The notes beneath the pieces were generated by a model. The model did not search any database, was not told where the DNA came from, and saw only the letters and a program-made list of their open reading frames with translations. From Pseudobacter ginsenosidimutans (GTDB taxonomy: Bacteria > Bacteroidota > Bacteroidia > Chitinophagales > Chitinophagaceae), in assembly GCF_007970185.1 (NCBI RefSeq), contig NZ_CP042431.1, forward strand, positions 7,671,342 through 7,735,341: a DNA stretch of 64,000 nt, in the 5' to 3' direction. The translations under genes were made by a program, and so were the position numbers. This document shows positions 1-64,000 of the stretch, piece after piece (the stretch's first letter is position 1; every line of letters starts with the position of its first letter).

Positions 1-483
1 TTCGGTGTAGGCACCAGCCTTGTAACAGGTGCGCCCGATGGTGCACTGGATGGCGTATACAAACTCGCGGAATCTGATGGCAAGCCACGTATGAAGATCT
101 CCGAGACCCTTCAGAAAGCAACCCTGCCCGGCACCAAACAGGTACTCCGCATGATTGATGACCAGGGACATTTCTTTGGAGCAGACGCCATCGTTTTGCA
201 GGGTGAAGAACATGTTTCAGTGATCCATCATCCCTTCGAGCCCGGAAAATCCCTGCAGGTGACCGGTTTCAAACAGGAGCCATTATTGAAAGTGGTGATG
301 GAAAATGGAAAACGCATTGCCCCATCTCCCGGGCTGACAGCCATTGCACAATACTCAAAAGAAAGACTGGCATTGCTGCCAGCCGAGTATAAAAGATTTG
401 AATATCCTCATATTTACAAAACCAGTATCAGTCAGCAATTGATGGACCTTCGCAATGGCTTGATCGCCTCACATAAAATGTAA
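1..483 (+). CDS. pncB: Nicotinate phosphoribosyltransferase, C-terminal part (cut by window edge)
   Basis: The frame is open from base 1, so the 5' end lies outside the window; 160 residues remain. The peptide FGVGTSLVTGAPDGALDGVY, followed by a KISETLQKATLPGTKQV stretch, matches the conserved C-terminal half of nicotinate phosphoribosyltransferase, including the glycine-rich GVGT loop that contributes to phosphate binding in this family. The enzyme makes nicotinate mononucleotide from nicotinate and PRPP in the NAD salvage pathway, in the cytoplasm. The gene ends with TAA four bases before the convergent histidine kinase gene. The family assignment rests on motif recognition and is fairly secure; the N-terminal catalytic part cannot be checked here. 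Confidence 0.88.
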   Translation, partial: FGVGTSLVTGAPDGALDGVYKLAESDGKPRMKISETLQKATLPGTKQVLRMIDDQGHFFGADAIVLQGEEHVSVIHHPFEPGKSLQVTGFKQEPLLKVVMENGKRIAPSPGLTAIAQYSKERLALLPAEYKRFEYPHIYKTSISQQLMDLRNGLIASHKM

Positions 484-487
484 TTCG

Positions 488-1378
488 CTACAAATTCTCC
501 AGGATCGGAACAAAGAAGGAAAAGGTTAGTCCACGCGGCTGGTTCTTTTCTATCCGGATATTTTGCTGGTAGATCCTCTCGATACGGATGGCTGTATTCT
601 TCAGCCCCACGCCATTACCGCAAAGAAGTTTTTCAGGGTCACCTTCAAAGGGAACTGCGTCATCACTAACGCTGATCAACATGTGCGTATCCATCCTGCG
701 GCATACAATGCTGATCGTTCCTCCTTTCACTGAAGGCCCGATGCCGTGGACAATGGCGTTCTCCACCAGTGGCTGCAGCAACATGGGAGCGATCATTACA
801 TCCTGGATATTTTCATCCGGGATCCTTACAGAGAGGCGATTGCCGAATCGCTCCTGTTCCAGTTGAAGATAGTTCCGGATAAAACTCAGTTCATCCTTCA
901 ATGGCACCATTTCTTCTTTTGTGGAACGAAGAGCATAACGGAAAGTGTCTGCCAGGCGCGCTATCAGCTCACGGGTAGCTTCATGCTGGGGCGGCACCGT
1001 TGCACTGATACGGTTGAGGGTATTGAAGAGAAAATGCGGCTCTATCTGCGCTTTGAGCATCTTGATCTCGTTTTCCATGGCTTTCTGGTGCAGTTCCCTT
1101 CGACGGTACGCATGGTGGTGCAGATAATTGCGCCACAATTGAATGCCGCCGAACACCAGCAGGAACATCAATACCGTGAGCGCCAGCAAACCAGCTATGC
1201 TACCGGCATCCTGCTGAAACAGTTCAGTCCTTTTCATCCACCATATCAGTAAAATAAACCAACAGGTGACAGGAATCAGGATAAAAACCACATGGATTAT
1301 ATTCCGAATGGTAGTTTTTTTGTCGTTCAAATGGCCGAAATTCAGTTTCCGGACAGGTATTTGGAGTTGTGCGATCAT
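488..1378 (-). CDS. Sensor histidine kinase, LytS/YehU type (His_kinase PF06580)
   Basis: 296 residues. Two membrane helices near residues 28-48 and 60-82 with almost no periplasmic domain between them, then a short linker and the His_kinase motif EPHFLFNTLN with the likely phosphoacceptor His115. The N box (LVENAIVHG) and a glycine box (GNGVGLKNT) of the HATPase domain follow. Members autophosphorylate and pass phosphate to a response regulator. It is divergent from the response regulator at 1502 across 123 bp containing facing promoter elements and a palindrome, so the two probably work together. Kinases of this class more often pair with LytTR regulators, whereas the neighbour is NarL/LuxR type. 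The signal is unknown; the tiny periplasmic loop suggests it is sensed in the membrane or by a partner. Confidence 0.88.
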   Translation of the reverse strand: MIAQLQIPVRKLNFGHLNDKKTTIRNIIHVVFILIPVTCWFILLIWWMKRTELFQQDAGSIAGLLALTVLMFLLVFGGIQLWRNYLHHHAYRRRELHQKAMENEIKMLKAQIEPHFLFNTLNRISATVPPQHEATRELIARLADTFRYALRSTKEEMVPLKDELSFIRNYLQLEQERFGNRLSVRIPDENIQDVMIAPMLLQPLVENAIVHGIGPSVKGGTISIVCRRMDTHMLISVSDDAVPFEGDPEKLLCGNGVGLKNTAIRIERIYQQNIRIEKNQPRGLTFSFFVPILENL

Positions 1379-1395
1379 AGCTAAACAAATCGGAA

Positions 1396-1403
1396 CAAAA
1401 CTA
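1396..1403 (-). promoter_or_regulatory. Putative -7 promoter element for the histidine kinase gene
   Basis: On the minus strand the bases read TAGTTTTG, an exact match to the Bacteroidota -7 consensus TAnnTTTG, with its 3' end 18 bases before the ATG of the kinase gene. No clear -33 TTTG was found at the usual spacing. Confidence 0.45.
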
Positions 1404-1418
1404 TTCAGTCCGGTAGGT

Positions 1419-1426
1419 TAATTTTG
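1419..1426 (+). promoter_or_regulatory. Putative -7 promoter element for the response regulator gene
   Basis: TAATTTTG matches the Bacteroidota TAnnTTTG element. It lies 75 bases upstream of the regulator ATG, leaving a leader of roughly 65-70 nt that would contain the 16-bp palindrome at 1452-1467. It is flanked by imperfect inverted arms CCGGTAGGTT (1410-1419) and AACTACCGG (1433-1441). Confidence 0.4.
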
Positions 1427-1451
1427 CAGCACAACTACCGGAAATTATAAT

Positions 1452-1467
1452 TGAGTAGTACTACTCA
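1452..1467. promoter_or_regulatory. 16-bp perfect palindrome, candidate operator
   Basis: TGAGTAGTACTACTCA is a perfect 16-bp inverted repeat in the 123-bp gap between the divergent kinase and response regulator genes, 34 bases before the regulator ATG. A dyad of this length is typical of a site bound by a dimeric HTH protein. Binding by the adjacent LuxR-type regulator (autoregulation) is an inference. Confidence 0.5.
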
Positions 1468-1501
1468 GAATGTTCGCGAGCCGTTATAAAATAAATCTGT
1501 A

Positions 1502-2140
1502 ATGAAGTTTATCACCGTTAAAGCGCTGGACGATCATCCCGCAATATTGAACGGGTTGCGCATGATCCTGTCTGATTTTCCGGACATCCGAATGCAGGGC
1601 ACTTATACTGATGGCAACCAGTTGATGGAAGCCCTGGAACAGGAACAACCTGATATTCTCTTTCTCGATATACAGCTGATCGGCACCGATGGCATCACCA
1701 TCTGCAAACGCGTGCAGGGCAACTGGCCCTCCATCCGCGTGATCGTTTTCACCAACTGCGAAGAGAAACATTATGTACGCAATATGTTGCAGAACGGCGC
1801 GATGGGCTACCTGCTCAAAACGGCTGATGGTAATACCATCCGCACCGCCATCGATACAGTAATGGAGGGAGAACAATACATACACGAAGAACTGAAAGAG
1901 CAACTCTTTCAGCAAATACTCACCAACCGCAAGCCCAGCAGGTATACTCCCGGCCTCACCAAAAGGGAAAAAGAGATACTGCAACTGATTGCGCAGGGGC
2001 TCAGGAACCAGGAGATTGCCGATAAACTATCGCTGAGTGTGCGCACAATCGAGAACCATCGTTTCAATCTCATTCAAAAACTGCAGGTGAACAATGCTGC
2101 TGCGCTTATCCGAAAAGCCATCGACATGGGACTAGCCTGA
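1502..2140 (+). CDS. Response regulator, NarL/FixJ family (REC-LuxR)
   Basis: 212 residues. The receiver domain (about 1-120) has the acidic pair Asp10-Asp11 (LDDHP), the likely phosphoacceptor Asp56 (LFLDIQL), a conserved Thr position in VFTN and a Lys in LLKTA. The C-terminal part (about 145-212) is a LuxR-type HTH: LTKREKEILQLIAQG, then the recognition region LSVRTIENHR. Phosphorylation of such proteins usually drives dimerisation and DNA binding. It sits head-to-head with the sensor kinase at 488-1378, its likely partner. The ATG at 1502 is the first start that gives a complete receiver beta strand. Confidence 0.92.
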   Translation: MKFITVKALDDHPAILNGLRMILSDFPDIRMQGTYTDGNQLMEALEQEQPDILFLDIQLIGTDGITICKRVQGNWPSIRVIVFTNCEEKHYVRNMLQNGAMGYLLKTADGNTIRTAIDTVMEGEQYIHEELKEQLFQQILTNRKPSRYTPGLTKREKEILQLIAQGLRNQEIADKLSLSVRTIENHRFNLIQKLQVNNAAALIRKAIDMGLA

Positions 2141-2223
2141 TAAGGTTTTGCTGCGGCAACTGCTGGTTCACCATCAAAAAAGCAACCGAGCTTCATAACA
2201 ATTTTTCTGTATTTTACTGCTGC

Positions 2224-3123
2224 ATGAGCAGTAATAAAAAAACCATGGCGCTGATCAGCATCCTGGTGGTAGTATTGATCTGGGGCAGCGCCTTCACTGT
2301 TTCAAAAGTTGGGGTATCTGAACTGCCTCCCCTCTTCATGGCTTTATTGCGGAATGCAGTAGCTACATTGGTGCTGCTGCCCTTCTATCTTTCCGTCCGG
2401 AAAAAGGCAGCCAGGCAGGATCCCGGGCCATTGCCAAAAGGGAAGATCATTTTGCTGGGGCTTACTGGTGTTACATTTTTTTATTCTTTCTTCAATATCT
2501 CACTCACCTATACCGGCGCAGCCATGGGATCGCTGATCCAGGGCATTATGCCATTGGTGATAGTTGTGCCTGCCGCTGTTTATCTGAAGGAAAAGATCAC
2601 GGCCAGGGTAATTGCAGGTATCCTGATCTCCGTTACAGGAGTAGTGATGGTAGGCTTTATCGGTCAGCATGATCAGAATAACAGCCTGCTCGGAAATTTC
2701 CTCATGGCCGGTTCCGTTTGTTGCTGGGCTGCCTATACTTTGATTTCGCGAAGCCTTAACCAATTCCACCCTGTACCGCTCACGTTCTTCGTAACACTAA
2801 CAGGCACCCTTATGCTCATTCCATTTGCACTCGTTGAAGGATGGGGCAAACCTTTACCTGCAATCTCTTCCAATGGGTGGATGGCAGTTCTCTATTTGGG
2901 TATCCTGAGCTCTGCTATCAGTTATATGCTCTATAATCAATCGCTTCAAACCCTCACGGCTGCACAGGCAGGTAATTTTCTGAACCTCGATCCGGTGATC
3001 GGATCGGTAATTGCGCTCATCTTCCTGAATGAATCATTCAGTACATTGCAGTATGCAGGCGGAGCCCTTGTATTGCTCGGCGTTTGGCTAAGCAGCGGTT
3101 CGGGCACAGAACAACATCAATAA
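2224..3123 (+). CDS. EamA/DMT-superfamily transporter
   Basis: 299 residues, almost entirely hydrophobic, with about ten predicted membrane helices arranged as two EamA repeats (about 8-135 and 150-292). The opening region has the typical VVLIWGSAFTVSKVG pattern of the first helix, and the second repeat includes AAQAGNFLNLDPVIG and a final GGALVLLGVWLS helix. Members export or exchange small metabolites such as amino acids; the substrate cannot be read from sequence. It is followed after 11 bases by the VOC gene, so the two are probably co-transcribed. Confidence 0.88.
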   Translation: MSSNKKTMALISILVVVLIWGSAFTVSKVGVSELPPLFMALLRNAVATLVLLPFYLSVRKKAARQDPGPLPKGKIILLGLTGVTFFYSFFNISLTYTGAAMGSLIQGIMPLVIVVPAAVYLKEKITARVIAGILISVTGVVMVGFIGQHDQNNSLLGNFLMAGSVCCWAAYTLISRSLNQFHPVPLTFFVTLTGTLMLIPFALVEGWGKPLPAISSNGWMAVLYLGILSSAISYMLYNQSLQTLTAAQAGNFLNLDPVIGSVIALIFLNESFSTLQYAGGALVLLGVWLSSGSGTEQHQ

Positions 3124-3134
3124 AAAGCTTTTAC

Positions 3135-3497
3135 ATGAAACCAGTATTCAACGGAGGTGTGAACATCGCCATCAAAATTCCGAAACAGAAATATGAAGCC
3201 ACTGTGGCATTTTACAGGGATACACTCGGACTTGAAGTAACAGAAAAACCGATCACCAATCCCACCGTTTCACGCACACATGAAGTGAAGTTCGGACCGA
3301 ATATCGTTTGGCTGGATTGCGTGGACAATTATACGCATTCAGAAACCTGGATGGAGCTCAAAACAAATGATGTGGAAGCAGCCACTGCACACCTGGCCTC
3401 AAGAGGCACTCATACCTGTGATGAACTGGAGGAGATCCCTTCAAATACCCACTGGATCATGGACCCGGCCGGTACAGTTTTTATTCTCAGCCAATGA
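3135..3497 (+). CDS. VOC (glyoxalase/bleomycin resistance-like) family protein
   Basis: 120 residues from the ATG at 3135. An in-frame start at 3084 would overlap the EamA gene by 40 bases and add a non-conserved tail, so I chose MKPVFNGGVNIAIKIP. One betaalphabetabetabeta repeat is visible: the substrate-like region YEATVAFYRDTLGLEV and the C-terminal strand WIMDPAGTVFIL. VOC proteins use a metal centre for isomerisation, ring cleavage or drug binding. The usual C-terminal acidic metal ligand is not obvious here. The substrate is unknown; the position directly after an exporter fits a detoxification or resistance role, which is inference. Confidence 0.75.
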   Translation: MKPVFNGGVNIAIKIPKQKYEATVAFYRDTLGLEVTEKPITNPTVSRTHEVKFGPNIVWLDCVDNYTHSETWMELKTNDVEAATAHLASRGTHTCDELEEIPSNTHWIMDPAGTVFILSQ

Positions 3498-3630
3498 TCA
3501 CTTGTACATTTTTCCATAAAACTTGACTTTTGTTAGCTAATCTGCACAAGAGCTGATGCAACTTATTCTTCAGGCAACTAATTAATATCTTCATAACCTG
3601 TAGAACAATTGCTCACCTCAATACTGGATA

Positions 3631-4203
3631 ATGATCAAGGCAGTCAAAAACGACAGGCAGGTAGTGACGGAGATCCTGGCAGCATCATTCAGCAATAACC
3701 GCAGTGTGAACTACGTGATCCCGCAGAATGAAAAGAAGATGGAACGCATCCGGAAACTGATGGCTTATTCCTTCGATGTTTGTTTTGCATTTGGAGATGT
3801 ATATCTTTCCGATTGCCGAAAGGCTTGCGCACTGGTGCTTTATCCAGACCGCAAACGGGTGACCTGGCAAAGCATCTGGTGGGACCTCAAACTGGCTGCC
3901 ACTGTTTTTGGTCTGAGCCGCACGGCCAAAGTTTTATCAAGAGAACAACTAATCAAAAAACATCATCCCTCCGATAATATGTTCTACCTCTGGTTCATCG
4001 GCGTAGACACCAGTCATCAGCGAACAGGTATTGGTAAACAACTGTTGCAGGAACTGCTGCAGAAAAGCAAAGGGATGCAAAGGCCCGTGTACCTTGAAAC
4101 CAGCACACCGGAAAATGTGCCCTGGTACCAGCGCGCAGGCTTTGAAGTATATGCGGAGGAAGAGCTCAGTTACCGCTTGTTCTTCCTCAGAAAATTATTA
4201 TAG
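3631..4203 (+). CDS. GNAT family N-acetyltransferase
   Basis: 190 residues. The acetyl-CoA binding motif A is clear near residues 122-150: FIGVDTSHQRTGIGKQLLQ, with the Q/R-x-x-G-x-G/A loop. The segment VYLETSTPENVPWYQRAGFE forms motif B, with the Tyr that often acts as general acid. The protein would transfer an acetyl group to an amine on a small molecule or protein in the cytoplasm; the acceptor is unknown. A 133-base gap separates it from the VOC gene, so it probably has its own promoter, although no TAnnTTTG element was seen. Confidence 0.85.
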   Translation: MIKAVKNDRQVVTEILAASFSNNRSVNYVIPQNEKKMERIRKLMAYSFDVCFAFGDVYLSDCRKACALVLYPDRKRVTWQSIWWDLKLAATVFGLSRTAKVLSREQLIKKHHPSDNMFYLWFIGVDTSHQRTGIGKQLLQELLQKSKGMQRPVYLETSTPENVPWYQRAGFEVYAEEELSYRLFFLRKLL

Positions 4204-4289
4204 TTCAGCAACAGCAGCAGCAACGGTTTGTGGATTTGCATTGTCAGACAGCAGAACTGAAATTGCACACCCGAAAAAAACTGTACTTT

Positions 4290-5228
4290 ATGCGAGCACT
4301 CATGCTGCTGTTGGCTTTTGTTTCATTCTTATCCTGTAGCAAGAAAAATAAAGACGGCGAAGGCCGGGGCTGCGCCGAAACACCTTACATCGCTCCACAG
4401 GCTTACTCATTTCCTGCCTGGCACCCCAATGGTCAGATCTTCGTATTCAACTATGTTCCCATCTCAGGCATTGAAATGTCTCCCTGCAGAGGCCCCATGT
4501 ACAAGTTCAAGAGCGATTCTGTTGGATTTTACAGCCTGAATAAAGACCGGACAGGATTAACGAGAATAATGGAAAGGGTCTTCCGCAATGCAACCTGGAG
4601 CCCTGATGGCAGCAAACTCGCATACCAGGAAGGTTCCAGGATCTTTATGATCCCATTCACTGGTTCCGGTTTCGATACAGCAGCCCGGAAACTGGTGGTA
4701 CAGGACTATTCCATGTCTCCTTATTCATTCTTCAATGCCAGCAGCGACTCGATCTATTTTCGATCATCACCGGTGGGCGCCAGCAATCAAAGCACATTAT
4801 ACAAAGTTGCGCTTGATGGCACGGAAAAATCCAGGATCAAGACCGCCGAGTTTTATGATATTTCATTCGGCTCTGACAAAAGATTTTACTATCTCATCGC
4901 CAACAGAGAGATCTGGTCGATGGATCAAAATGGACAGGATGAGAAGAAAGAAGTGGCCGTGGAAACTAACAATAGCGAACAACGCCGCAATCCACAGTAC
5001 TACGATGGACATATCTATTTTATCAGCGGCAGTAAACTCATGCGCTCAGGCAGTAATGTTCCGGTTGTTGACAACTATGTAATGGATTTTGCCGTTTCGC
5101 GCCAGGGCGAGATCCTGTACAGCCAGTTCCAGTACCAGGTTTCTGAATCCAACAAACAAAATGGTGTATTGTGGATCATGAATGCAGACGGCAGCAACAA
5201 ACGCCAGCTGACCTTCAATAACTTTTAA
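4290..5228 (+). CDS. TolB/PD40-like beta-propeller lipoprotein
   Basis: 312 residues from ATG 4290 (MRALMLLLAFVSFLSC). An earlier in-frame ATG at 4230 would put 20 extra polar residues before the signal sequence and is unlikely. The lipobox FLSC gives a mature N-terminal Cys followed by SKKNKDG. The rest contains repeated PD40/WD40-like blades, for instance SFPAWHPNGQIFVF, NATWSPDGSKLAYQE and LWIMNADGSNKRQLT, as in the TolB propeller and related periplasmic scaffolds. It is probably anchored in the outer membrane as a binding or scaffolding protein. No catalytic motif is visible, and the role is unknown. Confidence 0.8.
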   Translation: MRALMLLLAFVSFLSCSKKNKDGEGRGCAETPYIAPQAYSFPAWHPNGQIFVFNYVPISGIEMSPCRGPMYKFKSDSVGFYSLNKDRTGLTRIMERVFRNATWSPDGSKLAYQEGSRIFMIPFTGSGFDTAARKLVVQDYSMSPYSFFNASSDSIYFRSSPVGASNQSTLYKVALDGTEKSRIKTAEFYDISFGSDKRFYYLIANREIWSMDQNGQDEKKEVAVETNNSEQRRNPQYYDGHIYFISGSKLMRSGSNVPVVDNYVMDFAVSRQGEILYSQFQYQVSESNKQNGVLWIMNADGSNKRQLTFNNF

Positions 5229-5324
5229 TAAAAGCAGGCCTCAGCCATCATTCCCAAAACGGGTGGCCCGCCGCCGCCCGATCTGAGGATTAATTGACTA
5301 CATTAGCAGTCAAATCGGGTGAAC

Positions 5325-5993
5325 ATGAATGATGGCCTCAAAGTATTGATCACTGGCGCTTCCGGAATGGTAGGCGAAGGCGTGTTGCTTGAGTGCCTGC
5401 AACATCCATCGGTAGCTGAAATACTGGTGATCACCAGGCGAACTACCGGTATACAACACCCGAAACTTACGGAGATCATTCACAAAGACTTCTTTAACCT
5501 GTTTTCTCTCCGCGATCAACTTAAGGGGATCGATGCCTGTTATTTTTGTCTGGGCATCTCTTCTGTAGGTATTTCCGCCGATGCCTACTATCGTACTACC
5601 TATACACTCACGATGCATATGGCTGAACTTTTGGTGCAGGCCAGCCCGCAGGCAGTTTTCTGTTATGTGTCCGGTGCAGGTACAGATAGCTCGGAACATG
5701 GCCGGATCCGTTGGGCCCGTGTAAAAGGACAAACGGAAAATCATTTGATGAAACTGCCTTTCAAGGCCGTGTACGCTTTCCGGCCGGCTTTCATGAAACC
5801 TTCCCCAGGACAGAAGAATGTAAAATCCATTTACAAATTCATCAGCTGGCTCTACCCCATTGGCAGGAAATTATCGCCCAATAGTTACTGCACTTTGCGG
5901 GAAGTGGGATTGGCCATGATCAATATCACACTCCATGGTTACTCAAAAAAAGTGATCACTGGCCGCGATATCATTGCGCTCGCCGCCAAATGA
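5325..5993 (+). CDS. NAD(P)-binding Rossmann-fold (SDR/NmrA-like) protein
   Basis: 222 residues from ATG 5325; an in-frame GTG at 5319 is possible and would add two residues. The start KVLITGASGMVGEGVLLECL is a GxxGxxG nucleotide-binding motif. The family is the atypical extended SDR/epimerase-like group: FCLGISSVG marks the cofactor strand, and YVSGAGTDSS plays the role of the catalytic strand but lacks the canonical YxxxK spacing. The protein probably binds NAD(P)H; whether it is a reductase or a regulatory sensor cannot be told. It converges with the esterase gene three bases downstream. Confidence 0.8.
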   Translation: MNDGLKVLITGASGMVGEGVLLECLQHPSVAEILVITRRTTGIQHPKLTEIIHKDFFNLFSLRDQLKGIDACYFCLGISSVGISADAYYRTTYTLTMHMAELLVQASPQAVFCYVSGAGTDSSEHGRIRWARVKGQTENHLMKLPFKAVYAFRPAFMKPSPGQKNVKSIYKFISWLYPIGRKLSPNSYCTLREVGLAMINITLHGYSKKVITGRDIIALAAK

Positions 5994-5996
5994 TGA

Positions 5997-7457
5997 TCAT
6001 TTATTCCTGAAAGCAGCATAACAGCTCAACAGGAACTTAACACCAGCCGATTGATATTCTTTGGTGAAAACAGTGAAGTGATCCCCGGGAAAATAACCGT
6101 ATTCAAATCCTGTATCGAGATCTTTGGTTTCCTTTTCCAGTAAATGCACGGCCTGGTTCAACATGAAATTATCCTGCTCACCGGTAGAGATCCTGACCTT
6201 TCCCCGCAGATCTTCCTTCACTTTACTCCAGTTATTTTTCAGGAACTGGCAAATATCATATTGTTGCCAGTGATTCACCGTCACCGGATCGATCTCACCT
6301 GTTGCGGCATTCACTAGCGGTCTCGGGCTGCCATCTGCATTTCGCTGACTGAACACAGCATTGAAAGATTGCATTTGTTCGCCCCGGTTCATCACATGCT
6401 CCATCCGGATCATCTGCTTCATACTGATCCAGGGAAAACGACCAGCCACTGTGGCAATCCAACGAAGCGAAGAATCTTTTCCATAGTACAGGTTCTTCTC
6501 ATTATATATATCAACGCCTGAGAAATTCCTGAAATCCACCGGATCGGGAGCACTGGACCAGGTGCCTGCAAACACAGACGGATACTGGGTTTGCAGCCAG
6601 AGTACAGTCCAGCCGCCACTGCTGTGCCCCATCAGGACCCTTCCTCCGTCACAACGGAATTCCGCTTCCACAGCAGGGATCAGCTCTTTCACCATCGCAT
6701 CGCCCCAGGGGCCATTGTTGGCGCTGTTGGCATATACAGAATGGCCGGTTGGACAATTACCATCCAGCACCACTCTGATGAATGGAACAGTATCCATAAA
6801 ACTCTCGGGACTCTTGTATCCGGACATACGTCTGTAGTCGCCACCAAATCCTGAAACATAATAGAGCACCGGGAATTTCCGGTCAGGCTCTTTGAGGTAA
6901 GCTGCTGGCAGCATCACGGCTACGTTCAGGCTTACCGGCCTCTTGTGAAAATCTGACAATAATTTAGACTCCACTTTCAGCTCTTTGGAATAATCTGTTT
7001 CAACAAAAGCTTTTTCTTTCACTACTTCAGTGCAGGAAAGCGAGAAAAAAGCATCTGTCTTTTTGGTGAAGTTGAATTTGGATGGCTTATTGTAATAGTT
7101 GCCGATGGTTTCTGCAACCAGGTGATCTCCCGTATTCTTATCCCACACCGCCTGTGCATAATATTCTCCACGTTCCAGGTCAGATAATTTTACAGGATAA
7201 CTCACGGCGGCATCATTGAACACCACGGCTTGTCCGGGTTTCACACCTTTCACACTGATGCGGTACAATGGAAATGCAGTCAGACCAACATACCCGGATT
7301 TCGGTTCTTTATTTTCTTTGGAGAGATAGAGGAAAACATTCCCACTGAATTTTTCAGCAGCATTACCAGTATAAATCACTTTGATCTGCTGAGCAGATAC
7401 AGAAAGAAGACAACTCCCTCCCAGCAAAGCAACACTTAATAGTAGCGTATTCTTCAT
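5997..7457 (-). CDS. Secreted esterase, putative carbohydrate esterase (alpha/beta hydrolase)
   Basis: 486 residues from the second ATG (7457); an upstream ATG at 7463 would add Met-Ile. The N-terminal signal peptide (LLLSVALLGGSCLLSVSA) ends near AQQ. Residues about 25-160 form an Ig-like N-terminal domain, followed by an esterase-D-type alpha/beta hydrolase with KFPVLYYVSGFGG around the oxyanion region and the nucleophile elbow GHSSGG. An acidic residue in STGEQDNF and a His in GDHFTVFT are plausible triad partners. Exported enzymes of this type often deacetylate or deferuloylate plant polysaccharides. It lies downstream of the GH5 gene on the same strand, with a hairpin between them. Confidence 0.75.
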   Translation of the reverse strand: MKNTLLLSVALLGGSCLLSVSAQQIKVIYTGNAAEKFSGNVFLYLSKENKEPKSGYVGLTAFPLYRISVKGVKPGQAVVFNDAAVSYPVKLSDLERGEYYAQAVWDKNTGDHLVAETIGNYYNKPSKFNFTKKTDAFFSLSCTEVVKEKAFVETDYSKELKVESKLLSDFHKRPVSLNVAVMLPAAYLKEPDRKFPVLYYVSGFGGDYRRMSGYKSPESFMDTVPFIRVVLDGNCPTGHSVYANSANNGPWGDAMVKELIPAVEAEFRCDGGRVLMGHSSGGWTVLWLQTQYPSVFAGTWSSAPDPVDFRNFSGVDIYNEKNLYYGKDSSLRWIATVAGRFPWISMKQMIRMEHVMNRGEQMQSFNAVFSQRNADGSPRPLVNAATGEIDPVTVNHWQQYDICQFLKNNWSKVKEDLRGKVRISTGEQDNFMLNQAVHLLEKETKDLDTGFEYGYFPGDHFTVFTKEYQSAGVKFLLSCYAAFRNK

Positions 7458-7511
7458 GATCATTGATTTAAAATGATGAAAGTGAAATTACGCCCCTAAT
7501 CACAAATGAAC

Positions 7512-7540
7512 AAGGGCGCACCTTGAAAGTGTGCGCCCTT
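7512..7540. terminator. GC-rich hairpin between the GH5 and esterase genes
   Basis: AAGGGCGCAC (7512-7521) and GTGCGCCCTT (7531-7540) are perfect inverted arms with a 9-base loop. It stands between the end of the GH5 gene (7577) and the start of the esterase gene (7457), both on the minus strand. No strong T run follows on either strand, so it may be a weak terminator or an mRNA processing or stability structure. Confidence 0.5.
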
Positions 7541-7576
7541 CACCAAAAATGAACTATACGCTATTAAAAACTGCCG

Positions 7577-9334
7577 CTAGTTCCTGCTGAAATTGATACT
7601 GCTGAGGCGGAAGCCGCCTTCCTCCACGTAAAGGCGCAGTTGTTGCTTACCTTCTGACAGGTAAATATTGCCCGCGTGCACTTCCACCCACTCCCCTGCT
7701 TTACCTGCCATCGAAACCGGAAAAGACTTTGCCACGGTATTGCCATTCAGCAACAGCGAAGCTTTGGCGCCTTTTTTTTCTGAGCCTGCCAGCAAACGGA
7801 TAGTATAATTCCCGGCCTTCTCCACCTGCAATGTGTACTGCAGCCATTCTCCCTTTTCCGTATTACTGACAAAAACATTGTTCTTCCCTTTCTCGATATC
7901 TACACCATCATTCCTGTAAGTGTATCCCCGGTTACCCACGCTGTTCTTTCCGGTAGACACCCTGTAGTTGGCAGTGTCCATATCAAAATAGGCATGACCA
8001 TTCGAACCAATATCATAATCGGCCGCCAATATCTCCGCATGGCCATTGATGATATTCGCTGCAAAAGGAATGGTGGCATTGGAATGTGGTTGCCTGATCA
8101 TCGCATCCACCACATCCCTGTGAATGATATTATTATTGAACCGTGCAGCTGTAGCCAGTTGCTGCAATGCTTTCCAGGCTGTTGCAGCATTGGGTTGCTG
8201 TTTGGTTTTTCCATTCCAATAATTGAGTAATTGCTCGTATTCCGCACTGGAAGGGATCTCCAGCGGATTGTTGATACCGATCTTTTTCAGAGGCCACCAG
8301 GCCCAGCCGATATTGTGTTGTTCCAGCAAACGGATAGCCTCGGTGAACCAAACATTGGAATTCTCTCCCGTTTCACCCAGCCATACAGGCACCTGGTATT
8401 GGTCTCTTGTCTGAAGGATATGTTTGATGGCTTCATCATTGTTGTAATTCCAGTATTTGTGAAAGCTCAGTACCATGTTCTTGTCCCAGGGTGGTAGCAT
8501 GCCATTGTAATTATTTCCCCAGCCATTGCCTTCAATGATTATGATATGATTGGTATCAACTTCGCGGATCGCTTTTGTGATATCCACCAGCAATTCTTTC
8601 AGTGGACCATTCCCATTTTCCTGTAATCCATTTTTATCGTTTGGATCTTCGAATCCCCAGTTGGGTTCATTGATCACATCGTAGGCGGCGATCATCGGTT
8701 CATTCACATAACGCATTGCCAGCTCTTTCCAGAGGGCGATGGTTTTGTCGCGGTTGGCTTTCAGGTCCCATAGTGAGGGTTTGGTATCATCGCGGTCTGA
8801 AATATTGAGATCGTTGCCCTGTCCGCCGGGAGCGGCATGCAGGTCGAGGATGAGCCAGAGCTGATTGTCTTTACACCATTGCAGCAGGCTGTCCGTCATG
8901 GCAAATCCTTTGGTCAGCCATGTATTCTTTCCGGCAACAGGTTCCTTCTCAACAGGCAGGGTGTAAAGATCATAATGCATCGGAAGGCGGACGCTGTTGA
9001 ATCCCCAGGCCTTCATCGCTTCAATGTCTTCCCTTGTGGTATGATTGCTGAGCCAGGCTTCATAAAAGGCATTGGTCTTTTCTTCTCCAACCAGTTTTTG
9101 GATGCGCTCGCGGATCTTGTGTTGTTGTCCTTTTTCATTGATGCGAAGCATATAACCTTCCTGCAACATCCATCCGCCAAGGCCGATGCCGCGCAGCAAT
9201 ACATTTTCTCCGCGATCGTCCAGAATACGCGTACCGGATGTTTTCAGAAATCCCTGTGCTTTTGAGGAGCAGGCAAATCCGAAAAAAACGCTGACTAAAA
9301 TAACTAACCGGAGAAATAACCAAGAGTTCTTCAT
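7577..9334 (-). CDS. GH5-family glycoside hydrolase with C-terminal CBM6-like domain, secreted
   Basis: 585 residues from ATG 9334, which places the signal sequence (WLFLRLVILVSVFFGFACSS, cleavage near KAQ-G) at the N-terminus; an earlier in-frame start would put 22 polar residues in front. The GH5 (betaalpha)8 domain spans about 30-370. The acid/base Glu is in VINEPNWGF (about residue 223) and the nucleophile Glu in VWLGETGEN (about 321). LDLHAAPGGQ and the SFHKYWNY histidine are also typical. Residues about 430-585 form a beta-sandwich resembling CBM6/CBM35, ending IRLLAGSEKK...RLYVEEGG. The enzyme cleaves a beta-glycan such as a glucan or mannan outside the cytoplasm; the subfamily is uncertain. 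It is divergent from the membrane sensor at 9548, a candidate regulator. Confidence 0.88.
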   Translation of the reverse strand: MKNSWLFLRLVILVSVFFGFACSSKAQGFLKTSGTRILDDRGENVLLRGIGLGGWMLQEGYMLRINEKGQQHKIRERIQKLVGEEKTNAFYEAWLSNHTTREDIEAMKAWGFNSVRLPMHYDLYTLPVEKEPVAGKNTWLTKGFAMTDSLLQWCKDNQLWLILDLHAAPGGQGNDLNISDRDDTKPSLWDLKANRDKTIALWKELAMRYVNEPMIAAYDVINEPNWGFEDPNDKNGLQENGNGPLKELLVDITKAIREVDTNHIIIIEGNGWGNNYNGMLPPWDKNMVLSFHKYWNYNNDEAIKHILQTRDQYQVPVWLGETGENSNVWFTEAIRLLEQHNIGWAWWPLKKIGINNPLEIPSSAEYEQLLNYWNGKTKQQPNAATAWKALQQLATAARFNNNIIHRDVVDAMIRQPHSNATIPFAANIINGHAEILAADYDIGSNGHAYFDMDTANYRVSTGKNSVGNRGYTYRNDGVDIEKGKNNVFVSNTEKGEWLQYTLQVEKAGNYTIRLLAGSEKKGAKASLLLNGNTVAKSFPVSMAGKAGEWVEVHAGNIYLSEGKQQLRLYVEEGGFRLSSINFSRN

Positions 9335-9547
9335 ATGCTGATTGTGTGTTTCATCTGGCTCAAGTGACAGGGGGAATAAGGTTCTCCAATTGTACTCCAA
9401 ATTACTGGTCCCGGTACGCTTATAAGAATTTCCAACTACGCCATTATTACTACAGCTTTTTATTATGCATTGATTTTCAATAATCCACTTTTACACCGGC
9501 ACTACTTCAATTTATTTTTTGTATATTTTAGTACAAACGATTGCTCC

Positions 9548-12500
9548 ATGTGTAGACTGCTTATGGCGCTCGCCCTCCTTATCCCCTGCCGGTCCTTTGC
9601 CCAAAACACCATCGGTTTCCCGGATATTCTCAATTATACCAAACAGGAATATCAGGGAGGGGGGCAAAACTGGGACGCCACCACGGACCAACGGGGGATC
9701 ATGTACTTCGCCAACACGGAAGGACTGCTGGCTTTTGACGGCCATTACTGGAAAGTATATCCCATTCCCAACAATACAAGACTGAGATCTGTACTGGCCA
9801 CTGCAGACGGCCGCATTTATGTGGGCGCGCAGGACGAGTTCGGCTATTTCTATCCCGGCGCCAATGGTATCCTTCAATACCATTCTTTCAAACCGCTGCT
9901 GCCGCCTGATATGAAACAAATGGCTGATGTATGGGATATAGAAGAATACGATAATGCCATCTGGTTCAGAACAAACAATATGCTGTTCGAACTCAGGAAT
10001 AATACCTTCAAAACGCATGCAGCCCCTGCGGAATGGCGGAAAATGTATAAGACCGATAAAGGATTATATATTCAGGACTACAATGCCGGCCTGATCCAGT
10101 TCGAAAATGGAAAATGGAAAACGATCTGCGGAGACAGTGCATTGAAAAAAATGCTGGTGACTTCGCTGCATATCCATCCGGACGGAAAATTGATGATCGC
10201 CACGCTGAAGGATGGCCTCTTCCTCATCGATAAAGGACACCTGATCCCCTGGCAAACTGAAGCCGACAGTATCTTCCATTCCGGCAGGATCTTCTGTTCC
10301 ATCGTGCTCTCAGACCAGGAACTGGCCGTGGGCACCACTTCCAACGGCTGCTTCGTCATCAGCCGGCAAAATGGCCGCATCATCCAGCGCTTCAGTATGG
10401 AGCAGGGCATGCAGAACAATAACGTACTGCAGCTTTTCGCAGACAAACGAAAGAATATCTGGGTGGCGCTCGATAACGGCATCGACCTGATCCGTTACAA
10501 CACTTTCGTGAAACAGATCTACCCGCATAACAAAGACCAGCTCACCAGCTATGCTGCACAGGTATTCCATAATAAACTCTATATCGGTACCAGCGATGGC
10601 GTATATGCCACCACGTTGGACGGCTCTACGGATTTCAGTGCATCGCGCAGCAGTTTCAGCCTGGTGCCCAATACGAAAGGACAGGTATGGAGTTTTTCAG
10701 TAAGCGATGATCAACTCCTGCTCGGCCACCACGAAGGCGTGTTCCTGATCAAAGAAAATATTACACAGCCACTGATCCGCGACCAGGGCATCTGGCTCTA
10801 CCGGCAATACGCATCCTCCGGCAATACCAAAGATCTCCTGATCGGTGGTTACAGCGGGCTTTACAAAATGATGCAGACCGGCAGTGAATTCACGCAGCCC
10901 AAACATATCAAAGGGCTCCAGGAATCCATGCGCTTCATCACCATCGACCGCGATAATACAATCTGGTGCTCGCATCCCTATCGCGGCATCTATCGCATCC
11001 GGCTCATGGGCGATTCCCTGGAATACTCATTGCTCTCTGCCAAAGATGGCCTGCCCGCCGATTGTGAGAACTACGTGTTCTTCATTCGCAACCGTGTTGT
11101 AGTAGCCACCCAGCACGGATTGTACGAGTTCAATGCCAGCACCAGCCGCTTCCAGCAATCAGCCCTTCTCTTCGATATCTTTGGAGACATTCCCATACAG
11201 TTCCTCCGCGAAGATGCTTATGGCAATATCTGGTTCGTATCTCAGAAAGTGCCCGCCATTGTGGATTTTCACAAACCAACCAATTCGCAGCCTTACTCCG
11301 TGGTGTATTTCCCGGAACTGAAACACAGTATCGTCAATGGCTTTGAATTCATTTATCCTTACGATGAAGAAAATGTATTCTTTGCGGCAGAGAAAGCGCT
11401 CTATCATATCAATTACAAAAAATACCTGCGCCTGTCTTCTGTTCCCAGCGTTACGATCGGGAGAGTGAAAACCATCGGCAAGAACGATAGTCTTATCTTC
11501 GGCGGCTATTTCACCGGAAAGGATGGTCCGGCCACTCAACAGAGCAAGGACCAGATCATTTGCCTGCCAAACAAATACAACAATTTCCGGTTTGAATTCG
11601 CGTCCCCATCCTATGATCAGGGGAGCAATATCGAATACAGTTACCGGCTCAACGGATTCGACAAGGAATGGAGCAACTGGAATCCCAAACCGGAAAAGGA
11701 ATATACGAACCTGTCTCATGGCACTTACACTTTTGTTGTGAAGTCGAGAGACAACCTGGGCAATGAATCTGCGCCGGTTGAGTATTCCTTCATCATCTGG
11801 CCTGCATGGTACCAGACCTGGATCGCGAAGACAGTATATGTTGTGCTGTTCTTGATTTTCCTGTACCTGCTCTACAAAAGACAAAAAAGCAAATTCGCCA
11901 ACCAGCAGATCAAACATAAGAAAGAACAGGAGCACCTGATCTCACTGCATCAACTGGAACTGGAAAGGAATGAAAAGGAATTGATGCAGGTGCAAAATGA
12001 AAAACTGGAATCCGATGTGATGTTCAAGAACAGGGAGCTGGCCACTGTTACAATGCACCTGGTGGAAAGAGGGAAAGTATTATCGGAGATCAAGGAGAAA
12101 CTGGTACAGGCCATTACAAAACATGATCCCCCACTCAATATCGGCAATTTCAGAAAAGTGATGCGATTGCTTGAGGAAGCGGAGAACAAAGATGAGGACT
12201 GGGAACATTTTGCCCGGCATTTCGATGAAGTGCACAGCAATTATCTGAACTCTGTGAAGAAACATTTTCCATCACTCACCACCACTGACCTGAAATTGTG
12301 CGCTTATCTGCATATCAACCTCACGTCAAAGGAGATCGCACAACTGATGGGCATTTCCGTGAGAGGCGTGGAAACCAGCCGCTACCGCCTGCGAAGAAAG
12401 CTCAATATCCCCGGAGAAACATCGCTCAACAGCTTTTTGCTGGAAGCCATTGCGGCAGATCAGCATAGTAACGGGAATGGACATATGAACGGGAATGGAA

Positions 12501-12550
12501 ATGGCAACGGTATTGCAGTAAGGAACGGATCAGAACAGGAGGCATCCTGA
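9548..12550 (+). CDS. Membrane-bound propeller sensor with Y_Y_Y domain and LuxR-type HTH
   Basis: 1000 residues from ATG 9548, which starts a clean signal peptide (MCRLLMALALLIPCRSFAQ); a TTG 78 bases earlier is also in frame but less likely. Residues about 25-670 are Reg_prop/beta-propeller repeats like those of hybrid two-component sensors. A Y_Y_Y (triple tyrosine) domain follows at about 678-745 (YSYRLNGFDKEWSNW), then one membrane helix near 752-775 and a coiled coil at about 780-860. The C-terminus carries an HTH (about 905-955: LTTTDLKLCAYLHINLTSKE, VRGVETSRYRLRRKL). There is no kinase or receiver domain, so it acts as a one-component transmembrane regulator. The last 25 residues are a Gly/Asn-rich tail. 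The divergent GH5 gene is a likely target (inference). Confidence 0.88.
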   Translation: MCRLLMALALLIPCRSFAQNTIGFPDILNYTKQEYQGGGQNWDATTDQRGIMYFANTEGLLAFDGHYWKVYPIPNNTRLRSVLATADGRIYVGAQDEFGYFYPGANGILQYHSFKPLLPPDMKQMADVWDIEEYDNAIWFRTNNMLFELRNNTFKTHAAPAEWRKMYKTDKGLYIQDYNAGLIQFENGKWKTICGDSALKKMLVTSLHIHPDGKLMIATLKDGLFLIDKGHLIPWQTEADSIFHSGRIFCSIVLSDQELAVGTTSNGCFVISRQNGRIIQRFSMEQGMQNNNVLQLFADKRKNIWVALDNGIDLIRYNTFVKQIYPHNKDQLTSYAAQVFHNKLYIGTSDGVYATTLDGSTDFSASRSSFSLVPNTKGQVWSFSVSDDQLLLGHHEGVFLIKENITQPLIRDQGIWLYRQYASSGNTKDLLIGGYSGLYKMMQTGSEFTQPKHIKGLQESMRFITIDRDNTIWCSHPYRGIYRIRLMGDSLEYSLLSAKDGLPADCENYVFFIRNRVVVATQHGLYEFNASTSRFQQSALLFDIFGDIPIQFLREDAYGNIWFVSQKVPAIVDFHKPTNSQPYSVVYFPELKHSIVNGFEFIYPYDEENVFFAAEKALYHINYKKYLRLSSVPSVTIGRVKTIGKNDSLIFGGYFTGKDGPATQQSKDQIICLPNKYNNFRFEFASPSYDQGSNIEYSYRLNGFDKEWSNWNPKPEKEYTNLSHGTYTFVVKSRDNLGNESAPVEYSFIIWPAWYQTWIAKTVYVVLFLIFLYLLYKRQKSKFANQQIKHKKEQEHLISLHQLELERNEKELMQVQNEKLESDVMFKNRELATVTMHLVERGKVLSEIKEKLVQAITKHDPPLNIGNFRKVMRLLEEAENKDEDWEHFARHFDEVHSNYLNSVKKHFPSLTTTDLKLCAYLHINLTSKEIAQLMGISVRGVETSRYRLRRKLNIPGETSLNSFLLEAIAADQHSNGNGHMNGNGNGNGIAVRNGSEQEAS

Positions 12551-12565
12551 TCCGTTCACTCAATC

Positions 12566-12949
12566 CTATATTCCAGCTTTGGCAGCATAGGTTCCTTTGA
12601 ATTGAAGTAAGGCCATCAGTGCTACCCAGGCAGCAACTGCAATGATCAATACGATCCCGATGGTGGAAACAGTTCCCGCCAGCAGGAAGGCCGCAACGAT
12701 ACTGCCCAGCACCCAGAGCAGATCAAGGCTGGTGACCAGCATTACAGATCTCAGGCTGATGGGTTTGCGGGTGGCAACATACAATACAAACGCGGCAAAC
12801 AAAACCAGGAATACACCTGCTTCAACAAAGTACACAGTATCGCTGACGCCAAAGATACCTGCAGCCATTCCCGGAAAGAGGGCCAGGAGTAATCCGGTTG
12901 CTCCGGAACTGATCGCATTTACCAACAGGGTTGTTTTTAATGGTGACAT
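12566..12949 (-). CDS. Small four-helix membrane protein of unknown function
   Basis: 127 residues with four hydrophobic segments (about 9-32, 40-60, 69-92, 97-118). Short loops carry a few basic residues, as in RKPISLRS. I do not recognise a named family or any catalytic residue. It is divergent from the AraC regulator at 13083, with a -7 element on each side of the 133-bp gap, so the two are probably co-regulated and the membrane protein may be the regulator's target. It converges with the sensor gene 15 bases away. Confidence 0.7.
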   Translation of the reverse strand: MSPLKTTLLVNAISSGATGLLLALFPGMAAGIFGVSDTVYFVEAGVFLVLFAAFVLYVATRKPISLRSVMLVTSLDLLWVLGSIVAAFLLAGTVSTIGIVLIIAVAAWVALMALLQFKGTYAAKAGI

Positions 12950-12965
12950 ATGTTTTAATTTTCAA

Positions 12966-12973
12966 CAAAGCTA
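12966..12973 (-). promoter_or_regulatory. Putative -7 promoter element for the small membrane protein
   Basis: The minus strand reads TAGCTTTG, matching TAnnTTTG, with its end 17 bases before the ATG at 12949. No clear -33 TTTG lies at the expected distance. Confidence 0.45.
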
Positions 12974-13060
12974 CTCCGCCGTATGCGCCATGCGGGAGTC
13001 TTTACCCGCCAGTATTCTGCCATTTTCCGCCAGGATGATGGCAACGGAGGAAAGGCCCGC

Positions 13061-13068
13061 TATCTTTG
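13061..13068 (+). promoter_or_regulatory. Putative -7 promoter element for the AraC regulator
   Basis: TATCTTTG matches TAnnTTTG and ends 15 bases before the ATG at 13083, implying a leader of fewer than about ten bases. It supports choosing 13083 over in-frame starts far upstream. Confidence 0.45.
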
Positions 13069-13082
13069 AGAAAAATAAACAA

Positions 13083-14087
13083 ATGGAAAATTTCCAGAGA
13101 AGGTTCATACTGGCACTGCTGGGCTATGCTGTGTACAAGGGAGTGGATTCGCAAAGGCTCTGCGATCTGTCTGGCATCGATCTGAAAGAACTTCAGCTGG
13201 ATGCCGCCATCCGTTATGATGGCGCCACCATCAACAGTCTCTGGAAGAATGCCGCGCATCTCAGCAACGATCCGTTATTCGGACTGCATTTCGGTGAATC
13301 GATGCAGCTGGCAGCCCTCGGCATCATCGGGCAGATCGTACAAACCAGCAATACCGTAGAGGACGCACTTATGAATGCAGGCGCCATGACACCACTGATC
13401 ACAGATATCTTCGATATGAAACTCGATCGCGGCAAAACGCATTTCACTATTCTATTTTTGTACGATAAAACGAAAGCTGAAACCTGGCCATTTGCATTCA
13501 GGCATATGGCGGATTATCTTTCGGTGATCGTGGTACATGAAATGGATGGATTGCTATTGCAAAAGATAACGCCTGTTTCCGTACAACTCCCCTATCCGCT
13601 CAGCAATCAGCATGAATATGAAAGGATCCTGCGTTGCCCTGTACGGAAGAGCATTGACCTGCTGAGTATCGAACTGCATAACCGTTATCTCACAGAACCT
13701 GTACTCACGGCCAATTACGCCATTCAGCAGCATCTGCTGCAACAGATCAGTGTAGCTATGAAGGGAATGGAAAAAGACAGCAGCCTGCATACACGTATCT
13801 ACAATTACCTGCTCACTAACAGTTATCTCCAGCTGGTATCGCAGGAATCCGTGGCAGCCAATTTCAATATCAGCACCAGAAGCCTGCAACGTAAACTAAA
13901 AGAAGAAGGGATCACATACCTGGAGATAGTGGAGGAAGTAAGAAAAACACTGGCCATCAATTACCTAAGCAGCAAACAATACCAGGTAAAGGAAGTAGCG
14001 CATATCCTCGGATACAACGAGCTAAGCGCTTTTATCAGGGCTTTCAAACGCTGGACAAACAAAACACCTTCAGAGTTCATGGCCTGA
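13083..14087 (+). CDS. AraC family transcriptional regulator with arabinose-operon-type N-terminal domain
   Basis: 334 residues from ATG 13083. The open frame continues upstream to 12642, but that part overlaps the opposite-strand membrane gene and is not protein-like. Residues about 10-200 resemble the Arabinose_bd (PF12625) ligand domain found in OruR/ArgR-type AraC proteins (LFGLHFGESMQLAALGIIG). The C-terminal 100 residues contain two HTH motifs, ISTRSLQRKLKEEGITYLEI and VAHILGYNELSAFIRAFKRW, with the usual TPSEF end. It probably activates a nearby gene on binding a small ligand; the divergent membrane protein at 12566 is the best candidate. The ligand is unknown. Confidence 0.88.
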   Translation: MENFQRRFILALLGYAVYKGVDSQRLCDLSGIDLKELQLDAAIRYDGATINSLWKNAAHLSNDPLFGLHFGESMQLAALGIIGQIVQTSNTVEDALMNAGAMTPLITDIFDMKLDRGKTHFTILFLYDKTKAETWPFAFRHMADYLSVIVVHEMDGLLLQKITPVSVQLPYPLSNQHEYERILRCPVRKSIDLLSIELHNRYLTEPVLTANYAIQQHLLQQISVAMKGMEKDSSLHTRIYNYLLTNSYLQLVSQESVAANFNISTRSLQRKLKEEGITYLEIVEEVRKTLAINYLSSKQYQVKEVAHILGYNELSAFIRAFKRWTNKTPSEFMA

Positions 14088-14093
14088 CCATCT

Positions 14094-14690
14094 TTATACA
14101 GCTTCCATTCTTGCTGCAAACAATGCAGGACAGATCGCTTTCATACTTACAGGATCATCTTCCTCCCAATTGAAATTGATGGGCGCATATCCCTCGGAAG
14201 CATCGCGGAGCCTGTCTTCTATATGAGAGAAGATCGATTTCCCGGTCTTCCTTTCAAACGCATACACACATACATAACCGAAACCTTCGAACTCATATTC
14301 GTACTCATCCTGGTCTTCGCTGGTGAACTCCAGCAGCCTGTCTGGTTTTTCCAGTACAGAAAAGAAGGCTTCTTTACCCCTGGAGATCAGCCAGCACCTG
14401 AAAAATTCAAAACCATCATCGGAGCAGCCGCCATTGTTGATATAAGCAGCGCACCAGAGCTCGGACAAATAAGACCTCACCATCAATGATCCTGTGCGCA
14501 GATGAAATCCGATGATATCCTGCGGATACATCACTTTCAATCGGTTCACCAGGTATTCTTCCTGTTCTTCCTGACCATCTGTTTCTCTGAGCGAATCCTG
14601 GATGAGCTGCCAGTAAACCTGTTCATCCATCATCTGTCCTGACTTTTCCAATGCGTCGAGATTCATAAATTCAAATTGTAGTTGTATCAT
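14094..14690 (-). CDS. DUF4240 domain-containing protein
   Basis: 198 residues, acidic, without signal peptide or membrane helix. The core resembles DUF4240: a helix YWQLIQDSLRE near residues 26-36, then SELWCAAYINNGGCSDDGFE and FFRCWLISRGKEAFF at about 75-110, where the Trp, Gly-Gly and Asp-Phe-Arg-Trp-Leu-Ile pattern is the family hallmark. The family has no established function and often occurs near toxin-immunity or phage-defence genes in other genomes; no such partner is visible here. It converges with the AraC gene 6 bases away and has a TAnnTTTG element upstream. Confidence 0.75.
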   Translation of the reverse strand: MIQLQFEFMNLDALEKSGQMMDEQVYWQLIQDSLRETDGQEEQEEYLVNRLKVMYPQDIIGFHLRTGSLMVRSYLSELWCAAYINNGGCSDDGFEFFRCWLISRGKEAFFSVLEKPDRLLEFTSEDQDEYEYEFEGFGYVCVYAFERKTGKSIFSHIEDRLRDASEGYAPINFNWEEDDPVSMKAICPALFAARMEAV

Positions 14691-14703
14691 TTGTTAGGGC
14701 CGG

Positions 14704-14711
14704 CAAAAATA
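14704..14711 (-). promoter_or_regulatory. Putative -7 promoter element for the DUF4240 gene
   Basis: The minus strand reads TATTTTTG (TAnnTTTG) with its end 13 bases before the ATG at 14690. No -33 element is evident. Confidence 0.4.
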
Positions 14712-14754
14712 ACCAGGCAAATGATACAATGCAATACGATCCTCATATTGAGAA

Positions 14755-14790
14755 AAAAGAAATATCGGTTTGACAATTCCTATTTCTTTT
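14755..14790 (-). terminator. Weak AT-rich hairpin after the secreted VOC gene
   Basis: AAAAGAAATA (14755-14764) and TATTTCTTTT (14781-14790) are perfect 10-base arms. Read on the minus strand, the stem overlaps the stop codon of the VOC gene and runs into a T-rich stretch. The stem is AT-only, so terminator strength is doubtful. Confidence 0.3.
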
Positions 14791-15247
14791 CCGGCTCTTT
14801 ATAAGTCACCAGGTCGATACCGATACCGTTGGGATCTTCGATAGCAAAATGGCGATCGCCCCAGGGTTCATCGCGGAGTTCGATCTTTATTTTCACACCT
14901 TTCTTTTTGATCTCTTCGTACAGTTTATCTGCATCGGGCACTTCGATAGTGAGGTACATGCCCTGTCCCTGGAATGGTTTATGGAAAAGCGGTTGTTGGG
15001 AAGGGTGATTGGGCAGCAGAAAACTAAGGCCGGCCTGCCCTCCCGGCGAATTGAGCAACAGATAGAAATCATTCTCAAAAACCAGTTCAAAGCCCAGTGT
15101 TTTGATGTAGAAAGCCTTGCTTTCTGCCAGCTTTTTGGTAACGATCCCGGCATTCATTTTCATTTCGGGTTGTTTGGAGGGAGCTGTTTGCGCCATCATA
15201 TCTGAAGAAACAAATAAGATGAGCAGGATGCTGATTATCTTTTTCAT
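14780..15247 (-). CDS. Secreted VOC family protein
   Basis: 155 residues from ATG 15247, which begins the signal peptide KKIISILLILFVSSDMMAQ; a start 81 bases upstream is in frame but would bury it. The mature protein is one VOC module: MKMNAGIVTKKLAESKAFYI and LGFELVFENDFYLLL, then YLTIEVPDADKLYEEIKKKG and FAIEDPNGIGIDLVTY. The C-terminal Asp in GIDLV sits where metal-binding VOC enzymes carry a Glu or Gln ligand. Export is unusual for this mostly cytoplasmic family and suggests a periplasmic binding or detoxifying role (inference). Confidence 0.78.
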   Translation of the reverse strand: MKKIISILLILFVSSDMMAQTAPSKQPEMKMNAGIVTKKLAESKAFYIKTLGFELVFENDFYLLLNSPGGQAGLSFLLPNHPSQQPLFHKPFQGQGMYLTIEVPDADKLYEEIKKKGVKIKIELRDEPWGDRHFAIEDPNGIGIDLVTYKEPEKK

Positions 15248-15311
15248 ATTCCTATTTTTTGATAATGTAAAATTCAACATTCCTCCATCCGCAGGATTGT
15301 AAAAAACGGAC

Positions 15312-15342
15312 AAAAAAACTGCCGGCAATAATTGCCGGCAGT
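15312..15342 (-). terminator. Rho-independent terminator of the HSL-type hydrolase gene
   Basis: ACTGCCGGCAAT and ATTGCCGGCAGT form a near-continuous GC-rich stem at 15318-15342. On the minus strand it is followed by seven T residues (15318-15312). It lies 28 bases after the stop of the hydrolase gene at 15370. Confidence 0.75.
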
Positions 15343-15369
15343 GGAAGTATCAATTGGGTTTTTCAACTA

Positions 15370-16353
15370 TTATCGTAACGCATTTCTGAGCTCGGTGGCT
15401 GCCTGACGAAGCGCTGCCTGCACTGAAGGCACCTGCGCCAGGGGATTGAGAAGGCCGTAATCATGGATCTGTCCCTGTACCCTCAGCAATGTGGTGGGCA
15501 CACCTGCTTCATCCAGTTTTCTTGCGTATGCTTCGCCTTCATCGCGGAGCACATCGTTTTCGGCTGTCTGCACAATGGTGGGAGGCAGTCCTTTCAATTG
15601 TTCCAGGCTGGCCTGTAACGGTGATGCATAGATCTCTTTCCTGTTCTCTACCGGTGTATAGGCATCCCAGAACCATTTCATCATATTACGGGTCAGGAAC
15701 CTGTCTTCAGCAAACTGATGATAAGAAACTGTATCGAAGTTGGCGTCAGTTACAGGCCAGAACAATAGCTGCAATTTCAGATCAGGTCCTTTTTTGTTCT
15801 TGGCCATCAGGGCAATGGCTGCAGTCATATTTCCGCCAGCGCTGTTCCCAGCCACTGCCAGTCTGCTTCCATCTATATCGATCTCGTCGCCATTGGCAGC
15901 TGTCCATTTAAGCGCTGCATAGATCTCATTGAGGGCAGTAGGATATTTTGCTTCGGGAGAACGGCTGTACTCAACAAACACAGCGGCTACGCCGGAATAC
16001 ACTACCAGGTCTCTTACAAAACGTTTATGTGTGGGAAAATCGCCCAGCACCCAACCGCCACCGTGCGTGAAGATGAAAGCTGGCAGTTTACCCTGTATAC
16101 CAGCCGGACGAACAATAAAGATCTTTACATCCAGACCATCCTGTGTGATGATCCTTTCTGTGATATCAACGCCTGAATAATCCACTTCTACTGAAGCCTG
16201 TGCCCCTTCCAGCACTTTGCGCGCTTCTCCGGGTTGCATTTCTTCCATCGGTTTACCGCCGCCACTGTTGAGGGCTTTCAGAAAATTCCTTACATTTTTT
16301 TCAATAGCAGGATCAGTTGCTGCATCTGCGGGTTGAAAAGTATTGATTGACAT
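15370..16353 (-). CDS. Alpha/beta hydrolase, hormone-sensitive-lipase (HSL) family
   Basis: 327 residues, no signal peptide, so probably cytoplasmic. The HSL-family oxyanion motif is in FIFTHGGGWVLGD (about residue 95). The nucleophile Ser is in VAGNSAGGNM (about 168). The late acid and base are in VQTAENDVLRDEG and GQIHDYGLLNP. Such enzymes hydrolyse short-chain carboxyl esters. It is monocistronic, followed by a clear terminator and preceded by a 149-bp gap holding the terminator of the neighbouring gene. The natural substrate is unknown. Confidence 0.88.
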   Translation of the reverse strand: MSINTFQPADAATDPAIEKNVRNFLKALNSGGGKPMEEMQPGEARKVLEGAQASVEVDYSGVDITERIITQDGLDVKIFIVRPAGIQGKLPAFIFTHGGGWVLGDFPTHKRFVRDLVVYSGVAAVFVEYSRSPEAKYPTALNEIYAALKWTAANGDEIDIDGSRLAVAGNSAGGNMTAAIALMAKNKKGPDLKLQLLFWPVTDANFDTVSYHQFAEDRFLTRNMMKWFWDAYTPVENRKEIYASPLQASLEQLKGLPPTIVQTAENDVLRDEGEAYARKLDEAGVPTTLLRVQGQIHDYGLLNPLAQVPSVQAALRQAATELRNALR

Positions 16354-16443
16354 AAAAAAGTATTTTGAAATTGGTTAAGTAAAATGAATACGATGCCTGT
16401 GAACAAATCTGTTCATTATTTTCTGTGATCGAAAATTGAGGGA

Positions 16444-16490
16444 AAAAGGAAGGCGGCACTTGTGAGAGCCTTTAAAAAATCGTGCCGCCT
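16444..16490 (-). terminator. Terminator of the DinB/alpha-beta hydrolase operon
   Basis: AGGCGGCAC (16451-16459) pairs with GTGCCGCCT (16482-16490) across a 22-base loop. On the minus strand the stem is followed by a short run of five T. It begins 12 bases after the stop of the hydrolase gene at 16503. Confidence 0.6.
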
Positions 16491-16502
16491 GTTATAGGTA
16501 TG

Positions 16503-17303
16503 TTATGCGTGCTGTTGGAGCCAGTCGAAGATATAGCCTGCCTGCATTCTCCAGCTGGGCAGTCCTACCACGAAGTGATTGATGCCTTCAAATTCTTTGT
16601 AGTCCAGTACAGAACCATTGTCTTTTTTGTACGCCTTGTAGTTCCTGCGGTTCAGGTGAGCAGGAATGATATGGTCCTTGCTGCCGGCAATGATCAGTAA
16701 TGGTGGGTGAGGTTTCTTGAAGTCCACTTTTGCAGCTTTTGATAAACCGCCACGGGCAACAGTCTTGGATTCGGGAATGGTATTTTCTTCCCAGGCTTTT
16801 TTCTGTTCCTCAAGTGTCATTCCGTTCACGAATGCATACTGCCAGTCTTTGAGGCTCATGAGGTAGGTCTTTTTGGTAGAAGTAAAGAGGCCTAAAGATT
16901 TCCATCCGGCTTTCAGGAAAGAGAACTCGTATGGGAAAACACCTAAAGGAGGCACAGGGTGCAGTACTGCTGCGGCAGCTACGATACCACGGTTCACGAG
17001 GATCTGTGTGATCAGACCACCGAGCGAGTGACCGATGGCGATAGGTTTTTCAGGAAGGCTTTTGGCAACGTTGGCGTAGTGATTGATCACTTCATCCAGG
17101 GTGAGAAGGCCAAGGTCTGTATCGTTGGGTTGTCTTTTTCGAAGTTCATCAGGAGTACCGTCTTTGAAAGGCCAGGCAGGTGCTACGGTTTTGAAGCCTC
17201 TGCTTTCAAAATATTCCTGCCATGGTTTCCATCCGAGATGGGTAACAAAGGCTCCGGTTACGAACATGATGTGTTTTGATTTGGTGTTGGTTAACGTTTC
17301 CAT
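16503..17303 (-). CDS. Alpha/beta hydrolase (lipase/lysophospholipase-like)
   Basis: 266 residues without a signal peptide. The nucleophile elbow is GHSLGGLITQ (about residue 93), preceded by the typical PIAI strand; a late Asp (IIAGSKDHIIPA) and His (FEGINHFVVG) complete the triad. The N-terminal HIMFVTGAFVTHLGWKPW replaces the usual HG oxyanion motif with a TGAF loop. Substrate is unknown. It follows the DinB gene by 43 bases on the same strand and ends in a terminator, so the two form an operon, perhaps controlled through the TTGAC-N4-GTCAA dyad at 17941. Confidence 0.85.
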   Translation of the reverse strand: METLTNTKSKHIMFVTGAFVTHLGWKPWQEYFESRGFKTVAPAWPFKDGTPDELRKRQPNDTDLGLLTLDEVINHYANVAKSLPEKPIAIGHSLGGLITQILVNRGIVAAAAVLHPVPPLGVFPYEFSFLKAGWKSLGLFTSTKKTYLMSLKDWQYAFVNGMTLEEQKKAWEENTIPESKTVARGGLSKAAKVDFKKPHPPLLIIAGSKDHIIPAHLNRRNYKAYKKDNGSVLDYKEFEGINHFVVGLPSWRMQAGYIFDWLQQHA

Positions 17304-17346
17304 GATCTGGTTGATTTTATGTGTTTGTATTCAGGTTGATGTTTGT

Positions 17347-17850
17347 TTATTTTTTCAGGTAGATCAGTTGTCCGAGATGATAAGCCAGGTGAGCCGTACG
17401 GTTGATGAGCATCCCGATCTTGTTGCGGTGCGGCTCATGCAGGAAATCTTCTTCACAAACTGCCTGGTGGCGGCTCAGCCAGTCCTGCGGCTGCATCACA
17501 TTGAAATAATCCGTCAGTGTTTCGTTCACTTTTTTCCTGAACTCTCTCAGGTCTGATGTGGGCGGAAACTTCAGTCCTGACTTATCGGAATTATCGATAA
17601 AGATGTGTTGCAGCCAGGGGTAGAGTTTATCTCTCAGACCGAGCAGGGGCAGCAATCCATCGCTTACCGCTGTGAGATGACCCAGCAACCAGTTTCCGGT
17701 ATTCCTCCCCGGAGCGGTCTCACGGGCCAGGTCTTCATCACTTAGTTGCTCCAGCAGCGATTCCAGGCGTTGGTTCTGGAGGTTCCAGTTATGCAACACG
17801 GTAATTACCAGGAGGGCCGCTTCATCTGTATTGTTGGGTGTCTGTTTCAT
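17347..17850 (-). CDS. DinB/YfiT-like superfamily protein
   Basis: 167 residues from ATG 17850. The open frame extends upstream but that portion is cysteine-rich and unconserved, and it covers the putative operator. The four-helix DinB fold is suggested by the first helix (LVITVLHNWNLQNQRLESLL), the GNWLLGHLTAVSDGLLPLLG segment with a candidate metal His, and the C-terminal LINRTAHLAYHLGQLIYL, which supplies two further His residues. Relatives are metal-binding proteins, often thiol transferases (bacillithiol or mycothiol dependent). It is the first gene of an operon with the alpha/beta hydrolase. Confidence 0.82.
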   Translation of the reverse strand: MKQTPNNTDEAALLVITVLHNWNLQNQRLESLLEQLSDEDLARETAPGRNTGNWLLGHLTAVSDGLLPLLGLRDKLYPWLQHIFIDNSDKSGLKFPPTSDLREFRKKVNETLTDYFNVMQPQDWLSRHQAVCEEDFLHEPHRNKIGMLINRTAHLAYHLGQLIYLKK

Positions 17851-17940
17851 CTTTTTTCGTTTTATCGTTATCACCGATTGACTACACAAAGATGCGATTA
17901 CAGGGGGCCCTTCTCCAATGATAAACCACAAGAAAGCGGC

Positions 17941-17954
17941 TTGACAAAGGTCAA
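17941..17954. promoter_or_regulatory. FNR/CRP-type dyad, candidate operator
   Basis: TTGACAAAGGTCAA is a perfect 5-base inverted repeat with a 4-base spacer, the same geometry as the FNR/CRP-type box TTGAY-N4-RTCAA. It lies 91 bases upstream of the DinB ATG, and the neighbouring upstream gene is a Crp/Fnr-family regulator. Binding is an inference. Confidence 0.45.
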
Positions 17955-18106
17955 CCTTCCCGCTTGACATTCTAGGGAACAAGGGTACACTGCATGCCGG
18001 CAGGCAAACATCAGACAATGCGAAAACACACATCCACACTGGATCTACAAGCAATTAAAGGTATCAGTTGTAGTCCGGGATAGAACCCGTTCTGCAAGAG
18101 GGAGGA

Positions 18107-18691
18107 TTACTTCGACAAGGCATTTTTACGGATCCGGCTAAGCGTTTCGGGAGAAATGCCCAGGTAAGATGCTATCATATTTTGAGGAAATCGTTGGAAG
18201 AATATGGGATGGGATTTGAGCAGTTCTAGGTAACGCTCTTCGGCAGTGAGACTGATGGCGCCATGAATCCTTTTCTGGTTGGCTATCTGGCCGCGTTTGT
18301 CCAGTTCCTGGGTCATTTTCCGGAAGGCCGCTGAGCTCTCGTACAGCGTAACCGCATGATCGCGCCGGAGCTGCAGCAGCTCTACATCTTCCCAGGCTTC
18401 GATATTGTACATGGAGGGAGTTTCAAGCTCAAAGCTCTCCCTGTCCATCATCCACCAGCCTTCGATCCCGAAGCGGAGGATATGTTCATTGCCCTTCTGG
18501 TCTACCGTATATTGGCGCATCGCGCCTTTGAGAATAAAGGAAAGATATTTGCACACATCGCCTTCCTGAAGCAGGTATTGCTTTTTCCTGTATTTTTTGA
18601 AGGCAAATACAGCCTCGATGGGCTCAAATTCTTCGTCTGTCAGCGGACAATTGAGATGTTTGTTGATATAATCACGAAGGACCTGGTGCAT
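18107..18691 (-). CDS. Crp/Fnr family transcriptional regulator
   Basis: 194 residues. The cyclic-nucleotide-binding-like domain covers about 20-120 (KKQYLLQEGDVCKYLSFILK, then GAMRQYT). The C-terminal HTH is around MIASYLGISPETLSRIRKNA. The Arg-Glu nucleotide-binding signature of true CRP is not clear, and there is no FNR-type N-terminal cysteine cluster, so the ligand may be absent or different. Short Crp/Fnr proteins of this kind are common in Bacteroidota. The 256-bp gap downstream carries an FNR-like dyad in front of the DinB operon, a plausible target. Confidence 0.88.
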   Translation of the reverse strand: MHQVLRDYINKHLNCPLTDEEFEPIEAVFAFKKYRKKQYLLQEGDVCKYLSFILKGAMRQYTVDQKGNEHILRFGIEGWWMMDRESFELETPSMYNIEAWEDVELLQLRRDHAVTLYESSAAFRKMTQELDKRGQIANQKRIHGAISLTAEERYLELLKSHPIFFQRFPQNMIASYLGISPETLSRIRKNALSK

Positions 18692-18787
18692 AAAGGTTCG
18701 ATAAAGACAATCTTGTAAAAATGGAAAACCAATTTACGGAAATTATTCCATCGAACCAGTAGCTGAAATGAAAAGGTAACAGTATGG

Positions 18788-20149
18788 CTAACCGAAAATG
18801 CCCTCGGGCGATACTTTTTTAGCTTTAATAATATCCACTATCCCCTCATTGGCAATGATCATCATGCCATGGCGGTCGGCAGAGATCCCTTCCTGCAGTT
18901 GATAAGTGTAACGGGGTACCTGTTTTTCCATGATAGTGGGAAAGAAAAGGAACTGCATATTGGAGCTCCGGTGGCGCAGGGTTTCACCGGCTTCCACAAT
19001 ATGGGTGCTCACAATGAAGGTACAGTTCCGGTTTTCGCCAAATGCTTCCGTAACGGCCACGGTGGCGTCATAGGCATCTTTCACATTGGTCCCTTTGAAC
19101 AGCTCATCGAAAATGATCACCAGGTTCCTGCCCCTGCTCACTTCTTCAGCCACTCTTTTCACACGCAGCACTTCTGCATAGAAATGACTGTAGCCCTCAT
19201 TCAGATTATCGGGCACATTGATGGAAGTGTAAATGCCATCCTGAATAGAGAACTCCATTGCTTCTGCCGCCACGGGAAAGCCCATATGGGCCAGGTAGAG
19301 AGCCACTCCAAAGGATTTCATGAAGGTAGACTTACCCGCCATATTGGCCCCAGTAAGGAACACCAGGTTGCGTATAACGTTCATGCCCACACTATTAGGC
19401 ACTGCGCCGGGTACCTGGGGATGAAACAGATTTTCCATGGCTATCCTGTTCTCACCTTCTTTGAAAGGAAGGGCCAGCGCATATCCGAATTTCCTTTCTT
19501 CCGCTACGCTGGTTACGGAAATAAAGGCATCCGCCTCATAGAGTATGCTCAATAGTTTTTCAAGGTCCTGGCGGCTGGAATGGCGCAATTGGTGATCCAT
19601 TTTCACCTGTTGACCAAATCCTTTAATAGCATTATCTACCCCGGCCAGCGCCTGATTTATGCCTGGTGTATTGCAGATGCGTTTGATCTCATCGATCGTT
19701 TTCTGGTAGAAAGATGCATCGCCGCATACGGCTACCTGTTGCATGAACCGGTCAGTTTCCCGGATCAGCTTTACTGTGCTCAGTATCCCCCGGGTGATCA
19801 GCTCATGTTCCTTGTCCGATGCAATAATCCGCATGGCCTTGCTTCGCAACATATTCATAGCGGCCCCGGCCAAACTGATAGCACCAGCCATACTGAGGTA
19901 TTGCTCCACCTCTTCACATAGTTCCTTCTGCACTGGAAAGGTGAACCGCCCCTGCTGAAAGAATTTCAATATTGCTGTACGCTGGTTGATAGCATCCGCA
20001 TCGGTAAGAGGATGCTGAAAAAGATTTTCCAGCACCTGCGCACCACCTCTGGTTTGAGTGCGGTCGAAAAGATTATAAATGGAATTACCCTTGTACTTTC
20101 CCAATACGTTGAGATCATCCAGTGTTTGCTTGTCTACAGTAAAACTCAT
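18788..20149 (-). CDS. Short MutS-like ATPase (second of a tandem pair)
   Basis: 453 residues, about half the length of mismatch-repair MutS. It lacks the N-terminal mismatch-recognition and connector domains. What remains is the helical core (about 1-230) and the MutS domain V ATPase: Walker A TGANMAGKSTFMKS (about 270), Walker B VIIFDELFKGTN, and STHIVEAGE as the conserved His switch. The C-terminus ends ADRHGMMIIANEGIVDI. Its ATG overlaps the stop of the preceding paralogue (ATGA), so translation is coupled and the two probably form a heterodimer. The cluster also holds an ABC transporter. Function is unknown; related non-MMR MutS families exist in bacteria. Confidence 0.85.
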   Translation of the reverse strand: MSFTVDKQTLDDLNVLGKYKGNSIYNLFDRTQTRGGAQVLENLFQHPLTDADAINQRTAILKFFQQGRFTFPVQKELCEEVEQYLSMAGAISLAGAAMNMLRSKAMRIIASDKEHELITRGILSTVKLIRETDRFMQQVAVCGDASFYQKTIDEIKRICNTPGINQALAGVDNAIKGFGQQVKMDHQLRHSSRQDLEKLLSILYEADAFISVTSVAEERKFGYALALPFKEGENRIAMENLFHPQVPGAVPNSVGMNVIRNLVFLTGANMAGKSTFMKSFGVALYLAHMGFPVAAEAMEFSIQDGIYTSINVPDNLNEGYSHFYAEVLRVKRVAEEVSRGRNLVIIFDELFKGTNVKDAYDATVAVTEAFGENRNCTFIVSTHIVEAGETLRHRSSNMQFLFFPTIMEKQVPRYTYQLQEGISADRHGMMIIANEGIVDIIKAKKVSPEGIFG

Positions 20150-21495
20150 ATCACACCGGTTTTAGCATTTTGCTTCCTGCTTTTAAGGATGCCGATAATA
20201 TTTTCGTTGCCAATGATCATCATGCCATGACGGTCATTGGTGATGCCCTGGGTGAGCCTGTAAGTGTATTCCGGCATTTGTTCCTTCATAATGGTTGGGA
20301 AATACACAAAATTGATATTGTCGCATTTTTCCTTCAGCACCTCTCCTGCCTCGATAATATGGGTGGAGAGAATGAAAGTGCAATCCCTTTTCTCTGCAAA
20401 GGCATCCGCCACTGTTACTGTTGCATCGAAAGCGTCTTTCACATTGGTGCCACGGAACAACTCATCAAAAATGATCACCAGCCTTTCTGTTTTGCCTGCC
20501 TGTTCAGCCACTTTCTTCAAACGCAACACTTCAGCATAGAAATGGCTGTAACCCATATTCAGGTTATCTGAGAGGTTAATGGTGGTGAACAATCCCTGCT
20601 GCACGGAAAACTTCATCTGCCTAGCCGGCACAGGAAATCCCATATGCGCCAGAAAGATAGTGATACCAAGAGTTTTCATGAAAGTGCTCTTGCCGGCCAT
20701 ATTGGCTCCCGTGAGAAAGATCAGGTTCCTGCTGCGATCGATCCTGAGCTGGTTACTAACGGGATTGGACAAACCGGGATGATACATGCCTTCGATCTCA
20801 ATCATATTCTCTCTTCCATCCAGTGTTTCAGCAAAGGCAAATCCCCTGAGCTTCGACACGTTGGCAACCGACATGTACACATCCATACTGTACACATGAT
20901 ACAGCAACTTCTTTATTTTTTCCCGGGATACGAAACGCAGCAACCTGTCGTATTCCGCCACTTTCGCGTAGTTCAGTTTTTTACTTTTCTTTTCTTCCCT
21001 CATGAATTGCAATAGCGGTTCCTTCAGCAATTGTTGCATGGCGGTCACTTCCGGTTGCCAGGCCTCAGCAATGGGACCGGTGATGCCATTCAGAAAATCC
21101 TGCAGGCGGTTGCACATATCCATCACTGCCAGCACAGCTTTATGCAGCGCTTCAAATTCCGTATCGGCGCCAACGATATTCTTCAGTTTGCGCTGCAGGT
21201 TATCTTCCTCCATCGTCAGTTTGGACCTTTCATCGGTATTCTCCAGGTAATGTTCGATGATATCGAAACTTTCATTGCTGAATGGGAAAGACCTGTCCAG
21301 CTCCCGGAAGAAACGGATGATGGATGTTCGCTGCCTGATGCGAAAAGCATCGGCCAGCGGATAGTTGAACATATCTTCCAGCAACAAAGCGCCTCCGCGG
21401 GTATGGGTATTGTTGAAGATATTGTAGATAGAGCTGCGCTGCTTGCCGAAAATATTCAGATCGTCCAGCGTTTGTTTGTCTATGATAAAGCTCAT
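20146..21495 (-). CDS. Short MutS-like ATPase (first of a tandem pair)
   Basis: 449 residues, paralogous along its whole length to the next gene: both begin MSF-DKQTLDDLN and share QTRGG/HTRGG near residue 32. It contains a helical core and a MutS domain V ATPase with Walker A TGANMAGKSTFMKT, Walker B VIIFDELFRGTN and a STHIIEAGE switch motif. There is no mismatch-binding Phe-X-Glu domain. It starts 15 bases after the stop of the ABC permease/GldG-like gene and ends in a 4-base overlap with its paralogue, so all four genes of 18788-24763 probably form one operon. Role unknown. Confidence 0.85.
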   Translation of the reverse strand: MSFIIDKQTLDDLNIFGKQRSSIYNIFNNTHTRGGALLLEDMFNYPLADAFRIRQRTSIIRFFRELDRSFPFSNESFDIIEHYLENTDERSKLTMEEDNLQRKLKNIVGADTEFEALHKAVLAVMDMCNRLQDFLNGITGPIAEAWQPEVTAMQQLLKEPLLQFMREEKKSKKLNYAKVAEYDRLLRFVSREKIKKLLYHVYSMDVYMSVANVSKLRGFAFAETLDGRENMIEIEGMYHPGLSNPVSNQLRIDRSRNLIFLTGANMAGKSTFMKTLGITIFLAHMGFPVPARQMKFSVQQGLFTTINLSDNLNMGYSHFYAEVLRLKKVAEQAGKTERLVIIFDELFRGTNVKDAFDATVTVADAFAEKRDCTFILSTHIIEAGEVLKEKCDNINFVYFPTIMKEQMPEYTYRLTQGITNDRHGMMIIGNENIIGILKSRKQNAKTGVI

Positions 21496-21510
21496 GTGTT
21501 CCGTTTTCGT

Positions 21511-23811
21511 TTATCTGCTTCTTCTGCGTATCCATCCCACCAGCGCTGTGATCACCATCAGGCCGGGTAATACCCAAACGAGAGCTATTTTGGTGGTAGC
21601 CATACTGTCTTTGGTGAGACTTACAGCATCATCCGTTGATTCAGGCCTTCTAACGTCGATGGGCATCTGATTATCCGACATCCAGAAGAATGCGCCGGTG
21701 ATCAGTGAGAAATTGGCGGCAGGGATATTCTGCCTGCTGATGCTGATCTCTCCATTGCTGATACAGTCTGCATCGCCCAGGATAATGATCTTCTGAACCT
21801 TGTTGCCTGCTTTCCTGCTCAGTGCAATGGCAGTGGGATATGCCTTCTGTACCTCTCCCACAGCAGGATTCAACTTCACGGTATCATCTATGAAATTGGT
21901 ACTTTCCACTTCATTCCAGGCCGAAGAATCGGACATCAGCAGCGGGGCCACGTCGAAACCCTTGTCTGTAGTATACTCCAGACCAACGGCCCCGGGCATG
22001 GTGACCACCAACTTCCTTCTGTGCATTTGCCCGAGTACATAGATCAGGTCCTTTGAATCGGCAGTGGGCTTAGACATGATGAAGTCCGGCAACTGGGTTT
22101 TGCTCTGCACCACCAATTGCCCTGGAACAAACTTTACTCCAAAAGGAGCCACCAGTTCGGCCATGGCTTCCTGCCTCCTGGTTTCACCTGCAATCAGCAG
22201 GTTACCGCCTCTTGCGATATACTGGTCCAGGAATTGTTTTTCTGTTGGGTTGAGGCCCACTCTCATATCTGCGATCACCAGGATATTGATATCGGCCGGC
22301 ACTTCCTTGTTGAGCACCACATCCGCCACATCAAATCCCTGGTTGAGGAGAGAGTAACGGAAAGGCTTATCCTGTGCAAAGCGATTATAGTTCCGGTCGC
22401 CCTCATTGTTATTGTCCCTTTCGCCATGTCCCCGGAGGAAACCTGCTTTCGGCAGCTTCTCCATAGTCAGGCGTTTAAGCGCGGCCGTTATCTCGGATTC
22501 TCCCGGGAATACCATCTGGTCATCGAAGATGCGGAGGAATGTTTGTTCTCCGCTGCCACGTTTGATGGATCGTACAAAAGTTCTTCCTTCGCCGGACAGA
22601 TCGATCTGCCTGCGGACCTCTTCCGGCCCGATCACCGATTTTTCTTTCATCTCATAATGCTCCAGTATCTTCTTCATCCTTTCCTTATTGGTCATCTTCG
22701 GATATCTCTTTTCCAGGCCGGGATTATTCACGGAATCATAGTAGTAAACATATTCCAGTTTGGTTTCGGGCTTGAAGCGCACGTACTGCCTGAAACGGTA
22801 CATATCAGCCAGTACCGCTTTGGGGTAAGCGATATAAAGATTCTGATCGTCCAGGATATTCACATAGGTAGTGATGGTAAGTGGCCCTTTCAGCTTTTTG
22901 ATCACTTCCTGGCTATTGGGTGTAAGCGTATTGAATTTGGTGGATGTGGCATCGTGAAAGAACATCAGCATTGGGCGTGAGCTGGCATAGCCCAGCATCA
23001 ATGCTGAACAGATCACGAGAACATACTTTCCCGCAGAGGCCGTCCAGCGGCTCTTCTGGCGAACTGCATTAAGACGGATGATACTCAGGCCAAGGAAAAG
23101 CGCCATCACAATGAGGAAATAAAAAAAGTCCTCGCTCGTGAACATTCCAATGAGGAACCAACCAGCCCGGCCTCCGATCGTAAGCCAGTAGGTGATCTCC
23201 CGTACAAATTCCACATCCTGCCAGAGACCGCCTATATAGTTAAGCACGGCCAGTACGGCAAGGGTGCCAATGGCAGCCACTACCTGGTATGATGTAAGGC
23301 TGCTCATGAACAGGCCGATAGCAGCATAGGCCAGCACCACCATATACAATCCGAGTACACCCACCAGGATGGCCTTGATCTCGAAATCCTTCACCACTGC
23401 CCAACTGTACAATACATACACCATCACAATGCTGATCAGCAGCAGACCATATACCATCATGGACAGAAATTTGCCGAGCACGATCTGTGCATTATTGATG
23501 GGAGATGAATACAACAATTTTACAGAGCCGCTTTGAAACTCACGGCTCATCAAACCCATGGTGAGCAGCGGGATATAGAGATAAAGATAATTGAGCACAC
23601 TGAACAGCAATCCTGAGATCTGGTTCGCAAACAGGTCCATGGATACGCCGCTGGATTTATATCCCTGCGCCAGGTATTTCTGCCAGCTTTCCAGGCTGGA
23701 AGAATAGCCCATGCTGCACTGAAAAGTAAATATGATGAGGATCAGCCAGGCCACTGGTGAGAAAAACAGGGTCTGCAATTCGGCACGCGCAATATTGAAA
23801 ACAGTTTTCAT
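21511..23811 (-). CDS. Fused ABC permease and GldG-like auxiliary protein (GldF-GldG type)
   Basis: 766 residues. Residues 1-245 are an ABC-2 type permease like GldF: it opens ARAELQTLFFSPVAWLILI and has six hydrophobic segments, with LMSREFQSGSVKLLYSSPI in the first cytoplasmic loop. A seventh helix lies near 262-282. Then comes a long soluble region (about 285-730) like GldG_N/ABC_transp_aux: SQEVIKKLKGPLTITTYVN, LRGHGERDNN, and ILVIADMRVGLNPTEKQFLD. A final helix is near 740-758. In gliding flavobacteria GldF and GldG are separate proteins partnered by the ATPase GldA; the ATPase gene lies directly upstream here. A role in gliding is not proven. Confidence 0.85.
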   Translation of the reverse strand: MKTVFNIARAELQTLFFSPVAWLILIIFTFQCSMGYSSSLESWQKYLAQGYKSSGVSMDLFANQISGLLFSVLNYLYLYIPLLTMGLMSREFQSGSVKLLYSSPINNAQIVLGKFLSMMVYGLLLISIVMVYVLYSWAVVKDFEIKAILVGVLGLYMVVLAYAAIGLFMSSLTSYQVVAAIGTLAVLAVLNYIGGLWQDVEFVREITYWLTIGGRAGWFLIGMFTSEDFFYFLIVMALFLGLSIIRLNAVRQKSRWTASAGKYVLVICSALMLGYASSRPMLMFFHDATSTKFNTLTPNSQEVIKKLKGPLTITTYVNILDDQNLYIAYPKAVLADMYRFRQYVRFKPETKLEYVYYYDSVNNPGLEKRYPKMTNKERMKKILEHYEMKEKSVIGPEEVRRQIDLSGEGRTFVRSIKRGSGEQTFLRIFDDQMVFPGESEITAALKRLTMEKLPKAGFLRGHGERDNNNEGDRNYNRFAQDKPFRYSLLNQGFDVADVVLNKEVPADINILVIADMRVGLNPTEKQFLDQYIARGGNLLIAGETRRQEAMAELVAPFGVKFVPGQLVVQSKTQLPDFIMSKPTADSKDLIYVLGQMHRRKLVVTMPGAVGLEYTTDKGFDVAPLLMSDSSAWNEVESTNFIDDTVKLNPAVGEVQKAYPTAIALSRKAGNKVQKIIILGDADCISNGEISISRQNIPAANFSLITGAFFWMSDNQMPIDVRRPESTDDAVSLTKDSMATTKIALVWVLPGLMVITALVGWIRRRSR

Positions 23812-23842
23812 TTTTTCTTTTTTCTACTTTCCGGTTTAGAAT

Positions 23843-24763
23843 CTATTTCTTGCTCAGCTCAGCGAAAATGGCATCCAGTGAGCTTTTCTCGGCAAATATT
23901 TCAGTAAGCCTCCAGCCCTTTGCCACACTGGTTTCCACTATCCTTTCCTTTACATCCTGCCCATCGGAAAACTTCAGCCTGTACTTTGGTCCGCCCAATG
24001 ATTCCACGCCGGCCACTCCGGGGATATTGCCAAGCTCTTCCACAGAAGGCATGGCAGTCAGAGAAACAATGAGGGTATTGGGAACGATGTAATTGTCGAA
24101 GTCCTCAACCGTTCCTGCAAACACCATCCTCCCCTGTTCAATCATCCGGATATAATCGCAGGTAGCCTGCACTTCGGAAAGGATATGCGTGCTCAGGATA
24201 ACGGTCCTGTCTTCAGCAATCTCCTTTACCAGTTTCCTGATCTCGATAATCTGATTGGGATCGAGTCCATTGGTAGGTTCATCCAGCACCACAAAATCAG
24301 GATTATGGATGATGGCCTGTGCAATGCCCACACGCTGCTGGTAGCCCCCGGAAAGATTACCGATCAGTCTTCTCCTGAAATGCGCGATGGCGCAGCGATC
24401 CAGCACGGAATCCACCGCTTTGTTCAGCTCACGCGCGGGAATGAATCGTAGCCTGCCGCTGTATCGGAGGAACTCTTCCACAGTCAGGTCCGCATTCAGT
24501 GGCGGCTTCTGCGGCAGGAATCCGATATGACGTTTGGCCGCCACCGGATTATTGCGCATACTGATGCCCTTTATGAAAACATCGCCTTCGGTTTGTTTCA
24601 GCACGCCGCACATGATATTCATGGTAGTGGATTTACCGGCCCCATTGGAGCCCAGCAATCCATAAATACCATTCTTCGGGATCTCGAAATCTATGTCGCG
24701 GATCGCCCACTGAACCGTGTAGCGGTGCGACAATTTCTCAATTTTCACAATGGGACCATTCAT
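23843..24763 (-). CDS. ABC transporter ATP-binding protein, GldA-like
   Basis: 306 residues. Walker A GSNGAGKST at 38-46, Q loop in GFLPQKPP, signature NLSGGYQQRVGIAQA, Walker B VVLDEPTNGLDP, and switch His in ILSTHILSEV. The C-terminal 80 residues (MPSVEELGNIPGVAGVESLG onwards) form the regulatory tail common in DrrA/GldA-type exporters. It powers the permease encoded 31 bases downstream. It begins 35 bases after the end of the lipoprotein gene at 24799, so it may be partly co-transcribed with the SusCD locus upstream. A truncated relative of this gene sits at 52370. Confidence 0.93.
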   Translation of the reverse strand: MNGPIVKIEKLSHRYTVQWAIRDIDFEIPKNGIYGLLGSNGAGKSTTMNIMCGVLKQTEGDVFIKGISMRNNPVAAKRHIGFLPQKPPLNADLTVEEFLRYSGRLRFIPARELNKAVDSVLDRCAIAHFRRRLIGNLSGGYQQRVGIAQAIIHNPDFVVLDEPTNGLDPNQIIEIRKLVKEIAEDRTVILSTHILSEVQATCDYIRMIEQGRMVFAGTVEDFDNYIVPNTLIVSLTAMPSVEELGNIPGVAGVESLGGPKYRLKFSDGQDVKERIVETSVAKGWRLTEIFAEKSSLDAIFAELSKK

Positions 24764-24798
24764 AATATCCTTTCTTCCTTTTTGTTGTTTTAGAATAA

Positions 24799-25704
24799 TC
24801 AGGCGCCTTCATTGCCAATGGCCTGAAGGTCTATACCAAATGTGTTCAGGAAATAACTGATCACGATATCGTATTTCTTTTTGATCAGTCCGTTCACATC
24901 CACGGAGGGATGCAGCAGTCCGCCCGGTGCAGTCAGACTGGCGTAGGAATTGGAAACGATGGTTTCCATAAAAACATCCCAATCCTCTTCAACCCCTTTC
25001 CTCAGGTAATCGATCACACCCTGTTCATATGCTGTCCAGTAATCCACCAGATCATAATCAGTGAGTGCAGTAAATGCCGCCTGTCTTTTGATCGCATTCT
25101 TCGCATGTGCATTAGCGAGGAATAAAGAATTGAGTTTGGATTTCAATGCATACTTCTCCGGAGCAGAAATGGCGTTGATCCTGCTACCTCCATATCCAAC
25201 GATCATGAAATCACCGGCTGCATAAGCTTCATGCATCAGGTTCACATTTTCAGAAGGCTTACCCGCTCCCGTTCTGGCGAAATAAAAACTGTCCAGCAAA
25301 AAAACTTTTTGAGGCAGCCCTGCGCGAAGAAGAGATTCAGAATAGTATTTCAACAGTGTTTCATTAATGAGGGCGAGTTGTTCATCTACATAATCCTCAT
25401 TAGCCGGAACATCAAAATAACCGGCTGTGGTCTTGTTCGCAACAGCATCATACCTGCCGCCGATCCACCAGGTAACATTGTACATGATATCCTTGGGCTC
25501 ATACTTGTAGAGGAACAGTGTCCTGTATTTTTTGAACATCTCCAGGATAGTTGCATCATAGGGATGATTACCCTGTGGCAGGGTTGGATCACCGTAAATA
25601 TTTTCCGGTTCAGGACTGGCTGTAAGCGCTCCTTCCTTTTTACAACCCGTTGCGAGGAGGGCAACCAGTAACCAAACTGTGGTTATATAGAAAAATGATT
25701 TCAT
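24799..25704 (-). CDS. Zinc metallohydrolase-like lipoprotein of SusCD loci, apparently without HExxH
   Basis: 301 residues with a lipoprotein signal (WLLVALLATGC, Cys at residue 21). Length, position after SusD and the pattern ILEMFKKYRTLFLYKYEP...EEDWDVFMETIV resemble the substrate-import-associated zinc metallohydrolase lipoproteins encoded next to SusC/SusD. In that family an HExxH is expected in the middle; here the corresponding helix reads SLFLANAHAKNAIKRQAAF, so the first His and the catalytic Glu appear to be replaced, leaving one His. No HExxH occurs elsewhere. It is probably a binding or pseudo-enzyme component of the uptake system. Family assignment is from memory of the pattern and needs a profile search. 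Confidence 0.6.
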   Translation of the reverse strand: MKSFFYITTVWLLVALLATGCKKEGALTASPEPENIYGDPTLPQGNHPYDATILEMFKKYRTLFLYKYEPKDIMYNVTWWIGGRYDAVANKTTAGYFDVPANEDYVDEQLALINETLLKYYSESLLRAGLPQKVFLLDSFYFARTGAGKPSENVNLMHEAYAAGDFMIVGYGGSRINAISAPEKYALKSKLNSLFLANAHAKNAIKRQAAFTALTDYDLVDYWTAYEQGVIDYLRKGVEEDWDVFMETIVSNSYASLTAPGGLLHPSVDVNGLIKKKYDIVISYFLNTFGIDLQAIGNEGA

Positions 25705-25722
25705 AATTCGATGTTTTGTTGA

Positions 25723-27240
25723 TTATGGATTGGGTTCCAGGTTAGGGTTCCTGATCAGCGCAGACCTTGGGATCGGCAGTGTATAGCGCTTATCATTCTT
25801 TTGCAGCACATATTCCACAGGCGCCTGACTGGCGGTAGTCTGGAACTTATGCCTGATCTCTGGCATACCATATCTGCGGAGATCGAACCAGCGGTGGTCT
25901 TCGAAGCTGAGCTCGCGCCTGCGTTCATCGCGGCAAAAATCCAGTAATGCCTGGCCACTGAAATCGACGGGAACATAAGCCACATTCCGGGTATCGTATC
26001 GATTGGAACGAAGGAAGTTCAGGTCGCTCAGCGCCGAAGCCCGGAGCGCTTCATCGCCATTCTTCAGGTACTGTATGATATTGGCTTCAGCGCGGTTAAG
26101 ATACAGCTCAGCCACACGCATTCCCTTCACTACATTACTACTGTTGGAACCTCCCAGTTTCTTTCCAAGGATCGGAACATAGATGGTCCAGTCGTAATCC
26201 AGGTAATCCCAGTAATAGAAATAACGCATACGCAGGTCACCGCGATTGCTGGTATTGGTCCTGGTGAAATCATATTTGCTTCTCAATTCAGGTGAAAGGC
26301 AGAAGTTCAGAATATCATAATCGAACCGCCCCATTTCACGGTATTCACTACCGTTCGCATAACCGAGCCAGATAGCTTCTGGACTGTTGATGCTGTAGAT
26401 ATTGGTGGCGGGATCACTCCATGTGCCGGGATAAGGCACAGAAGCAAGCCTGAGCAGGGAGGAATTGAGGGTAAGACCATCGCTCGCATATTGGGCTGCC
26501 TGTTCCCATTTTTCCTGGTAAAGGCTGAGCCGGCTTAATAACGTATATACGAATCCGGTAGTTACCCTGAATTTACTATTGCCTGATCCATGTTGCCGGA
26601 TCAGTGGGAGCGCTTTCATCAGGTCTGCTTCGATCTGATCGTAAACTTTTTTTATGGATGCGCGGCGGGGATACTCATCTTTCACCACGGAACTGAGGAT
26701 CAGCTCCACGCCCGGCGCCGTTTCACGGTCGATACCCGGTGCATTGTAAGGCTGTGCAAAAAGGTTTACCAGCATGAAATAGTAGAAGCTTCGCATGGCC
26801 AGCGCCTGTGCGCGCACATTCTCCCGCTCTCCTTCATCGCCTCTTACCCCATCGATCATTTCCAACACCACATTGCAACCTTTGATCCTCCTGTAATAAT
26901 GGGCATAGGTATCGATGGCTCCCGGCGTCATAGCCGCCTCCATCAACTCGAACATATCAGAACGCCAGGTATACGGCCCTTCATATTGCTTGTAAAGTGT
27001 TGGGCCAGCCAAACCGGGATTGAAATTGCTCACCATATCATCCGTCATCAGGTCCAGGTAAGGATGAAAGCCGGGAGTATAGGATCCTGCGGGATAAACC
27101 TCTCCCATCAGCAATTGCTGCAATTCAGCCACGGAAGAAGGCCTGACCTCATCCTGACTTTTTTCCTCCAGGTATTTGCTGCATCCGGTGAAACCGATCA
27201 ACAGCCATATGCCCAGTATGCTTTTATATATCGTATTCAT
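25723..27240 (-). CDS. SusD/RagB-family outer-membrane nutrient-binding lipoprotein
   Basis: 505 residues from ATG 27240; an in-frame start 30 bases earlier precedes the lipoprotein signal and is unlikely. Signal and lipobox GIWLLIGFTGC, then KYLEEKSQDEVRPSS, a classical SusD start. The TPR-like region contains NVRAQALAMRSFYYFMLVNL, and the C-terminal RRELSFEDHRWFDLRRYGM is the SusD hallmark. It forms the lid on the SusC pore encoded 16 bases upstream and binds the substrate on the cell surface. The ligand is unknown; no glycosidase lies in this locus. Confidence 0.93.
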   Translation of the reverse strand: MNTIYKSILGIWLLIGFTGCSKYLEEKSQDEVRPSSVAELQQLLMGEVYPAGSYTPGFHPYLDLMTDDMVSNFNPGLAGPTLYKQYEGPYTWRSDMFELMEAAMTPGAIDTYAHYYRRIKGCNVVLEMIDGVRGDEGERENVRAQALAMRSFYYFMLVNLFAQPYNAPGIDRETAPGVELILSSVVKDEYPRRASIKKVYDQIEADLMKALPLIRQHGSGNSKFRVTTGFVYTLLSRLSLYQEKWEQAAQYASDGLTLNSSLLRLASVPYPGTWSDPATNIYSINSPEAIWLGYANGSEYREMGRFDYDILNFCLSPELRSKYDFTRTNTSNRGDLRMRYFYYWDYLDYDWTIYVPILGKKLGGSNSSNVVKGMRVAELYLNRAEANIIQYLKNGDEALRASALSDLNFLRSNRYDTRNVAYVPVDFSGQALLDFCRDERRRELSFEDHRWFDLRRYGMPEIRHKFQTTASQAPVEYVLQKNDKRYTLPIPRSALIRNPNLEPNP

Positions 27241-27256
27241 TTTTTTGTCTTGAAGG

Positions 27257-30200
27257 TTAAAAACTAACATTGAATTGCATGGAATACACTCTGGGTATGG
27301 GTTGATTGCCGGTGGCTACTTCCGGGTCCATTCCCTTGAAATCCCTGCTCACGATTATAAACGGGTTTCTAACGGCTGCGGATACACTAAGATTCTTTAT
27401 ATACAGTGGCTTCAACAATCTTTCGGGAACATTCCAGGTAAGGGAGATATCGTTGCACCTGAAAAAGCTGGCATCCACCACGCGGGCAGTTGAATAATTG
27501 TACATTTCGTAAGCATACTCATATCCGGGATAAGGTGGAATCAGCAACAGGATGGCATCTGTCTGGTTATTGACAGGGTTCCAGATCCTGGAGGGGATGG
27601 AAGGGATATTGGTATTCTTTTCGTCACCTGGCTTTTTCCAGCGGCTGGCAAATTCCTTTGGCATATTCATGTAAGCGCTGGGCAGATCAAAACCGGTGAA
27701 CATCTGGTAGAGCAATTTCTTGCCACCTAATTGCATATTGAATGATGCGGAGAGTGTAAATGCCTTGTAGCGCAATACCTGTGAGATACCGGCAGTAAAA
27801 TCAGGCTCCAGCCTGCCTGCATATTTCATGTAAGCAGTGGCATCCTTCTCACCTGCGATCCAGGCCGCCTGATCCTTGGCAGGAAGCACAAACTCAGGCG
27901 AACCATCATTGGGATTCAATCCTGTAAAATCAAACACCCAGAAGGACGACACCCCATAACCTCCCTTGTTCAACCTGCCGGAAGCGGCATTGCGCCAGCT
28001 TTCCGAGCCAATGATCTCGCTGTTGATCCTGTTGCGGTTCCTGGAAGTATTGAAAGAAATATTCCAAACAAGGTCCCGGCTGCGGATAACGGTCCCGCTC
28101 ATACTAAGTTCAATACCTTCATTATCCAGTTTGCCTCCATTGATGGGCATCTGATCGATACCATATGAAACCGGGATCTCCCTGTAAATGATCAGGTCAT
28201 CCGTTTTCTTACGGTAATACTCAAGCGACATTATAAAACGATTGGAAGCTATTCCCAGGTCAAGGCCCAGGTTCATTGTTTTTGTTTTCTCCCATCTCAG
28301 GTCCGCATACCCAAGTGATTTGATCAGCAACTCGTATTCTCCTGTTACATTATTCACTACATTCGAGGGAAGTTGTGCAATAAGATCAGGGCCGAAGTTT
28401 TCGGCCACATTACCCTGCCAGCCATAAGAGGCGCGCAGGTTCAGCTCGCTCACCAGTTTCTGCTCCTTCATCCAGGGCTCATTGTGCACATTCCATCGTA
28501 CGCCACCAGCCCAGATGGGAAGGAACCTGTGCTTCTTATCCTGGCCAAAGCGGTTAGACGCATCCGAACGAAGACTACCGGTGATCACATATCGTTCATC
28601 ATAAGAATAAGTGAGGTTGCCATAGTAAGAAAGGAAATTAGCATCACGGTCTGTGATCACATTCTTTATCTCTTTATACAGGGGATTGGTGATCACACTT
28701 CCGTATTGCAAAATAGTAAGGGGCGGACTGGTGATATTACGTCCCCTGTCTGGAAAATATCCAAACTGATTGGAGCTGAATCCCCTGGTGGCGGTACTAC
28801 GCAGCTCCTGCCCTGCCAATGCACCAATGCGATGAAGCCCTATCAGCTTATTCCAGGAGAGACTGTTCCTTATATTGTAAGTAGTGTTGCGGCTTTCGAT
28901 GGAATTGTACTCTCCTCCATGCGGTAACTTCGATTCCATATAACGCTGGCTTCCCACCCCAAACTCACCCACTTCATAATCCCTGATAAAAGCAATATGC
29001 CGGGAATACTCAGAAGCCCATGATTCAGCATTGGCATTTACAGAGGTCAGGCCCAGTAAACTTTCAAAACGAAGACCATTGATGATATTATAATTGATAT
29101 TGAGCGAGGCATTGAAGTTCCGCTGATCGTTCTGATTGCCGGTCTCCGCCAATTCGTTCAGCACATTGAATCTTAGCGGAGTTCCATTATGGCCCGGTAT
29201 TTCATAATATTTTGGATTTCCATCTTCATCAAATGCGGGAATGGCGCGACTTGTTTCCTGTGCATATTTGAAAGGATCTACAGCATAGAAACCTTTTGTT
29301 CTGATCATACCTGCATTCAGTTGCACGCCTGCTGTGAGCTTATCGGAGATCTTCGCATCCAGCCGGAGCGTACCCGTCATATTGCGGGTATCGTTTCCTT
29401 TGGCAGTACCGAAGTTCTGAGAAGTGGCCAGTGATGAATAATAGGAAAGACGTTCGGAGCCCCCGGAAATACTAACACTGTGATTATGGCTGAACGGTGT
29501 GCGGTAGAGCAGTTTCATCCAGTCTGTATTCACCGTTTCAAGATACTTCACTTCCTCATTGAACTGAGTGTAACTGATCTCTTTGTTGAGGTAACGTTGC
29601 AATACATTTTCATAGCCTACCGCGGTAGTGCCGATTACTCCCAGTAATCTTTTCTCATAGATCTCGCGGCTTACATCGATGCGTTCTTTGGAGTTCATCA
29701 GGTTGAGCTGATCATAGTTCAGTCGTTCCGTAATGGCAAAGCCTCCGCTGTAGTTCACCGTCATCCTGCCACCGGGTTTGCCACGTTTTGTTTTGATCAC
29801 GATAACGCCATTGGCCGCCTTCACACCGTAAAGCACGGTGGCAGCGGCATCTTTCAGAACAGTAATATCTTCAATGTCATTTGGATTTAGCCAGGAAATG
29901 GAATTGCCGATCAGGTTCCGCATCATATCTGAGCTGCTGCCCACATCATTGAGGGATTGGGCATTGAATGGAACAGGATCGGTCTGGATCACACCATCCA
30001 CCACCCAAACAGGTTCCTGGTTGCTCAGCAAAGTGGAAGTTCCGCGCACACGAACCCTCGGTCTGGTGCCTACCATACCGGTCTGGTTCATTACCACGGT
30101 GCCGGGTAATTTTCCCTGCAACATCTGCTCTACCGTATTGGTGCCATCGTAGAACATCTCATCACGCTTGATCGTATTGGCTGATCCCACCATCTCCGAT

Positions 30201-30835
30201 TTGCGGATATTCTGATAACCCGTTACTACCACCTGGTTCATCTCATTGGGAGCATCTTCCATGGTCACATTCTGGATGTAGGAGTCACCTTCAGCACGGA
30301 TATTCAGACTCTGCGACTTCATCCCTACATAAGTCACTTTCAGCGTGGTCCTGCGATGTGTTATCAAACTGAATTTACCGGATGCATCTGTGATGGCAGA
30401 GACCCCGGACGACTGATCTGTTACACTGGCGCCGTAAAGCGGTTGTCCCTTTCCGTTAAGGACAACGCCCCGAACTGTAACAGTGGTATCGGGATTCTTT
30501 TTCGCGGGATTTTCTGCTGGTGACTTCCGTTTGATAATGATCGTATTCTTTTCGATGGAATACTTCATATCGGTTCCATCGAGCAGCATGTTCAATACCT
30601 CCGTAACCGGACGATTGGTAACATTGATGGTAACAGGAGGGAATTTATTCACATCATCCACACTGTAAAACAGGTTGATCTGTGAACTTTTTCTCACAGC
30701 ATTCAACGCTTCTGAGAGCTTTGCGTTCTTGAGATTCAGGCTCACGGTCTTTTCCGTGTCCTGTGCTTTCAGGGAAAGCATGAAGAGTACACCCGCGGCC
30801 AGCAACAGGCTGCGGAATACCACAAGATGTTTCAT
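27257..30835 (-). CDS. SusC/RagA-family TonB-dependent transporter with STN signalling domain
   Basis: 1192 residues. Signal peptide 1-24; an STN secretin/TonB short N-terminal domain at about 30-105 (VSLNLKNAKLSEALNAVRKS...IIIKRK); a carboxypeptidase-regulatory-like domain at about 118-205; plug from about 205 (NQVVVTGYQNIRK, DAAATVLYGVKAANGVIVIK); beta-barrel to the C-terminus, ending SMQFNVSF. It moves substrate across the outer membrane with energy from TonB. The STN domain lets it signal through the FecR protein encoded just upstream to the ECF sigma factor, so expression is probably induced by the substrate. It is the third gene of the sigma-fecR-susC-susD order. Confidence 0.95.
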   Translation of the reverse strand: MKHLVVFRSLLLAAGVLFMLSLKAQDTEKTVSLNLKNAKLSEALNAVRKSSQINLFYSVDDVNKFPPVTINVTNRPVTEVLNMLLDGTDMKYSIEKNTIIIKRKSPAENPAKKNPDTTVTVRGVVLNGKGQPLYGASVTDQSSGVSAITDASGKFSLITHRRTTLKVTYVGMKSQSLNIRAEGDSYIQNVTMEDAPNEMNQVVVTGYQNIRKSEMVGSANTIKRDEMFYDGTNTVEQMLQGKLPGTVVMNQTGMVGTRPRVRVRGTSTLLSNQEPVWVVDGVIQTDPVPFNAQSLNDVGSSSDMMRNLIGNSISWLNPNDIEDITVLKDAAATVLYGVKAANGVIVIKTKRGKPGGRMTVNYSGGFAITERLNYDQLNLMNSKERIDVSREIYEKRLLGVIGTTAVGYENVLQRYLNKEISYTQFNEEVKYLETVNTDWMKLLYRTPFSHNHSVSISGGSERLSYYSSLATSQNFGTAKGNDTRNMTGTLRLDAKISDKLTAGVQLNAGMIRTKGFYAVDPFKYAQETSRAIPAFDEDGNPKYYEIPGHNGTPLRFNVLNELAETGNQNDQRNFNASLNINYNIINGLRFESLLGLTSVNANAESWASEYSRHIAFIRDYEVGEFGVGSQRYMESKLPHGGEYNSIESRNTTYNIRNSLSWNKLIGLHRIGALAGQELRSTATRGFSSNQFGYFPDRGRNITSPPLTILQYGSVITNPLYKEIKNVITDRDANFLSYYGNLTYSYDERYVITGSLRSDASNRFGQDKKHRFLPIWAGGVRWNVHNEPWMKEQKLVSELNLRASYGWQGNVAENFGPDLIAQLPSNVVNNVTGEYELLIKSLGYADLRWEKTKTMNLGLDLGIASNRFIMSLEYYRKKTDDLIIYREIPVSYGIDQMPINGGKLDNEGIELSMSGTVIRSRDLVWNISFNTSRNRNRINSEIIGSESWRNAASGRLNKGGYGVSSFWVFDFTGLNPNDGSPEFVLPAKDQAAWIAGEKDATAYMKYAGRLEPDFTAGISQVLRYKAFTLSASFNMQLGGKKLLYQMFTGFDLPSAYMNMPKEFASRWKKPGDEKNTNIPSIPSRIWNPVNNQTDAILLLIPPYPGYEYAYEMYNYSTARVVDASFFRCNDISLTWNVPERLLKPLYIKNLSVSAAVRNPFIIVSRDFKGMDPEVATGNQPIPRVYSMQFNVSF

Positions 30836-30888
30836 GGTAATCGAGTTTAGTTTTGGTTGATTGCTCCGTTTATTCTCTGGTTCGTTGG

Positions 30889-32073
30889 CTATTTTGACAT
30901 GACCTGACTTACAAGAATTGTTTTCCCTTTGATGTTGAATTTCACATAGGCAGGTTGCTCGATGAGTGCAAGCACATCTTCAATATGTGCTTCTTTTTTC
31001 AGTCTCCCTCCCACTTTTCGCTGCTTTAATTCAGGAGAAGAGAATACAAAATCGAAATCGTATAAACGGCTAAGGTTGTTTGTTGCTTCTTCGAGAGAAA
31101 CCTCGTCGAATATGATCTGCCCGTCTTTCCAGGCGGTAAATGTTTCTGTGTCCACAGCTCTGGTAATGAATTTATCATTGGTAAGCATGGCCTGCAAACC
31201 CGGCTCCAGCATGGCCTGCATGCCTGCGGCGTTCAGCCTTACTGACCCGTTCACCAGTGTGGTGGTAAATTTTTTGGTATAGGTATTCACATTGAACTCC
31301 GTGCCCAATACCTGCACTTCCATCCCACTTGCATTCACAATAAAAGGCAATGCAGTATTCTTCTTCACTTTAAAATAGGCTTCGCCGCTTTCAAGAAATA
31401 CTTCTCTCCTGGTTACACCCCCAAAATGAGCGGGATAACGCAGTTTGGTGGAGGCATTCAACCAGACCTCGGTCCCATCCGCCAACTCCAGCCTGTACTG
31501 ACCACCCCTCGGAATGATCAGGGTATTGTATCCCGCAGCTTTCACCAACCCTTCGCGGGCTGCGTATTTCAAAAGGCTTGTATCTACATTGGTAATCTCA
31601 GTTAGGCCTTGTTGAAATTTACTGTCAGGATTTTCCTGCAACTCTATTCGCTCTCCATCGGCCAGTACAAGGGTGGCGCGACGGGAATCCAGAGGTTCGG
31701 TAATGTATTTTGCGGTCTCAGATGAAGCCTGGTCTTTTTTATTCACCAGCAGGTAAGCCAGAGCGCCAATCACCATCAGCCCAAGTACAACCGCTGCGTA
31801 TCCCATCCATTTCCTTACGGGCTGTAACCTGCGCACAGCACCAGTTTCAGCGGTTGCATCTTTCTGAAGTATAGCGGTAATGATCTGCTCTGCGTCCCGC
31901 AGTTCCAAAGGCTGTTCCTGGTTGTTCTCCGAATACAGTCCGGCCACCAGCGCATCGCGTTGAGATGCCGCTTTACCCTTCGATAAAAAGGTCATCAGCT
32001 CCAGTTCCTCTTCTGCTGAGATCGAATGACTGGTCCATTTGGTGAACAATTCCCGCAGCCTGTTATCCTCCAT
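30889..32073 (-). CDS. FecR-family anti-sigma factor
   Basis: 394 residues from ATG 32073; an upstream in-frame start overlaps the sigma gene. The cytoplasmic N-terminal region (about 1-85, LRELFTKWTSHSISAEEELE) would bind the sigma factor. One membrane helix lies near 93-113 (MGYAAVVLGLMVIGALAYLL). The periplasmic FecR domain is at about 175-275 (LADGTEVWLNASTKLRYPAH, ESGEAYFKVKKN), followed by the C-terminal DUF4974-like domain (SRLYDFDFVFSSPELKQRK) that contacts the STN domain of SusC. It holds the sigma factor inactive until the transporter binds substrate. It is 13 bases after the sigma gene. Confidence 0.93.
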   Translation of the reverse strand: MEDNRLRELFTKWTSHSISAEEELELMTFLSKGKAASQRDALVAGLYSENNQEQPLELRDAEQIITAILQKDATAETGAVRRLQPVRKWMGYAAVVLGLMVIGALAYLLVNKKDQASSETAKYITEPLDSRRATLVLADGERIELQENPDSKFQQGLTEITNVDTSLLKYAAREGLVKAAGYNTLIIPRGGQYRLELADGTEVWLNASTKLRYPAHFGGVTRREVFLESGEAYFKVKKNTALPFIVNASGMEVQVLGTEFNVNTYTKKFTTTLVNGSVRLNAAGMQAMLEPGLQAMLTNDKFITRAVDTETFTAWKDGQIIFDEVSLEEATNNLSRLYDFDFVFSSPELKQRKVGGRLKKEAHIEDVLALIEQPAYVKFNIKGKTILVSQVMSK

Positions 32074-32086
32074 ATTCCTGGTTTCT

Positions 32087-32680
32087 TTAAAGTAGACGAA
32101 TGAGTATAAAAAAAGAGGGGATGCCCCAGAAAACAATTTTCAATAAATTCTTTTTGAGGGTGGCGGTAGCCTTCTTGATATATTCTTTCACTGTATGAAT
32201 GGAGATACCCATTTCTTCTGCGATCTCCTGTTGTTTCTTTCTATCAAAGCGACTCATCTCCCAGACTTTCCGCTGCTGCGGCGGCAATTCAGCCACCGCC
32301 TGGTAAAGTTTGGCGTGGTACTGTTTCCATTCTTCATCGTTCTCTTCTCCAGATTGCTGGCTTGATCCCGATTGCAGCTCGTGCAGGATGATTCGCTCAT
32401 GGGCCATCCTCCGCAGCATATCGCTTCCGGTATTGCGGGCAACAGTTACTAACCAGGCTTCAAAATTGCTGATACGAACCAGCTCAGCACGCTGCTGCCA
32501 TAATTTGGTAAAGGCTTCCTGAACTATCTCTTCGGCAAGTACTGAAGAACCGGTCAGTTTGAGCGCAAAAGCATTGATACGGGGAGACCATGCATGGAAT
32601 AGCGTGCGGAACGCATTTTCATCGCCTTCAGATAGTTTAAGCAGCAGTTCAGCCTGATCATATTGCGGGTTGGATAGCAA
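32087..32680 (-). CDS. ECF RNA polymerase sigma factor (sigma-70 family, SusC/FecR type)
   Basis: 197 residues. Region 2 is at about 15-90 (FRTLFHAWSPRINAFALKLT, AEEIVQEAFTKLW), and region 4 is at about 130-185 (AVAELPPQQRKVWEMSRFD, EEMGISIHTVKEYIKKA). There is no in-frame ATG before region 2 is well under way; the best start is a TTG at 32680 with an AGGGA sequence 9 bases upstream, so this is a non-ATG start. A hydrophobic C-terminal tail (IVFWGIPSFFILIRLL) is common in Bacteroidota ECF factors of this class. It directs transcription of the susCD operon when released by FecR. Confidence 0.93.
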   Translation of the reverse strand: MLSNPQYDQAELLLKLSEGDENAFRTLFHAWSPRINAFALKLTGSSVLAEEIVQEAFTKLWQQRAELVRISNFEAWLVTVARNTGSDMLRRMAHERIILHELQSGSSQQSGEENDEEWKQYHAKLYQAVAELPPQQRKVWEMSRFDRKKQQEIAEEMGISIHTVKEYIKKATATLKKNLLKIVFWGIPSFFILIRLL

Positions 32681-32772
32681 TTGGGTTTCCCTGTTTGGTT
32701 ACAAAACTTGGCAGCGATCGTAAAAATAGCATTTGAATCATTATCAAGTGTAAAGTATTCGTTTGGCCTCTT

Positions 32773-32780
32773 TATATTTG
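32773..32780 (+). promoter_or_regulatory. Putative -7 promoter element for the DNA alkylation repair gene
   Basis: TATATTTG matches TAnnTTTG and ends 17 bases before the ATG at 32798. A TTTG occurs at 32762 but the 7-base spacing is too short for a -33 element. Confidence 0.4.
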
Positions 32781-32797
32781 GTCACCAATCAACGCTC

Positions 32798-33505
32798 ATG
32801 AAAAGCATTCTCACTCAACTCAGAGCTGATCTCGACAGCATGGCGAATGCCGCCGCCAAATCATCTGCCGAAAGATTTTTCAAAGAAGCTATCCAAACCA
32901 GGGGTATCAAAACGCCACTGGTGCGCAAGCTCTCAGCACAGTATAAAAAAGAAATGAAACAACTTCCGAAAAAGGAAGTATTCCAGCTTTGTGAAGAGCT
33001 CTGGCAATCTGGCTACCTGGAGGAATCTTTTGTAGCCTGTGATTGGGCCTATTCCCAAAAGAAAAAATTTGAACCGGCCGATTTCAAAACATTCGAACGC
33101 TGGGTAAAAAAGTATGTATCCAACTGGGCTTCCTGCGATACGCTCTGCAATCATACTGTTGGGGAATTCCTTATGATGTATCCTGAATTCCTGCCTGAAC
33201 TGAAACGCTGGGCGGTATCAAAAAACAGGTGGGTGAAACGGGCCGCAGCGGTGAGCCTGATCGTTCCCGCCAGAAAAGGGCTATGGATGGAGGAGATGCT
33301 GGAAATTGCTACCATTCAGCTAGAGGATCAGGATGACATGGTGCAGAAAGGCTATGGCTGGATGCTGAAATCCGCCAGCGAATCAGACCTCAACCCTGTA
33401 TTTAAGTTCGTAATGCAGCATAAGACGAAGATGCCGCGCACTGCTTTGCGTTATGCCATCGAGAAAATGCCTGCAGATAAGAAAGCAAAGGCGATGGCCA
33501 GATAA
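32798..33505 (+). CDS. DNA alkylation repair protein (AlkD-like HEAT-repeat)
   Basis: 235 residues from ATG 32798; the open frame runs 117 bases further upstream but that segment has no conservation and covers the promoter. The protein is a run of helical HEAT-like pairs with typical motifs: QTRGIKTPLVRKLSAQYKKE, FERWVKKYVSNWASCDTLCN (the Trp and Asp that line the lesion pocket in AlkD), and NRWVKRAAAVSLIVPARKG. AlkD-type glycosylases excise N3- and N7-alkylpurines without flipping the base. Action on DNA in the cytoplasm is inferred. A GC-rich hairpin overlaps the stop codon. Confidence 0.85.
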   Translation: MKSILTQLRADLDSMANAAAKSSAERFFKEAIQTRGIKTPLVRKLSAQYKKEMKQLPKKEVFQLCEELWQSGYLEESFVACDWAYSQKKKFEPADFKTFERWVKKYVSNWASCDTLCNHTVGEFLMMYPEFLPELKRWAVSKNRWVKRAAAVSLIVPARKGLWMEEMLEIATIQLEDQDDMVQKGYGWMLKSASESDLNPVFKFVMQHKTKMPRTALRYAIEKMPADKKAKAMAR

Positions 33506-33517
33506 TGCGCCATCGCC
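33490..33517 (+). terminator. Hairpin overlapping the stop of the alkylation repair gene
   Basis: GGCGATGGC (33490-33498) pairs with GCCATCGCC (33509-33517), with the stop codon in the loop. A T-rich stretch follows at 33527-33543. It lies between two convergent genes and probably terminates the plus-strand transcript. Confidence 0.5.
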
Positions 33518-33540
33518 CTGTCTGAATATTTTCCATTTTT

Positions 33541-34383
33541 CTATTTCGTATACAACGGCGTACGCTTCAGTAAATATTCAAGCGTATTCTTGTAAGCATC
33601 CTGTGTATTCCAGAAAGAATTGCGTTGCTGGCTGTACACGGTTACGCCTTTGTCATTGTAAATGCCCAGGTCCAGACTGGTCTGATAGTTTTGCTGGGCG
33701 GTACCGTAAGTGGAGCTGTTGTATTTCTTATCTTTCTTATCATCATCATCCTTTGTTTTCACTTGTCCATAAGTGTTAGAAGTAACGGTTTGCGTGGTTT
33801 TGTTCTGATTCACCACTCCGCTGATCACATACTCTACGCCCAGGATATTACAGAGATCCTCCATTGTATATCCTTTGATGTTCTGGTCCGTAATCCCCGC
33901 TTTGATCAGCAGCGCGTTGGTGGTACGGGGATCGAGTATAGTGAACATGCCTGCATGTTTGCTGAGAAAATTATAGGCTTCCTGCTGCACCTGGTCTCCA
34001 ACTGCATCATCAGCTGCCTGTCCGTCTTTCACGAAAGTGAAGGGAAGGAAAGCTACTTTGTTGTGATGTGATTCCAGGTTGGGATTGGCGGCGGGCTTTT
34101 GTTGCTGGCCGGCTGAGCTGCCTGATGGCTGACCGGCATTTCTGTTGAAGAATTCGATCCTTCCGCTGGCATAAGTGATCTTCAGGATCTCGGTCTTTTT
34201 GATACTATACGTAAGTGTTTCTCCTGCATAGGAAAATACGATAGCGGAATCATTGATCGACTGAACTTTTCCGGCAAGTTCATCACCATTGGTTTTGAGT
34301 ATTACATCATTCTTTGCAGGCTGCTGGGCATAAGTGATCATACCCATAAGAATCAGGGCTATCAGTAAGGTTAGCTTCTTCAT
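33541..34383 (-). CDS. Secreted protein, N-terminal small beta-domain plus CsgG/GNA1162-like domain
   Basis: 280 residues. Signal peptide 1-19 (LTLLIALILMGMITYA). Residues about 24-75 resemble a short Sm-like beta-domain common in Bacteroidota secreted proteins (DVILKTNGDELAGKVQSIND). After a Gln/Ser-rich linker, residues about 108-205 (KVAFLPFTFVKDGQAADDAV, CNILGVEYVISGVVNQNKTT) resemble the CsgG/GNA1162/TolB-N fold used by periplasmic envelope proteins. A Lys/Asp-rich stretch (DDDDKKDKKY) precedes the last part. The function is not recognised; an envelope-associated role is likely. It is followed upstream by a DUF4421 protein on the same strand. Confidence 0.55.
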   Translation of the reverse strand: MKKLTLLIALILMGMITYAQQPAKNDVILKTNGDELAGKVQSINDSAIVFSYAGETLTYSIKKTEILKITYASGRIEFFNRNAGQPSGSSAGQQQKPAANPNLESHHNKVAFLPFTFVKDGQAADDAVGDQVQQEAYNFLSKHAGMFTILDPRTTNALLIKAGITDQNIKGYTMEDLCNILGVEYVISGVVNQNKTTQTVTSNTYGQVKTKDDDDKKDKKYNSSTYGTAQQNYQTSLDLGIYNDKGVTVYSQQRNSFWNTQDAYKNTLEYLLKRTPLYTK

Positions 34384-34429
34384 ACAATATCAATTATGGT
34401 TTGTTTGGGAGATGTATAAAGATAATAAA

Positions 34430-35458
34430 TCATTTGATTCCGATGGTGCGCGATACCGCATCCACCGGCTTTTTTATCCAGGAAGGAGCATTGAGGCGGA
34501 AGCCGATCACGGCATGAAAGATGGTCCTGTCGTTTTCCACAATTACACTTGTCTTCTCCTCCCGGTAAGCAGACTCTGCAAAGCGCATGTAGATACCCGT
34601 GAAAAACCTCTGGCTGTTATAACCGATACCAGCCCTTCCATCCAGGCGGAAAATGAAATTCCTTTGCCTGCCAGACTCACTGTAAGTCTCATACCGGTTG
34701 GTGATCCTGCTGAATACATAGCCTGCTGCCGGTGTAAGTCCCAGGGCGAAATAGAATTTTTCCTTCAATACAAAATTGTAATGGTATCCTGCTCCCAGCA
34801 ACAATTCCAGGTTGTCTCCTCTTTGATTGAAGCCACCTGGCTCAGGAGGCGTTTTGTGGTCATTGATATAGTACCTGTAAAATAAAACGGGAATAAAACT
34901 GCCGGCACTCTTCAATTGCCGCTCTGACTGCGTTACAATGGCATTCACAGAAAAGTCAGGGTTAAAATTGTAAGCTGTGCTTCCTTCATATTGAGTGAAA
35001 GACAAGCCCGGGAACTGGATATAGGGAGAGTCCGGAGTCCAGGTTGGATCTACTTCAGGCGTATTCTCCAGGTAATAGCCTTTGGTGCGGGTATAAGACA
35101 GTTCCTGTATCCAATGCCTGAAATTGAAACCCACATTGAATCCTCCACTCCTCGTTTTTCCTTTGAGCGCATCATCGTCTTTGTCTGAAAACAATTTGGG
35201 AGCGAATCGGATGCCGAAAGAAATGAAGCGATAACTGAATCCCAGCCTGGTGGCCGATTCCACATTCGGGCTCAGGCGGATATCGAGTCCCGGGGTGATC
35301 ACGCCTATCCGCTCCACATCGGAGCTTTGACTAAGTTTGAGGGTAACAAAATCCGACATCGCCTCTATCTTCCGGGAAACAGGGAGCGTATCCGTCGCTG
35401 CCATCAGATAAAATGGGAAAAAAGAAAAAAACAACACGGCCGGCATGGTTCTTCTCAT
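34430..35458 (-). CDS. DUF4421 outer-membrane beta-barrel protein
   Basis: 342 residues from ATG 35458, giving signal peptide RRTMPAVLFFSFFPFYLMA; an ATG 36 bases upstream is in frame but less likely. The body is a series of alternating-residue beta strands rich in Tyr and Phe (SYRFISFGIRFAPKL, GFNVGFNFRHWIQELSYTRT, GTRAGIGY-type hairpins) typical of outer membrane barrels and of DUF4421. Function is unknown. It is divergent from the SARP-like regulator at 35546, and the minus strand reads TATATTTG immediately upstream (35462-35469), so transcription may start very close to the ATG. Confidence 0.72.
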   Translation of the reverse strand: MRRTMPAVLFFSFFPFYLMAATDTLPVSRKIEAMSDFVTLKLSQSSDVERIGVITPGLDIRLSPNVESATRLGFSYRFISFGIRFAPKLFSDKDDDALKGKTRSGGFNVGFNFRHWIQELSYTRTKGYYLENTPEVDPTWTPDSPYIQFPGLSFTQYEGSTAYNFNPDFSVNAIVTQSERQLKSAGSFIPVLFYRYYINDHKTPPEPGGFNQRGDNLELLLGAGYHYNFVLKEKFYFALGLTPAAGYVFSRITNRYETYSESGRQRNFIFRLDGRAGIGYNSQRFFTGIYMRFAESAYREEKTSVIVENDRTIFHAVIGFRLNAPSWIKKPVDAVSRTIGIK

Positions 35459-35508
35459 ACTCAAATATAAACTGTTGACGTTGCAACTTCGCATCAGGAA
35501 AATGAAAG

Positions 35509-35539
35509 TTTGACCTATGTTAAAGTTTTTTTAGATTTG
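35509..35539 (+). promoter_or_regulatory. Full Bacteroidota promoter (TTTG-N19-TAGATTTG)
   Basis: The -33 TTTG (35509-35512) and -7 TAGATTTG (35532-35539) are separated by 19 bases, an exact match to the Bacteroidota vegetative promoter consensus. The -7 element ends 6 bases before the ATG at 35546, so the transcript would be almost leaderless. Confidence 0.65.
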
Positions 35540-35545
35540 ATTCAG

Positions 35546-38101
35546 ATGCTTCGACCAACAGCAATATCATTGATTTTCATTTTCTTTTCCCTGCCTGCAT
35601 TCTGTCAATCCTTCGGTTTGCAGTTCTCCAGCCATGAGGCTGTACAGGAGAAAAGAACTTCCTTCAACCTTACCCCTGGTAAGCCTGCCTGCTTTGATCA
35701 GAATACCGATCTGCAGTTCGATTTCATGTTACGTTCCAATATGCCCATCTACTTCGGTTACCTGTTGCGGATCGTAACGGACCAGAACAGGAATATCGAT
35801 ATCGTTTACAATGAACGGCAGCGGCTGCTCAATTTCATCACCGGGGAAAAATTCATCAGTTGCCCGGTGGATTCCATCGGCGCATTCAACCAATGGAACC
35901 AGCTGACAATCCGGTTCGATACACATAACAAAACAGTGGAGTTCCTCGCCAATGGTCATGCGCTGGGCAAGAGCGCTATCGAGACCAATGATCAACTCTG
36001 CTGCCGCATCGTTTTCGGCGCCAATGATCTGCCGGGTTTCCAGACTGCCGATGTTGCTCCCTTCCTCATAAGGGAAATAAAGATCACTGAAAACAAGAAA
36101 CTACGTTACCATTTTCCCCTGGATGAGAACGGAGGGAATGAAGCGCATGAGCAGGTGTCCGATAAAAAATACTTCGTTGCCAACCCGGGCTGGATCGCTC
36201 CCATGCACCAGAACTGGAAAAAAGTGTATAGCACACAAACGGGCTCTGTTCCTGCCCTGGCCTACAATAAAGAAAAGGATATCCTCTACATCATTTCCGG
36301 GGACTCCCTCTACGAGTACTCCCCCAGGAACGACGCCATCCGCATCACCAGGTTATCGGAAAAAAGAAGGGATATGGCCTATGGCAACCAGGGGATCTAC
36401 AACCATATCAATAATAAACTGTACAATTTCTATATCGATGAGCACTCGGTGAGCGTCTACGATACGCTGCAAGCGAGGTGGGACAAGAGTTTTCACAGTG
36501 ACCCGCTCACCATTTTCTGGCAGGCCAACAAGTTCATTTCTTCCACTGATACTTCCCTGTACACCGTGGCCGGATATGGCCAGCTGCATTACAAGAATCT
36601 TATTCAACGCTATAGTTTCAACACGCAGCGTTGGGATACCATCCACCCGAAAGGGGATTTCTTCATGCCCCGTTACCTGGCCGCGCTTGGTATGAATGCC
36701 AGCGGCGATACTGCGTATATCCTTGGTGGTTATGGCAGCAAAACCGGCGACCAAATGCTGAATCCCCGCCACAGCTATGATCTGCTGGCTTTCGATGTGC
36801 GTGGCCGGCAATTCACCAAACTCACGGAACTGAAAGAACCGGAACATCCGTTCGTGTTTTCCAACAGCCTTATCCTGGAACCGGGAACAGACAATTTTTA
36901 TACACTGATCTATCCCAACGACCGTTTCAATTCACGATTGCAACTCATCAAAGGCTCGCTTCACAATACAGACTATGAGCCGATGGCTGATACCATCCCC
37001 TACCAGTTCCTTGACGTGGAATCCTTTGTAGACCTGTTCTACAGCCCCGTTTCCAAAAAACTGCTGGCAGTAACCCTGCACACCGGCAAGGATACGGTTA
37101 CTGACGTGAACGTGTACTCGCTGAATTTCCCTCCCAATAAAATGATCGCGGCCACCACAACGGCTACAACCGAAAGCGCCGGCAAATGGCTCTATATCAT
37201 TGGCGGGATCTTGCTGGCCCTGGCATTCAGCCGTATTTTCCTGAAGAACAGAAAGAAGAAATCAGAAAAAACAGATCCAGCAACGGATATAAATCACCAG
37301 CATCAGGAAGCAGCTGCTCCAGACGCCAGCCACCTGGCGCCATCTATAACATTGGCGCCTTCACCGGCTGTGGATACCACGGCCATTTATTTGTTCGGAC
37401 AATTTGAAGTGCTGAGCCGTGATAAACAAAACCTCACAGCCAGCTTCTCTCCTTTGCTGAAAGAACTGTTCCTGCTGATCCTGTTGCATACCTGTAAAGA
37501 CGGTAAAGGCATCAGTCCTGAAAAACTGCTGGAGATCCTCTGGCCCGACAAATCGTCCAAGGATGCACGCAACAATTACCAGGTGAATATCGCCAAACTG
37601 AAAACGATCTGTGAAAAAATAGGTGGCATCAATATCAACCGTGATACAGGCCACCTGAGATTGCTGGCAGAGGAGGAAAATATCTTTATAGATTACAAAC
37701 GATTCGCAGAGCTTACCGGCGGAGCCTATACCATCAACAATCAATATGTGACAGCATTGCTGGAACTGATACAGAGGGGAGGATTCTTGCAACAACTGCA
37801 TTACAGCTGGCTGGACGATTATAAATCAGAAGTCTCCGGCATCATCAGCGACATCTTCGTCAAATACGCCACCACAGCGGATCCCGAGGCCAATGCCGAG
37901 CTTACGCTCCGTTTTGCCAATGCGGTGTTCCTCTTTGATCAGCTGAATGAGGAAGCGTTGGTGTACAAGTGCAAAAGCCTGATGATCCTCGGACGCCATG
38001 GCATGGCTAAGGATACTTTCTCCAAATTCGCCAAGGAATACCGCGAGAATTATGGAGTGGATTTTGAGAAGACCTTCGTTCAGATCACCGGAAACTCCTG
38101 A
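35546..38101 (+). CDS. One-component transmembrane regulator: LamG/kelch-like sensor, TM helix, SARP-like winged helix
   Basis: 851 residues from ATG 35546; an in-frame TTG at 35510 falls inside the promoter. Signal peptide 1-20. Residues about 20-205 look like a LamG/concanavalin-type beta-sandwich (FNQWNQLTIRFDTHNKTVEF). About 220-530 are kelch-like propeller blades (LAALGMNASGDTAYILGGYG). One membrane helix lies at about 548-566. The cytoplasmic part begins near 613 with an OmpR/SARP-type winged helix (FSPLLKELFLLILLHTCKDG, LEILWPDKSSKDARNNYQVN) and ends with a BTAD-like helical region to 851. It probably senses an extracytoplasmic ligand and binds DNA directly. It converges with the PUL at 38109-51915, a candidate target. 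Confidence 0.8.
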   Translation: MLRPTAISLIFIFFSLPAFCQSFGLQFSSHEAVQEKRTSFNLTPGKPACFDQNTDLQFDFMLRSNMPIYFGYLLRIVTDQNRNIDIVYNERQRLLNFITGEKFISCPVDSIGAFNQWNQLTIRFDTHNKTVEFLANGHALGKSAIETNDQLCCRIVFGANDLPGFQTADVAPFLIREIKITENKKLRYHFPLDENGGNEAHEQVSDKKYFVANPGWIAPMHQNWKKVYSTQTGSVPALAYNKEKDILYIISGDSLYEYSPRNDAIRITRLSEKRRDMAYGNQGIYNHINNKLYNFYIDEHSVSVYDTLQARWDKSFHSDPLTIFWQANKFISSTDTSLYTVAGYGQLHYKNLIQRYSFNTQRWDTIHPKGDFFMPRYLAALGMNASGDTAYILGGYGSKTGDQMLNPRHSYDLLAFDVRGRQFTKLTELKEPEHPFVFSNSLILEPGTDNFYTLIYPNDRFNSRLQLIKGSLHNTDYEPMADTIPYQFLDVESFVDLFYSPVSKKLLAVTLHTGKDTVTDVNVYSLNFPPNKMIAATTTATTESAGKWLYIIGGILLALAFSRIFLKNRKKKSEKTDPATDINHQHQEAAAPDASHLAPSITLAPSPAVDTTAIYLFGQFEVLSRDKQNLTASFSPLLKELFLLILLHTCKDGKGISPEKLLEILWPDKSSKDARNNYQVNIAKLKTICEKIGGININRDTGHLRLLAEEENIFIDYKRFAELTGGAYTINNQYVTALLELIQRGGFLQQLHYSWLDDYKSEVSGIISDIFVKYATTADPEANAELTLRFANAVFLFDQLNEEALVYKCKSLMILGRHGMAKDTFSKFAKEYRENYGVDFEKTFVQITGNS

Positions 38102-38108
38102 TAAAATT

Positions 38109-39359
38109 CTATTTCACCGCCGTCGGTTTTGCCGGCGTTAATGCAATTTCTTTTTTCAGCATCCTGCCACCATCACCGGCAAGCCGCATGTAATAATCGG
38201 AGGAGCAGGCAGTACCATCTTCATCCAGGGTCAGGAAACTGGAACCTGCCGGCACCATTGCCTGAGTTTCTGCTGTTTTCGCGATCTGGTTGCCTTCATT
38301 GTATTCATCAAACATCGAAATATAAAAGCCCTGTGCACCGGCCCGCATCATATTGTAAAACTGGCGCCACATGAATTCGCCATGCACTCGTTGTCTTTCC
38401 TGCAGGTCGCCGGGCATGATGCAGGGCTGGTAATCGATGCCATTGGCTTTACAGAAAGTAACATCGGGCGCATTGGTCTGCACCAGGAAATTATCGGAAT
38501 CGATGATCTTGCTCATGCGCCCCACCATCCAGGGTGAAAGCATATTGAAATTCTTGTACACTTCAATGAAGCCTGGCCTGCTGTCGCTGTTCTGGCTACG
38601 CCAGTGCGTAGGCACTCCGCCAATCACGTAACAGCCCTGGTCTTTGAACCACTTGATCACATCTATACAGGCAGCGGCGGTGAAATTGTGGTTGTTATCG
38701 TTAAAACCGAAGCCCCAGATACATACCACCGGTTTTCCGTTCTGCTTCGCATAGGCGGAGCTGGTAGTGTATGTTTTCATTTTGTTGGTCCAGTCGGTTT
38801 TTACTTCAGTCTGCATATTGTTCCAGCCGCTCACATCGTACATGATATAAAACTTGCGGCCATATTTTTCTGCAGCGGTCTTTACCCTGGCGGTAACGGC
38901 ATCACGGATTCCGCCTTCAATGCCATTGGGATTGAAGCGCTGGAGGGCCGCGCAATCCAGGTTGTATTGTTTCATCCAATTGAAATGAACGTCAACTGTC
39001 TGATCATCGTAGTTGGAAAAAAGATGCGCAGGATTTCCATTGTTGAGATCGGCCCAGCCGGTGGCGTAGGTTTTCGTATAGTCGCGAACGTCAGGCCAGC
39101 TCTTGATACCATTGTTGGTGGAGGAAGGAAGCTTGCCCCAGTCCTGCGTCCAATGCCAGTACATATTGATGGGGCCTCCGTCGCCATTACAGGCAAACCA
39201 TCCCTGGTAGCCTACGGTGACCTTGCCCACAACATCGCCAACGGGTGAGGGCCAGGTTGGTTTATCTTCTTCCTTTTCTCCTCCCCCATCGCTTTTGGAA
39301 CAACTGAGCCAGGTACTACCCAGCAACAGAAGAAGGATATGATGAAATCGTATTTGCAT
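38109..39359 (-). CDS. GH71/GH99-like glycoside hydrolase, lipoprotein (last gene of PUL)
   Basis: 416 residues with lipobox LLLGSTWLSC and a Gly/Glu-rich linker. The catalytic domain starts at VTVGYQGWFACNGDGG and contains VDVHFNWMKQYNLDCAALQRF, FYIMYDVSGWNNM, VVCIWGFGFND and a C-terminal ISMFDEYNEGNQIAK with conserved acidic residues. This pattern matches the Bacteroidota GH71/99-like family; GH99 itself contains endo-alpha-1,2-mannanases. It is the second member in the PUL (the first is at 42533) and is 19 bases after the GH43 gene. The GH99-type specificity is an inference from family and from the GH92 partner. Confidence 0.78.
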   Translation of the reverse strand: MQIRFHHILLLLLGSTWLSCSKSDGGGEKEEDKPTWPSPVGDVVGKVTVGYQGWFACNGDGGPINMYWHWTQDWGKLPSSTNNGIKSWPDVRDYTKTYATGWADLNNGNPAHLFSNYDDQTVDVHFNWMKQYNLDCAALQRFNPNGIEGGIRDAVTARVKTAAEKYGRKFYIMYDVSGWNNMQTEVKTDWTNKMKTYTTSSAYAKQNGKPVVCIWGFGFNDNNHNFTAAACIDVIKWFKDQGCYVIGGVPTHWRSQNSDSRPGFIEVYKNFNMLSPWMVGRMSKIIDSDNFLVQTNAPDVTFCKANGIDYQPCIMPGDLQERQRVHGEFMWRQFYNMMRAGAQGFYISMFDEYNEGNQIAKTAETQAMVPAGSSFLTLDEDGTACSSDYYMRLAGDGGRMLKKEIALTPAKPTAVK

Positions 39360-39378
39360 GGTTGTTGGTTTTCGTTTT

Positions 39379-40350
39379 TTATTTTTTTCCTGCGGTCTGC
39401 ACCACTTTTTTGATCAGGCCGTTTTCCGTGTAGCTGAGCCTGTCTGCACAGATACTGCGCAGCCAGTCGTGTTTTGAAATGGAACTATTGTGATAGAATG
39501 CATACCAGTTTCCCTTGAATTCCACAATGGAACCGTGGTTGGTGTAACTGTCGGTGGGATCCATATAGATCCCGCGATAGGTCCAGGGACCGAGCGGACT
39601 ATTGCTGGTAGCGTAGCGCATGCGGTTGTGCAGATTGGCTTCATCGTGGTTATCGGAGTAGGAAAGATAATAGATTCCGTTGCGCTTGTGCACCCAGGCG
39701 GCTTCGTGGAAATCCACGAGGCCGGTCATGTTTTGCATGGCGCCATCGATCTCCATCATATTGTCTTTTAGTTTTCCTCCTTTGCAAACACCGCCGCCGC
39801 CCTGGTAGAAATAGGCTTTGCCATCATCGTCAACAAATACACAGGGATCGATCAAGGGATCGATGCCCGGAATATATCCCTGTACGGTGAAATCGCTGGC
39901 TGGTTTCTTGCTGGTGGCCACGCCGATCTTCCAGCTGGTATTCCATTCTGTTTCGCTGGGATGGGGAAAATAGAAATAGTAAGTGCCGTTCTTGTAGGCG
40001 CAATCGGGCGCCCACATGAAGCCACCATCGGGCCTTCCCCAACTAACCTGGCTGGCGCGCAGGATCTCGCCGTGATCGGTCCAGTTGATCATGTCATTGG
40101 TGGAAAAAACATGGTACTGATCCATCAGGTCGCAGCCGCGTGGTGGTTCGATATCATGAGAAGCATATACGTACAAGCGACCATCCGCCCAAACATGGGC
40201 GGATGGATCTGCTGTGTACATATGGGTAATGAACGGATTTTTGTGTTCTTTCGCCCAGAGGTCAACGGGTTTCTCCTCTTCGCTCTTTTTGGAAGAGCAG
40301 GCCGAAAGAACGAAAACCAAACCTGCAGCTATTGAGAAAACTGGTTTCAT
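39379..40350 (-). CDS. GH43-family glycosidase, lipoprotein form
   Basis: 323 residues with lipobox VFVLSACSS. The five-bladed propeller begins MYTADPSAHVWADGRLYVYA with the catalytic base Asp, followed by the pKa-modulating Asp in LIDPCVFVDDDG and the general acid Glu in VDFHEAAWVHKR. GH43 enzymes are mostly alpha-L-arabinofuranosidases and beta-xylosidases. It overlaps the stop of the upstream paralogue (ATGA) and is very similar to it along the full catalytic domain, so the pair arose by tandem duplication. Its lipid anchor differs from the paralogue's N-terminal membrane segment, suggesting different location or surface exposure (inference). Confidence 0.88.
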   Translation of the reverse strand: MKPVFSIAAGLVFVLSACSSKKSEEEKPVDLWAKEHKNPFITHMYTADPSAHVWADGRLYVYASHDIEPPRGCDLMDQYHVFSTNDMINWTDHGEILRASQVSWGRPDGGFMWAPDCAYKNGTYYFYFPHPSETEWNTSWKIGVATSKKPASDFTVQGYIPGIDPLIDPCVFVDDDGKAYFYQGGGGVCKGGKLKDNMMEIDGAMQNMTGLVDFHEAAWVHKRNGIYYLSYSDNHDEANLHNRMRYATSNSPLGPWTYRGIYMDPTDSYTNHGSIVEFKGNWYAFYHNSSISKHDWLRSICADRLSYTENGLIKKVVQTAGKK

Positions 40351-41339
40351 GGTTTAGGTTTTACACCACTGGTCTGCTCCACCATTTTGATGGAACCGTC
40401 TTCATTGAAGTAGAGCTTGTCTACACAAACGGAACGCAGCCAGTCGTGATTACTCAATACACTGTTGTGGTAGAAAGAATACCATTGTCCTTTGAATTCC
40501 ACGATGGAGCCGTGATTGGTGTAGCTATCGGTGGGTTCCATGTAGATGCCCTGGTGTTTCCAGGGACCGAGGGGACTGTTGCTGGTAGCATATCTCATGC
40601 GATTGTGCTTCCCATCCACATCGTGATTATCTGAATAAGAGAGATAATAAACGCCATTGCGTTTGTGTATCCAGGTGGCTTCATGGAAGTCTTCGAGTCC
40701 TTCCATTTTTTTCATTTCTCCATCTATCTCCACCATATTGTCTTTCAGCTTGCCGCCCTTGCAGGTGCCGCCGCCGCCATGATAGAAATAAGCCTGTCCG
40801 TCATCATCGATGAATACACAGGGGTCGATCATGGGGTCGATGCCTTCAATAAAGCCCTGCACTTTGAAATCGCTGGCAGGTTTCTTACTGGTAGCTACGC
40901 CGATCTTCCAGGTGGTATTCCATTCGGTGCCGCTTGGATGCGGGAAATAGAAATAGTAAGTACCGTTCTTGTATGCGCAGTCCGGCGCCCACATGAAGCC
41001 ACCTTCTTTGCGTCCCCAGGGCACCTGGCTGGCGCGCAGGATCTCGCCATGATCTTTCCAGTGCACCATATCATCTGTTGAGAATACATGATACTGATCC
41101 ATCAGATCACAGCCGCGTGGCGGTGCGATATCATGGGAGGCATACACGTAGAGCCTGCCATCTGCCCACACATGGGCGGATGGATCTGCTGTATACATAT
41201 GACGGATTATGGGGTTACCTTTTGGTTTGTCTTTGGTAAAGCCAAACAGGAATAATGTACTTACACCCAGTGCAACTATTCCGGCTGCGGCAAACAGTAC
41301 GATCTTACGCTTCACAATAAATGATTTTCGCATGTTCAT
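40347..41339 (-). CDS. GH43-family glycosidase, membrane-anchored or secreted paralogue
   Basis: 330 residues; an in-frame ATG two codons later (41333) is an equally good start. The N-terminus carries basic residues and a hydrophobic segment (KIVLFAAAGIVALGVSTLFL) with no lipobox. The catalytic domain repeats the GH43 landmarks: ADPSAHVWADG, MIDPCVFIDDDG, EDFHEATWIHKR. It is nearly collinear with the next gene, with which it shares a 4-base overlap. The substrate is probably a pentose-decorated glycan, by family precedent. It follows the duplicated-module lipoprotein by 5 bases. Confidence 0.88.
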   Translation of the reverse strand: MNMRKSFIVKRKIVLFAAAGIVALGVSTLFLFGFTKDKPKGNPIIRHMYTADPSAHVWADGRLYVYASHDIAPPRGCDLMDQYHVFSTDDMVHWKDHGEILRASQVPWGRKEGGFMWAPDCAYKNGTYYFYFPHPSGTEWNTTWKIGVATSKKPASDFKVQGFIEGIDPMIDPCVFIDDDGQAYFYHGGGGTCKGGKLKDNMVEIDGEMKKMEGLEDFHEATWIHKRNGVYYLSYSDNHDVDGKHNRMRYATSNSPLGPWKHQGIYMEPTDSYTNHGSIVEFKGQWYSFYHNSVLSNHDWLRSVCVDKLYFNEDGSIKMVEQTSGVKPKP

Positions 41340-41344
41340 ATATG

Positions 41345-42496
41345 TTATGGTTTCTCAACTATCCTCAGGTCGTCTATCGCCACGTTGAGCGGCGCAGTAT
41401 GCGATTTGTCCTTCGTCCAGAAATAGATCCGGAAGAAATTGAACGCCGCCAGATCAGGACCATTGTCGCCATTGGATTCCGCTGCATCGGACCAGTTGAG
41501 CGTAAGCTCATTCCAGCCGCTTTTCAGGTTGGGGATCATAGGCCCGAGATTCCAGGAATATTCCTTTTTATCGGATTCACCGGAGCTGGTCAGCTCGATC
41601 TGTCCATCATCTTTCAGCAGGCTAACGTCAGACAAATAGAACCAGAATTTGAATTGTCCGGTGGCCTTTGTAAGACCGGCATTCACAGCAGTGGGACGTT
41701 TGTAGATGAAGTGCATATAATCTTCATTCAAAGCAATAGCGGATTTCAGGCTGGCTTCCCCTTCTTTCTTATTGGTCTTATCAACCGACTTGGGACCAAC
41801 GATCTCCCAATTCGTGTCTGCATCACAGTTAGCGAACAGTTCGTTCACTTTGGGTCTTGCGCGTACTTTGATATCGTCGATCGCCACTACCATATCAGGA
41901 TGGGCCTTGTCTTTTGTGAATAGATAGATCCGGAAGAAATCCAGTTTGCTAAGGTCGGGTCCGCCGTCGCCAGAGATATCAGCCTTGGCGAAGTCCAGTT
42001 TCATTTCATTCCAGTCGGGTTTCAAGTCGGGAATCAATGATGGCGCAAGGTTCCAGGCATATTCTTTTTTATCAGACTCTTTGGAACTGGTGAGCTCGAT
42101 CTGCCCATCCATTTTGAGTAATGAAGGATCGCCTATATACAACCAGAAAACCAACTGACCTGTTTCGCGCGTGAGTTTGGAATCGATCGAAGTTGGGCGG
42201 CGCTTGATAAAATGTGCATAGTCCTCATTGGTATTGATAGCCGTTTTCAGACTGGCATCTCCTTGTTTCTTATTGCCTTTGTCAACGGCTTTTGGTCCGG
42301 TGATCTCCCAGTCTGTATCAGCTTCACAGGGATCGAATTCCACGAGTGTAGGATCAGGCGGAGGGCCGGGATCAACAGGAGTGGGTTTAACACCACTGGT
42401 ATCCCGCGATGAATAGTCATCAGCTTTCTGGCAGCCTGCAATGGCCAGCCCCAGCAGGAGCAGGTATACTGCCATGATCGGTTTGAAATATTTCAT
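41345..42496 (-). CDS. Lipoprotein with two tandem copies of a beta-sandwich-like module
   Basis: 383 residues. Lipobox LLGLAIAGC, followed by a Pro/Asp-rich linker. Two repeats of about 160 residues follow, at roughly 53-215 and 218-383. Each starts DPCEADTDWEITGPKAVDK or ANCDADTNWEIVGPKSVDK and ends with VVAIDDIKV or NVAIDDLRI. Between these both copies share DGQIELTSS-ESDKKEY-WNL and FFRIY-TKDK. The shape resembles galactose-binding or CBM-like beta-sandwich domains; no catalytic residues are evident. It probably binds the PUL's glycan on the cell surface (a SusE/F-like role). It sits between the GH99-like and GH43 genes. Confidence 0.72.
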   Translation of the reverse strand: MKYFKPIMAVYLLLLGLAIAGCQKADDYSSRDTSGVKPTPVDPGPPPDPTLVEFDPCEADTDWEITGPKAVDKGNKKQGDASLKTAINTNEDYAHFIKRRPTSIDSKLTRETGQLVFWLYIGDPSLLKMDGQIELTSSKESDKKEYAWNLAPSLIPDLKPDWNEMKLDFAKADISGDGGPDLSKLDFFRIYLFTKDKAHPDMVVAIDDIKVRARPKVNELFANCDADTNWEIVGPKSVDKTNKKEGEASLKSAIALNEDYMHFIYKRPTAVNAGLTKATGQFKFWFYLSDVSLLKDDGQIELTSSGESDKKEYSWNLGPMIPNLKSGWNELTLNWSDAAESNGDNGPDLAAFNFFRIYFWTKDKSHTAPLNVAIDDLRIVEKP

Positions 42497-42532
42497 TTCG
42501 TATCAGTTTGAGTTTACGAATAACGTTTACTG

Positions 42533-43849
42533 TTAGTTACGAACCGGTTTGGCGCGGGAATAGCCCGATGCGCCATGGAACCAATTAGCACCCTGGCCGG
42601 TGAGCCAGAGATAATAATCGGATGTAAGCTCATTTTCGATGCCCACGAATTTCAGCCCGGCATCCCCGTTCAGCGGTGTGTTCTTTTCCAGCGCTGTTTT
42701 GAAGATGGCCGTGCCTTCATCGATCTCATCGAACATGGCCACATAAAGTGATTGCGCGCCTGCATCCTTTGCACCGAAGATCTGCTGCCAGAGGAAATCC
42801 CCTTTCAGCCTCGGTATCTGGTGATAGATGGTTGGATCCTTGTGCATATTGCCCCAACTGAAGCCGGGGAATACAAGCGGCACATAATCCACCTTATTGG
42901 TCTTGCACCACTGGATATCATCGTACACATTGCGGGCATTGTACTGCTGCGAATTGAACCGGCCTACCGCCCAGGGCATCACGATATCGCATTTTTTGAT
43001 CAGCTCATGGAGTGCAGATGATTTTTCTGTATCAGAACCAAGTGTACGCCAGTAATAAGGCACACCCAGCATCACGGCATATTTGTTCTCTTTACCCTTG
43101 ATACTGTCTACCAGTTTGCTCACATCGGCGATGGAATATTTCCTTCCATCATTGAAGCCCACACCCCAGATGGTGACCAGAGGCTTGCCATTGTGATAGA
43201 GATAGGCAGGTTGCTTCTTATTATTGTTGAGCCCGTACAATTGTTGCAGTTCTCTCCAGTCTTCCACCAGGTAATGCATATCGGAAGATGATGAGCCGCT
43301 GAGATCATACATCACGCTGATAGCGCGACGGTATTTAGTGGCTGCTTTCAAAGCATGTCCCAATACTGTATTGAAATGCCTTTTACCGGAGGGATTGGTC
43401 GCTTTCACTTCGCCAAGGAAACGCTGCATGTGCACGCCATCGATGCCGTAGTCTTTCATCCATTTGAAATGGAGGTCCACGCTTTCATCATCGAATGGAC
43501 TGTACAGGTACGCGTTTGTTCCGTCAGCGAATTTGAAAGGCGACTTATATCGCTTAGTGTACTCCGTTATATCCGGCCAGAAATCGACATTGGTATTGCC
43601 GGGATAGAATCCTCCATGTCCCTGGTAGTGGTACCAGCCACGATTGCTTCCATCTCCTTCGGCGGCAAACCAGCCCTGGTAACCGGCCATCACCAGTTTG
43701 TTGTAAGATTTGAAGAACAAGCCGGTGGTGTCATATGCTTGCCCCATGACGGCCGGCTTGTCTTCTTTCCCTTGTTCTACATTGCTCTTCGAGCATAGCG
43801 CCAGCATTGGCGCTATGCCCAGCAAAGCCAATGTGAGTTTCCTTATCAT
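42533..43849 (-). CDS. GH71/GH99-like glycoside hydrolase (first of two in PUL)
   Basis: 438 residues with a hydrophobic N-terminus ending LALCSKSN, a possible lipobox. The catalytic domain starts KLVMAGYQGWFAAEGDGSN and shows VDLHFKWMKDYGIDGVHMQR, AISVMYDLSGSS, LVTIWGVGFNDG and VAMFDEIDEGTAIFK, matching block by block the enzyme at 38109. Family members include endo-alpha-mannanases (GH99). Its ATG overlaps the stop of the DUF3823 gene by 4 bases (ATGA), so translation is coupled. Two diverged copies in one PUL suggest sequential action on different linkages (inference). Confidence 0.78.
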   Translation of the reverse strand: MIRKLTLALLGIAPMLALCSKSNVEQGKEDKPAVMGQAYDTTGLFFKSYNKLVMAGYQGWFAAEGDGSNRGWYHYQGHGGFYPGNTNVDFWPDITEYTKRYKSPFKFADGTNAYLYSPFDDESVDLHFKWMKDYGIDGVHMQRFLGEVKATNPSGKRHFNTVLGHALKAATKYRRAISVMYDLSGSSSSDMHYLVEDWRELQQLYGLNNNKKQPAYLYHNGKPLVTIWGVGFNDGRKYSIADVSKLVDSIKGKENKYAVMLGVPYYWRTLGSDTEKSSALHELIKKCDIVMPWAVGRFNSQQYNARNVYDDIQWCKTNKVDYVPLVFPGFSWGNMHKDPTIYHQIPRLKGDFLWQQIFGAKDAGAQSLYVAMFDEIDEGTAIFKTALEKNTPLNGDAGLKFVGIENELTSDYYLWLTGQGANWFHGASGYSRAKPVRN

Positions 43850-44559
43850 TTTTGATCAACTTTAATTTGGATGATATTGCTCAGGTTGGAGCTCTTGTAA
43901 CTGTCGTTGTAACGAACCCCCACACGCACATAGAAGATCCTTCCCGGTAAAAGGCCCTCGATGGTGATCTCAGGCGATTTATCCGCCGGGGTCATATCAG
44001 CCCATTCTTTATTGACTGTGATCTTCTTCATGTCTGAGAACTCGTAGATCGAAGCGCCGGGCCCTACCATGCTGGTAGTATTGAGGTATGGCTGGATCTC
44101 CGTGATCGTAGGCATACCTGCTTCCACCGGAGCGCTGATATCGAACCGCAGTTTCAATGTGGTGGTATCCAGCTGCACGGTGAAATTGTTGATCTCGGTA
44201 TAAGGCGTCAGCTCAAAATCCTGTTTAGTACCGCCGCTGATATCGATCTCGATGGGCAATACCGGCCAGAAAGCGCCACCATAGGGTGTTACGCGGTAAT
44301 GACCTCCGAACAGTTTCGAGTTCTTGTAGGTGCCGTCGATCTTACTGGGTATTTCCTGTGGCGCAGGTGTTTCACTCCAGCTCAACTGTTCCAGCTTTAC
44401 CTGTATGCTACCGGTAGCTGTCTGAAAGTTGTTCTTGGTGCCTGCCACAAAGAAGTTGCCTTCCAGTGAAGCATTGGGGCCATCGAGATTATCCTTCTTC
44501 AGGCAGGAAGTGAATCCCAATACCATCAGGAGGCCGGCCATTGTTATCAACTGTTTCAT
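43846..44559 (-). CDS. DUF3823 domain lipoprotein
   Basis: 237 residues from ATG 44559; an in-frame ATG 12 bases upstream is also possible. Signal and lipobox MVLGFTSCLKKD, then DNLDGPNASLEGNFFVAGT, the characteristic opening of DUF3823. A middle Ig-like section (SAPVEAGMPTITEIQPYLN) and a C-terminal strand GRIFYVRVGVRYND follow. DUF3823 proteins are regularly encoded just after SusD and are thought to be surface glycan-binding partners. Here it follows SusD by 18 bases and is translationally coupled to the GH99-like gene. Confidence 0.82.
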   Translation of the reverse strand: MKQLITMAGLLMVLGFTSCLKKDNLDGPNASLEGNFFVAGTKNNFQTATGSIQVKLEQLSWSETPAPQEIPSKIDGTYKNSKLFGGHYRVTPYGGAFWPVLPIEIDISGGTKQDFELTPYTEINNFTVQLDTTTLKLRFDISAPVEAGMPTITEIQPYLNTTSMVGPGASIYEFSDMKKITVNKEWADMTPADKSPEITIEGLLPGRIFYVRVGVRYNDSYKSSNLSNIIQIKVDQK

Positions 44560-44577
44560 ATCTCGTAGCATTTGATA

Positions 44578-46413
44578 TTAGTAATTAGGATTGTTGGGAT
44601 AGAGATTCGGATTCTTTGCCAGTTCTCCCCCGGGTATTGGTTCGTAATAAGCTCTCTTCTCGAAATTGTAATTCCTGCCGAAGGTTTCCTGCTCCCTGAG
44701 CATGATGAATTTTTTCTCGTCATACACATAGTATGGCAACAGTCCTTTGAAGCGCTGGTTGTTGAGGATCACATCGGCAGTGCGCCAGCGGCGGATATCC
44801 CACCAGTAATGGTTCTCGAATGCCAGCTCTTTGCATCTTTCGTTCCTGACGGATTCTACGGTTACCTCTCCCTGTGAGAGCGTAGCGCCGCCACCCCTGG
44901 TGCGGAGCAGATTGATGCAGTTCATCGCATCTTCTGTTTTACCGGTCTCAACAGCAGCTTCCGCGCGGTTGAGCAGCACTTCGGCATAGCGGAATTCTAT
45001 CCAGTGCGTAGTGCTGGTAAAGAGCCCCACTTCAGATTGCGGACGCCTGAAATCGATATACTTCCTAACGTAGAAGCCTGTGCGCGTCCACTGATCGGTG
45101 GAAGTGGAAATGCCGGTCATACCGATGATCTGCATCTCATCATTGTATTTGGCATCCTGACCGGAAGCGGTAAACATGTTGCGTTGGTTATCGGGCTTTG
45201 CAACTTCTGCCGCTGCAGTTCCGGAAAAAGAAGGATAGATCCCGCGACGCACATCAAACTTCAGCCCGCGCAATGTGGTGCCGGGGAAGTATACAGTGGC
45301 CAGCAGGCGCGGCTCCAGGCCCTGCGTAAGCGTTACCACATCATCGTAGCGTTTGGGTGTACCGTCTGGGTTGATCACATTCAACACACCCCAGCGCTCC
45401 ACCAGCTCCAGTGTGGGATAAGCCCGGCTCAATCCATCGGCTGTCATGAAACGCGGAGAAAATGTTGCATCCCAGCTATGCGCATTATTTCCGGGAACGG
45501 AATAATCACGTACGAGGATATTTTCCGGACTGTTATTATCCAGGAAGGTCATTACATAATTGAGTTCTTTGTCGCCCTCTTTCTGATAGAGACTGTATTT
45601 TGCTTCCAGGAGTTTGGCTGCTTCCCATGAGCGGTTGAAAAAGTCTTCCGCCTTATCGGCAGGAATTCCAACAAATCCCTGGGCTCTTGCATCGCCTTCC
45701 ACAAAATTGAGTGAACCGTATTTGGCGATGGAACCTGCATACAACATGGCCCTTGACTTGAGTGCTGCCGCCGCATATTTGTTGGCGCGGCCACTCACGC
45801 TGGTTTCAGGCATCATGCTCCAGGCTTTGTCGAGGTCTTCTGCAATGAAGTTCCAGCATTCTTCTTCCTTGTTGCGCGGTACCTGTAGTTCTTCCACTGT
45901 TTGCTGCGGAAAATTCTGCACTACTGTGATGTAGGGAATGCCGCCATATCTTTTCACGAGTGCGAAATAATAATAGGCCCTGAGAAAATAGGCTTCACCC
46001 AGGAGTTCATTCACTTTGTTGCCTACATATTTGTCTGAATACCTGGGAAGGGTCTCTATGAAATAGTTCACAGCGCGGATATCGGCATAGGGCCAGTATC
46101 CGAAGCCACCGGCAAAATCCAGTCCGCCCCAGGGGCCTACCATTTCACCACATCCGGCGCCGAGATGCCAGAAATGTTCCCATTCGTGGTGGAGATTGAA
46201 TCCCCATCCATCGCGGCCGGCGGGCCTGTAAGAGAAATCTTCGATTGGCAGTTTCCGGTAAACCTGTGCCAGGTATGTATTGATCCCTGCCTCGCTGCCG
46301 AAGATCTGATCGTCGTTCAGCACGTTCACCGGCTTGATGTCCAGCTTATGGCAGGAACTCACTGCCAGCAGCAGCGCGATGAGTGTGCAATAGAATTTAT
46401 GTAAGGTTTTCAT
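44578..46413 (-). CDS. SusD/RagB-family outer-membrane lipoprotein (mannoside PUL)
   Basis: 611 residues from ATG 46413. Signal and lipobox LIALLLAVSSCHKLDIKP. NELLGEAYFLRAYYYFALVK is the SusD TPR helix, and RCKELAFENHYWWDIRRWRT is the C-terminal SusD_RagB landmark. YYEPIPGGELAKNPNLYPN closes the protein. It pairs with the SusC encoded 20 bases upstream and captures oligosaccharides at the cell surface. Long SusD proteins like this one usually bind complex glycans. The neighbours GH92 and GH99-like suggest an alpha-mannoside ligand. Confidence 0.93.
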   Translation of the reverse strand: MKTLHKFYCTLIALLLAVSSCHKLDIKPVNVLNDDQIFGSEAGINTYLAQVYRKLPIEDFSYRPAGRDGWGFNLHHEWEHFWHLGAGCGEMVGPWGGLDFAGGFGYWPYADIRAVNYFIETLPRYSDKYVGNKVNELLGEAYFLRAYYYFALVKRYGGIPYITVVQNFPQQTVEELQVPRNKEEECWNFIAEDLDKAWSMMPETSVSGRANKYAAAALKSRAMLYAGSIAKYGSLNFVEGDARAQGFVGIPADKAEDFFNRSWEAAKLLEAKYSLYQKEGDKELNYVMTFLDNNSPENILVRDYSVPGNNAHSWDATFSPRFMTADGLSRAYPTLELVERWGVLNVINPDGTPKRYDDVVTLTQGLEPRLLATVYFPGTTLRGLKFDVRRGIYPSFSGTAAAEVAKPDNQRNMFTASGQDAKYNDEMQIIGMTGISTSTDQWTRTGFYVRKYIDFRRPQSEVGLFTSTTHWIEFRYAEVLLNRAEAAVETGKTEDAMNCINLLRTRGGGATLSQGEVTVESVRNERCKELAFENHYWWDIRRWRTADVILNNQRFKGLLPYYVYDEKKFIMLREQETFGRNYNFEKRAYYEPIPGGELAKNPNLYPNNPNY

Positions 46414-46433
46414 CCGTAATATTTTTCGTTGTA

Positions 46434-49400
46434 TCAAAAAGTGATGCTCGCACCTACGTTGAAGGTCCTGTTCAGCGGATATTTGTATCCACCCAAACCA
46501 TATTGGAAACCTGCATCGGGTTGCTGACCAGGATGCTCGGGATCACTGTTCCTGAGTTTGGTAAATGTGAGCAGGTTGTAGGCATTCACATAGAATCTGC
46601 AGTTCTTCATGCTGATCCTTTTCAGCAGTGATTGCGGAAGCGTATATCCCAGCTCGATAGATTTGAGCCGAACATAGGAACCATCCTGAACGGCTTTCGT
46701 TCCTTCAGGCTTTGGCGAGCCCATGGCAGGATATTTTCCGGGCACCCATTTTGTATTCGGATCAAACACATTATCATCTGGATTTACTGTATGCCAGCTG
46801 TTGAGGAACTGCGTGAGGGCGCTGCGGTCGTACATAAGCGGTTCCAGGAACTGCTCTTCGTACATGATGTTCACACCGGTAACGCCTGCAAAGAGTGCAG
46901 AGAAATCGATCCCCTTCCAGGTAACGCCGATGGTCAGGCCAAAATTCACGAGGGGGATATCCCTGGTAGCGATGGGATGGTCATCCCTTCCATCAATCAC
47001 ACCATCTTCATTCCAGTCCTGGTAGTAATAATCACCGGGGATCACATTGTTGTTACCGCCACCGGTGTTCACTTTATGATTGTAGATCTGCTCATAGCTG
47101 GTGAACTGGCCTGCATAATCCTTACCCCACCAGATATTGGTGAAGCGGTTGCTGCGCTGGCTTTTCCAGTTCTCAAATTCATTGCCGGCACGGCCCTGGA
47201 TCACATCGAGCATTTGTGTGCGCGCCTGACTGAAGTTACCAGTGATATTGATACCGAAATCGTTGATGCGGTTACGATGGGTGAGTTGAAGCTCCCATCC
47301 CTGCGTTCTGTCGCTATCAAGGTTTTCCTGCGCCAGCTCGATACCTGCAGTTCCTGGAATGGCCACAGTTTTGCGGGCAGGCAATCCTTTACGGTCGCGT
47401 CTGTACACTTCGGCCACTACATCAAGTTTGCCATTGAGGGTGGTGAACTCCAGCCCGATATTGGAAGTATGTGCGGTGAACCAGGTAAGATTAGGGTTAA
47501 CGGCATCACGCATGGCAGAACCTTTTATGAACTGGCCATTGAAAAGATAGCCGTAGATACTGTTGTCATTTGGATTGATGGTAGGATAGTTGAAACCATC
47601 TATGTATTGAAAGCCTGTGGTGCCATCATCACCGGTGATACCATAAGAGCCCCTGATCTTCAGGTTGGAGATGTATTTGGGATTCACCAGTTTGTCAAAC
47701 CAGGGCTCGCGGCTCACTACCCAGCCTGCAAAGAAACCAGGAAAGAAGCCCCACTGGTTAGCGCCGGGTTTGTATTTGTTGGAGCCGTCGTAGCGGAAGG
47801 TGAATTCAGCCAGGTACTTGCCCCTGAAATCGTAGGTAGCGCGACCAACCACCGCCTGTGTCACCACTTCGCTTACCCCATTGGGATAGGTGCTTCCTTT
47901 TTCTTTTTCATCTTCTCCACCGAACAAATAATCCACGGGCAGCAGCATATTGCGGCTGGCAAAAATATTATCACCCTTTGAATAGCTTTCCTCGAACAAT
48001 GCCATAGCCGTAACATTGTGATCACCGGCGAAAGTATTCGCGTAGTTCAATCCCAGTTGTGAAAGGGTAGACTGGTTGTTGTAATACTGCCTGAGCAGGT
48101 TGGGAGGATTGTTGACAGTGGAGGCGTGATACACATCAAGATCCGGTTCGTAAGTGTAGAGCGTGTATGATTTCTTGTACTCGGAATTGTCGTCGATATT
48201 GTAGCCGTAGTTAAACATGCCTCTTGCTTTCAGTCCTTTTACATAAGGGATATCGTATTCGAGACTGAGCTGTGCCTGGATATTCTTCTGTGTTCTTTTC
48301 CTGAAGCCCACCTTATCAGCATCGGTGATCACCAGTGGATTGGCATTATCATCTATCACGGAAGGATAGAGCGGATTGCCATTGGCGAAGGCCTGTTTGA
48401 TGGGGATCATACTCCAGGTGTACTTGAAGAGTGTCCACATTTCCTGGTAGGGCTGGTATTTCTCATCTATATGTCCGCTCACCAGCGCCTGTGCACGCAG
48501 GCCATTGGTGATCTTCAGGTTGATATTGGAGCGGAAATTATAGCGGTTGTAATTGATATCGTTTGTTTTCAGTACGCCATCCTGTTTCATGTAACCTACG
48601 TTGAAGAAGTAGGAAGCTTTGTCTGTACCGCCGCTGATATTGAGATTATGCTGAACCTGCGGAGCAGTTTTGTTGAAAGTGGAACCGATCCAGTCGGTAG
48701 CCTGGAATCGCCCTTCCATCCAGGGGAGCATGTCTTCATAAGAATAAGCAGGCTTCACATTGCTGATGAAGTTGTTGGCGAAGGCGCGTTTTGCTTTTTC
48801 GTTAGACAACATCATGAAGTCCAGCGGTCCAACACCTTCAGGCATGCCGAGAAATTGCTGGAGGGCGAGGTTCACTGAGTAATTGATATCGAACTTGCCG
48901 TTCCTGTTCCCTTTTTTGGTGGTGATGAGGATCACACCATTGGCGGCCCGCACCCCGTAAACGGCGGCGGCAGCGTCTTTGAGCACAGAGATGCTTTCGA
49001 TCTCGTTGGGGTCCATCTTTTCAAAACCACCGCGGGGAACGCCATCGATCACTACCAGTGGGGCAGAACCGAAACCGCGGATATCGTAGGTGTTCTCGTA
49101 TCCGCCTGGCTCGGCAGTACGCTGCACCATCCGGAGACCGGGGATCTTACCGGTGAGCATGTTCACCACGCTCTCGTTCTTGGTGACCACTATCTCACTG
49201 CTCTTGAGCACTGAGACGGAACCCGTGAGTGTGGCTTTTTTCTGTGTGCCATAACCTACCACCACAACATTCTCCAGGCTGGAGTCGGCAGCAGACATAC
49301 TCACATCGATCACGGAACGCGTGCCGATATTTTCTGTAACAGGCTTCATGCCCACATAGGAAAAAATGAGTTGCGTAGCCCGCTGAGGAATGGTGATACT

Positions 49401-49580
49401 GTAGTTCCCTTCATTGTTGGTAACTACAGAAGTTCTGCCTGTACCCGATGCCACCGTTACGCCGCTCAACGGTTGACTGGATTGTGCATCGGTTACCTTA
49501 CCTGTTATTGTTTTCTGCTGTGCTGCGGCAAACAGCGGAACAAAGCAGATCAATAGCAGTGCGTATTGTAGAATTTTCAT
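46434..49580 (-). CDS. SusC/RagA-family TonB-dependent transporter (mannoside PUL)
   Basis: 1048 residues. Signal peptide 1-20; carboxypeptidase-regulatory-like domain at about 24-100 (ITGKVTDAQSSQPLSGVTVA); TonB box and plug from about 102 (ENVVVVGYGTQKKATLTGSV, LKDAAAAVYGVRAANGVILI); beta-barrel to the end. No STN domain, so unlike the protein at 27257 it cannot signal through FecR. It imports oligosaccharides released by the surface enzymes of the PUL. It stands 115 bases after the GH92 gene; promoters in this gap were not recognised. Confidence 0.94.
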   Translation of the reverse strand: MKILQYALLLICFVPLFAAAQQKTITGKVTDAQSSQPLSGVTVASGTGRTSVVTNNEGNYSITIPQRATQLIFSYVGMKPVTENIGTRSVIDVSMSAADSSLENVVVVGYGTQKKATLTGSVSVLKSSEIVVTKNESVVNMLTGKIPGLRMVQRTAEPGGYENTYDIRGFGSAPLVVIDGVPRGGFEKMDPNEIESISVLKDAAAAVYGVRAANGVILITTKKGNRNGKFDINYSVNLALQQFLGMPEGVGPLDFMMLSNEKAKRAFANNFISNVKPAYSYEDMLPWMEGRFQATDWIGSTFNKTAPQVQHNLNISGGTDKASYFFNVGYMKQDGVLKTNDINYNRYNFRSNINLKITNGLRAQALVSGHIDEKYQPYQEMWTLFKYTWSMIPIKQAFANGNPLYPSVIDDNANPLVITDADKVGFRKRTQKNIQAQLSLEYDIPYVKGLKARGMFNYGYNIDDNSEYKKSYTLYTYEPDLDVYHASTVNNPPNLLRQYYNNQSTLSQLGLNYANTFAGDHNVTAMALFEESYSKGDNIFASRNMLLPVDYLFGGEDEKEKGSTYPNGVSEVVTQAVVGRATYDFRGKYLAEFTFRYDGSNKYKPGANQWGFFPGFFAGWVVSREPWFDKLVNPKYISNLKIRGSYGITGDDGTTGFQYIDGFNYPTINPNDNSIYGYLFNGQFIKGSAMRDAVNPNLTWFTAHTSNIGLEFTTLNGKLDVVAEVYRRDRKGLPARKTVAIPGTAGIELAQENLDSDRTQGWELQLTHRNRINDFGINITGNFSQARTQMLDVIQGRAGNEFENWKSQRSNRFTNIWWGKDYAGQFTSYEQIYNHKVNTGGGNNNVIPGDYYYQDWNEDGVIDGRDDHPIATRDIPLVNFGLTIGVTWKGIDFSALFAGVTGVNIMYEEQFLEPLMYDRSALTQFLNSWHTVNPDDNVFDPNTKWVPGKYPAMGSPKPEGTKAVQDGSYVRLKSIELGYTLPQSLLKRISMKNCRFYVNAYNLLTFTKLRNSDPEHPGQQPDAGFQYGLGGYKYPLNRTFNVGASITF

Positions 49581-49695
49581 AATACTTTGATATAAGAATT
49601 AAGGATTAAATCACATAAGCAGTGTGTTGAAATCGGTTGATGTTGTTAAGGTGGCAGCAGTGGTGTTTCGAATGGCATAGCAGCAGTTTTTCGGG

Positions 49696-51915
49696 TTAAT
49701 TAAAAAGTTTGTTTGGTTTAGGTCCCATTTCCAGTTCAAGGGTTCCTCCGTTCATGAGATCCTGGTGTGAGAACCAGAGAGTATGTAAATCTTTTCCGTT
49801 AAGGGTTGCTTTCTGGATGTATTTGTTCAGGTCAGAGCAATTATTGGCATTTACTGTGAACTGTTTTCCATTGGTGAGATTGATGCTCACTTTACTGAAG
49901 AGCGGGCTGCCGATTGTATACACCGGGTTGCCGGGCGTAAGCGGGTAAAAGCCCATGGCAGAGAACACTACAAAAGCGCTCATCCCTCCCCCATCCTCAT
50001 CACCGGGAATGCCGAATACATTGTCGCCAAACCATGCATCCAGCAAAAAGCGTATGCGCTTCTGCGTTTTCCATGGAGAGGAAGTGTAATTGTAGAGATA
50101 AGGAATATGGAAGCTCGGCTCATTGCCCATGGAGAATTGTCCAACCAGTCCGGTTGCATCGGGGAACGTGGCCCAGAATTCGTATTTCGATCTGCCCAGT
50201 CCTTCGCGAAAGAGCTGGTCCAGCTTCTCTTCAAATTTTTCTTTTCCCCCCATCATTTGAATGAGGGCGGGAATATCCTGTTGTACCTGCCACGCATAGG
50301 TGTAGCCGTTATTTTCATCGTAGTAATCGCGGCCACCGGGACCTCCTGAGAATTTAGGATCGATATCGATCCAGTTGCCTTTATTGTCCTTCGGCAGGAA
50401 GAGTTGTTTTTCAGGATGCCAGAGGTTGTGATAGTTCTTACTGCGCTGGAAGAAGAAACCGGCATCGTCTTTTTTGTTGAGGTCTTTTGCCAGTTCGCTC
50501 AGGGCCCAGTCGTCATAACTATGTCCGAGTGTGATGGCAACTGCCTGTCTTTTTTCGAAGGGGTGCACTTTGGGCTCGGTTTCTTTTTCGCCGGGATGCA
50601 AAGCGGGGAACCAGCCATTGGTATGGTAGAAATCATCCAGTGCGGTCTTTGGACCGTTCACCCAGGGGATCATGGTGGCGTCGGTGGCATTCTTCCTCAT
50701 ACCTTCATAGGCTTTGTTCACATCGAAATTGGTAATGCCTTTGCGGTAAGCATCGAGGAAGCTGATACCTGAATGGAATCCATTCATGCAGGCATGGTCT
50801 CCGAACAGCACAGGGAATGTGGGCATCCAGCCGCTTTGCTGGTACATGCGCACATAGGATTGCAGCATGTCTGCTTCCTGTTCGGGATTAAGGATGATGC
50901 GGAGCGGATGATGCGCCAGGTAGGTATCCCAGGCCCAGTCGTCTGTGTAGAATGTTCTCTCATCCTTATGAACCTGTTTATCAAAGCCGCTGAAATAGGC
51001 GCCATCTTCGGTGATGTCTACCATTCTTTCATAACAGCGGTAGAGTGCGGAGTAAAAACTTCTTTTCTGTGCATCGGAGCCACCTTCCACCTGGATCTGT
51101 GAAAATGTTTTCTCCCAGATCTGCCTGGCCTGCTCCTGCAGGCCATCGAAATCCATTCCATTCAGTTCAGACAGGAAATTCTTTTTCGCCTGTTCTGCAC
51201 TGATATAGCTGAGGGCATATTGAAACTCCACGATGGCCGTTCCTTTGGGAAATTGAACGAAGGCTTTTGTATTGTTGCCAGAAACGTAGTTCCTGTTTTC
51301 CATTTTTCCATTTTCTACTATTCCACTTTTACCGGCAACGCTGAACTTTCCGTAGAGGAATACTTTGATATCGCCGTGATATACTTCGATACCAGTAAGC
51401 TCGTGGCCGGAGAAACGGTATTCGTTCGTACCCTGATTATAGTTTCCGAAAAGCAGGGATGGTTCAGAACCGGCGGGAAAACGGAACCTGAAGATCCCGG
51501 CTTTGCGGCCGGGTGTAAAATCAACGGTGATGTCTTCGTCAATCAGGTAAGTGGAATAGAACCAGGGGCTGGCGGTTTCAAGATCATTATCCCAGGTCTG
51601 GAGCTGCGCCCAGGAGCCTGCATTAACAGGCTTAACAAATGGCTTAACGGAGAATACCTGCCCCAGGCGATGGCTCACCAGCGTGAGCGGGAAAGAACTG
51701 ATCTGATCATCGAAATTATCTTTCCGCTGCGGGGTGAAACGGATGAGTTGATTGGGAAGATGGGTAAGCGGCCGGGTAGGTTCCAGCAGTGCGCCCACAT
51801 TGCCGATACGGGGATCGATATATTTAAGATTGGAAACGGATTGCCCTTTTGCCAGGGTAATGGCAATAACAAGGCAGCATGTGAGGGCCGGTTGCAGAAA
51901 CGGGGCTAATCTCAT
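49696..51915 (-). CDS. GH92-family alpha-mannosidase, secreted
   Basis: 739 residues, the usual GH92 length, with signal peptide 1-24 (LTCCLVIAITLAKG). The N-terminal beta-sandwich holds IDPRIGNVGALLEPTRPLTH. The (alpha/alpha)6 catalytic domain contains DDWAWDTYLAHHPLRIILNP, NEPSFHIPYLYNY (general acid Glu region) and GDEDGGGMSAFVVFSAMGFY (catalytic Asp region and Ca-binding loop). GH92 enzymes are exo-alpha-mannosidases (mostly alpha-1,2) that invert configuration and need calcium. It is the first gene of the operon 51915-38109 and, by family, gives the locus a mannoside specificity. Confidence 0.92.
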   Translation of the reverse strand: MRLAPFLQPALTCCLVIAITLAKGQSVSNLKYIDPRIGNVGALLEPTRPLTHLPNQLIRFTPQRKDNFDDQISSFPLTLVSHRLGQVFSVKPFVKPVNAGSWAQLQTWDNDLETASPWFYSTYLIDEDITVDFTPGRKAGIFRFRFPAGSEPSLLFGNYNQGTNEYRFSGHELTGIEVYHGDIKVFLYGKFSVAGKSGIVENGKMENRNYVSGNNTKAFVQFPKGTAIVEFQYALSYISAEQAKKNFLSELNGMDFDGLQEQARQIWEKTFSQIQVEGGSDAQKRSFYSALYRCYERMVDITEDGAYFSGFDKQVHKDERTFYTDDWAWDTYLAHHPLRIILNPEQEADMLQSYVRMYQQSGWMPTFPVLFGDHACMNGFHSGISFLDAYRKGITNFDVNKAYEGMRKNATDATMIPWVNGPKTALDDFYHTNGWFPALHPGEKETEPKVHPFEKRQAVAITLGHSYDDWALSELAKDLNKKDDAGFFFQRSKNYHNLWHPEKQLFLPKDNKGNWIDIDPKFSGGPGGRDYYDENNGYTYAWQVQQDIPALIQMMGGKEKFEEKLDQLFREGLGRSKYEFWATFPDATGLVGQFSMGNEPSFHIPYLYNYTSSPWKTQKRIRFLLDAWFGDNVFGIPGDEDGGGMSAFVVFSAMGFYPLTPGNPVYTIGSPLFSKVSINLTNGKQFTVNANNCSDLNKYIQKATLNGKDLHTLWFSHQDLMNGGTLELEMGPKPNKLFN

Positions 51916-52369
51916 GAAGCAGTGATTCTGGTGTTTAAGCTTTGGTACGACACCGGTCGGCTACATGAAACTATCCCGTCCCCGGGATGGTTCCTTTTCA
52001 TATAGCAATGGCATCGTTATCGTCAGCAAAATAGCTTTGGTGCATTAACAGGGCTCTTAACAAAGCCCATAATAAGCTCATAACGCCAAAAAAAATTTCA
52101 AAATAGTTCCTTTGTATTAAAATTTTCAGGCAAATGAGCGGCGTTCAGGCCGGCAAAAAAAACTTCCTGCCGGAAAAAATGAATTTCCGGAACCGGGCTG
52201 GTCCTTTTAATAAGGACATATAATAAAGGAATGGCGGTGGGATTGTCTCTGCGTACCGAATATACAATTTGTCTCGTTTTTTTGCATGCTAATCCCCCCT
52301 ATTTCAAATAAGGGTGCATACAGCATTGTATTGCCCTGAACCAAAACACTCATTCATCATATACTTATT
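51916..52369. other. 454-bp non-coding region upstream of the PUL and the chimeric remnant
   Basis: No gene is recognised. The stretch should hold the promoter of the GH92-led operon, but no exact TAnnTTTG element was found on the minus strand. Overlapping hairpins are present: CCGGCA (52150-52155) with TGCCGG (52168-52173), and CCGGAAA (52170-52176) with TTTCCGG (52184-52190); these share bases and cannot form together. A smaller stem GGGCT/AGCCC lies at 52051-52068. AT-rich runs are frequent around 52080-52140. Confidence 0.4.
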
Positions 52370-52581
52370 ATGAGTACTATTCCAAAGATCGGGAAGCTCT
52401 CACACAGGTACAGCAGCTCCTGGGCCATCCGGGATATCAACCTGATAATAAACCATACAGGTGTGGTAGGATTACTCGGCTCCATTGGCACCGGCAAGTC
52501 CGCTACCGGGGGATAACCGAAGACAGACAGGGGATGATGGTCATACGAAATGAGGGAATTCTGGAAATGATCGGTGATTAG
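52370..52581 (+). pseudogene. Chimeric remnant: ABC ATPase N-terminus joined to MutS-like C-terminus
   Basis: From ATG 52370 the frame encodes 48 residues, including KIGKLSHRY, SWAIRDI and a P-loop GLLGSIGTGKSAT. These align with KIEKLSHRY, QWAIRDI and GLLGSNGAGKSTT at the start of the ABC ATPase at 23843-24763. The frame stops at 52514-52516. In the next frame, from about 52510 to the TAG at 52579, the bases encode GITEDRQGMMVIRNEGILEM, which aligns with GITNDRHGMMIIGNENIIGI and GISADRHGMMIIANEGIVDI, the C-termini of the MutS-like proteins at 20146 and 18788. Everything between is missing. It is non-functional and too diverged for a recent local duplication. Confidence 0.8.
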
Positions 52582-52871
52582 TGCTTTGATGAATATATCT
52601 AACTGAAAACAAGAAGAATGAACCACAGGAAAGCGCCAGGAGTGTATGGTTAGTTGCTGCTGAATGGGGTAAATACTGGGGAAAAGGTGCTGCGGGAGGT
52701 ATGCAGGGGGTACCAGGAACTGATGTCCGGGCCTGCTTTCCTGTACGCCGGATGTTCGTGAGTATTGTTGATTGTTGTGGGAATAGTATAGTCATAAATG
52801 GAATGTTATGGGTGCAAAACTGCACCAATCACAACATTCAATTGTCATATGTTAATACTAGTAGTACAAGA
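52582..52871. other. Non-coding region after the remnant
   Basis: 290 bases between the remnant and the stop of the T9SS cargo gene. Short open frames exist (for example from 52701) but run antisense into the cargo gene and have no recognisable motif. No terminator or further homology to the ABC/MutS cluster was seen. Confidence 0.3.
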
Positions 52872-55403
52872 TTAAGGCTGCATCACCAACTGCTTTACCA
52901 CCCGGGTCTTTCCCATCCATATCACTACCTGATAAACGCCTGCCGGCACCTGATTCAGGTTCAACGGTATTACCAGGCTGTTTGTCTGTTTTTTCATTAT
53001 TACACTTTTTACCGGCAAACCATTTATACCGGTAATCAATATGCGAATGTCACCTGCAAACCTGTTGTTCAGTTCCAGCCAGCTTTTTCCTTTTGCGGGA
53101 TTGGGGAATATCCTTACTCCATCATTCAAATTCACATCATTTCCTGAAAGCACGATCTGATCCAGGGTTCCGAAATAAATAGAAGAATTTCCATACTGTT
53201 CCTCCCTGTTACCAATAAAATGAAGGCGGCTGGCAGAGGCTTCAAACAAATTGCTGATGGAGAATTCGGGATAGCCATTCCCATAATACTTAATACCATT
53301 CGGAGTTCCGTCTTTCCGGATATTGGCGAGGAATCCATATTTCTTCCTGGTGCCGAATATTGGTTCGCCGGTAGTACCAGCCAGACAGTAAGCCGTATCT
53401 CCTCTTTCCAACAGGCTGTTGCTGTTATCCGTCAGATAAATATCCAAGGTCCTGGTCCAGGTGGGTGTGCCCCAGCGGTCAACTTTCATCAGCAGCGCAT
53501 CCCGGTTACCTGACAACGTTGCTTCCGCATAGCCAGCCACCAGGTAGTGCAGATCAGTTGTGGCCAGCAGGCTTTGTGCCGCCAGCACGGTATCGGGGCG
53601 CACAAATACACGGGCCCAGATAACATCTCCATCCAGCGTGCTTTGTGCCAGGTAAATTCCCCCTTGTCCGGTCCCATCGGTCCTTGTTGCTTCTCCTGTT
53701 ACTACCAGTCGCTGGTCCGGTGTAACACTGATCTTATTCGCTCTTGTATTGTATCGGAAGAAGGCGCGGGGTTTTCTCCAGGCTTCCGATCCATCGGTAT
53801 TCAATTTCATGATCAGGGCATTGTATTGCATCAAACCCTCGCTCTCTGCACCTGATATATAACAGCCACCATCATTCGAAGGAGCAATATCATCAACATT
53901 GAGTGTCCAGACCTGGCTGCGCCAGATCACTGTTCCATCGGGCCTCAATTTCAGTACCTGGTCGATGCTGAAGCCTGAATCGAATTCCGTCAGCAATACC
54001 AGGAAATTCCCATCAGATGATACGCAGATCCTGCCGGGACTGGAAGCCAGGTCGCTCAGCATCTTTACCCATTCAAATTCCCCGGCTGCATTTATCCTGA
54101 TGAGGCAGGCCATGTAATCATCTTCGGTTACACCTATCAGTTTTACTGTGGCAATATAGCCACCGCCAGGCAGGTTGAGAGTATGCACTATTTCCTGCGT
54201 TACGGTATTCAGTGGTACAGGTAAATTTTTCAGCGATGCTGCTGGTTGAATGGCATAAGGGAAAGGTGCATCCTGCAGTTCCCCATTCAAATTGGTTTTG
54301 ATCAGCAGTGGCGCCGCATCGGGCTGCCCCGGGAGCCTGGCCCATCCGCCGGCAAGGATGGCATCGGATGTAAGGAGCAGCGTATTGGCGGATTCATTGC
54401 TGCCGGCTGTTCCGAATGCTTTTTTCCATTGCAGTTCGCATTGCCAGTTGAATCGACTCAAAACAAGATCAGTGCCGCCTTCCAGGTCATACCAATTGGC
54501 GTTCCATCCGGAACTTGATAACACATACCATCCATTGGCATCATGCCGGATCCCCGCCATATCATCATTCATGCTGATATCAACCAGTTTGGTCCACTCA
54601 GTGGTTCCATCGGCGCGGGCTTTCAGGAACAGGAGATCAGAATTCCCCAGAAAACTGAAAACCGCTTCAGTGGCGGCAAACAGGTAACCGCCATCGGGAC
54701 TCTTGCAAAAGAACATAGGCAGGTAATACTCTCCGTTCATGAACAGTGTGGCAAATTGTTTTTCACTGCGATCACCGCTTGCAGTCACAGTGACTACTTT
54801 CAATTTTCTTTCATCAGGTGTTGTATAGGCGATCTCCAGTCCTCCGTTCTCTGCTGGTTGCAATGAATAACCGAAGAACAGGCCCTCCGCTATTTCCGTT
54901 TTCCAGATCGTTTGTCCTGATTCATTCAGGCAGAGGATATGCAGTCGTTCAGGCTTTTCTTCCATCTCTTTCACATAGGTGAGATAGAAGTTCCCATTAG
55001 CCGCAGGGAAGATCCTTACAGACCTCACCTTTTCATTGAACTGGTACTGGTATACTTTTTCCTGCTCTGCATTTGCCGACAAAATGAACACCCAGAAACC
55101 TGGCAATCCAATACTGTTGGCTGTGATCACAAATTTTCCGGTACTTGTTCTGATCAGCTTTTCAAAGGGCAGGTCTGCAAAGGCTGCAGGCATCCATTCT
55201 TTTTGCAGGATTCCATTTTTATCTGTCAGCACGAAACTATTGGCGCGTATGAATGCATAACCTTCATTACCTGCTTCTACCAGGTCTGTCAGTTGCTGCG
55301 GACGGTTGGGGACAGGATATGTTTTCCAGAATGGCTGCTGCGCCTCCGCCAGCAGACAGCAGGAAAGCAGGAAAAAGAGGCTTAAGGCTGATTTCATTTT
55401 CAT
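52872..55403 (-). CDS. T9SS type A sorted secreted protein with propeller-like repeats
   Basis: 843 residues. Signal peptide 1-21 (LSLFFLLSCCLLAEA). The body is built of repeated blades with Gly-Gly-(Y/C) and Trp signatures (DGGYLFAATE, DGGCYISGAE, GGGYIATVKL), like delta-60/propeller repeats in large extracellular proteins. The last 80 residues are a T9SS type A sorting domain: RIFPNPAKGKSWLELNN, ITGINGLPVKSV and VPAGVYQVVIWM. The protein is exported by the type IX system and displayed or released at the cell surface. No enzyme motif is visible. It stands between two glycan loci and has a 25-base dyad upstream. Confidence 0.88.
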   Translation of the reverse strand: MKMKSALSLFFLLSCCLLAEAQQPFWKTYPVPNRPQQLTDLVEAGNEGYAFIRANSFVLTDKNGILQKEWMPAAFADLPFEKLIRTSTGKFVITANSIGLPGFWVFILSANAEQEKVYQYQFNEKVRSVRIFPAANGNFYLTYVKEMEEKPERLHILCLNESGQTIWKTEIAEGLFFGYSLQPAENGGLEIAYTTPDERKLKVVTVTASGDRSEKQFATLFMNGEYYLPMFFCKSPDGGYLFAATEAVFSFLGNSDLLFLKARADGTTEWTKLVDISMNDDMAGIRHDANGWYVLSSSGWNANWYDLEGGTDLVLSRFNWQCELQWKKAFGTAGSNESANTLLLTSDAILAGGWARLPGQPDAAPLLIKTNLNGELQDAPFPYAIQPAASLKNLPVPLNTVTQEIVHTLNLPGGGYIATVKLIGVTEDDYMACLIRINAAGEFEWVKMLSDLASSPGRICVSSDGNFLVLLTEFDSGFSIDQVLKLRPDGTVIWRSQVWTLNVDDIAPSNDGGCYISGAESEGLMQYNALIMKLNTDGSEAWRKPRAFFRYNTRANKISVTPDQRLVVTGEATRTDGTGQGGIYLAQSTLDGDVIWARVFVRPDTVLAAQSLLATTDLHYLVAGYAEATLSGNRDALLMKVDRWGTPTWTRTLDIYLTDNSNSLLERGDTAYCLAGTTGEPIFGTRKKYGFLANIRKDGTPNGIKYYGNGYPEFSISNLFEASASRLHFIGNREEQYGNSSIYFGTLDQIVLSGNDVNLNDGVRIFPNPAKGKSWLELNNRFAGDIRILITGINGLPVKSVIMKKQTNSLVIPLNLNQVPAGVYQVVIWMGKTRVVKQLVMQP

Positions 55404-55412
55404 CAGATCGAT

Positions 55413-55437
55413 TTGTCAATTTGCCTCTAATTGACAA
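55413..55437. promoter_or_regulatory. 25-bp dyad upstream of the T9SS cargo gene
   Basis: TTGTCAATT (55413-55421) and AATTGACAA (55429-55437) are perfect 9-base inverted arms around a 7-base spacer, 9 bases upstream of the cargo gene ATG. It could be an operator or a 5' mRNA hairpin. Confidence 0.4.
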
Positions 55438-55611
55438 CCAGATTGATCAATTTAAAAGCCCGCAACAGCGGAACCGGGGAGGAAACCGGCTGAACCCTCC
55501 AATAATGTCGCCGGAGTATCCAATTGTTATTCGATTGTTACCGGGGCTACCCGGGTTAAACCATTGCATGAATGCCGGTTCCAATAATGGTAAACAAAAA
55601 AATATCATACC

Positions 55612-56175
55612 ATGAAAAAGATATTCATCCTCCTTGCCGCCTCTGTGGTTACACTGGCCGCAAATGCACAAAACATCACACAGGTTTCAAAAAAAGAAAT
55701 GAAACATGAAAAACACCAGGAAAAGAAAAATGAACGCAAAGAGCTGAGAAAACTGGAAGGTACTGAAGCGAGCTATCAATCGAAGGAAGCATTCCTGGAA
55801 GCTTTCCCAAATGCAACGGATGTGAACTGGAGCAGGGACAAGTTCTACGATATTGCCAGCTTCAATCTTAACGGCATCCATCAAACGGCTTACTATGATT
55901 ACAAGTCGGAGCTGGTAGGTACTGTAATTCCCAAAACCTTCAGCGATCTTCCGGCATCAGCACAAAAATGGATCGATAAAAAATATGCCGGTTATGAAAA
56001 AGGAAGAGTGATATTATTCGACGATAATGAATACAACGAAACAGACATGATGCTATATGGTCTCCAGTTCCAGGATGAAGACAATTACTTCATCGAACTG
56101 CAGAAAGGTACAAGCGATATTGTACTACAGGTAACACCGGAAGGAAACGTGTTCTATTTCACTGAAGTGAAATAA
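55612..56175 (+). CDS. Secreted PepSY-like protein
   Basis: 187 residues. Signal peptide 1-19 (IFILLAASVVTLAANA). A Lys/Glu-rich charged helix follows (about 25-50), then two PepSY-like beta-alpha units: SKEAFLEAFPNATDVNWSRD with YDIASFNLNGIHQTAYYDYK, and a second repeat from ASAQKWIDKKYAGYEKGRVI to FYFTEVK. Such small periplasmic proteins are common in Bacteroidota and their role is unknown. It is followed after 27 bases by the frameshifted small gene, with which it probably forms an operon ended by the bidirectional terminator at 56593. Confidence 0.65.
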   Translation: MKKIFILLAASVVTLAANAQNITQVSKKEMKHEKHQEKKNERKELRKLEGTEASYQSKEAFLEAFPNATDVNWSRDKFYDIASFNLNGIHQTAYYDYKSELVGTVIPKTFSDLPASAQKWIDKKYAGYEKGRVILFDDNEYNETDMMLYGLQFQDEDNYFIELQKGTSDIVLQVTPEGNVFYFTEVK

Positions 56176-56202
56176 AAAAACAAAATTCTAAAATTCTGTA
56201 AA

Positions 56203-56582
56203 ATGAAAAAGCTCATCATCATAATGCTGGCTGTGCTTGTTACAACTGCAGCTTCAGCAATGCCCGTAGCCCGCATCAGTGGCGGCCATCATGGAGGATG
56301 GCACAGACCTCCCAGAACAGTGATCGTTGGCGGAGGCTGGTACAGCCCGTGGTATGGCCCCTGGGATTCTATGGCTACCCCTGGTATCCAACTGCTCCCA
56401 CTCCGCCCAGCAGGCTGGACCTGCAGCTTTCCACCATCAGGGTCAACTATGGAGATAAGATCAAATCAGTAAGAATGGATAAAGACCTGACCAGACAGGC
56501 CAGAAGGGAAAAGATCAAAGACCTGAAAACTCAACGTGAACATGCGATCATCGATGCGAAGAAGAGTTTTTATAAGTACTGA
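56203..56582 (+). pseudogene. Small secreted protein gene interrupted by a one-base frameshift
   Basis: The frame from ATG 56203 gives a good signal peptide (KKLIIIMLAVLVTTAASA) and a Gly/His/Trp-rich segment GGHHGGWHRPPRTVIVGGGW, then goes out of frame after YSPWYGPW at about 56364. From there the natural continuation, GFYGYPWYPTAPTPPSRLDL and a basic helix ending DAKKSFYKY, lies in the frame shifted by one. Inserting one G in the GGG run at 56363-56365 restores a continuous protein of about 126 residues. It may be a true mutation, a sequencing error in the CCCCTGGG context, or, less likely, programmed frameshifting. Function unknown. Confidence 0.72.
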
Positions 56583-56592
56583 TTGATCAGAT

Positions 56593-56635
56593 AAAGAGAA
56601 AAGCAGGCATCAGAATGACGCCTGCTTTTCTCTTT
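56593..56635. terminator. Bidirectional Rho-independent terminator
   Basis: AAAGAGAAAAGCAGGC (56593-56608) and GCCTGCTTTTCTCTTT (56620-56635) form a perfect 16-bp stem with an 11-base loop. The A-rich left flank and T-rich right flank make it usable in both directions. It separates the small secreted-protein operon (plus strand) from the convergent lipoprotein gene ending at 56650. Confidence 0.85.
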
Positions 56636-56649
56636 TTTGCTTTTCATTG

Positions 56650-58371
56650 CTATCGCTGGTAATGATAATCTACCACAATACCATCGATGCTTAGTTTATT
56701 GCCGTCAACCGTTTGCTTCCTTCCTGATGGAACGCAGATGATCACTGCTGATTGCGTTGCAGGAATTTTTATAGATGCAGAACCTGAAACATTCCGTTTG
56801 ATAAAGCTGGCCGTTACTGTATTGTACAGATCGAAGCTTTTTCCTTTTTCCAATGGTATCGTTACTGTTTTACTTTCTCCATACGGATTGTAATAGAGAT
56901 AAGAAGGATAAGCATCGGCCCTGTAGAAATCAGTGGCCAGTAAATTCAATTGCAGTATGCCATCCACATCGGTCTTACGGATGATACTGCCGAAGATGCC
57001 CACATGTGCACTGCCATATACGCTGAACTGCGATACATCGGGATTCTTTCCCGGCACCCAGTTGGGGCCATCGCCCTGCGCCACCGGCGCCTTGATGCTG
57101 GCATACTGATCAAAAGTGCTGCGTTGCACGATCCCTTCATAACCGATCACGCCTTTGGTGATCTCCCTCCTGTTGTACAAGGTCTGGTGTTCAGCAGGCA
57201 TATGATCAGGGTAGAAGAGTTTTGCGGCATTGGCGGCATGCAGCATCCATTTGCCGATGGCATTGGCCCGGCTCTGATCATAACGAACCATGGGCACCAG
57301 CGGCCAGGCGGCATCGTAGGTGTTCATCAGGAACCCATAACCTCCATGGTCAACCGTACTTCCCATGATGCCTGAAATGTCCATGCCATTCCAGGTACCC
57401 ACCAGTATGCCCCAGCCTTCACGGCATTTGGGCGTGCCATCGAAACTCCAGCGGATCATTTTTTCCAGATCGAATTGTTCTCCCATCTCTGCATTCATAC
57501 GTGCCGCCATATAAGCCCCGAAAGGCATCAGCACTTCATAAGTGGGATTGGCAGGTTGTGATTGCAGCGCCTTCAGTGCACTTTTTGCTGCTTTCAGATA
57601 TTTCTCATCCCCGAATTTTTTCCAGGCGGCATACAGAACGTATGCATGACCTGCCGCCGCATCGGGTTGCGGACAGATATGCGATGTAACGGGTTTCAAT
57701 TTCGCATAATCGAAAAAAGAATAATTGTAGTTTCCATTGAGTACAGAGTCTGCCTGGTAAAATTTATCGGCAATGCTGCGCGCAAGGGTATCAAAACCCG
57801 GCGCATGCGGATATTTTTCGTTGATGGCATAGAACAATACATTCGGGTATACATCATACCACCAGTCGCGGCCATAGCCGCCGCCCAGCATCGCTACTTC
57901 CGGACAGGTATTGTTCATCATGATATTCCAGCCGGTTTCCCGGTTGAAATAATTCCTGAGCATGCCCACATAATCCAGATTGTCCTGGTTGGCTTTGTTG
58001 ATACCAACCAAAGTGCCGCCCAGTACGCCTCCCATGGTGGCGAGCGCTTCATGGAACATGCCTTTGTTATTGTTCCTTCCCTGGCGGGCATCCCCCATGG
58101 CAGTATACAATCCAACTACATCCTGTGCAAAATTCTTCCTGCTGCTGTCGATCCATACCAATGGCCAGAACTCGCCCTGGGCATTGAAATCATACACAGT
58201 GCTATCAAATTGAAGTGCCAGTTGTTCATAATCGATAATGTTCAGCGGCTGCGGAATGGCGGACATGGAATCCACTCTTGCAATATTTTTCTGTTCCACC
58301 GGTTTGCCGCCATTATCCGAGCAACCGCTTATGTATAAACCTGCCAATAAGAACCAAAGAGAATGTTTCAT
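56650..58371 (-). CDS. Lipoprotein of the GH130 locus, probable alpha-helical toroid plus beta-sandwich
   Basis: 573 residues. Lipobox LAGLYISGCSDN. The main part (about 60-450) has helical pairs typical of an (alpha/alpha)n toroid, for instance GHAYVLYAAWKKFGDEKYLK and YEVLMPFGAYMAARMNAE. It holds several Asp/Glu/His residues in conserved-looking loops (GYGRDWWYDVYPN, TVDHGGYGFLMNTYDAAW). The last 100 residues look like a C-terminal beta-sandwich (KTVTIPLEKGKSFDLYNTVT). The architecture resembles glycoside hydrolases or lyases with toroid folds, but I do not recognise the family. It is the last gene of the operon susC-susD-GH130-MFS, so a glycan-degrading role is likely but unproven. Confidence 0.6.
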   Translation of the reverse strand: MKHSLWFLLAGLYISGCSDNGGKPVEQKNIARVDSMSAIPQPLNIIDYEQLALQFDSTVYDFNAQGEFWPLVWIDSSRKNFAQDVVGLYTAMGDARQGRNNNKGMFHEALATMGGVLGGTLVGINKANQDNLDYVGMLRNYFNRETGWNIMMNNTCPEVAMLGGGYGRDWWYDVYPNVLFYAINEKYPHAPGFDTLARSIADKFYQADSVLNGNYNYSFFDYAKLKPVTSHICPQPDAAAGHAYVLYAAWKKFGDEKYLKAAKSALKALQSQPANPTYEVLMPFGAYMAARMNAEMGEQFDLEKMIRWSFDGTPKCREGWGILVGTWNGMDISGIMGSTVDHGGYGFLMNTYDAAWPLVPMVRYDQSRANAIGKWMLHAANAAKLFYPDHMPAEHQTLYNRREITKGVIGYEGIVQRSTFDQYASIKAPVAQGDGPNWVPGKNPDVSQFSVYGSAHVGIFGSIIRKTDVDGILQLNLLATDFYRADAYPSYLYYNPYGESKTVTIPLEKGKSFDLYNTVTASFIKRNVSGSASIKIPATQSAVIICVPSGRKQTVDGNKLSIDGIVVDYHYQR

Positions 58372-58398
58372 ACTTACCAGAAATTGTACGGATTAAAT

Positions 58399-59688
58399 TT
58401 ATAAAGTATGCACCGGATCCAATACAGGTGCGGTGATTTTGTCTTCTTCATGTCCATCGTTCAGTGCCTTGCTTTCTTTGATGATGCGTTTGGACACCCA
58501 GATGGAACTCAATTGCAGCACGGCAATGATGATGATGGCGTAACGCAGCGCCACTTCCGTTGAATACCCATAAGCCAGCAGCAGGAAAGTGCCTGCTCCC
58601 AGGAACCGGCCAACATACAGTCCTGCTTCATGATTGAGGATATACGCAAACTCGCTTCTCTTCTCGATCCTCGACAAAACATCTATCACATTGAACTGGA
58701 TGGGGAAATAAGCAAGGTCCATCAACGGCTTCGCCAGCAACAGGAACATCATGAAGATGATCACGCCGGTGGCATTGAAAAGTATGCCATTGGCCAGAGC
58801 AGCCAGAGCAAAGAATATCAATCCTGCTGCAAAAATCTTCACGCGATGCTGCGGCCCCGTCATTCTGCCGATCACGTACATCATCACTGCAGCAATAACA
58901 GCGCCGATGGATTGCGCGGTGCCCAGTGCCCCCTCCTTACCGAGCAGTCGCATGATCAGCATGGCAGGAGCTGTTACCAGAAAACCCTGTGCCAGTCCTT
59001 TCAGCAAAGCCAGGAAAAGCAGTCTGTACCAGAGCGGATGGAATTTGAAATAGATGAATTTCTTCTGCACGGGATTGGTGAAGTTTCCCCGGAAGCAGAC
59101 GATGGACGCGATCACCGTGATCACAAATACGAATCCGGTAATGATCAGGTATGCGCGTTGCACTTTTTCGGCCGCGCCCTGTGATTCAATGAACCAGCCA
59201 ATGGCTACGGGAATGATCACCGCAATGATGGTATAGAAAAAAGTCTCCACACCATAATAATAGTTGCGGTTACCGTCGTTGGTGATGGCCAGTGCCAGGT
59301 AATCACGATTGGCCCAGTAGAATCCGAAACTCATGCCCATAATGATTCCCGCCACGCCGATGCCGGTGAGATCGAGCTCTTTGAGGCTCATCATCACCAC
59401 CATGCTCACGGCACTCAACATCATTCCGATGGAATAGAGTTTACGGATATTGAAATATTTCAGCAGGTAACCATTCAGTAAGAAAGTGAGCGGAATACCT
59501 GTGTAGATGGTCAACTGGTAGATCACCACTTTGGTGGGATCATTGGAATTGCGCATCACATAAGCCGCTACAAAGATATCGATCACGGGCAGCACGATCG
59601 CATACACCAGGTTGGTAAGGATCAGTATCCTGAAATTGTGCGGCTGACTATTGAAATGCGCTATTTCGTTTTTCAGTTTATTGAGCAT
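58399..59688 (-). CDS. MFS transporter
   Basis: 429 residues with about twelve membrane helices. The N-terminal LVYAIVLPVIDIFVAAYVMR and the loop YFNIRKLYSIGMML between helices 2 and 3 fit the major facilitator superfamily (YqgE-like branch). No binding motif indicates the substrate. Its start lies 4 bases after the stop of GH130 and it precedes the unknown lipoprotein by 27 bases, so it most likely imports the mono- or disaccharide (for example a mannoside) that GH130 then processes in the cytoplasm (inference from context). Confidence 0.85.
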   Translation of the reverse strand: MLNKLKNEIAHFNSQPHNFRILILTNLVYAIVLPVIDIFVAAYVMRNSNDPTKVVIYQLTIYTGIPLTFLLNGYLLKYFNIRKLYSIGMMLSAVSMVVMMSLKELDLTGIGVAGIIMGMSFGFYWANRDYLALAITNDGNRNYYYGVETFFYTIIAVIIPVAIGWFIESQGAAEKVQRAYLIITGFVFVITVIASIVCFRGNFTNPVQKKFIYFKFHPLWYRLLFLALLKGLAQGFLVTAPAMLIMRLLGKEGALGTAQSIGAVIAAVMMYVIGRMTGPQHRVKIFAAGLIFFALAALANGILFNATGVIIFMMFLLLAKPLMDLAYFPIQFNVIDVLSRIEKRSEFAYILNHEAGLYVGRFLGAGTFLLLAYGYSTEVALRYAIIIIAVLQLSSIWVSKRIIKESKALNDGHEEDKITAPVLDPVHTL

Positions 59689-59692
59689 GCAC

Positions 59693-60742
59693 TTACTTTA
59701 ATAGTGATACAATCTCATGTATTGAAAAGTCGGCCGCACAAACGAATTCGTCTGCTGCGCCGTAGTAGACCGTAATGGTATCGCCATCATCCTTCACCAG
59801 ATGGCCGTTGGTGAATACAACATGACCGAAGAATCCGCTTAACTCATAAGAAGCAGTGGGAACCATAATTGGTTCTTCTGTACGCGCGATCACACGCGTG
59901 GGATCTTCAAGGTCCAGTAAGAATGCGCCCAAACAATACTGATGCTTTTCATTGGCGCCATGATAGATCTCCAGCCAGCCCTTTTCTGTTTTGATGGGAG
60001 CCGCTCCTGCCCCCACTCTTGCGCTGTCCCACATACCTGGCCGCGCTTTCACGATACAGCGGTGATCGCCCCAGTGAAGGCCATCGGGAGAAGAAGCGAT
60101 CCAGATATAATTGCCGCCAATATCCACGCTGCTCGGACGATGCAGCATGTAGAACTTACCGTTGATCCGCTCTTCAAAAATGGCAACGTCTTTGTTATGC
60201 GGTGGCAGGATCATGCCATGCGATTTGAAATGCTTCCAGTCGGTAGTGGTGCGGAGACCAACTCCAACCCCGTTCTCACTCACAGCAGTAAACGTCAGGT
60301 AGTATCTTCCATCGAGCATGGTTACCCGGCAATCTTCGATCCCGAATGCCTGTAAGATGCCTTCACCGATCAGTTTGGGGTAATGCTCAGGCTCGTAAAA
60401 ATTGATACCATCTTCACTGCACACCAGTCTCAGGTGACTGAGTGTAGTAAGATAATCGGTCCCTTTGTAGTTGATCACGCGGGCATCGGAAGCATCCAGC
60501 TCAGGATCATTTTTAGGAATTTCCATAATGCGAATGCCCGTTTCCGTTAGAATAGGAAAAGAGATGATCCCTTCCTGCTGCTGCGGCCTTTCTGCCACGC
60601 GCACGATCAGCCAGGTTTTGTTATTGTATTTGAACACGCCCGGATTCAGCAGGCAGGCCACTTCCAGGCCAGGATGACTGGGCGGGATATCGCCGGGTAC
60701 CAATAATGGATTCTGAGGGAAACGTTTTGCCAGATCTTTCAT
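59693..60742 (-). CDS. GH130-family mannoside phosphorylase or mannosidase
   Basis: 349 residues from ATG 60742; an in-frame start 45 bases upstream adds a non-conserved tail. Five-bladed propeller with LEVACLLNPGVFKYNNKTWL at the start, the GH130 motif FGIEDCRVTMLDGRYYLTFT (Asp as general acid, with an EDCR variant of the usual EDPR), and AGAAPIKTEKGWLEIYHGA. No signal peptide, so it acts in the cytoplasm. GH130 enzymes are beta-1,4-mannosyl phosphorylases or beta-1,2-mannosidases; which of these applies cannot be decided. It lies 63 bases after the SusD gene. Confidence 0.88.
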   Translation of the reverse strand: MKDLAKRFPQNPLLVPGDIPPSHPGLEVACLLNPGVFKYNNKTWLIVRVAERPQQQEGIISFPILTETGIRIMEIPKNDPELDASDARVINYKGTDYLTTLSHLRLVCSEDGINFYEPEHYPKLIGEGILQAFGIEDCRVTMLDGRYYLTFTAVSENGVGVGLRTTTDWKHFKSHGMILPPHNKDVAIFEERINGKFYMLHRPSSVDIGGNYIWIASSPDGLHWGDHRCIVKARPGMWDSARVGAGAAPIKTEKGWLEIYHGANEKHQYCLGAFLLDLEDPTRVIARTEEPIMVPTASYELSGFFGHVVFTNGHLVKDDGDTITVYYGAADEFVCAADFSIHEIVSLLK

Positions 60743-60805
60743 ACACTTGGGTTGTTCCGGCAGTTGCGGGAAGCAACTGCCGGACATTGGTTACTGATCG
60801 ACTGA

Positions 60806-62290
60806 TTAATAATCATTTTGGGTGATGGTGCCGCCTGCCCTGTCTATCTCACTCTGCGGAATGGGATACAGATAATGTTTGTCCTGAAAATTCCTGCCCA
60901 TTGCGTTGAGTACATCTTTGGCAATTTTCCATCTTTTCAGATCATTGAAACGCTGGTTCTCAAATCCAAGCTCCACGCGTCTTTCATGACGCAACCAGGT
61001 ATTGATCTGTGCTTTATCCGTAACAGCTTCGCTGCGTGCAGGCAATGTTCCTGCGGGAATAACAGAACCATCAGCGGTAACAGTGGTTCTTGCGCGTTCG
61101 CGTATCCTGTTGATGATCTTGATCGCTTCGAGCGGATTAGTGCTCTCGTTATAAGCTTCCGCTTTCCATAGCAATACATCTGCAAACCTGATATATAACT
61201 TGTTATTAGGCGCATCTTCATTGCCCTTATTGGTATTATCCAAAGTGCCTAATAATTTGTAGGGAGCTTGTTGGGCTACATTCACTGTGTATAGTTTGCG
61301 GGGATCGTTCGCTTCAAATTCATTCAGGAAATTGGTAGTTGGAGCAATGAATCCCCATCCGATAAGTGCTGTAAAGCCATTACCATTCCTGGGTAATTGT
61401 CCTGTTTTGTGATCGAATGCAAAGATCACTTCCTTATCTGCATACTCTTTGGTTTGATCGAAACTGTCGAAATAATTATCGTTCAGATCATAGAAACCAA
61501 GTGTTTCCAGGTCATTCACCAGTGTAATTACATCGCTCCATTTTTGATTGTACAGCGCTACTTTAGCCTGCAGAGCAATTACTGCACCTTTGGATACGCG
61601 CCATTTATCATTATTGTCGGAGAATTTGGTTGCAGGCAAATAGTCTCTTGCTTCTGTAAGGTCTGTACTGATTTGCTTCCACACTTCTTCTACCGGCGCT
61701 CTCTTAGCCAGTTCATAGGCTTGTTCAAAATTCTCCAGGGGTTGGGTAAGGAGAGGCACAGCTCCATAATTATTCACCAGGTCAAAATAATAAAAGGCGC
61801 GCAGGAAGAGCACTTCAGCCAGCCAGCGTTTGCGTGTAACTTCGTCCAGTCCTACTTTTCCGGGAATCTCGGGATCTTTGAGATAGGCAATGGCCTGGTT
61901 GACGCGTGCAATGCCTTCATAGTTGATCAGCCATTGACCGATAAAGGCCGGCCCCTCAGGCGTAAAACTAAAATTGGCCACTTCATCCATCCAGGCCTGG
62001 TCTCCATCCAGGTTGTATTTCCGCTGCATATCGCCGGCAGCAATATCCTGTAATATGAAATCGTTGCGCACTACCAGTCCCCTGTTCCAGGCCCAGTTAC
62101 CGATCACGTTCAATCGAGTGCTGAGCAGCTGGTAACTGAAATTCACCGCAGAGCTGAGTGTACCGATCTTTGGATCGAAATCAACCTGCTCTGGCGTGAT
62201 CCTTCCCACAGGATCTTCATACAAATATTTCTTACAACCGATACTGCCGGTGAGTAACAAAGAAGCAGCGATAATATGAATAGGTTTCAT
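60806..62290 (-). CDS. SusD/RagB-family outer-membrane lipoprotein (GH130 locus)
   Basis: 494 residues from ATG 62290; an in-frame start 18 bases earlier precedes the signal. Lipobox ASLLLTGSIGCKKYLYEDPV. RKRWLAEVLFLRAFYYFDLV is the SusD TPR helix, and RHERRVELGFENQRFNDLKR the C-terminal hallmark. YLYPIPQSEIDRAGG closes it. It forms the surface lid of the SusC encoded 21 bases upstream. The ligand is probably a mannoside, judged from the GH130 gene in the same operon. Confidence 0.93.
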   Translation of the reverse strand: MKPIHIIAASLLLTGSIGCKKYLYEDPVGRITPEQVDFDPKIGTLSSAVNFSYQLLSTRLNVIGNWAWNRGLVVRNDFILQDIAAGDMQRKYNLDGDQAWMDEVANFSFTPEGPAFIGQWLINYEGIARVNQAIAYLKDPEIPGKVGLDEVTRKRWLAEVLFLRAFYYFDLVNNYGAVPLLTQPLENFEQAYELAKRAPVEEVWKQISTDLTEARDYLPATKFSDNNDKWRVSKGAVIALQAKVALYNQKWSDVITLVNDLETLGFYDLNDNYFDSFDQTKEYADKEVIFAFDHKTGQLPRNGNGFTALIGWGFIAPTTNFLNEFEANDPRKLYTVNVAQQAPYKLLGTLDNTNKGNEDAPNNKLYIRFADVLLWKAEAYNESTNPLEAIKIINRIRERARTTVTADGSVIPAGTLPARSEAVTDKAQINTWLRHERRVELGFENQRFNDLKRWKIAKDVLNAMGRNFQDKHYLYPIPQSEIDRAGGTITQNDY

Positions 62291-62311
62291 GATGTTCGAT
62301 TTTAGCACTGA

Positions 62312-64000
62312 TTAGAAATTGATGTTTACACCAAAGAGAATGGCCCTTGAAAGCGGATAGGTTCCCATGTCCAGCATATCTGTGGATTCAGGATCGAGGC
62401 CGGTGTAATCGGTGATGGTAAATACATTCTGAGCAGAAACATACACTCTCAGGTTCTGGATCCCGGGCGCCATTCTTTTCAAAACATTTTTGAATGAATA
62501 GCCCAGTTCGATGTTCTTGAGACGCAGGTAGGAGGCATCTTCCACGAAAATGCTGCTGACCCTGCTGCTGCCATTGTCCTTTGTGGTAGCAATAGGAATG
62601 GAATTGCTGGTTCCCTCTCCATGCCATGAACCCAGTGTGCGGGTACTATGGTTGAATGGACGTGTATCGTAATCAGTGATCTTCTTAAGGTCATTGTATT
62701 TATCTACATCCTGAACGCCCTGGAAGAGAATGTTCAGATCGAAGCCTTTGTAGCTACCGGTAAGGGTCAGGCCATAAGTATATTTCGGATTCGGATTGCC
62801 GATGAAAGTTCGGTCGGAGCTATTGATCACGCCATCATTGTTCCTGTCCTCAAATTTGATATAACCCGGAAGCGGTTTGATATTACCAGGTGTATTGGGA
62901 AGATGTTTATCGATCTCCGCCTGGTTCTGATAGATACCGATCATATTGTAACCGTAGAAAGCACCAAGAGGCTGGCCGACGGTAGTTCTGTAAACATCAC
63001 CCGCAATGATCGGCATGTTGGCATGCAGATGGTCTACATTGTTTTTGATGGTGGCAAAGTTGGCATTGATGCCGTATTTGAATTCGCCGGTAGTGTTCCT
63101 GTAACCGAGCGCAATTTCAAAACCTTTATTGCTTACATCGCCTGCATTCACACTGGTAGCTTCCAATGTACCATAGATCTCCGGCAGGGAAAGCGGCAGC
63201 AGGATATCGGAAGTTTTCTTCACGAAATAGTCTATACTCAATGTCAGCTTGTTCCTCAGTAAAGCGAGGTCTGCACCGATATTGGTTTGCGTGGTGGTTT
63301 CCCATTTAAGATCGGGATTACCCATCCTGATCAGCCTGTACCGGCCTTCCTGTAATGTGAACAAGGTCTTATACACATAGTAAGGAAGTTCCTGATTACC
63401 CAATGATCCAACGCTGGCGCGTAAGCGCAGATCATCCAGCCAGCTGATATCACGCATGAAATTCTCTTCGCTGATGCGCCAACCAACCGACATGGAAGGG
63501 AAATATCCCCATCTTTTGTTTTCACCAAAATTGGAGGAAGCATCTGCCCTGAAATTGGCCGTCAGCATATATTTGGAGTCGTAGGTATACGTGGCCGTTC
63601 CGAAGAAAGAGAAGAGGCCGAGATCACTTCCGGAACCGCCGTTCCAAACATCAGTTTGTGCATTTCCGTAATCCAGGTACTGGAAATTAGGCGTTTCATA
63701 ATCGAACCTGTTCCTGGAACCACCGGTATTGGCCGTTTTCCAGGTGATATACTCAGTACCAGCAAGTGCACTGATCTGGTGCTTGTTGATCCGTTTTGAA
63801 TAATTGAGAGTATTGGTCCAGGTGAAATTCATTTCCTCCCCCCTGTCGTCAGTCAGGGCATTAGGGCGATTCTTCCTACCCATACCCGGGAAGTTTGCAT
63901 TGTTCTCATCATCGCCAAAATTCGGATAGAAGGCTTTGTTATGGGTATAGTTAATGTCAACACCCAGGTTGGTGCGGAACTTCAATTCTTTTTCACGGAG
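62312..64000 (-). CDS. SusC/RagA-family TonB-dependent transporter, C-terminal part (cut by window edge)
   Basis: The frame remains open to base 64000, so the start lies outside the window; about 562 C-terminal residues are present. The sequence is the beta-barrel part of SusC, with YTYDSKYMLTANFRADASSN, RISEENFMRDISWLDDLRLR, DLALLRNKLTLSIDYFVKKT and the final strand ILFGVNINF. It pairs with the SusD gene 21 bases downstream and heads the operon susC-susD-GH130-MFS-lipoprotein. STN and plug domains cannot be assessed. Confidence 0.93.
   Translation of the reverse strand, partial: LREKELKFRTNLGVDINYTHNKAFYPNFGDDENNANFPGMGRKNRPNALTDDRGEEMNFTWTNTLNYSKRINKHQISALAGTEYITWKTANTGGSRNRFDYETPNFQYLDYGNAQTDVWNGGSGSDLGLFSFFGTATYTYDSKYMLTANFRADASSNFGENKRWGYFPSMSVGWRISEENFMRDISWLDDLRLRASVGSLGNQELPYYVYKTLFTLQEGRYRLIRMGNPDLKWETTTQTNIGADLALLRNKLTLSIDYFVKKTSDILLPLSLPEIYGTLEATSVNAGDVSNKGFEIALGYRNTTGEFKYGINANFATIKNNVDHLHANMPIIAGDVYRTTVGQPLGAFYGYNMIGIYQNQAEIDKHLPNTPGNIKPLPGYIKFEDRNNDGVINSSDRTFIGNPNPKYTYGLTLTGSYKGFDLNILFQGVQDVDKYNDLKKITDYDTRPFNHSTRTLGSWHGEGTSNSIPIATTKDNGSSRVSSIFVEDASYLRLKNIELGYSFKNVLKRMAPGIQNLRVYVSAQNVFTITDYTGLDPESTDMLDMGTYPLSRAILFGVNINF

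Follow-up and report, generated by a model that had tools for sequence, protein, structure and literature searches.

A deletion relic of an ABC-MutS cassette in Pseudobacter ginsenosidimutans and a large family of SusC/SusD-linked modules

Positions 52370-52581 of the window, by which we mean the whole 64-kb stretch of the Pseudobacter ginsenosidimutans genome that was analysed, are almost certainly what remains of an ABC ATPase-permease-MutSa-MutSb cassette after a deletion of about 5.87 kb joined its two ends. The two ends of the lost cassette are present, in order, and the middle is missing; its orientation is opposite to that of the intact cluster at 18788-24763 (Table 1). The first-pass annotation had read the site as an ATPase N-terminus joined to a MutS-like C-terminus in another frame, and translated searches bear this out, with both pieces significantly matching the ATPase and MutS-like families. 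When the window's own intact proteins are searched against 52300-52650 (tblastn), the ATPase matches through its residues 5-47 (43 aa, 63% identity, frame +2, E 4e-15) and MutSb through residues 421-441 (21 aa, 62%, frame +1, E 4e-7). MutSa residues 416-437 also match the scar (22 aa, 55%, E 2e-6), and the permease has no match in this interval. Across the whole window, the scar is the sole ABC match at E<=0.01 beyond the intact gene (E 9e-11), and its MutS match is weak (E 0.001 with MutSb, 0.007 with MutSa). The observed 54.3 bits for the ABC N-terminus and 32.3 bits for the MutS C-terminus compare with best values of 21.6 and 21.9 in 50 first-order Markov shuffles of the window. That the scar is real is confirmed.

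Table 1. Features of the relic, its flanks and the intact module (window coordinates)
Feature	Position	Strand	Basis
Leader of the lost ATPase gene	52316-52369	+	Lies in 52316-52506, 88% nucleotide identity to P. rhizosphaerae L028 15142-15332, where the gene is intact
ABC ATPase, first 46 codons, through degenerate P-loop	52370-52507	+	tblastn, frame reading, shuffles
Deletion junction	52507-52510	.	2-3 bp ambiguous between parents; no long repeat seen (read by eye)
MutSb, last 23 codons and stop, in a frame other than that of the ABC piece	52510-52581	+	22/23 residues identical to the P. rhizosphaerae orthologue
843-aa protein with T9SS sorting domain, right flank, common to P. rhizosphaerae	52872-55403	-	blastn, domain scan
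GH92 glycosidase, left flank, common to the third congener, absent from the P. rhizosphaerae locus	49696-51915	-	Comparison with both congeners
MutSb (Pfam: MutS domains III and V only)	18788-20149	-	Pfam, model
MutSa (Pfam: MutS domains III and V only)	20146-21495	-	Pfam, model
GldF-GldG-like permease (ABC2_membrane_2 + ABC_transp_aux)	21511-23811	-	Domain scan
GldA-like ABC ATPase	23843-24763	-	Domain/NCBIfam scan
Lipoprotein, weak Peptidase_Mx1 match (23.1 bits, cut-off 25.6)	24799-25704	-	Domain scan
SusD	25723-27270	-	Scan; SusC and SusD adjacent
SusC	27257-30835	-	630 bits with TIGR04056, cut-off 368
FecR	30889-32136	-	
ECF sigma factor	32087-32680	-	

The frame that opens with the ATG at 52370 runs for 48 codons, MSTIPKIGKLSHRYSSSWAIRDINLIINHTGVVGLLGSIGTGKSATGG, and encodes a GldA-like ABC ATPase from its first residues as far as the P-loop; two Gly codons precede its stop, a TAA at 52514-52516. 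The last of the 46 ABC codons aligns to Thr47 of the window's intact ATPase, and the P-loop, which is GSNGAGKST in the orthologue of the congener Pseudoflavitalea rhizosphaerae KACC 18655 (contig NZ_RCSU01000003.1), reads GSIGTGKSA in the scar. The MutS piece runs from a Gly codon at 52510 to the TAG at 52579-52581, and its frame closes with GITEDRQGMMVIRNEGILEMIGD. The inner boundaries first proposed, 52513 and 52505, lie a few bases off the edges at 52507 and 52510. The junction was read by eye against the P. rhizosphaerae parents.

P. rhizosphaerae retains what the window has lost. A 311-bp query covering the scar finds two collinear matches there, 5.87 kb apart, of 89% (query 1-177) and 80% (181-294). 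By blastn, the left edge pairs 52316-52506 with L028+L029 15142-15332 at 88% DNA identity, and the right edge pairs 52510-56185 with 21202-24876 at 81%. Enclosed between these edges are an intact ATPase, permease, MutSa and MutSb, in that order, to which the scar is 80% identical over 46 aa in its ABC piece and 96% over 23 aa in its MutSb piece; no SusC or SusD lies directly upstream of this cassette (locus L108). Because the congener holds an intact cassette between homologous edges, we conclude that about 5.87 kb was deleted in the window's genome. The deletion begins just past the P-loop of the ATPase and spares the last 23 codons of MutSb, in agreement with the original proposal of a deletion from just after the P-loop to near the end of the last MutS-like gene. 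As the junction shows no long repeat, we infer a single illegitimate event. The search for an intact syntenic cassette in relatives thus succeeded, but its predicted place upstream of a GH92 PUL held only in part: the cassette is there, and the GH92 locus is absent at this place in P. rhizosphaerae. Synteny rests on the right flank and on farther-left DinB/Crp-like genes, the collinear blocks (blastn) covering window positions 5945-18971 (in pieces), then 52316-52506, then 52510-63994.

Two other readings of the site have to be weighed. Recombination between two modules, one giving the ATPase end and another the MutS end, would have had many partners among the 55 modules described below, whose ABC proteins reach 94% pairwise identity. 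It is nevertheless very improbable, because both pieces are closest, among the matches listed, to the two ends of one P. rhizosphaerae cassette at the same locus, and homology to that genome continues outward on both sides. The other reading, in which a conserved small gene or regulatory RNA at 52370-52581 resembles both families by chance, draws on the intact ATG, leader and 48-aa frame and on a MutS piece that is nearly unchanged relative to P. rhizosphaerae. We regard it as extremely improbable: in 51900-53000 every Rfam family stays below its gathering score, a plasmid search gave no match to the scar, and no match at E<1e-3 spans the junction outside the window's own site among the matches listed for 59 genomes (the window's own, five of the genus and 53 others; best 12 candidates per genome scored for the 311-bp query), in which the two parts match separately.

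The substitution pattern can be set beside the deletion reading. Relative to P. rhizosphaerae, the ABC piece shows 11 nonsynonymous and 6 synonymous differences (dN/dS 0.55), compared with dN/dS values of 0.018, 0.055, 0.060 and 0.142 for four neighbouring genes. The MutS piece shows 2 and 6 (dN/dS 0.06) over only 23 codons, and both pieces together give 0.28 from few sites; these differences are not split between lineages, and many may predate the deletion. The ABC value favours loss of function, and the MutS value looks constrained, weakly so with 23 codons. The scar itself is ordinary genome decay. It does not differ in kind from known deletion relics (pseudogenes) of amplified families, with which it shares fused 5' and 3' ends, an altered catalytic motif and an intact orthologue in a sister species; it is unusually clear here, with the sister species carrying the reciprocal relic.

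This reciprocal relic lies in P. rhizosphaerae at C23:96800-96994 (L028 12801-12995), where a 65-residue C-terminal stub, orthologous to the MutSb that is intact in the window and 85% identical to it, adjoins a Crp-type regulator (named by eye). Since only this stub is kept at that regulator, the loss is reciprocal: each genome has lost what the other keeps, P. rhizosphaerae the module that is intact in the window and the window the P. rhizosphaerae cassette. A third congener (G002, contigs of MAG BIN25) has GH92 and the right flank linked. Its copy of the site carries a further module on the minus strand, bounded by GH92 and by orthologues of a 187-aa and a 573-aa gene, in the order sigma, FecR, SusC, SusD, ATPase, permease; no MutS gene was found in this module, and other genes occupy the position of the relic. 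The sigma and FecR of this module (contig C488) have 80% and 74% identity to their counterparts next to the P. rhizosphaerae cassette, and the presence of such a module argues that the site has seen repeated loss. We rejected the idea that the P. rhizosphaerae sigma and FecR are diverged orthologues of the window's own, as their best matches among the 55 modules lie elsewhere, at 40-47%, against 74-80% in G002. The simplest ancestral order would be module A (the intact one), the GH92 locus, module B, cassette C and the gene for the 843-aa protein. From this order, 1) the window's genome would have lost B and most of C; 2) P. rhizosphaerae would have lost A through most of B; and 3) G002 would be without C. 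The module family appears to undergo birth and death. A comparison of 55 entries of the window's genome with 27 of P. rhizosphaerae gives 16 reciprocal best hits, a rough view of turnover only, in which MutSa-MutSb cross-hits are summed and identities are consequently too low.

The intact module of the window (18788-32680) has adjacent SusC and SusD genes, as a SusC/SusD locus should, and the relic retains neither of them. The module contains no glycosidase. Its ATPase scores 277.6 bits with the GldA model of NCBIfam, and its permease 59.7 with GldF and 30.1 with GldG, all below the respective cut-offs of 402.6, 288.5 and 389.85. An assignment to anti-phage defence was tried and rejected: with five window proteins, PADLOC returned only partial ABC ATPase matches (the best to mad3, 106.9 bits over residues 132-210) and one marginal match of MutSa (16.1 bits), and the other three proteins had none.

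The lost cassette had been taken for a second copy of the intact cluster, which falls far short: it is one of more than 55. The single-contig genome of 7.80 Mb gives 121 MutSb matches at E<=1e-5 and 97 permease matches, which cluster in 64 places, 59 with MutS and 54 with MutS and permease; one of the 54 holds two convergent modules, hence 55 modules. They are spread over C1:314002-7695152, several of them in tandem runs such as the five at 3696222-3774230, and the 54 with an assigned sigma take up 820.7 kb of non-overlapping sequence, or 10.5% of the genome, at a mean of 15.2 kb. Nearly all 55 follow the order sigma-FecR-SusC-SusD-(lipoprotein)-ATPase-permease-MutSa-MutSb. SusC and the ABC ATPase occur in every one, and sigma and FecR lie upstream on the same strand in 54, with c17 having both on the opposite strand. 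A match to the window's SusD stands between SusC and the ATPase in 46/55; among the other nine, eight have a frame of 489-542 aa there, and in c33 the match overlaps SusC. Most modules place a variable lipoprotein-like gene between SusD and the ATPase, falling (clustering at E 1e-6, one member of each of the five groups domain-scanned) into an unnamed family of 23, another unnamed one of 12, eight PKD-like, four DUF4843 and two Peptidase_Mx1-like members, and singletons. After the ATPase, permease-MutS-MutS follows in 27/55, the rest having an extra permease or split frames, and two a fused MutS. At least one short, probably broken frame occurs in 13/55 modules, for which sequencing error is a possible source; the stops reported inside many MutS matches are ascribed to alignment beyond the normal end of shorter paralogues. 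The modules share the sigma-FecR-SusC-SusD order with the SusC/SusD loci of Bacteroidota that carry ECF sigma and FecR, from which they differ in adding an ABC-2 type ATPase, a permease and two MutS-like proteins, and in their 55 copies.

Several arrangements depart from this plan. In one further module, which is rotated (L122:2883-18093; MutSa-MutSb-sigma-FecR-SusC-SusD-DUF4843-PKD-ABC-permease), the MutS pair lies upstream of sigma and SusD is in pieces. One SusC-SusD-ABC-permease set has no MutS within the 10 kb examined. Ten modules (c2, c13, c32, c40b, c42, c44, c45, c57, c58, c62) have an additional ECF-sigma-like gene, placed after SusC/SusD and before the ATPase, and the one of these that was scanned matches Sigma70 regions 2 and 4. 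In c32 (L062) and c37 (L066), MutSa is split close to the boundary between domains III and V into frames of about 235 and 217-252 aa, which may reflect decay, error or a real split gene. An isolated MutSb C-terminal fragment (L121:3787-4383; match at C1:6849789-6850283) is 81% identical to the window's MutSb over the conserved half, compared with 41-50% overall for full paralogues, and is probably another relic.

The genes of the module differ in how far they have diverged and in how far they have done so together. With fragmented or odd-length rows left out, mean pairwise identity is 0.63 for the ABC ATPase (n=55), 0.58 for MutSb and 0.575 for MutSa (n=50 each), 0.40 for the permease (54), 0.39 for FecR (54), 0.32 for SusD (53), 0.30 for SusC (49) and 0.27 for sigma (54). 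The distance matrices correlate most strongly for MutSa-MutSb (Mantel r 0.94), SusC-SusD (0.93) and ABC-permease (0.85), followed by ABC with MutSa and MutSb (0.81 and 0.80) and the permease with the same two (0.70 and 0.69). SusC/SusD against the ATPase-permease-MutS block give 0.48-0.58, and for all these comparisons 0/500 permutations were as high. Because the matrices correlate within it, ATPase-permease-MutSa-MutSb behaves as one inherited block, and SusC-SusD as another, partly linked to it. A single inherited unit from sigma to MutSb is disfavoured: sigma and FecR show -0.13 to 0.05 with the other genes (0.21 with each other), although noise in short diverged proteins may explain these values. 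The unit is accordingly claimed only for the ATPase-permease-MutS block. The first-pass view that the cassette travels as a conserved unit is therefore strongly supported for ATPase-permease-MutS and needs extending, since ECF sigma, FecR, SusC and SusD likewise belong to the typical module.

Beyond this genome the distribution is patchy. The six genus members have 114, 51, 38, 23, 9 and 7 MutS matches at E<=1e-30, counts that include solo MutS genes and fragments; the congeners have far fewer than the window's genome. Within Chitinophagaceae, 181/194 genomes match, most of them once, and the single matches listed are about 30% identical and represent a solo MutS-like gene. Module-type MutS (best match below 1e-90) occurs in 19/194 of these genomes, copy numbers being lower bounds as the best 8 candidates per genome were scored, and in 2/296 genomes of a phylum sample (best 5 per genome), one of the two being the window's own. 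Among 13 named loci, eight (L101-L108) hold ATPase, permease and MutS pair together, in a Chitinophagaceae MAG, Sanguibacteroides, Chitinophaga, two Sphingobacterium, Flavitalea, Pedobacter and Pseudoflavitalea; the others (L109-L113) have MutS-like genes without ATPase and permease. A solo MutS-like gene at L120:6663-8000, 31% identical to MutSa and lying between dihydroorotase-like and peptidase-like genes (named by eye), is perhaps of the type that occurs singly in most of the family.

MutS proteins are known for their work on DNA, and the pair in these modules keeps the core of that fold. GANMAGKST is kept in 25/25 MutSa and 31/32 MutSb rows, and FDELF in 19/25 and 32/32, its Asp-Glu being invariant in MutSa. 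Pfam finds MutS_V in 25/25 and 32/32 and MutS_III in 23/25 and 32/32, besides three marginal AAA matches, and finds domains I, II and IV in 0/25 MutSa and 0/32 MutSb. AlphaFold2 monomer models of the window's MutSa and MutSb (mean pLDDT 82 and 87) have MutS and MSH structures as their closest matches, the rmsd across the full chain being high; for both, the best Foldseek match is MutS 7oto_B (E 2.6e-22 and 9.2e-22, TM 0.69-0.70 by query length, rmsd 8-12). The two proteins score 110.7-139.1 bits with MutS1 equivalog models, whose cut-offs are 480-641.7, and 104.8 and 105.9 bits with KamC (lysine 5,6-aminomutase reactivase ATPase), whose cut-off is 300. They thus share domains III and V with MutS1, MutS2 and KamC, and differ from them in their length of about 450 aa, in the lack of any Pfam match to domains I, II and IV, and in scores of 65-139 bits against cut-offs of 300-642. 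Since Pfam finds only domains III and V, a role in mismatch repair seems unlikely, and the pair would be an ATP-driven dimer of the MutS type that lacks the mismatch-binding and clamp domains. A MutSa-MutSb heterodimer is favoured because the two are fused in one open frame in two modules, c35 (L065, 874 aa) and c51 (L080, 900 aa); these fusions and the Mantel correlation of the pair support it indirectly.

What the intact modules do can be read tentatively from gene neighbourhood, domains and models. Possibly, the MutSa-MutSb heterodimer is the cytosolic accessory ATPase of a GldAFG-like inner-membrane ABC machine behind SusC/SusD, under a FecR/ECF-sigma switch: 1) ECF sigma and FecR would switch on the SusC/SusD uptake pair; 2) the ABC machine would handle the substrate behind it; and 3) the MutS pair would serve this machine. 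In F. johnsoniae, GldG is likely to join GldA and GldF in an ABC transporter needed for gliding (PMC5682007). The module resembles that transporter in its ATPase (GldA) and permease (GldF and GldG), all below cut-offs as given above, and unlike it has the GldF-like and GldG-like parts in one protein, is multicopy and adjoins SusCD. Export or self-protection, in which a DrrA-like ABC exporter removes toxic compounds entering through or sensed by SusCD, is an unlikely function. The next NCBIfam models of the ATPase after GldA are drrA (198.2 bits) and a lantibiotic-protection ATPase (177.8), both below their cut-offs, but export leaves unexplained both the SusC of all 55 modules and the paired MutS proteins. 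Quite improbable is an action of the MutS pair on DNA, e.g. limiting recombination among paralogous modules. The core fold and conserved ATPase motifs would suit it, and MutS2 is termed an inhibitor of recombination in Helicobacter pylori (PMC4739419); against it stand the lack of Pfam domains I, II and IV in every row and the occurrence of one pair per transport module, not one per genome.

Text searches of open-access literature found no description of the SusCD-ABC-MutS module, and as far as they reach the family is large, patchy and undescribed. That Bacteroidota contain an undescribed class of SusCD-linked modules is close to, if a little short of, an even call, when the claim is taken whole: a MutS-derived heterodimer without mismatch or clamp domains would be the dedicated cytosolic ATPase of a GldAFG-like machine, in some 55 diverged copies that keep ATPase-permease-MutS while SusC and SusD diversify, with a turnover so fast that congeners carry reciprocal relics at one locus. 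Through the relic a paralogous family of great size comes to light; its 55 copies make up about 10.5% of the genome and place MutS-like ATPases within transport operons. The family offers a natural series of diverged receptors (SusC/SusD 0.30-0.32) on a conserved engine (ABC 0.63, MutS 0.58), and the retention of a MutS pair without mismatch or clamp domains in transport modules raises the testable question of a second job for the MutS fold.
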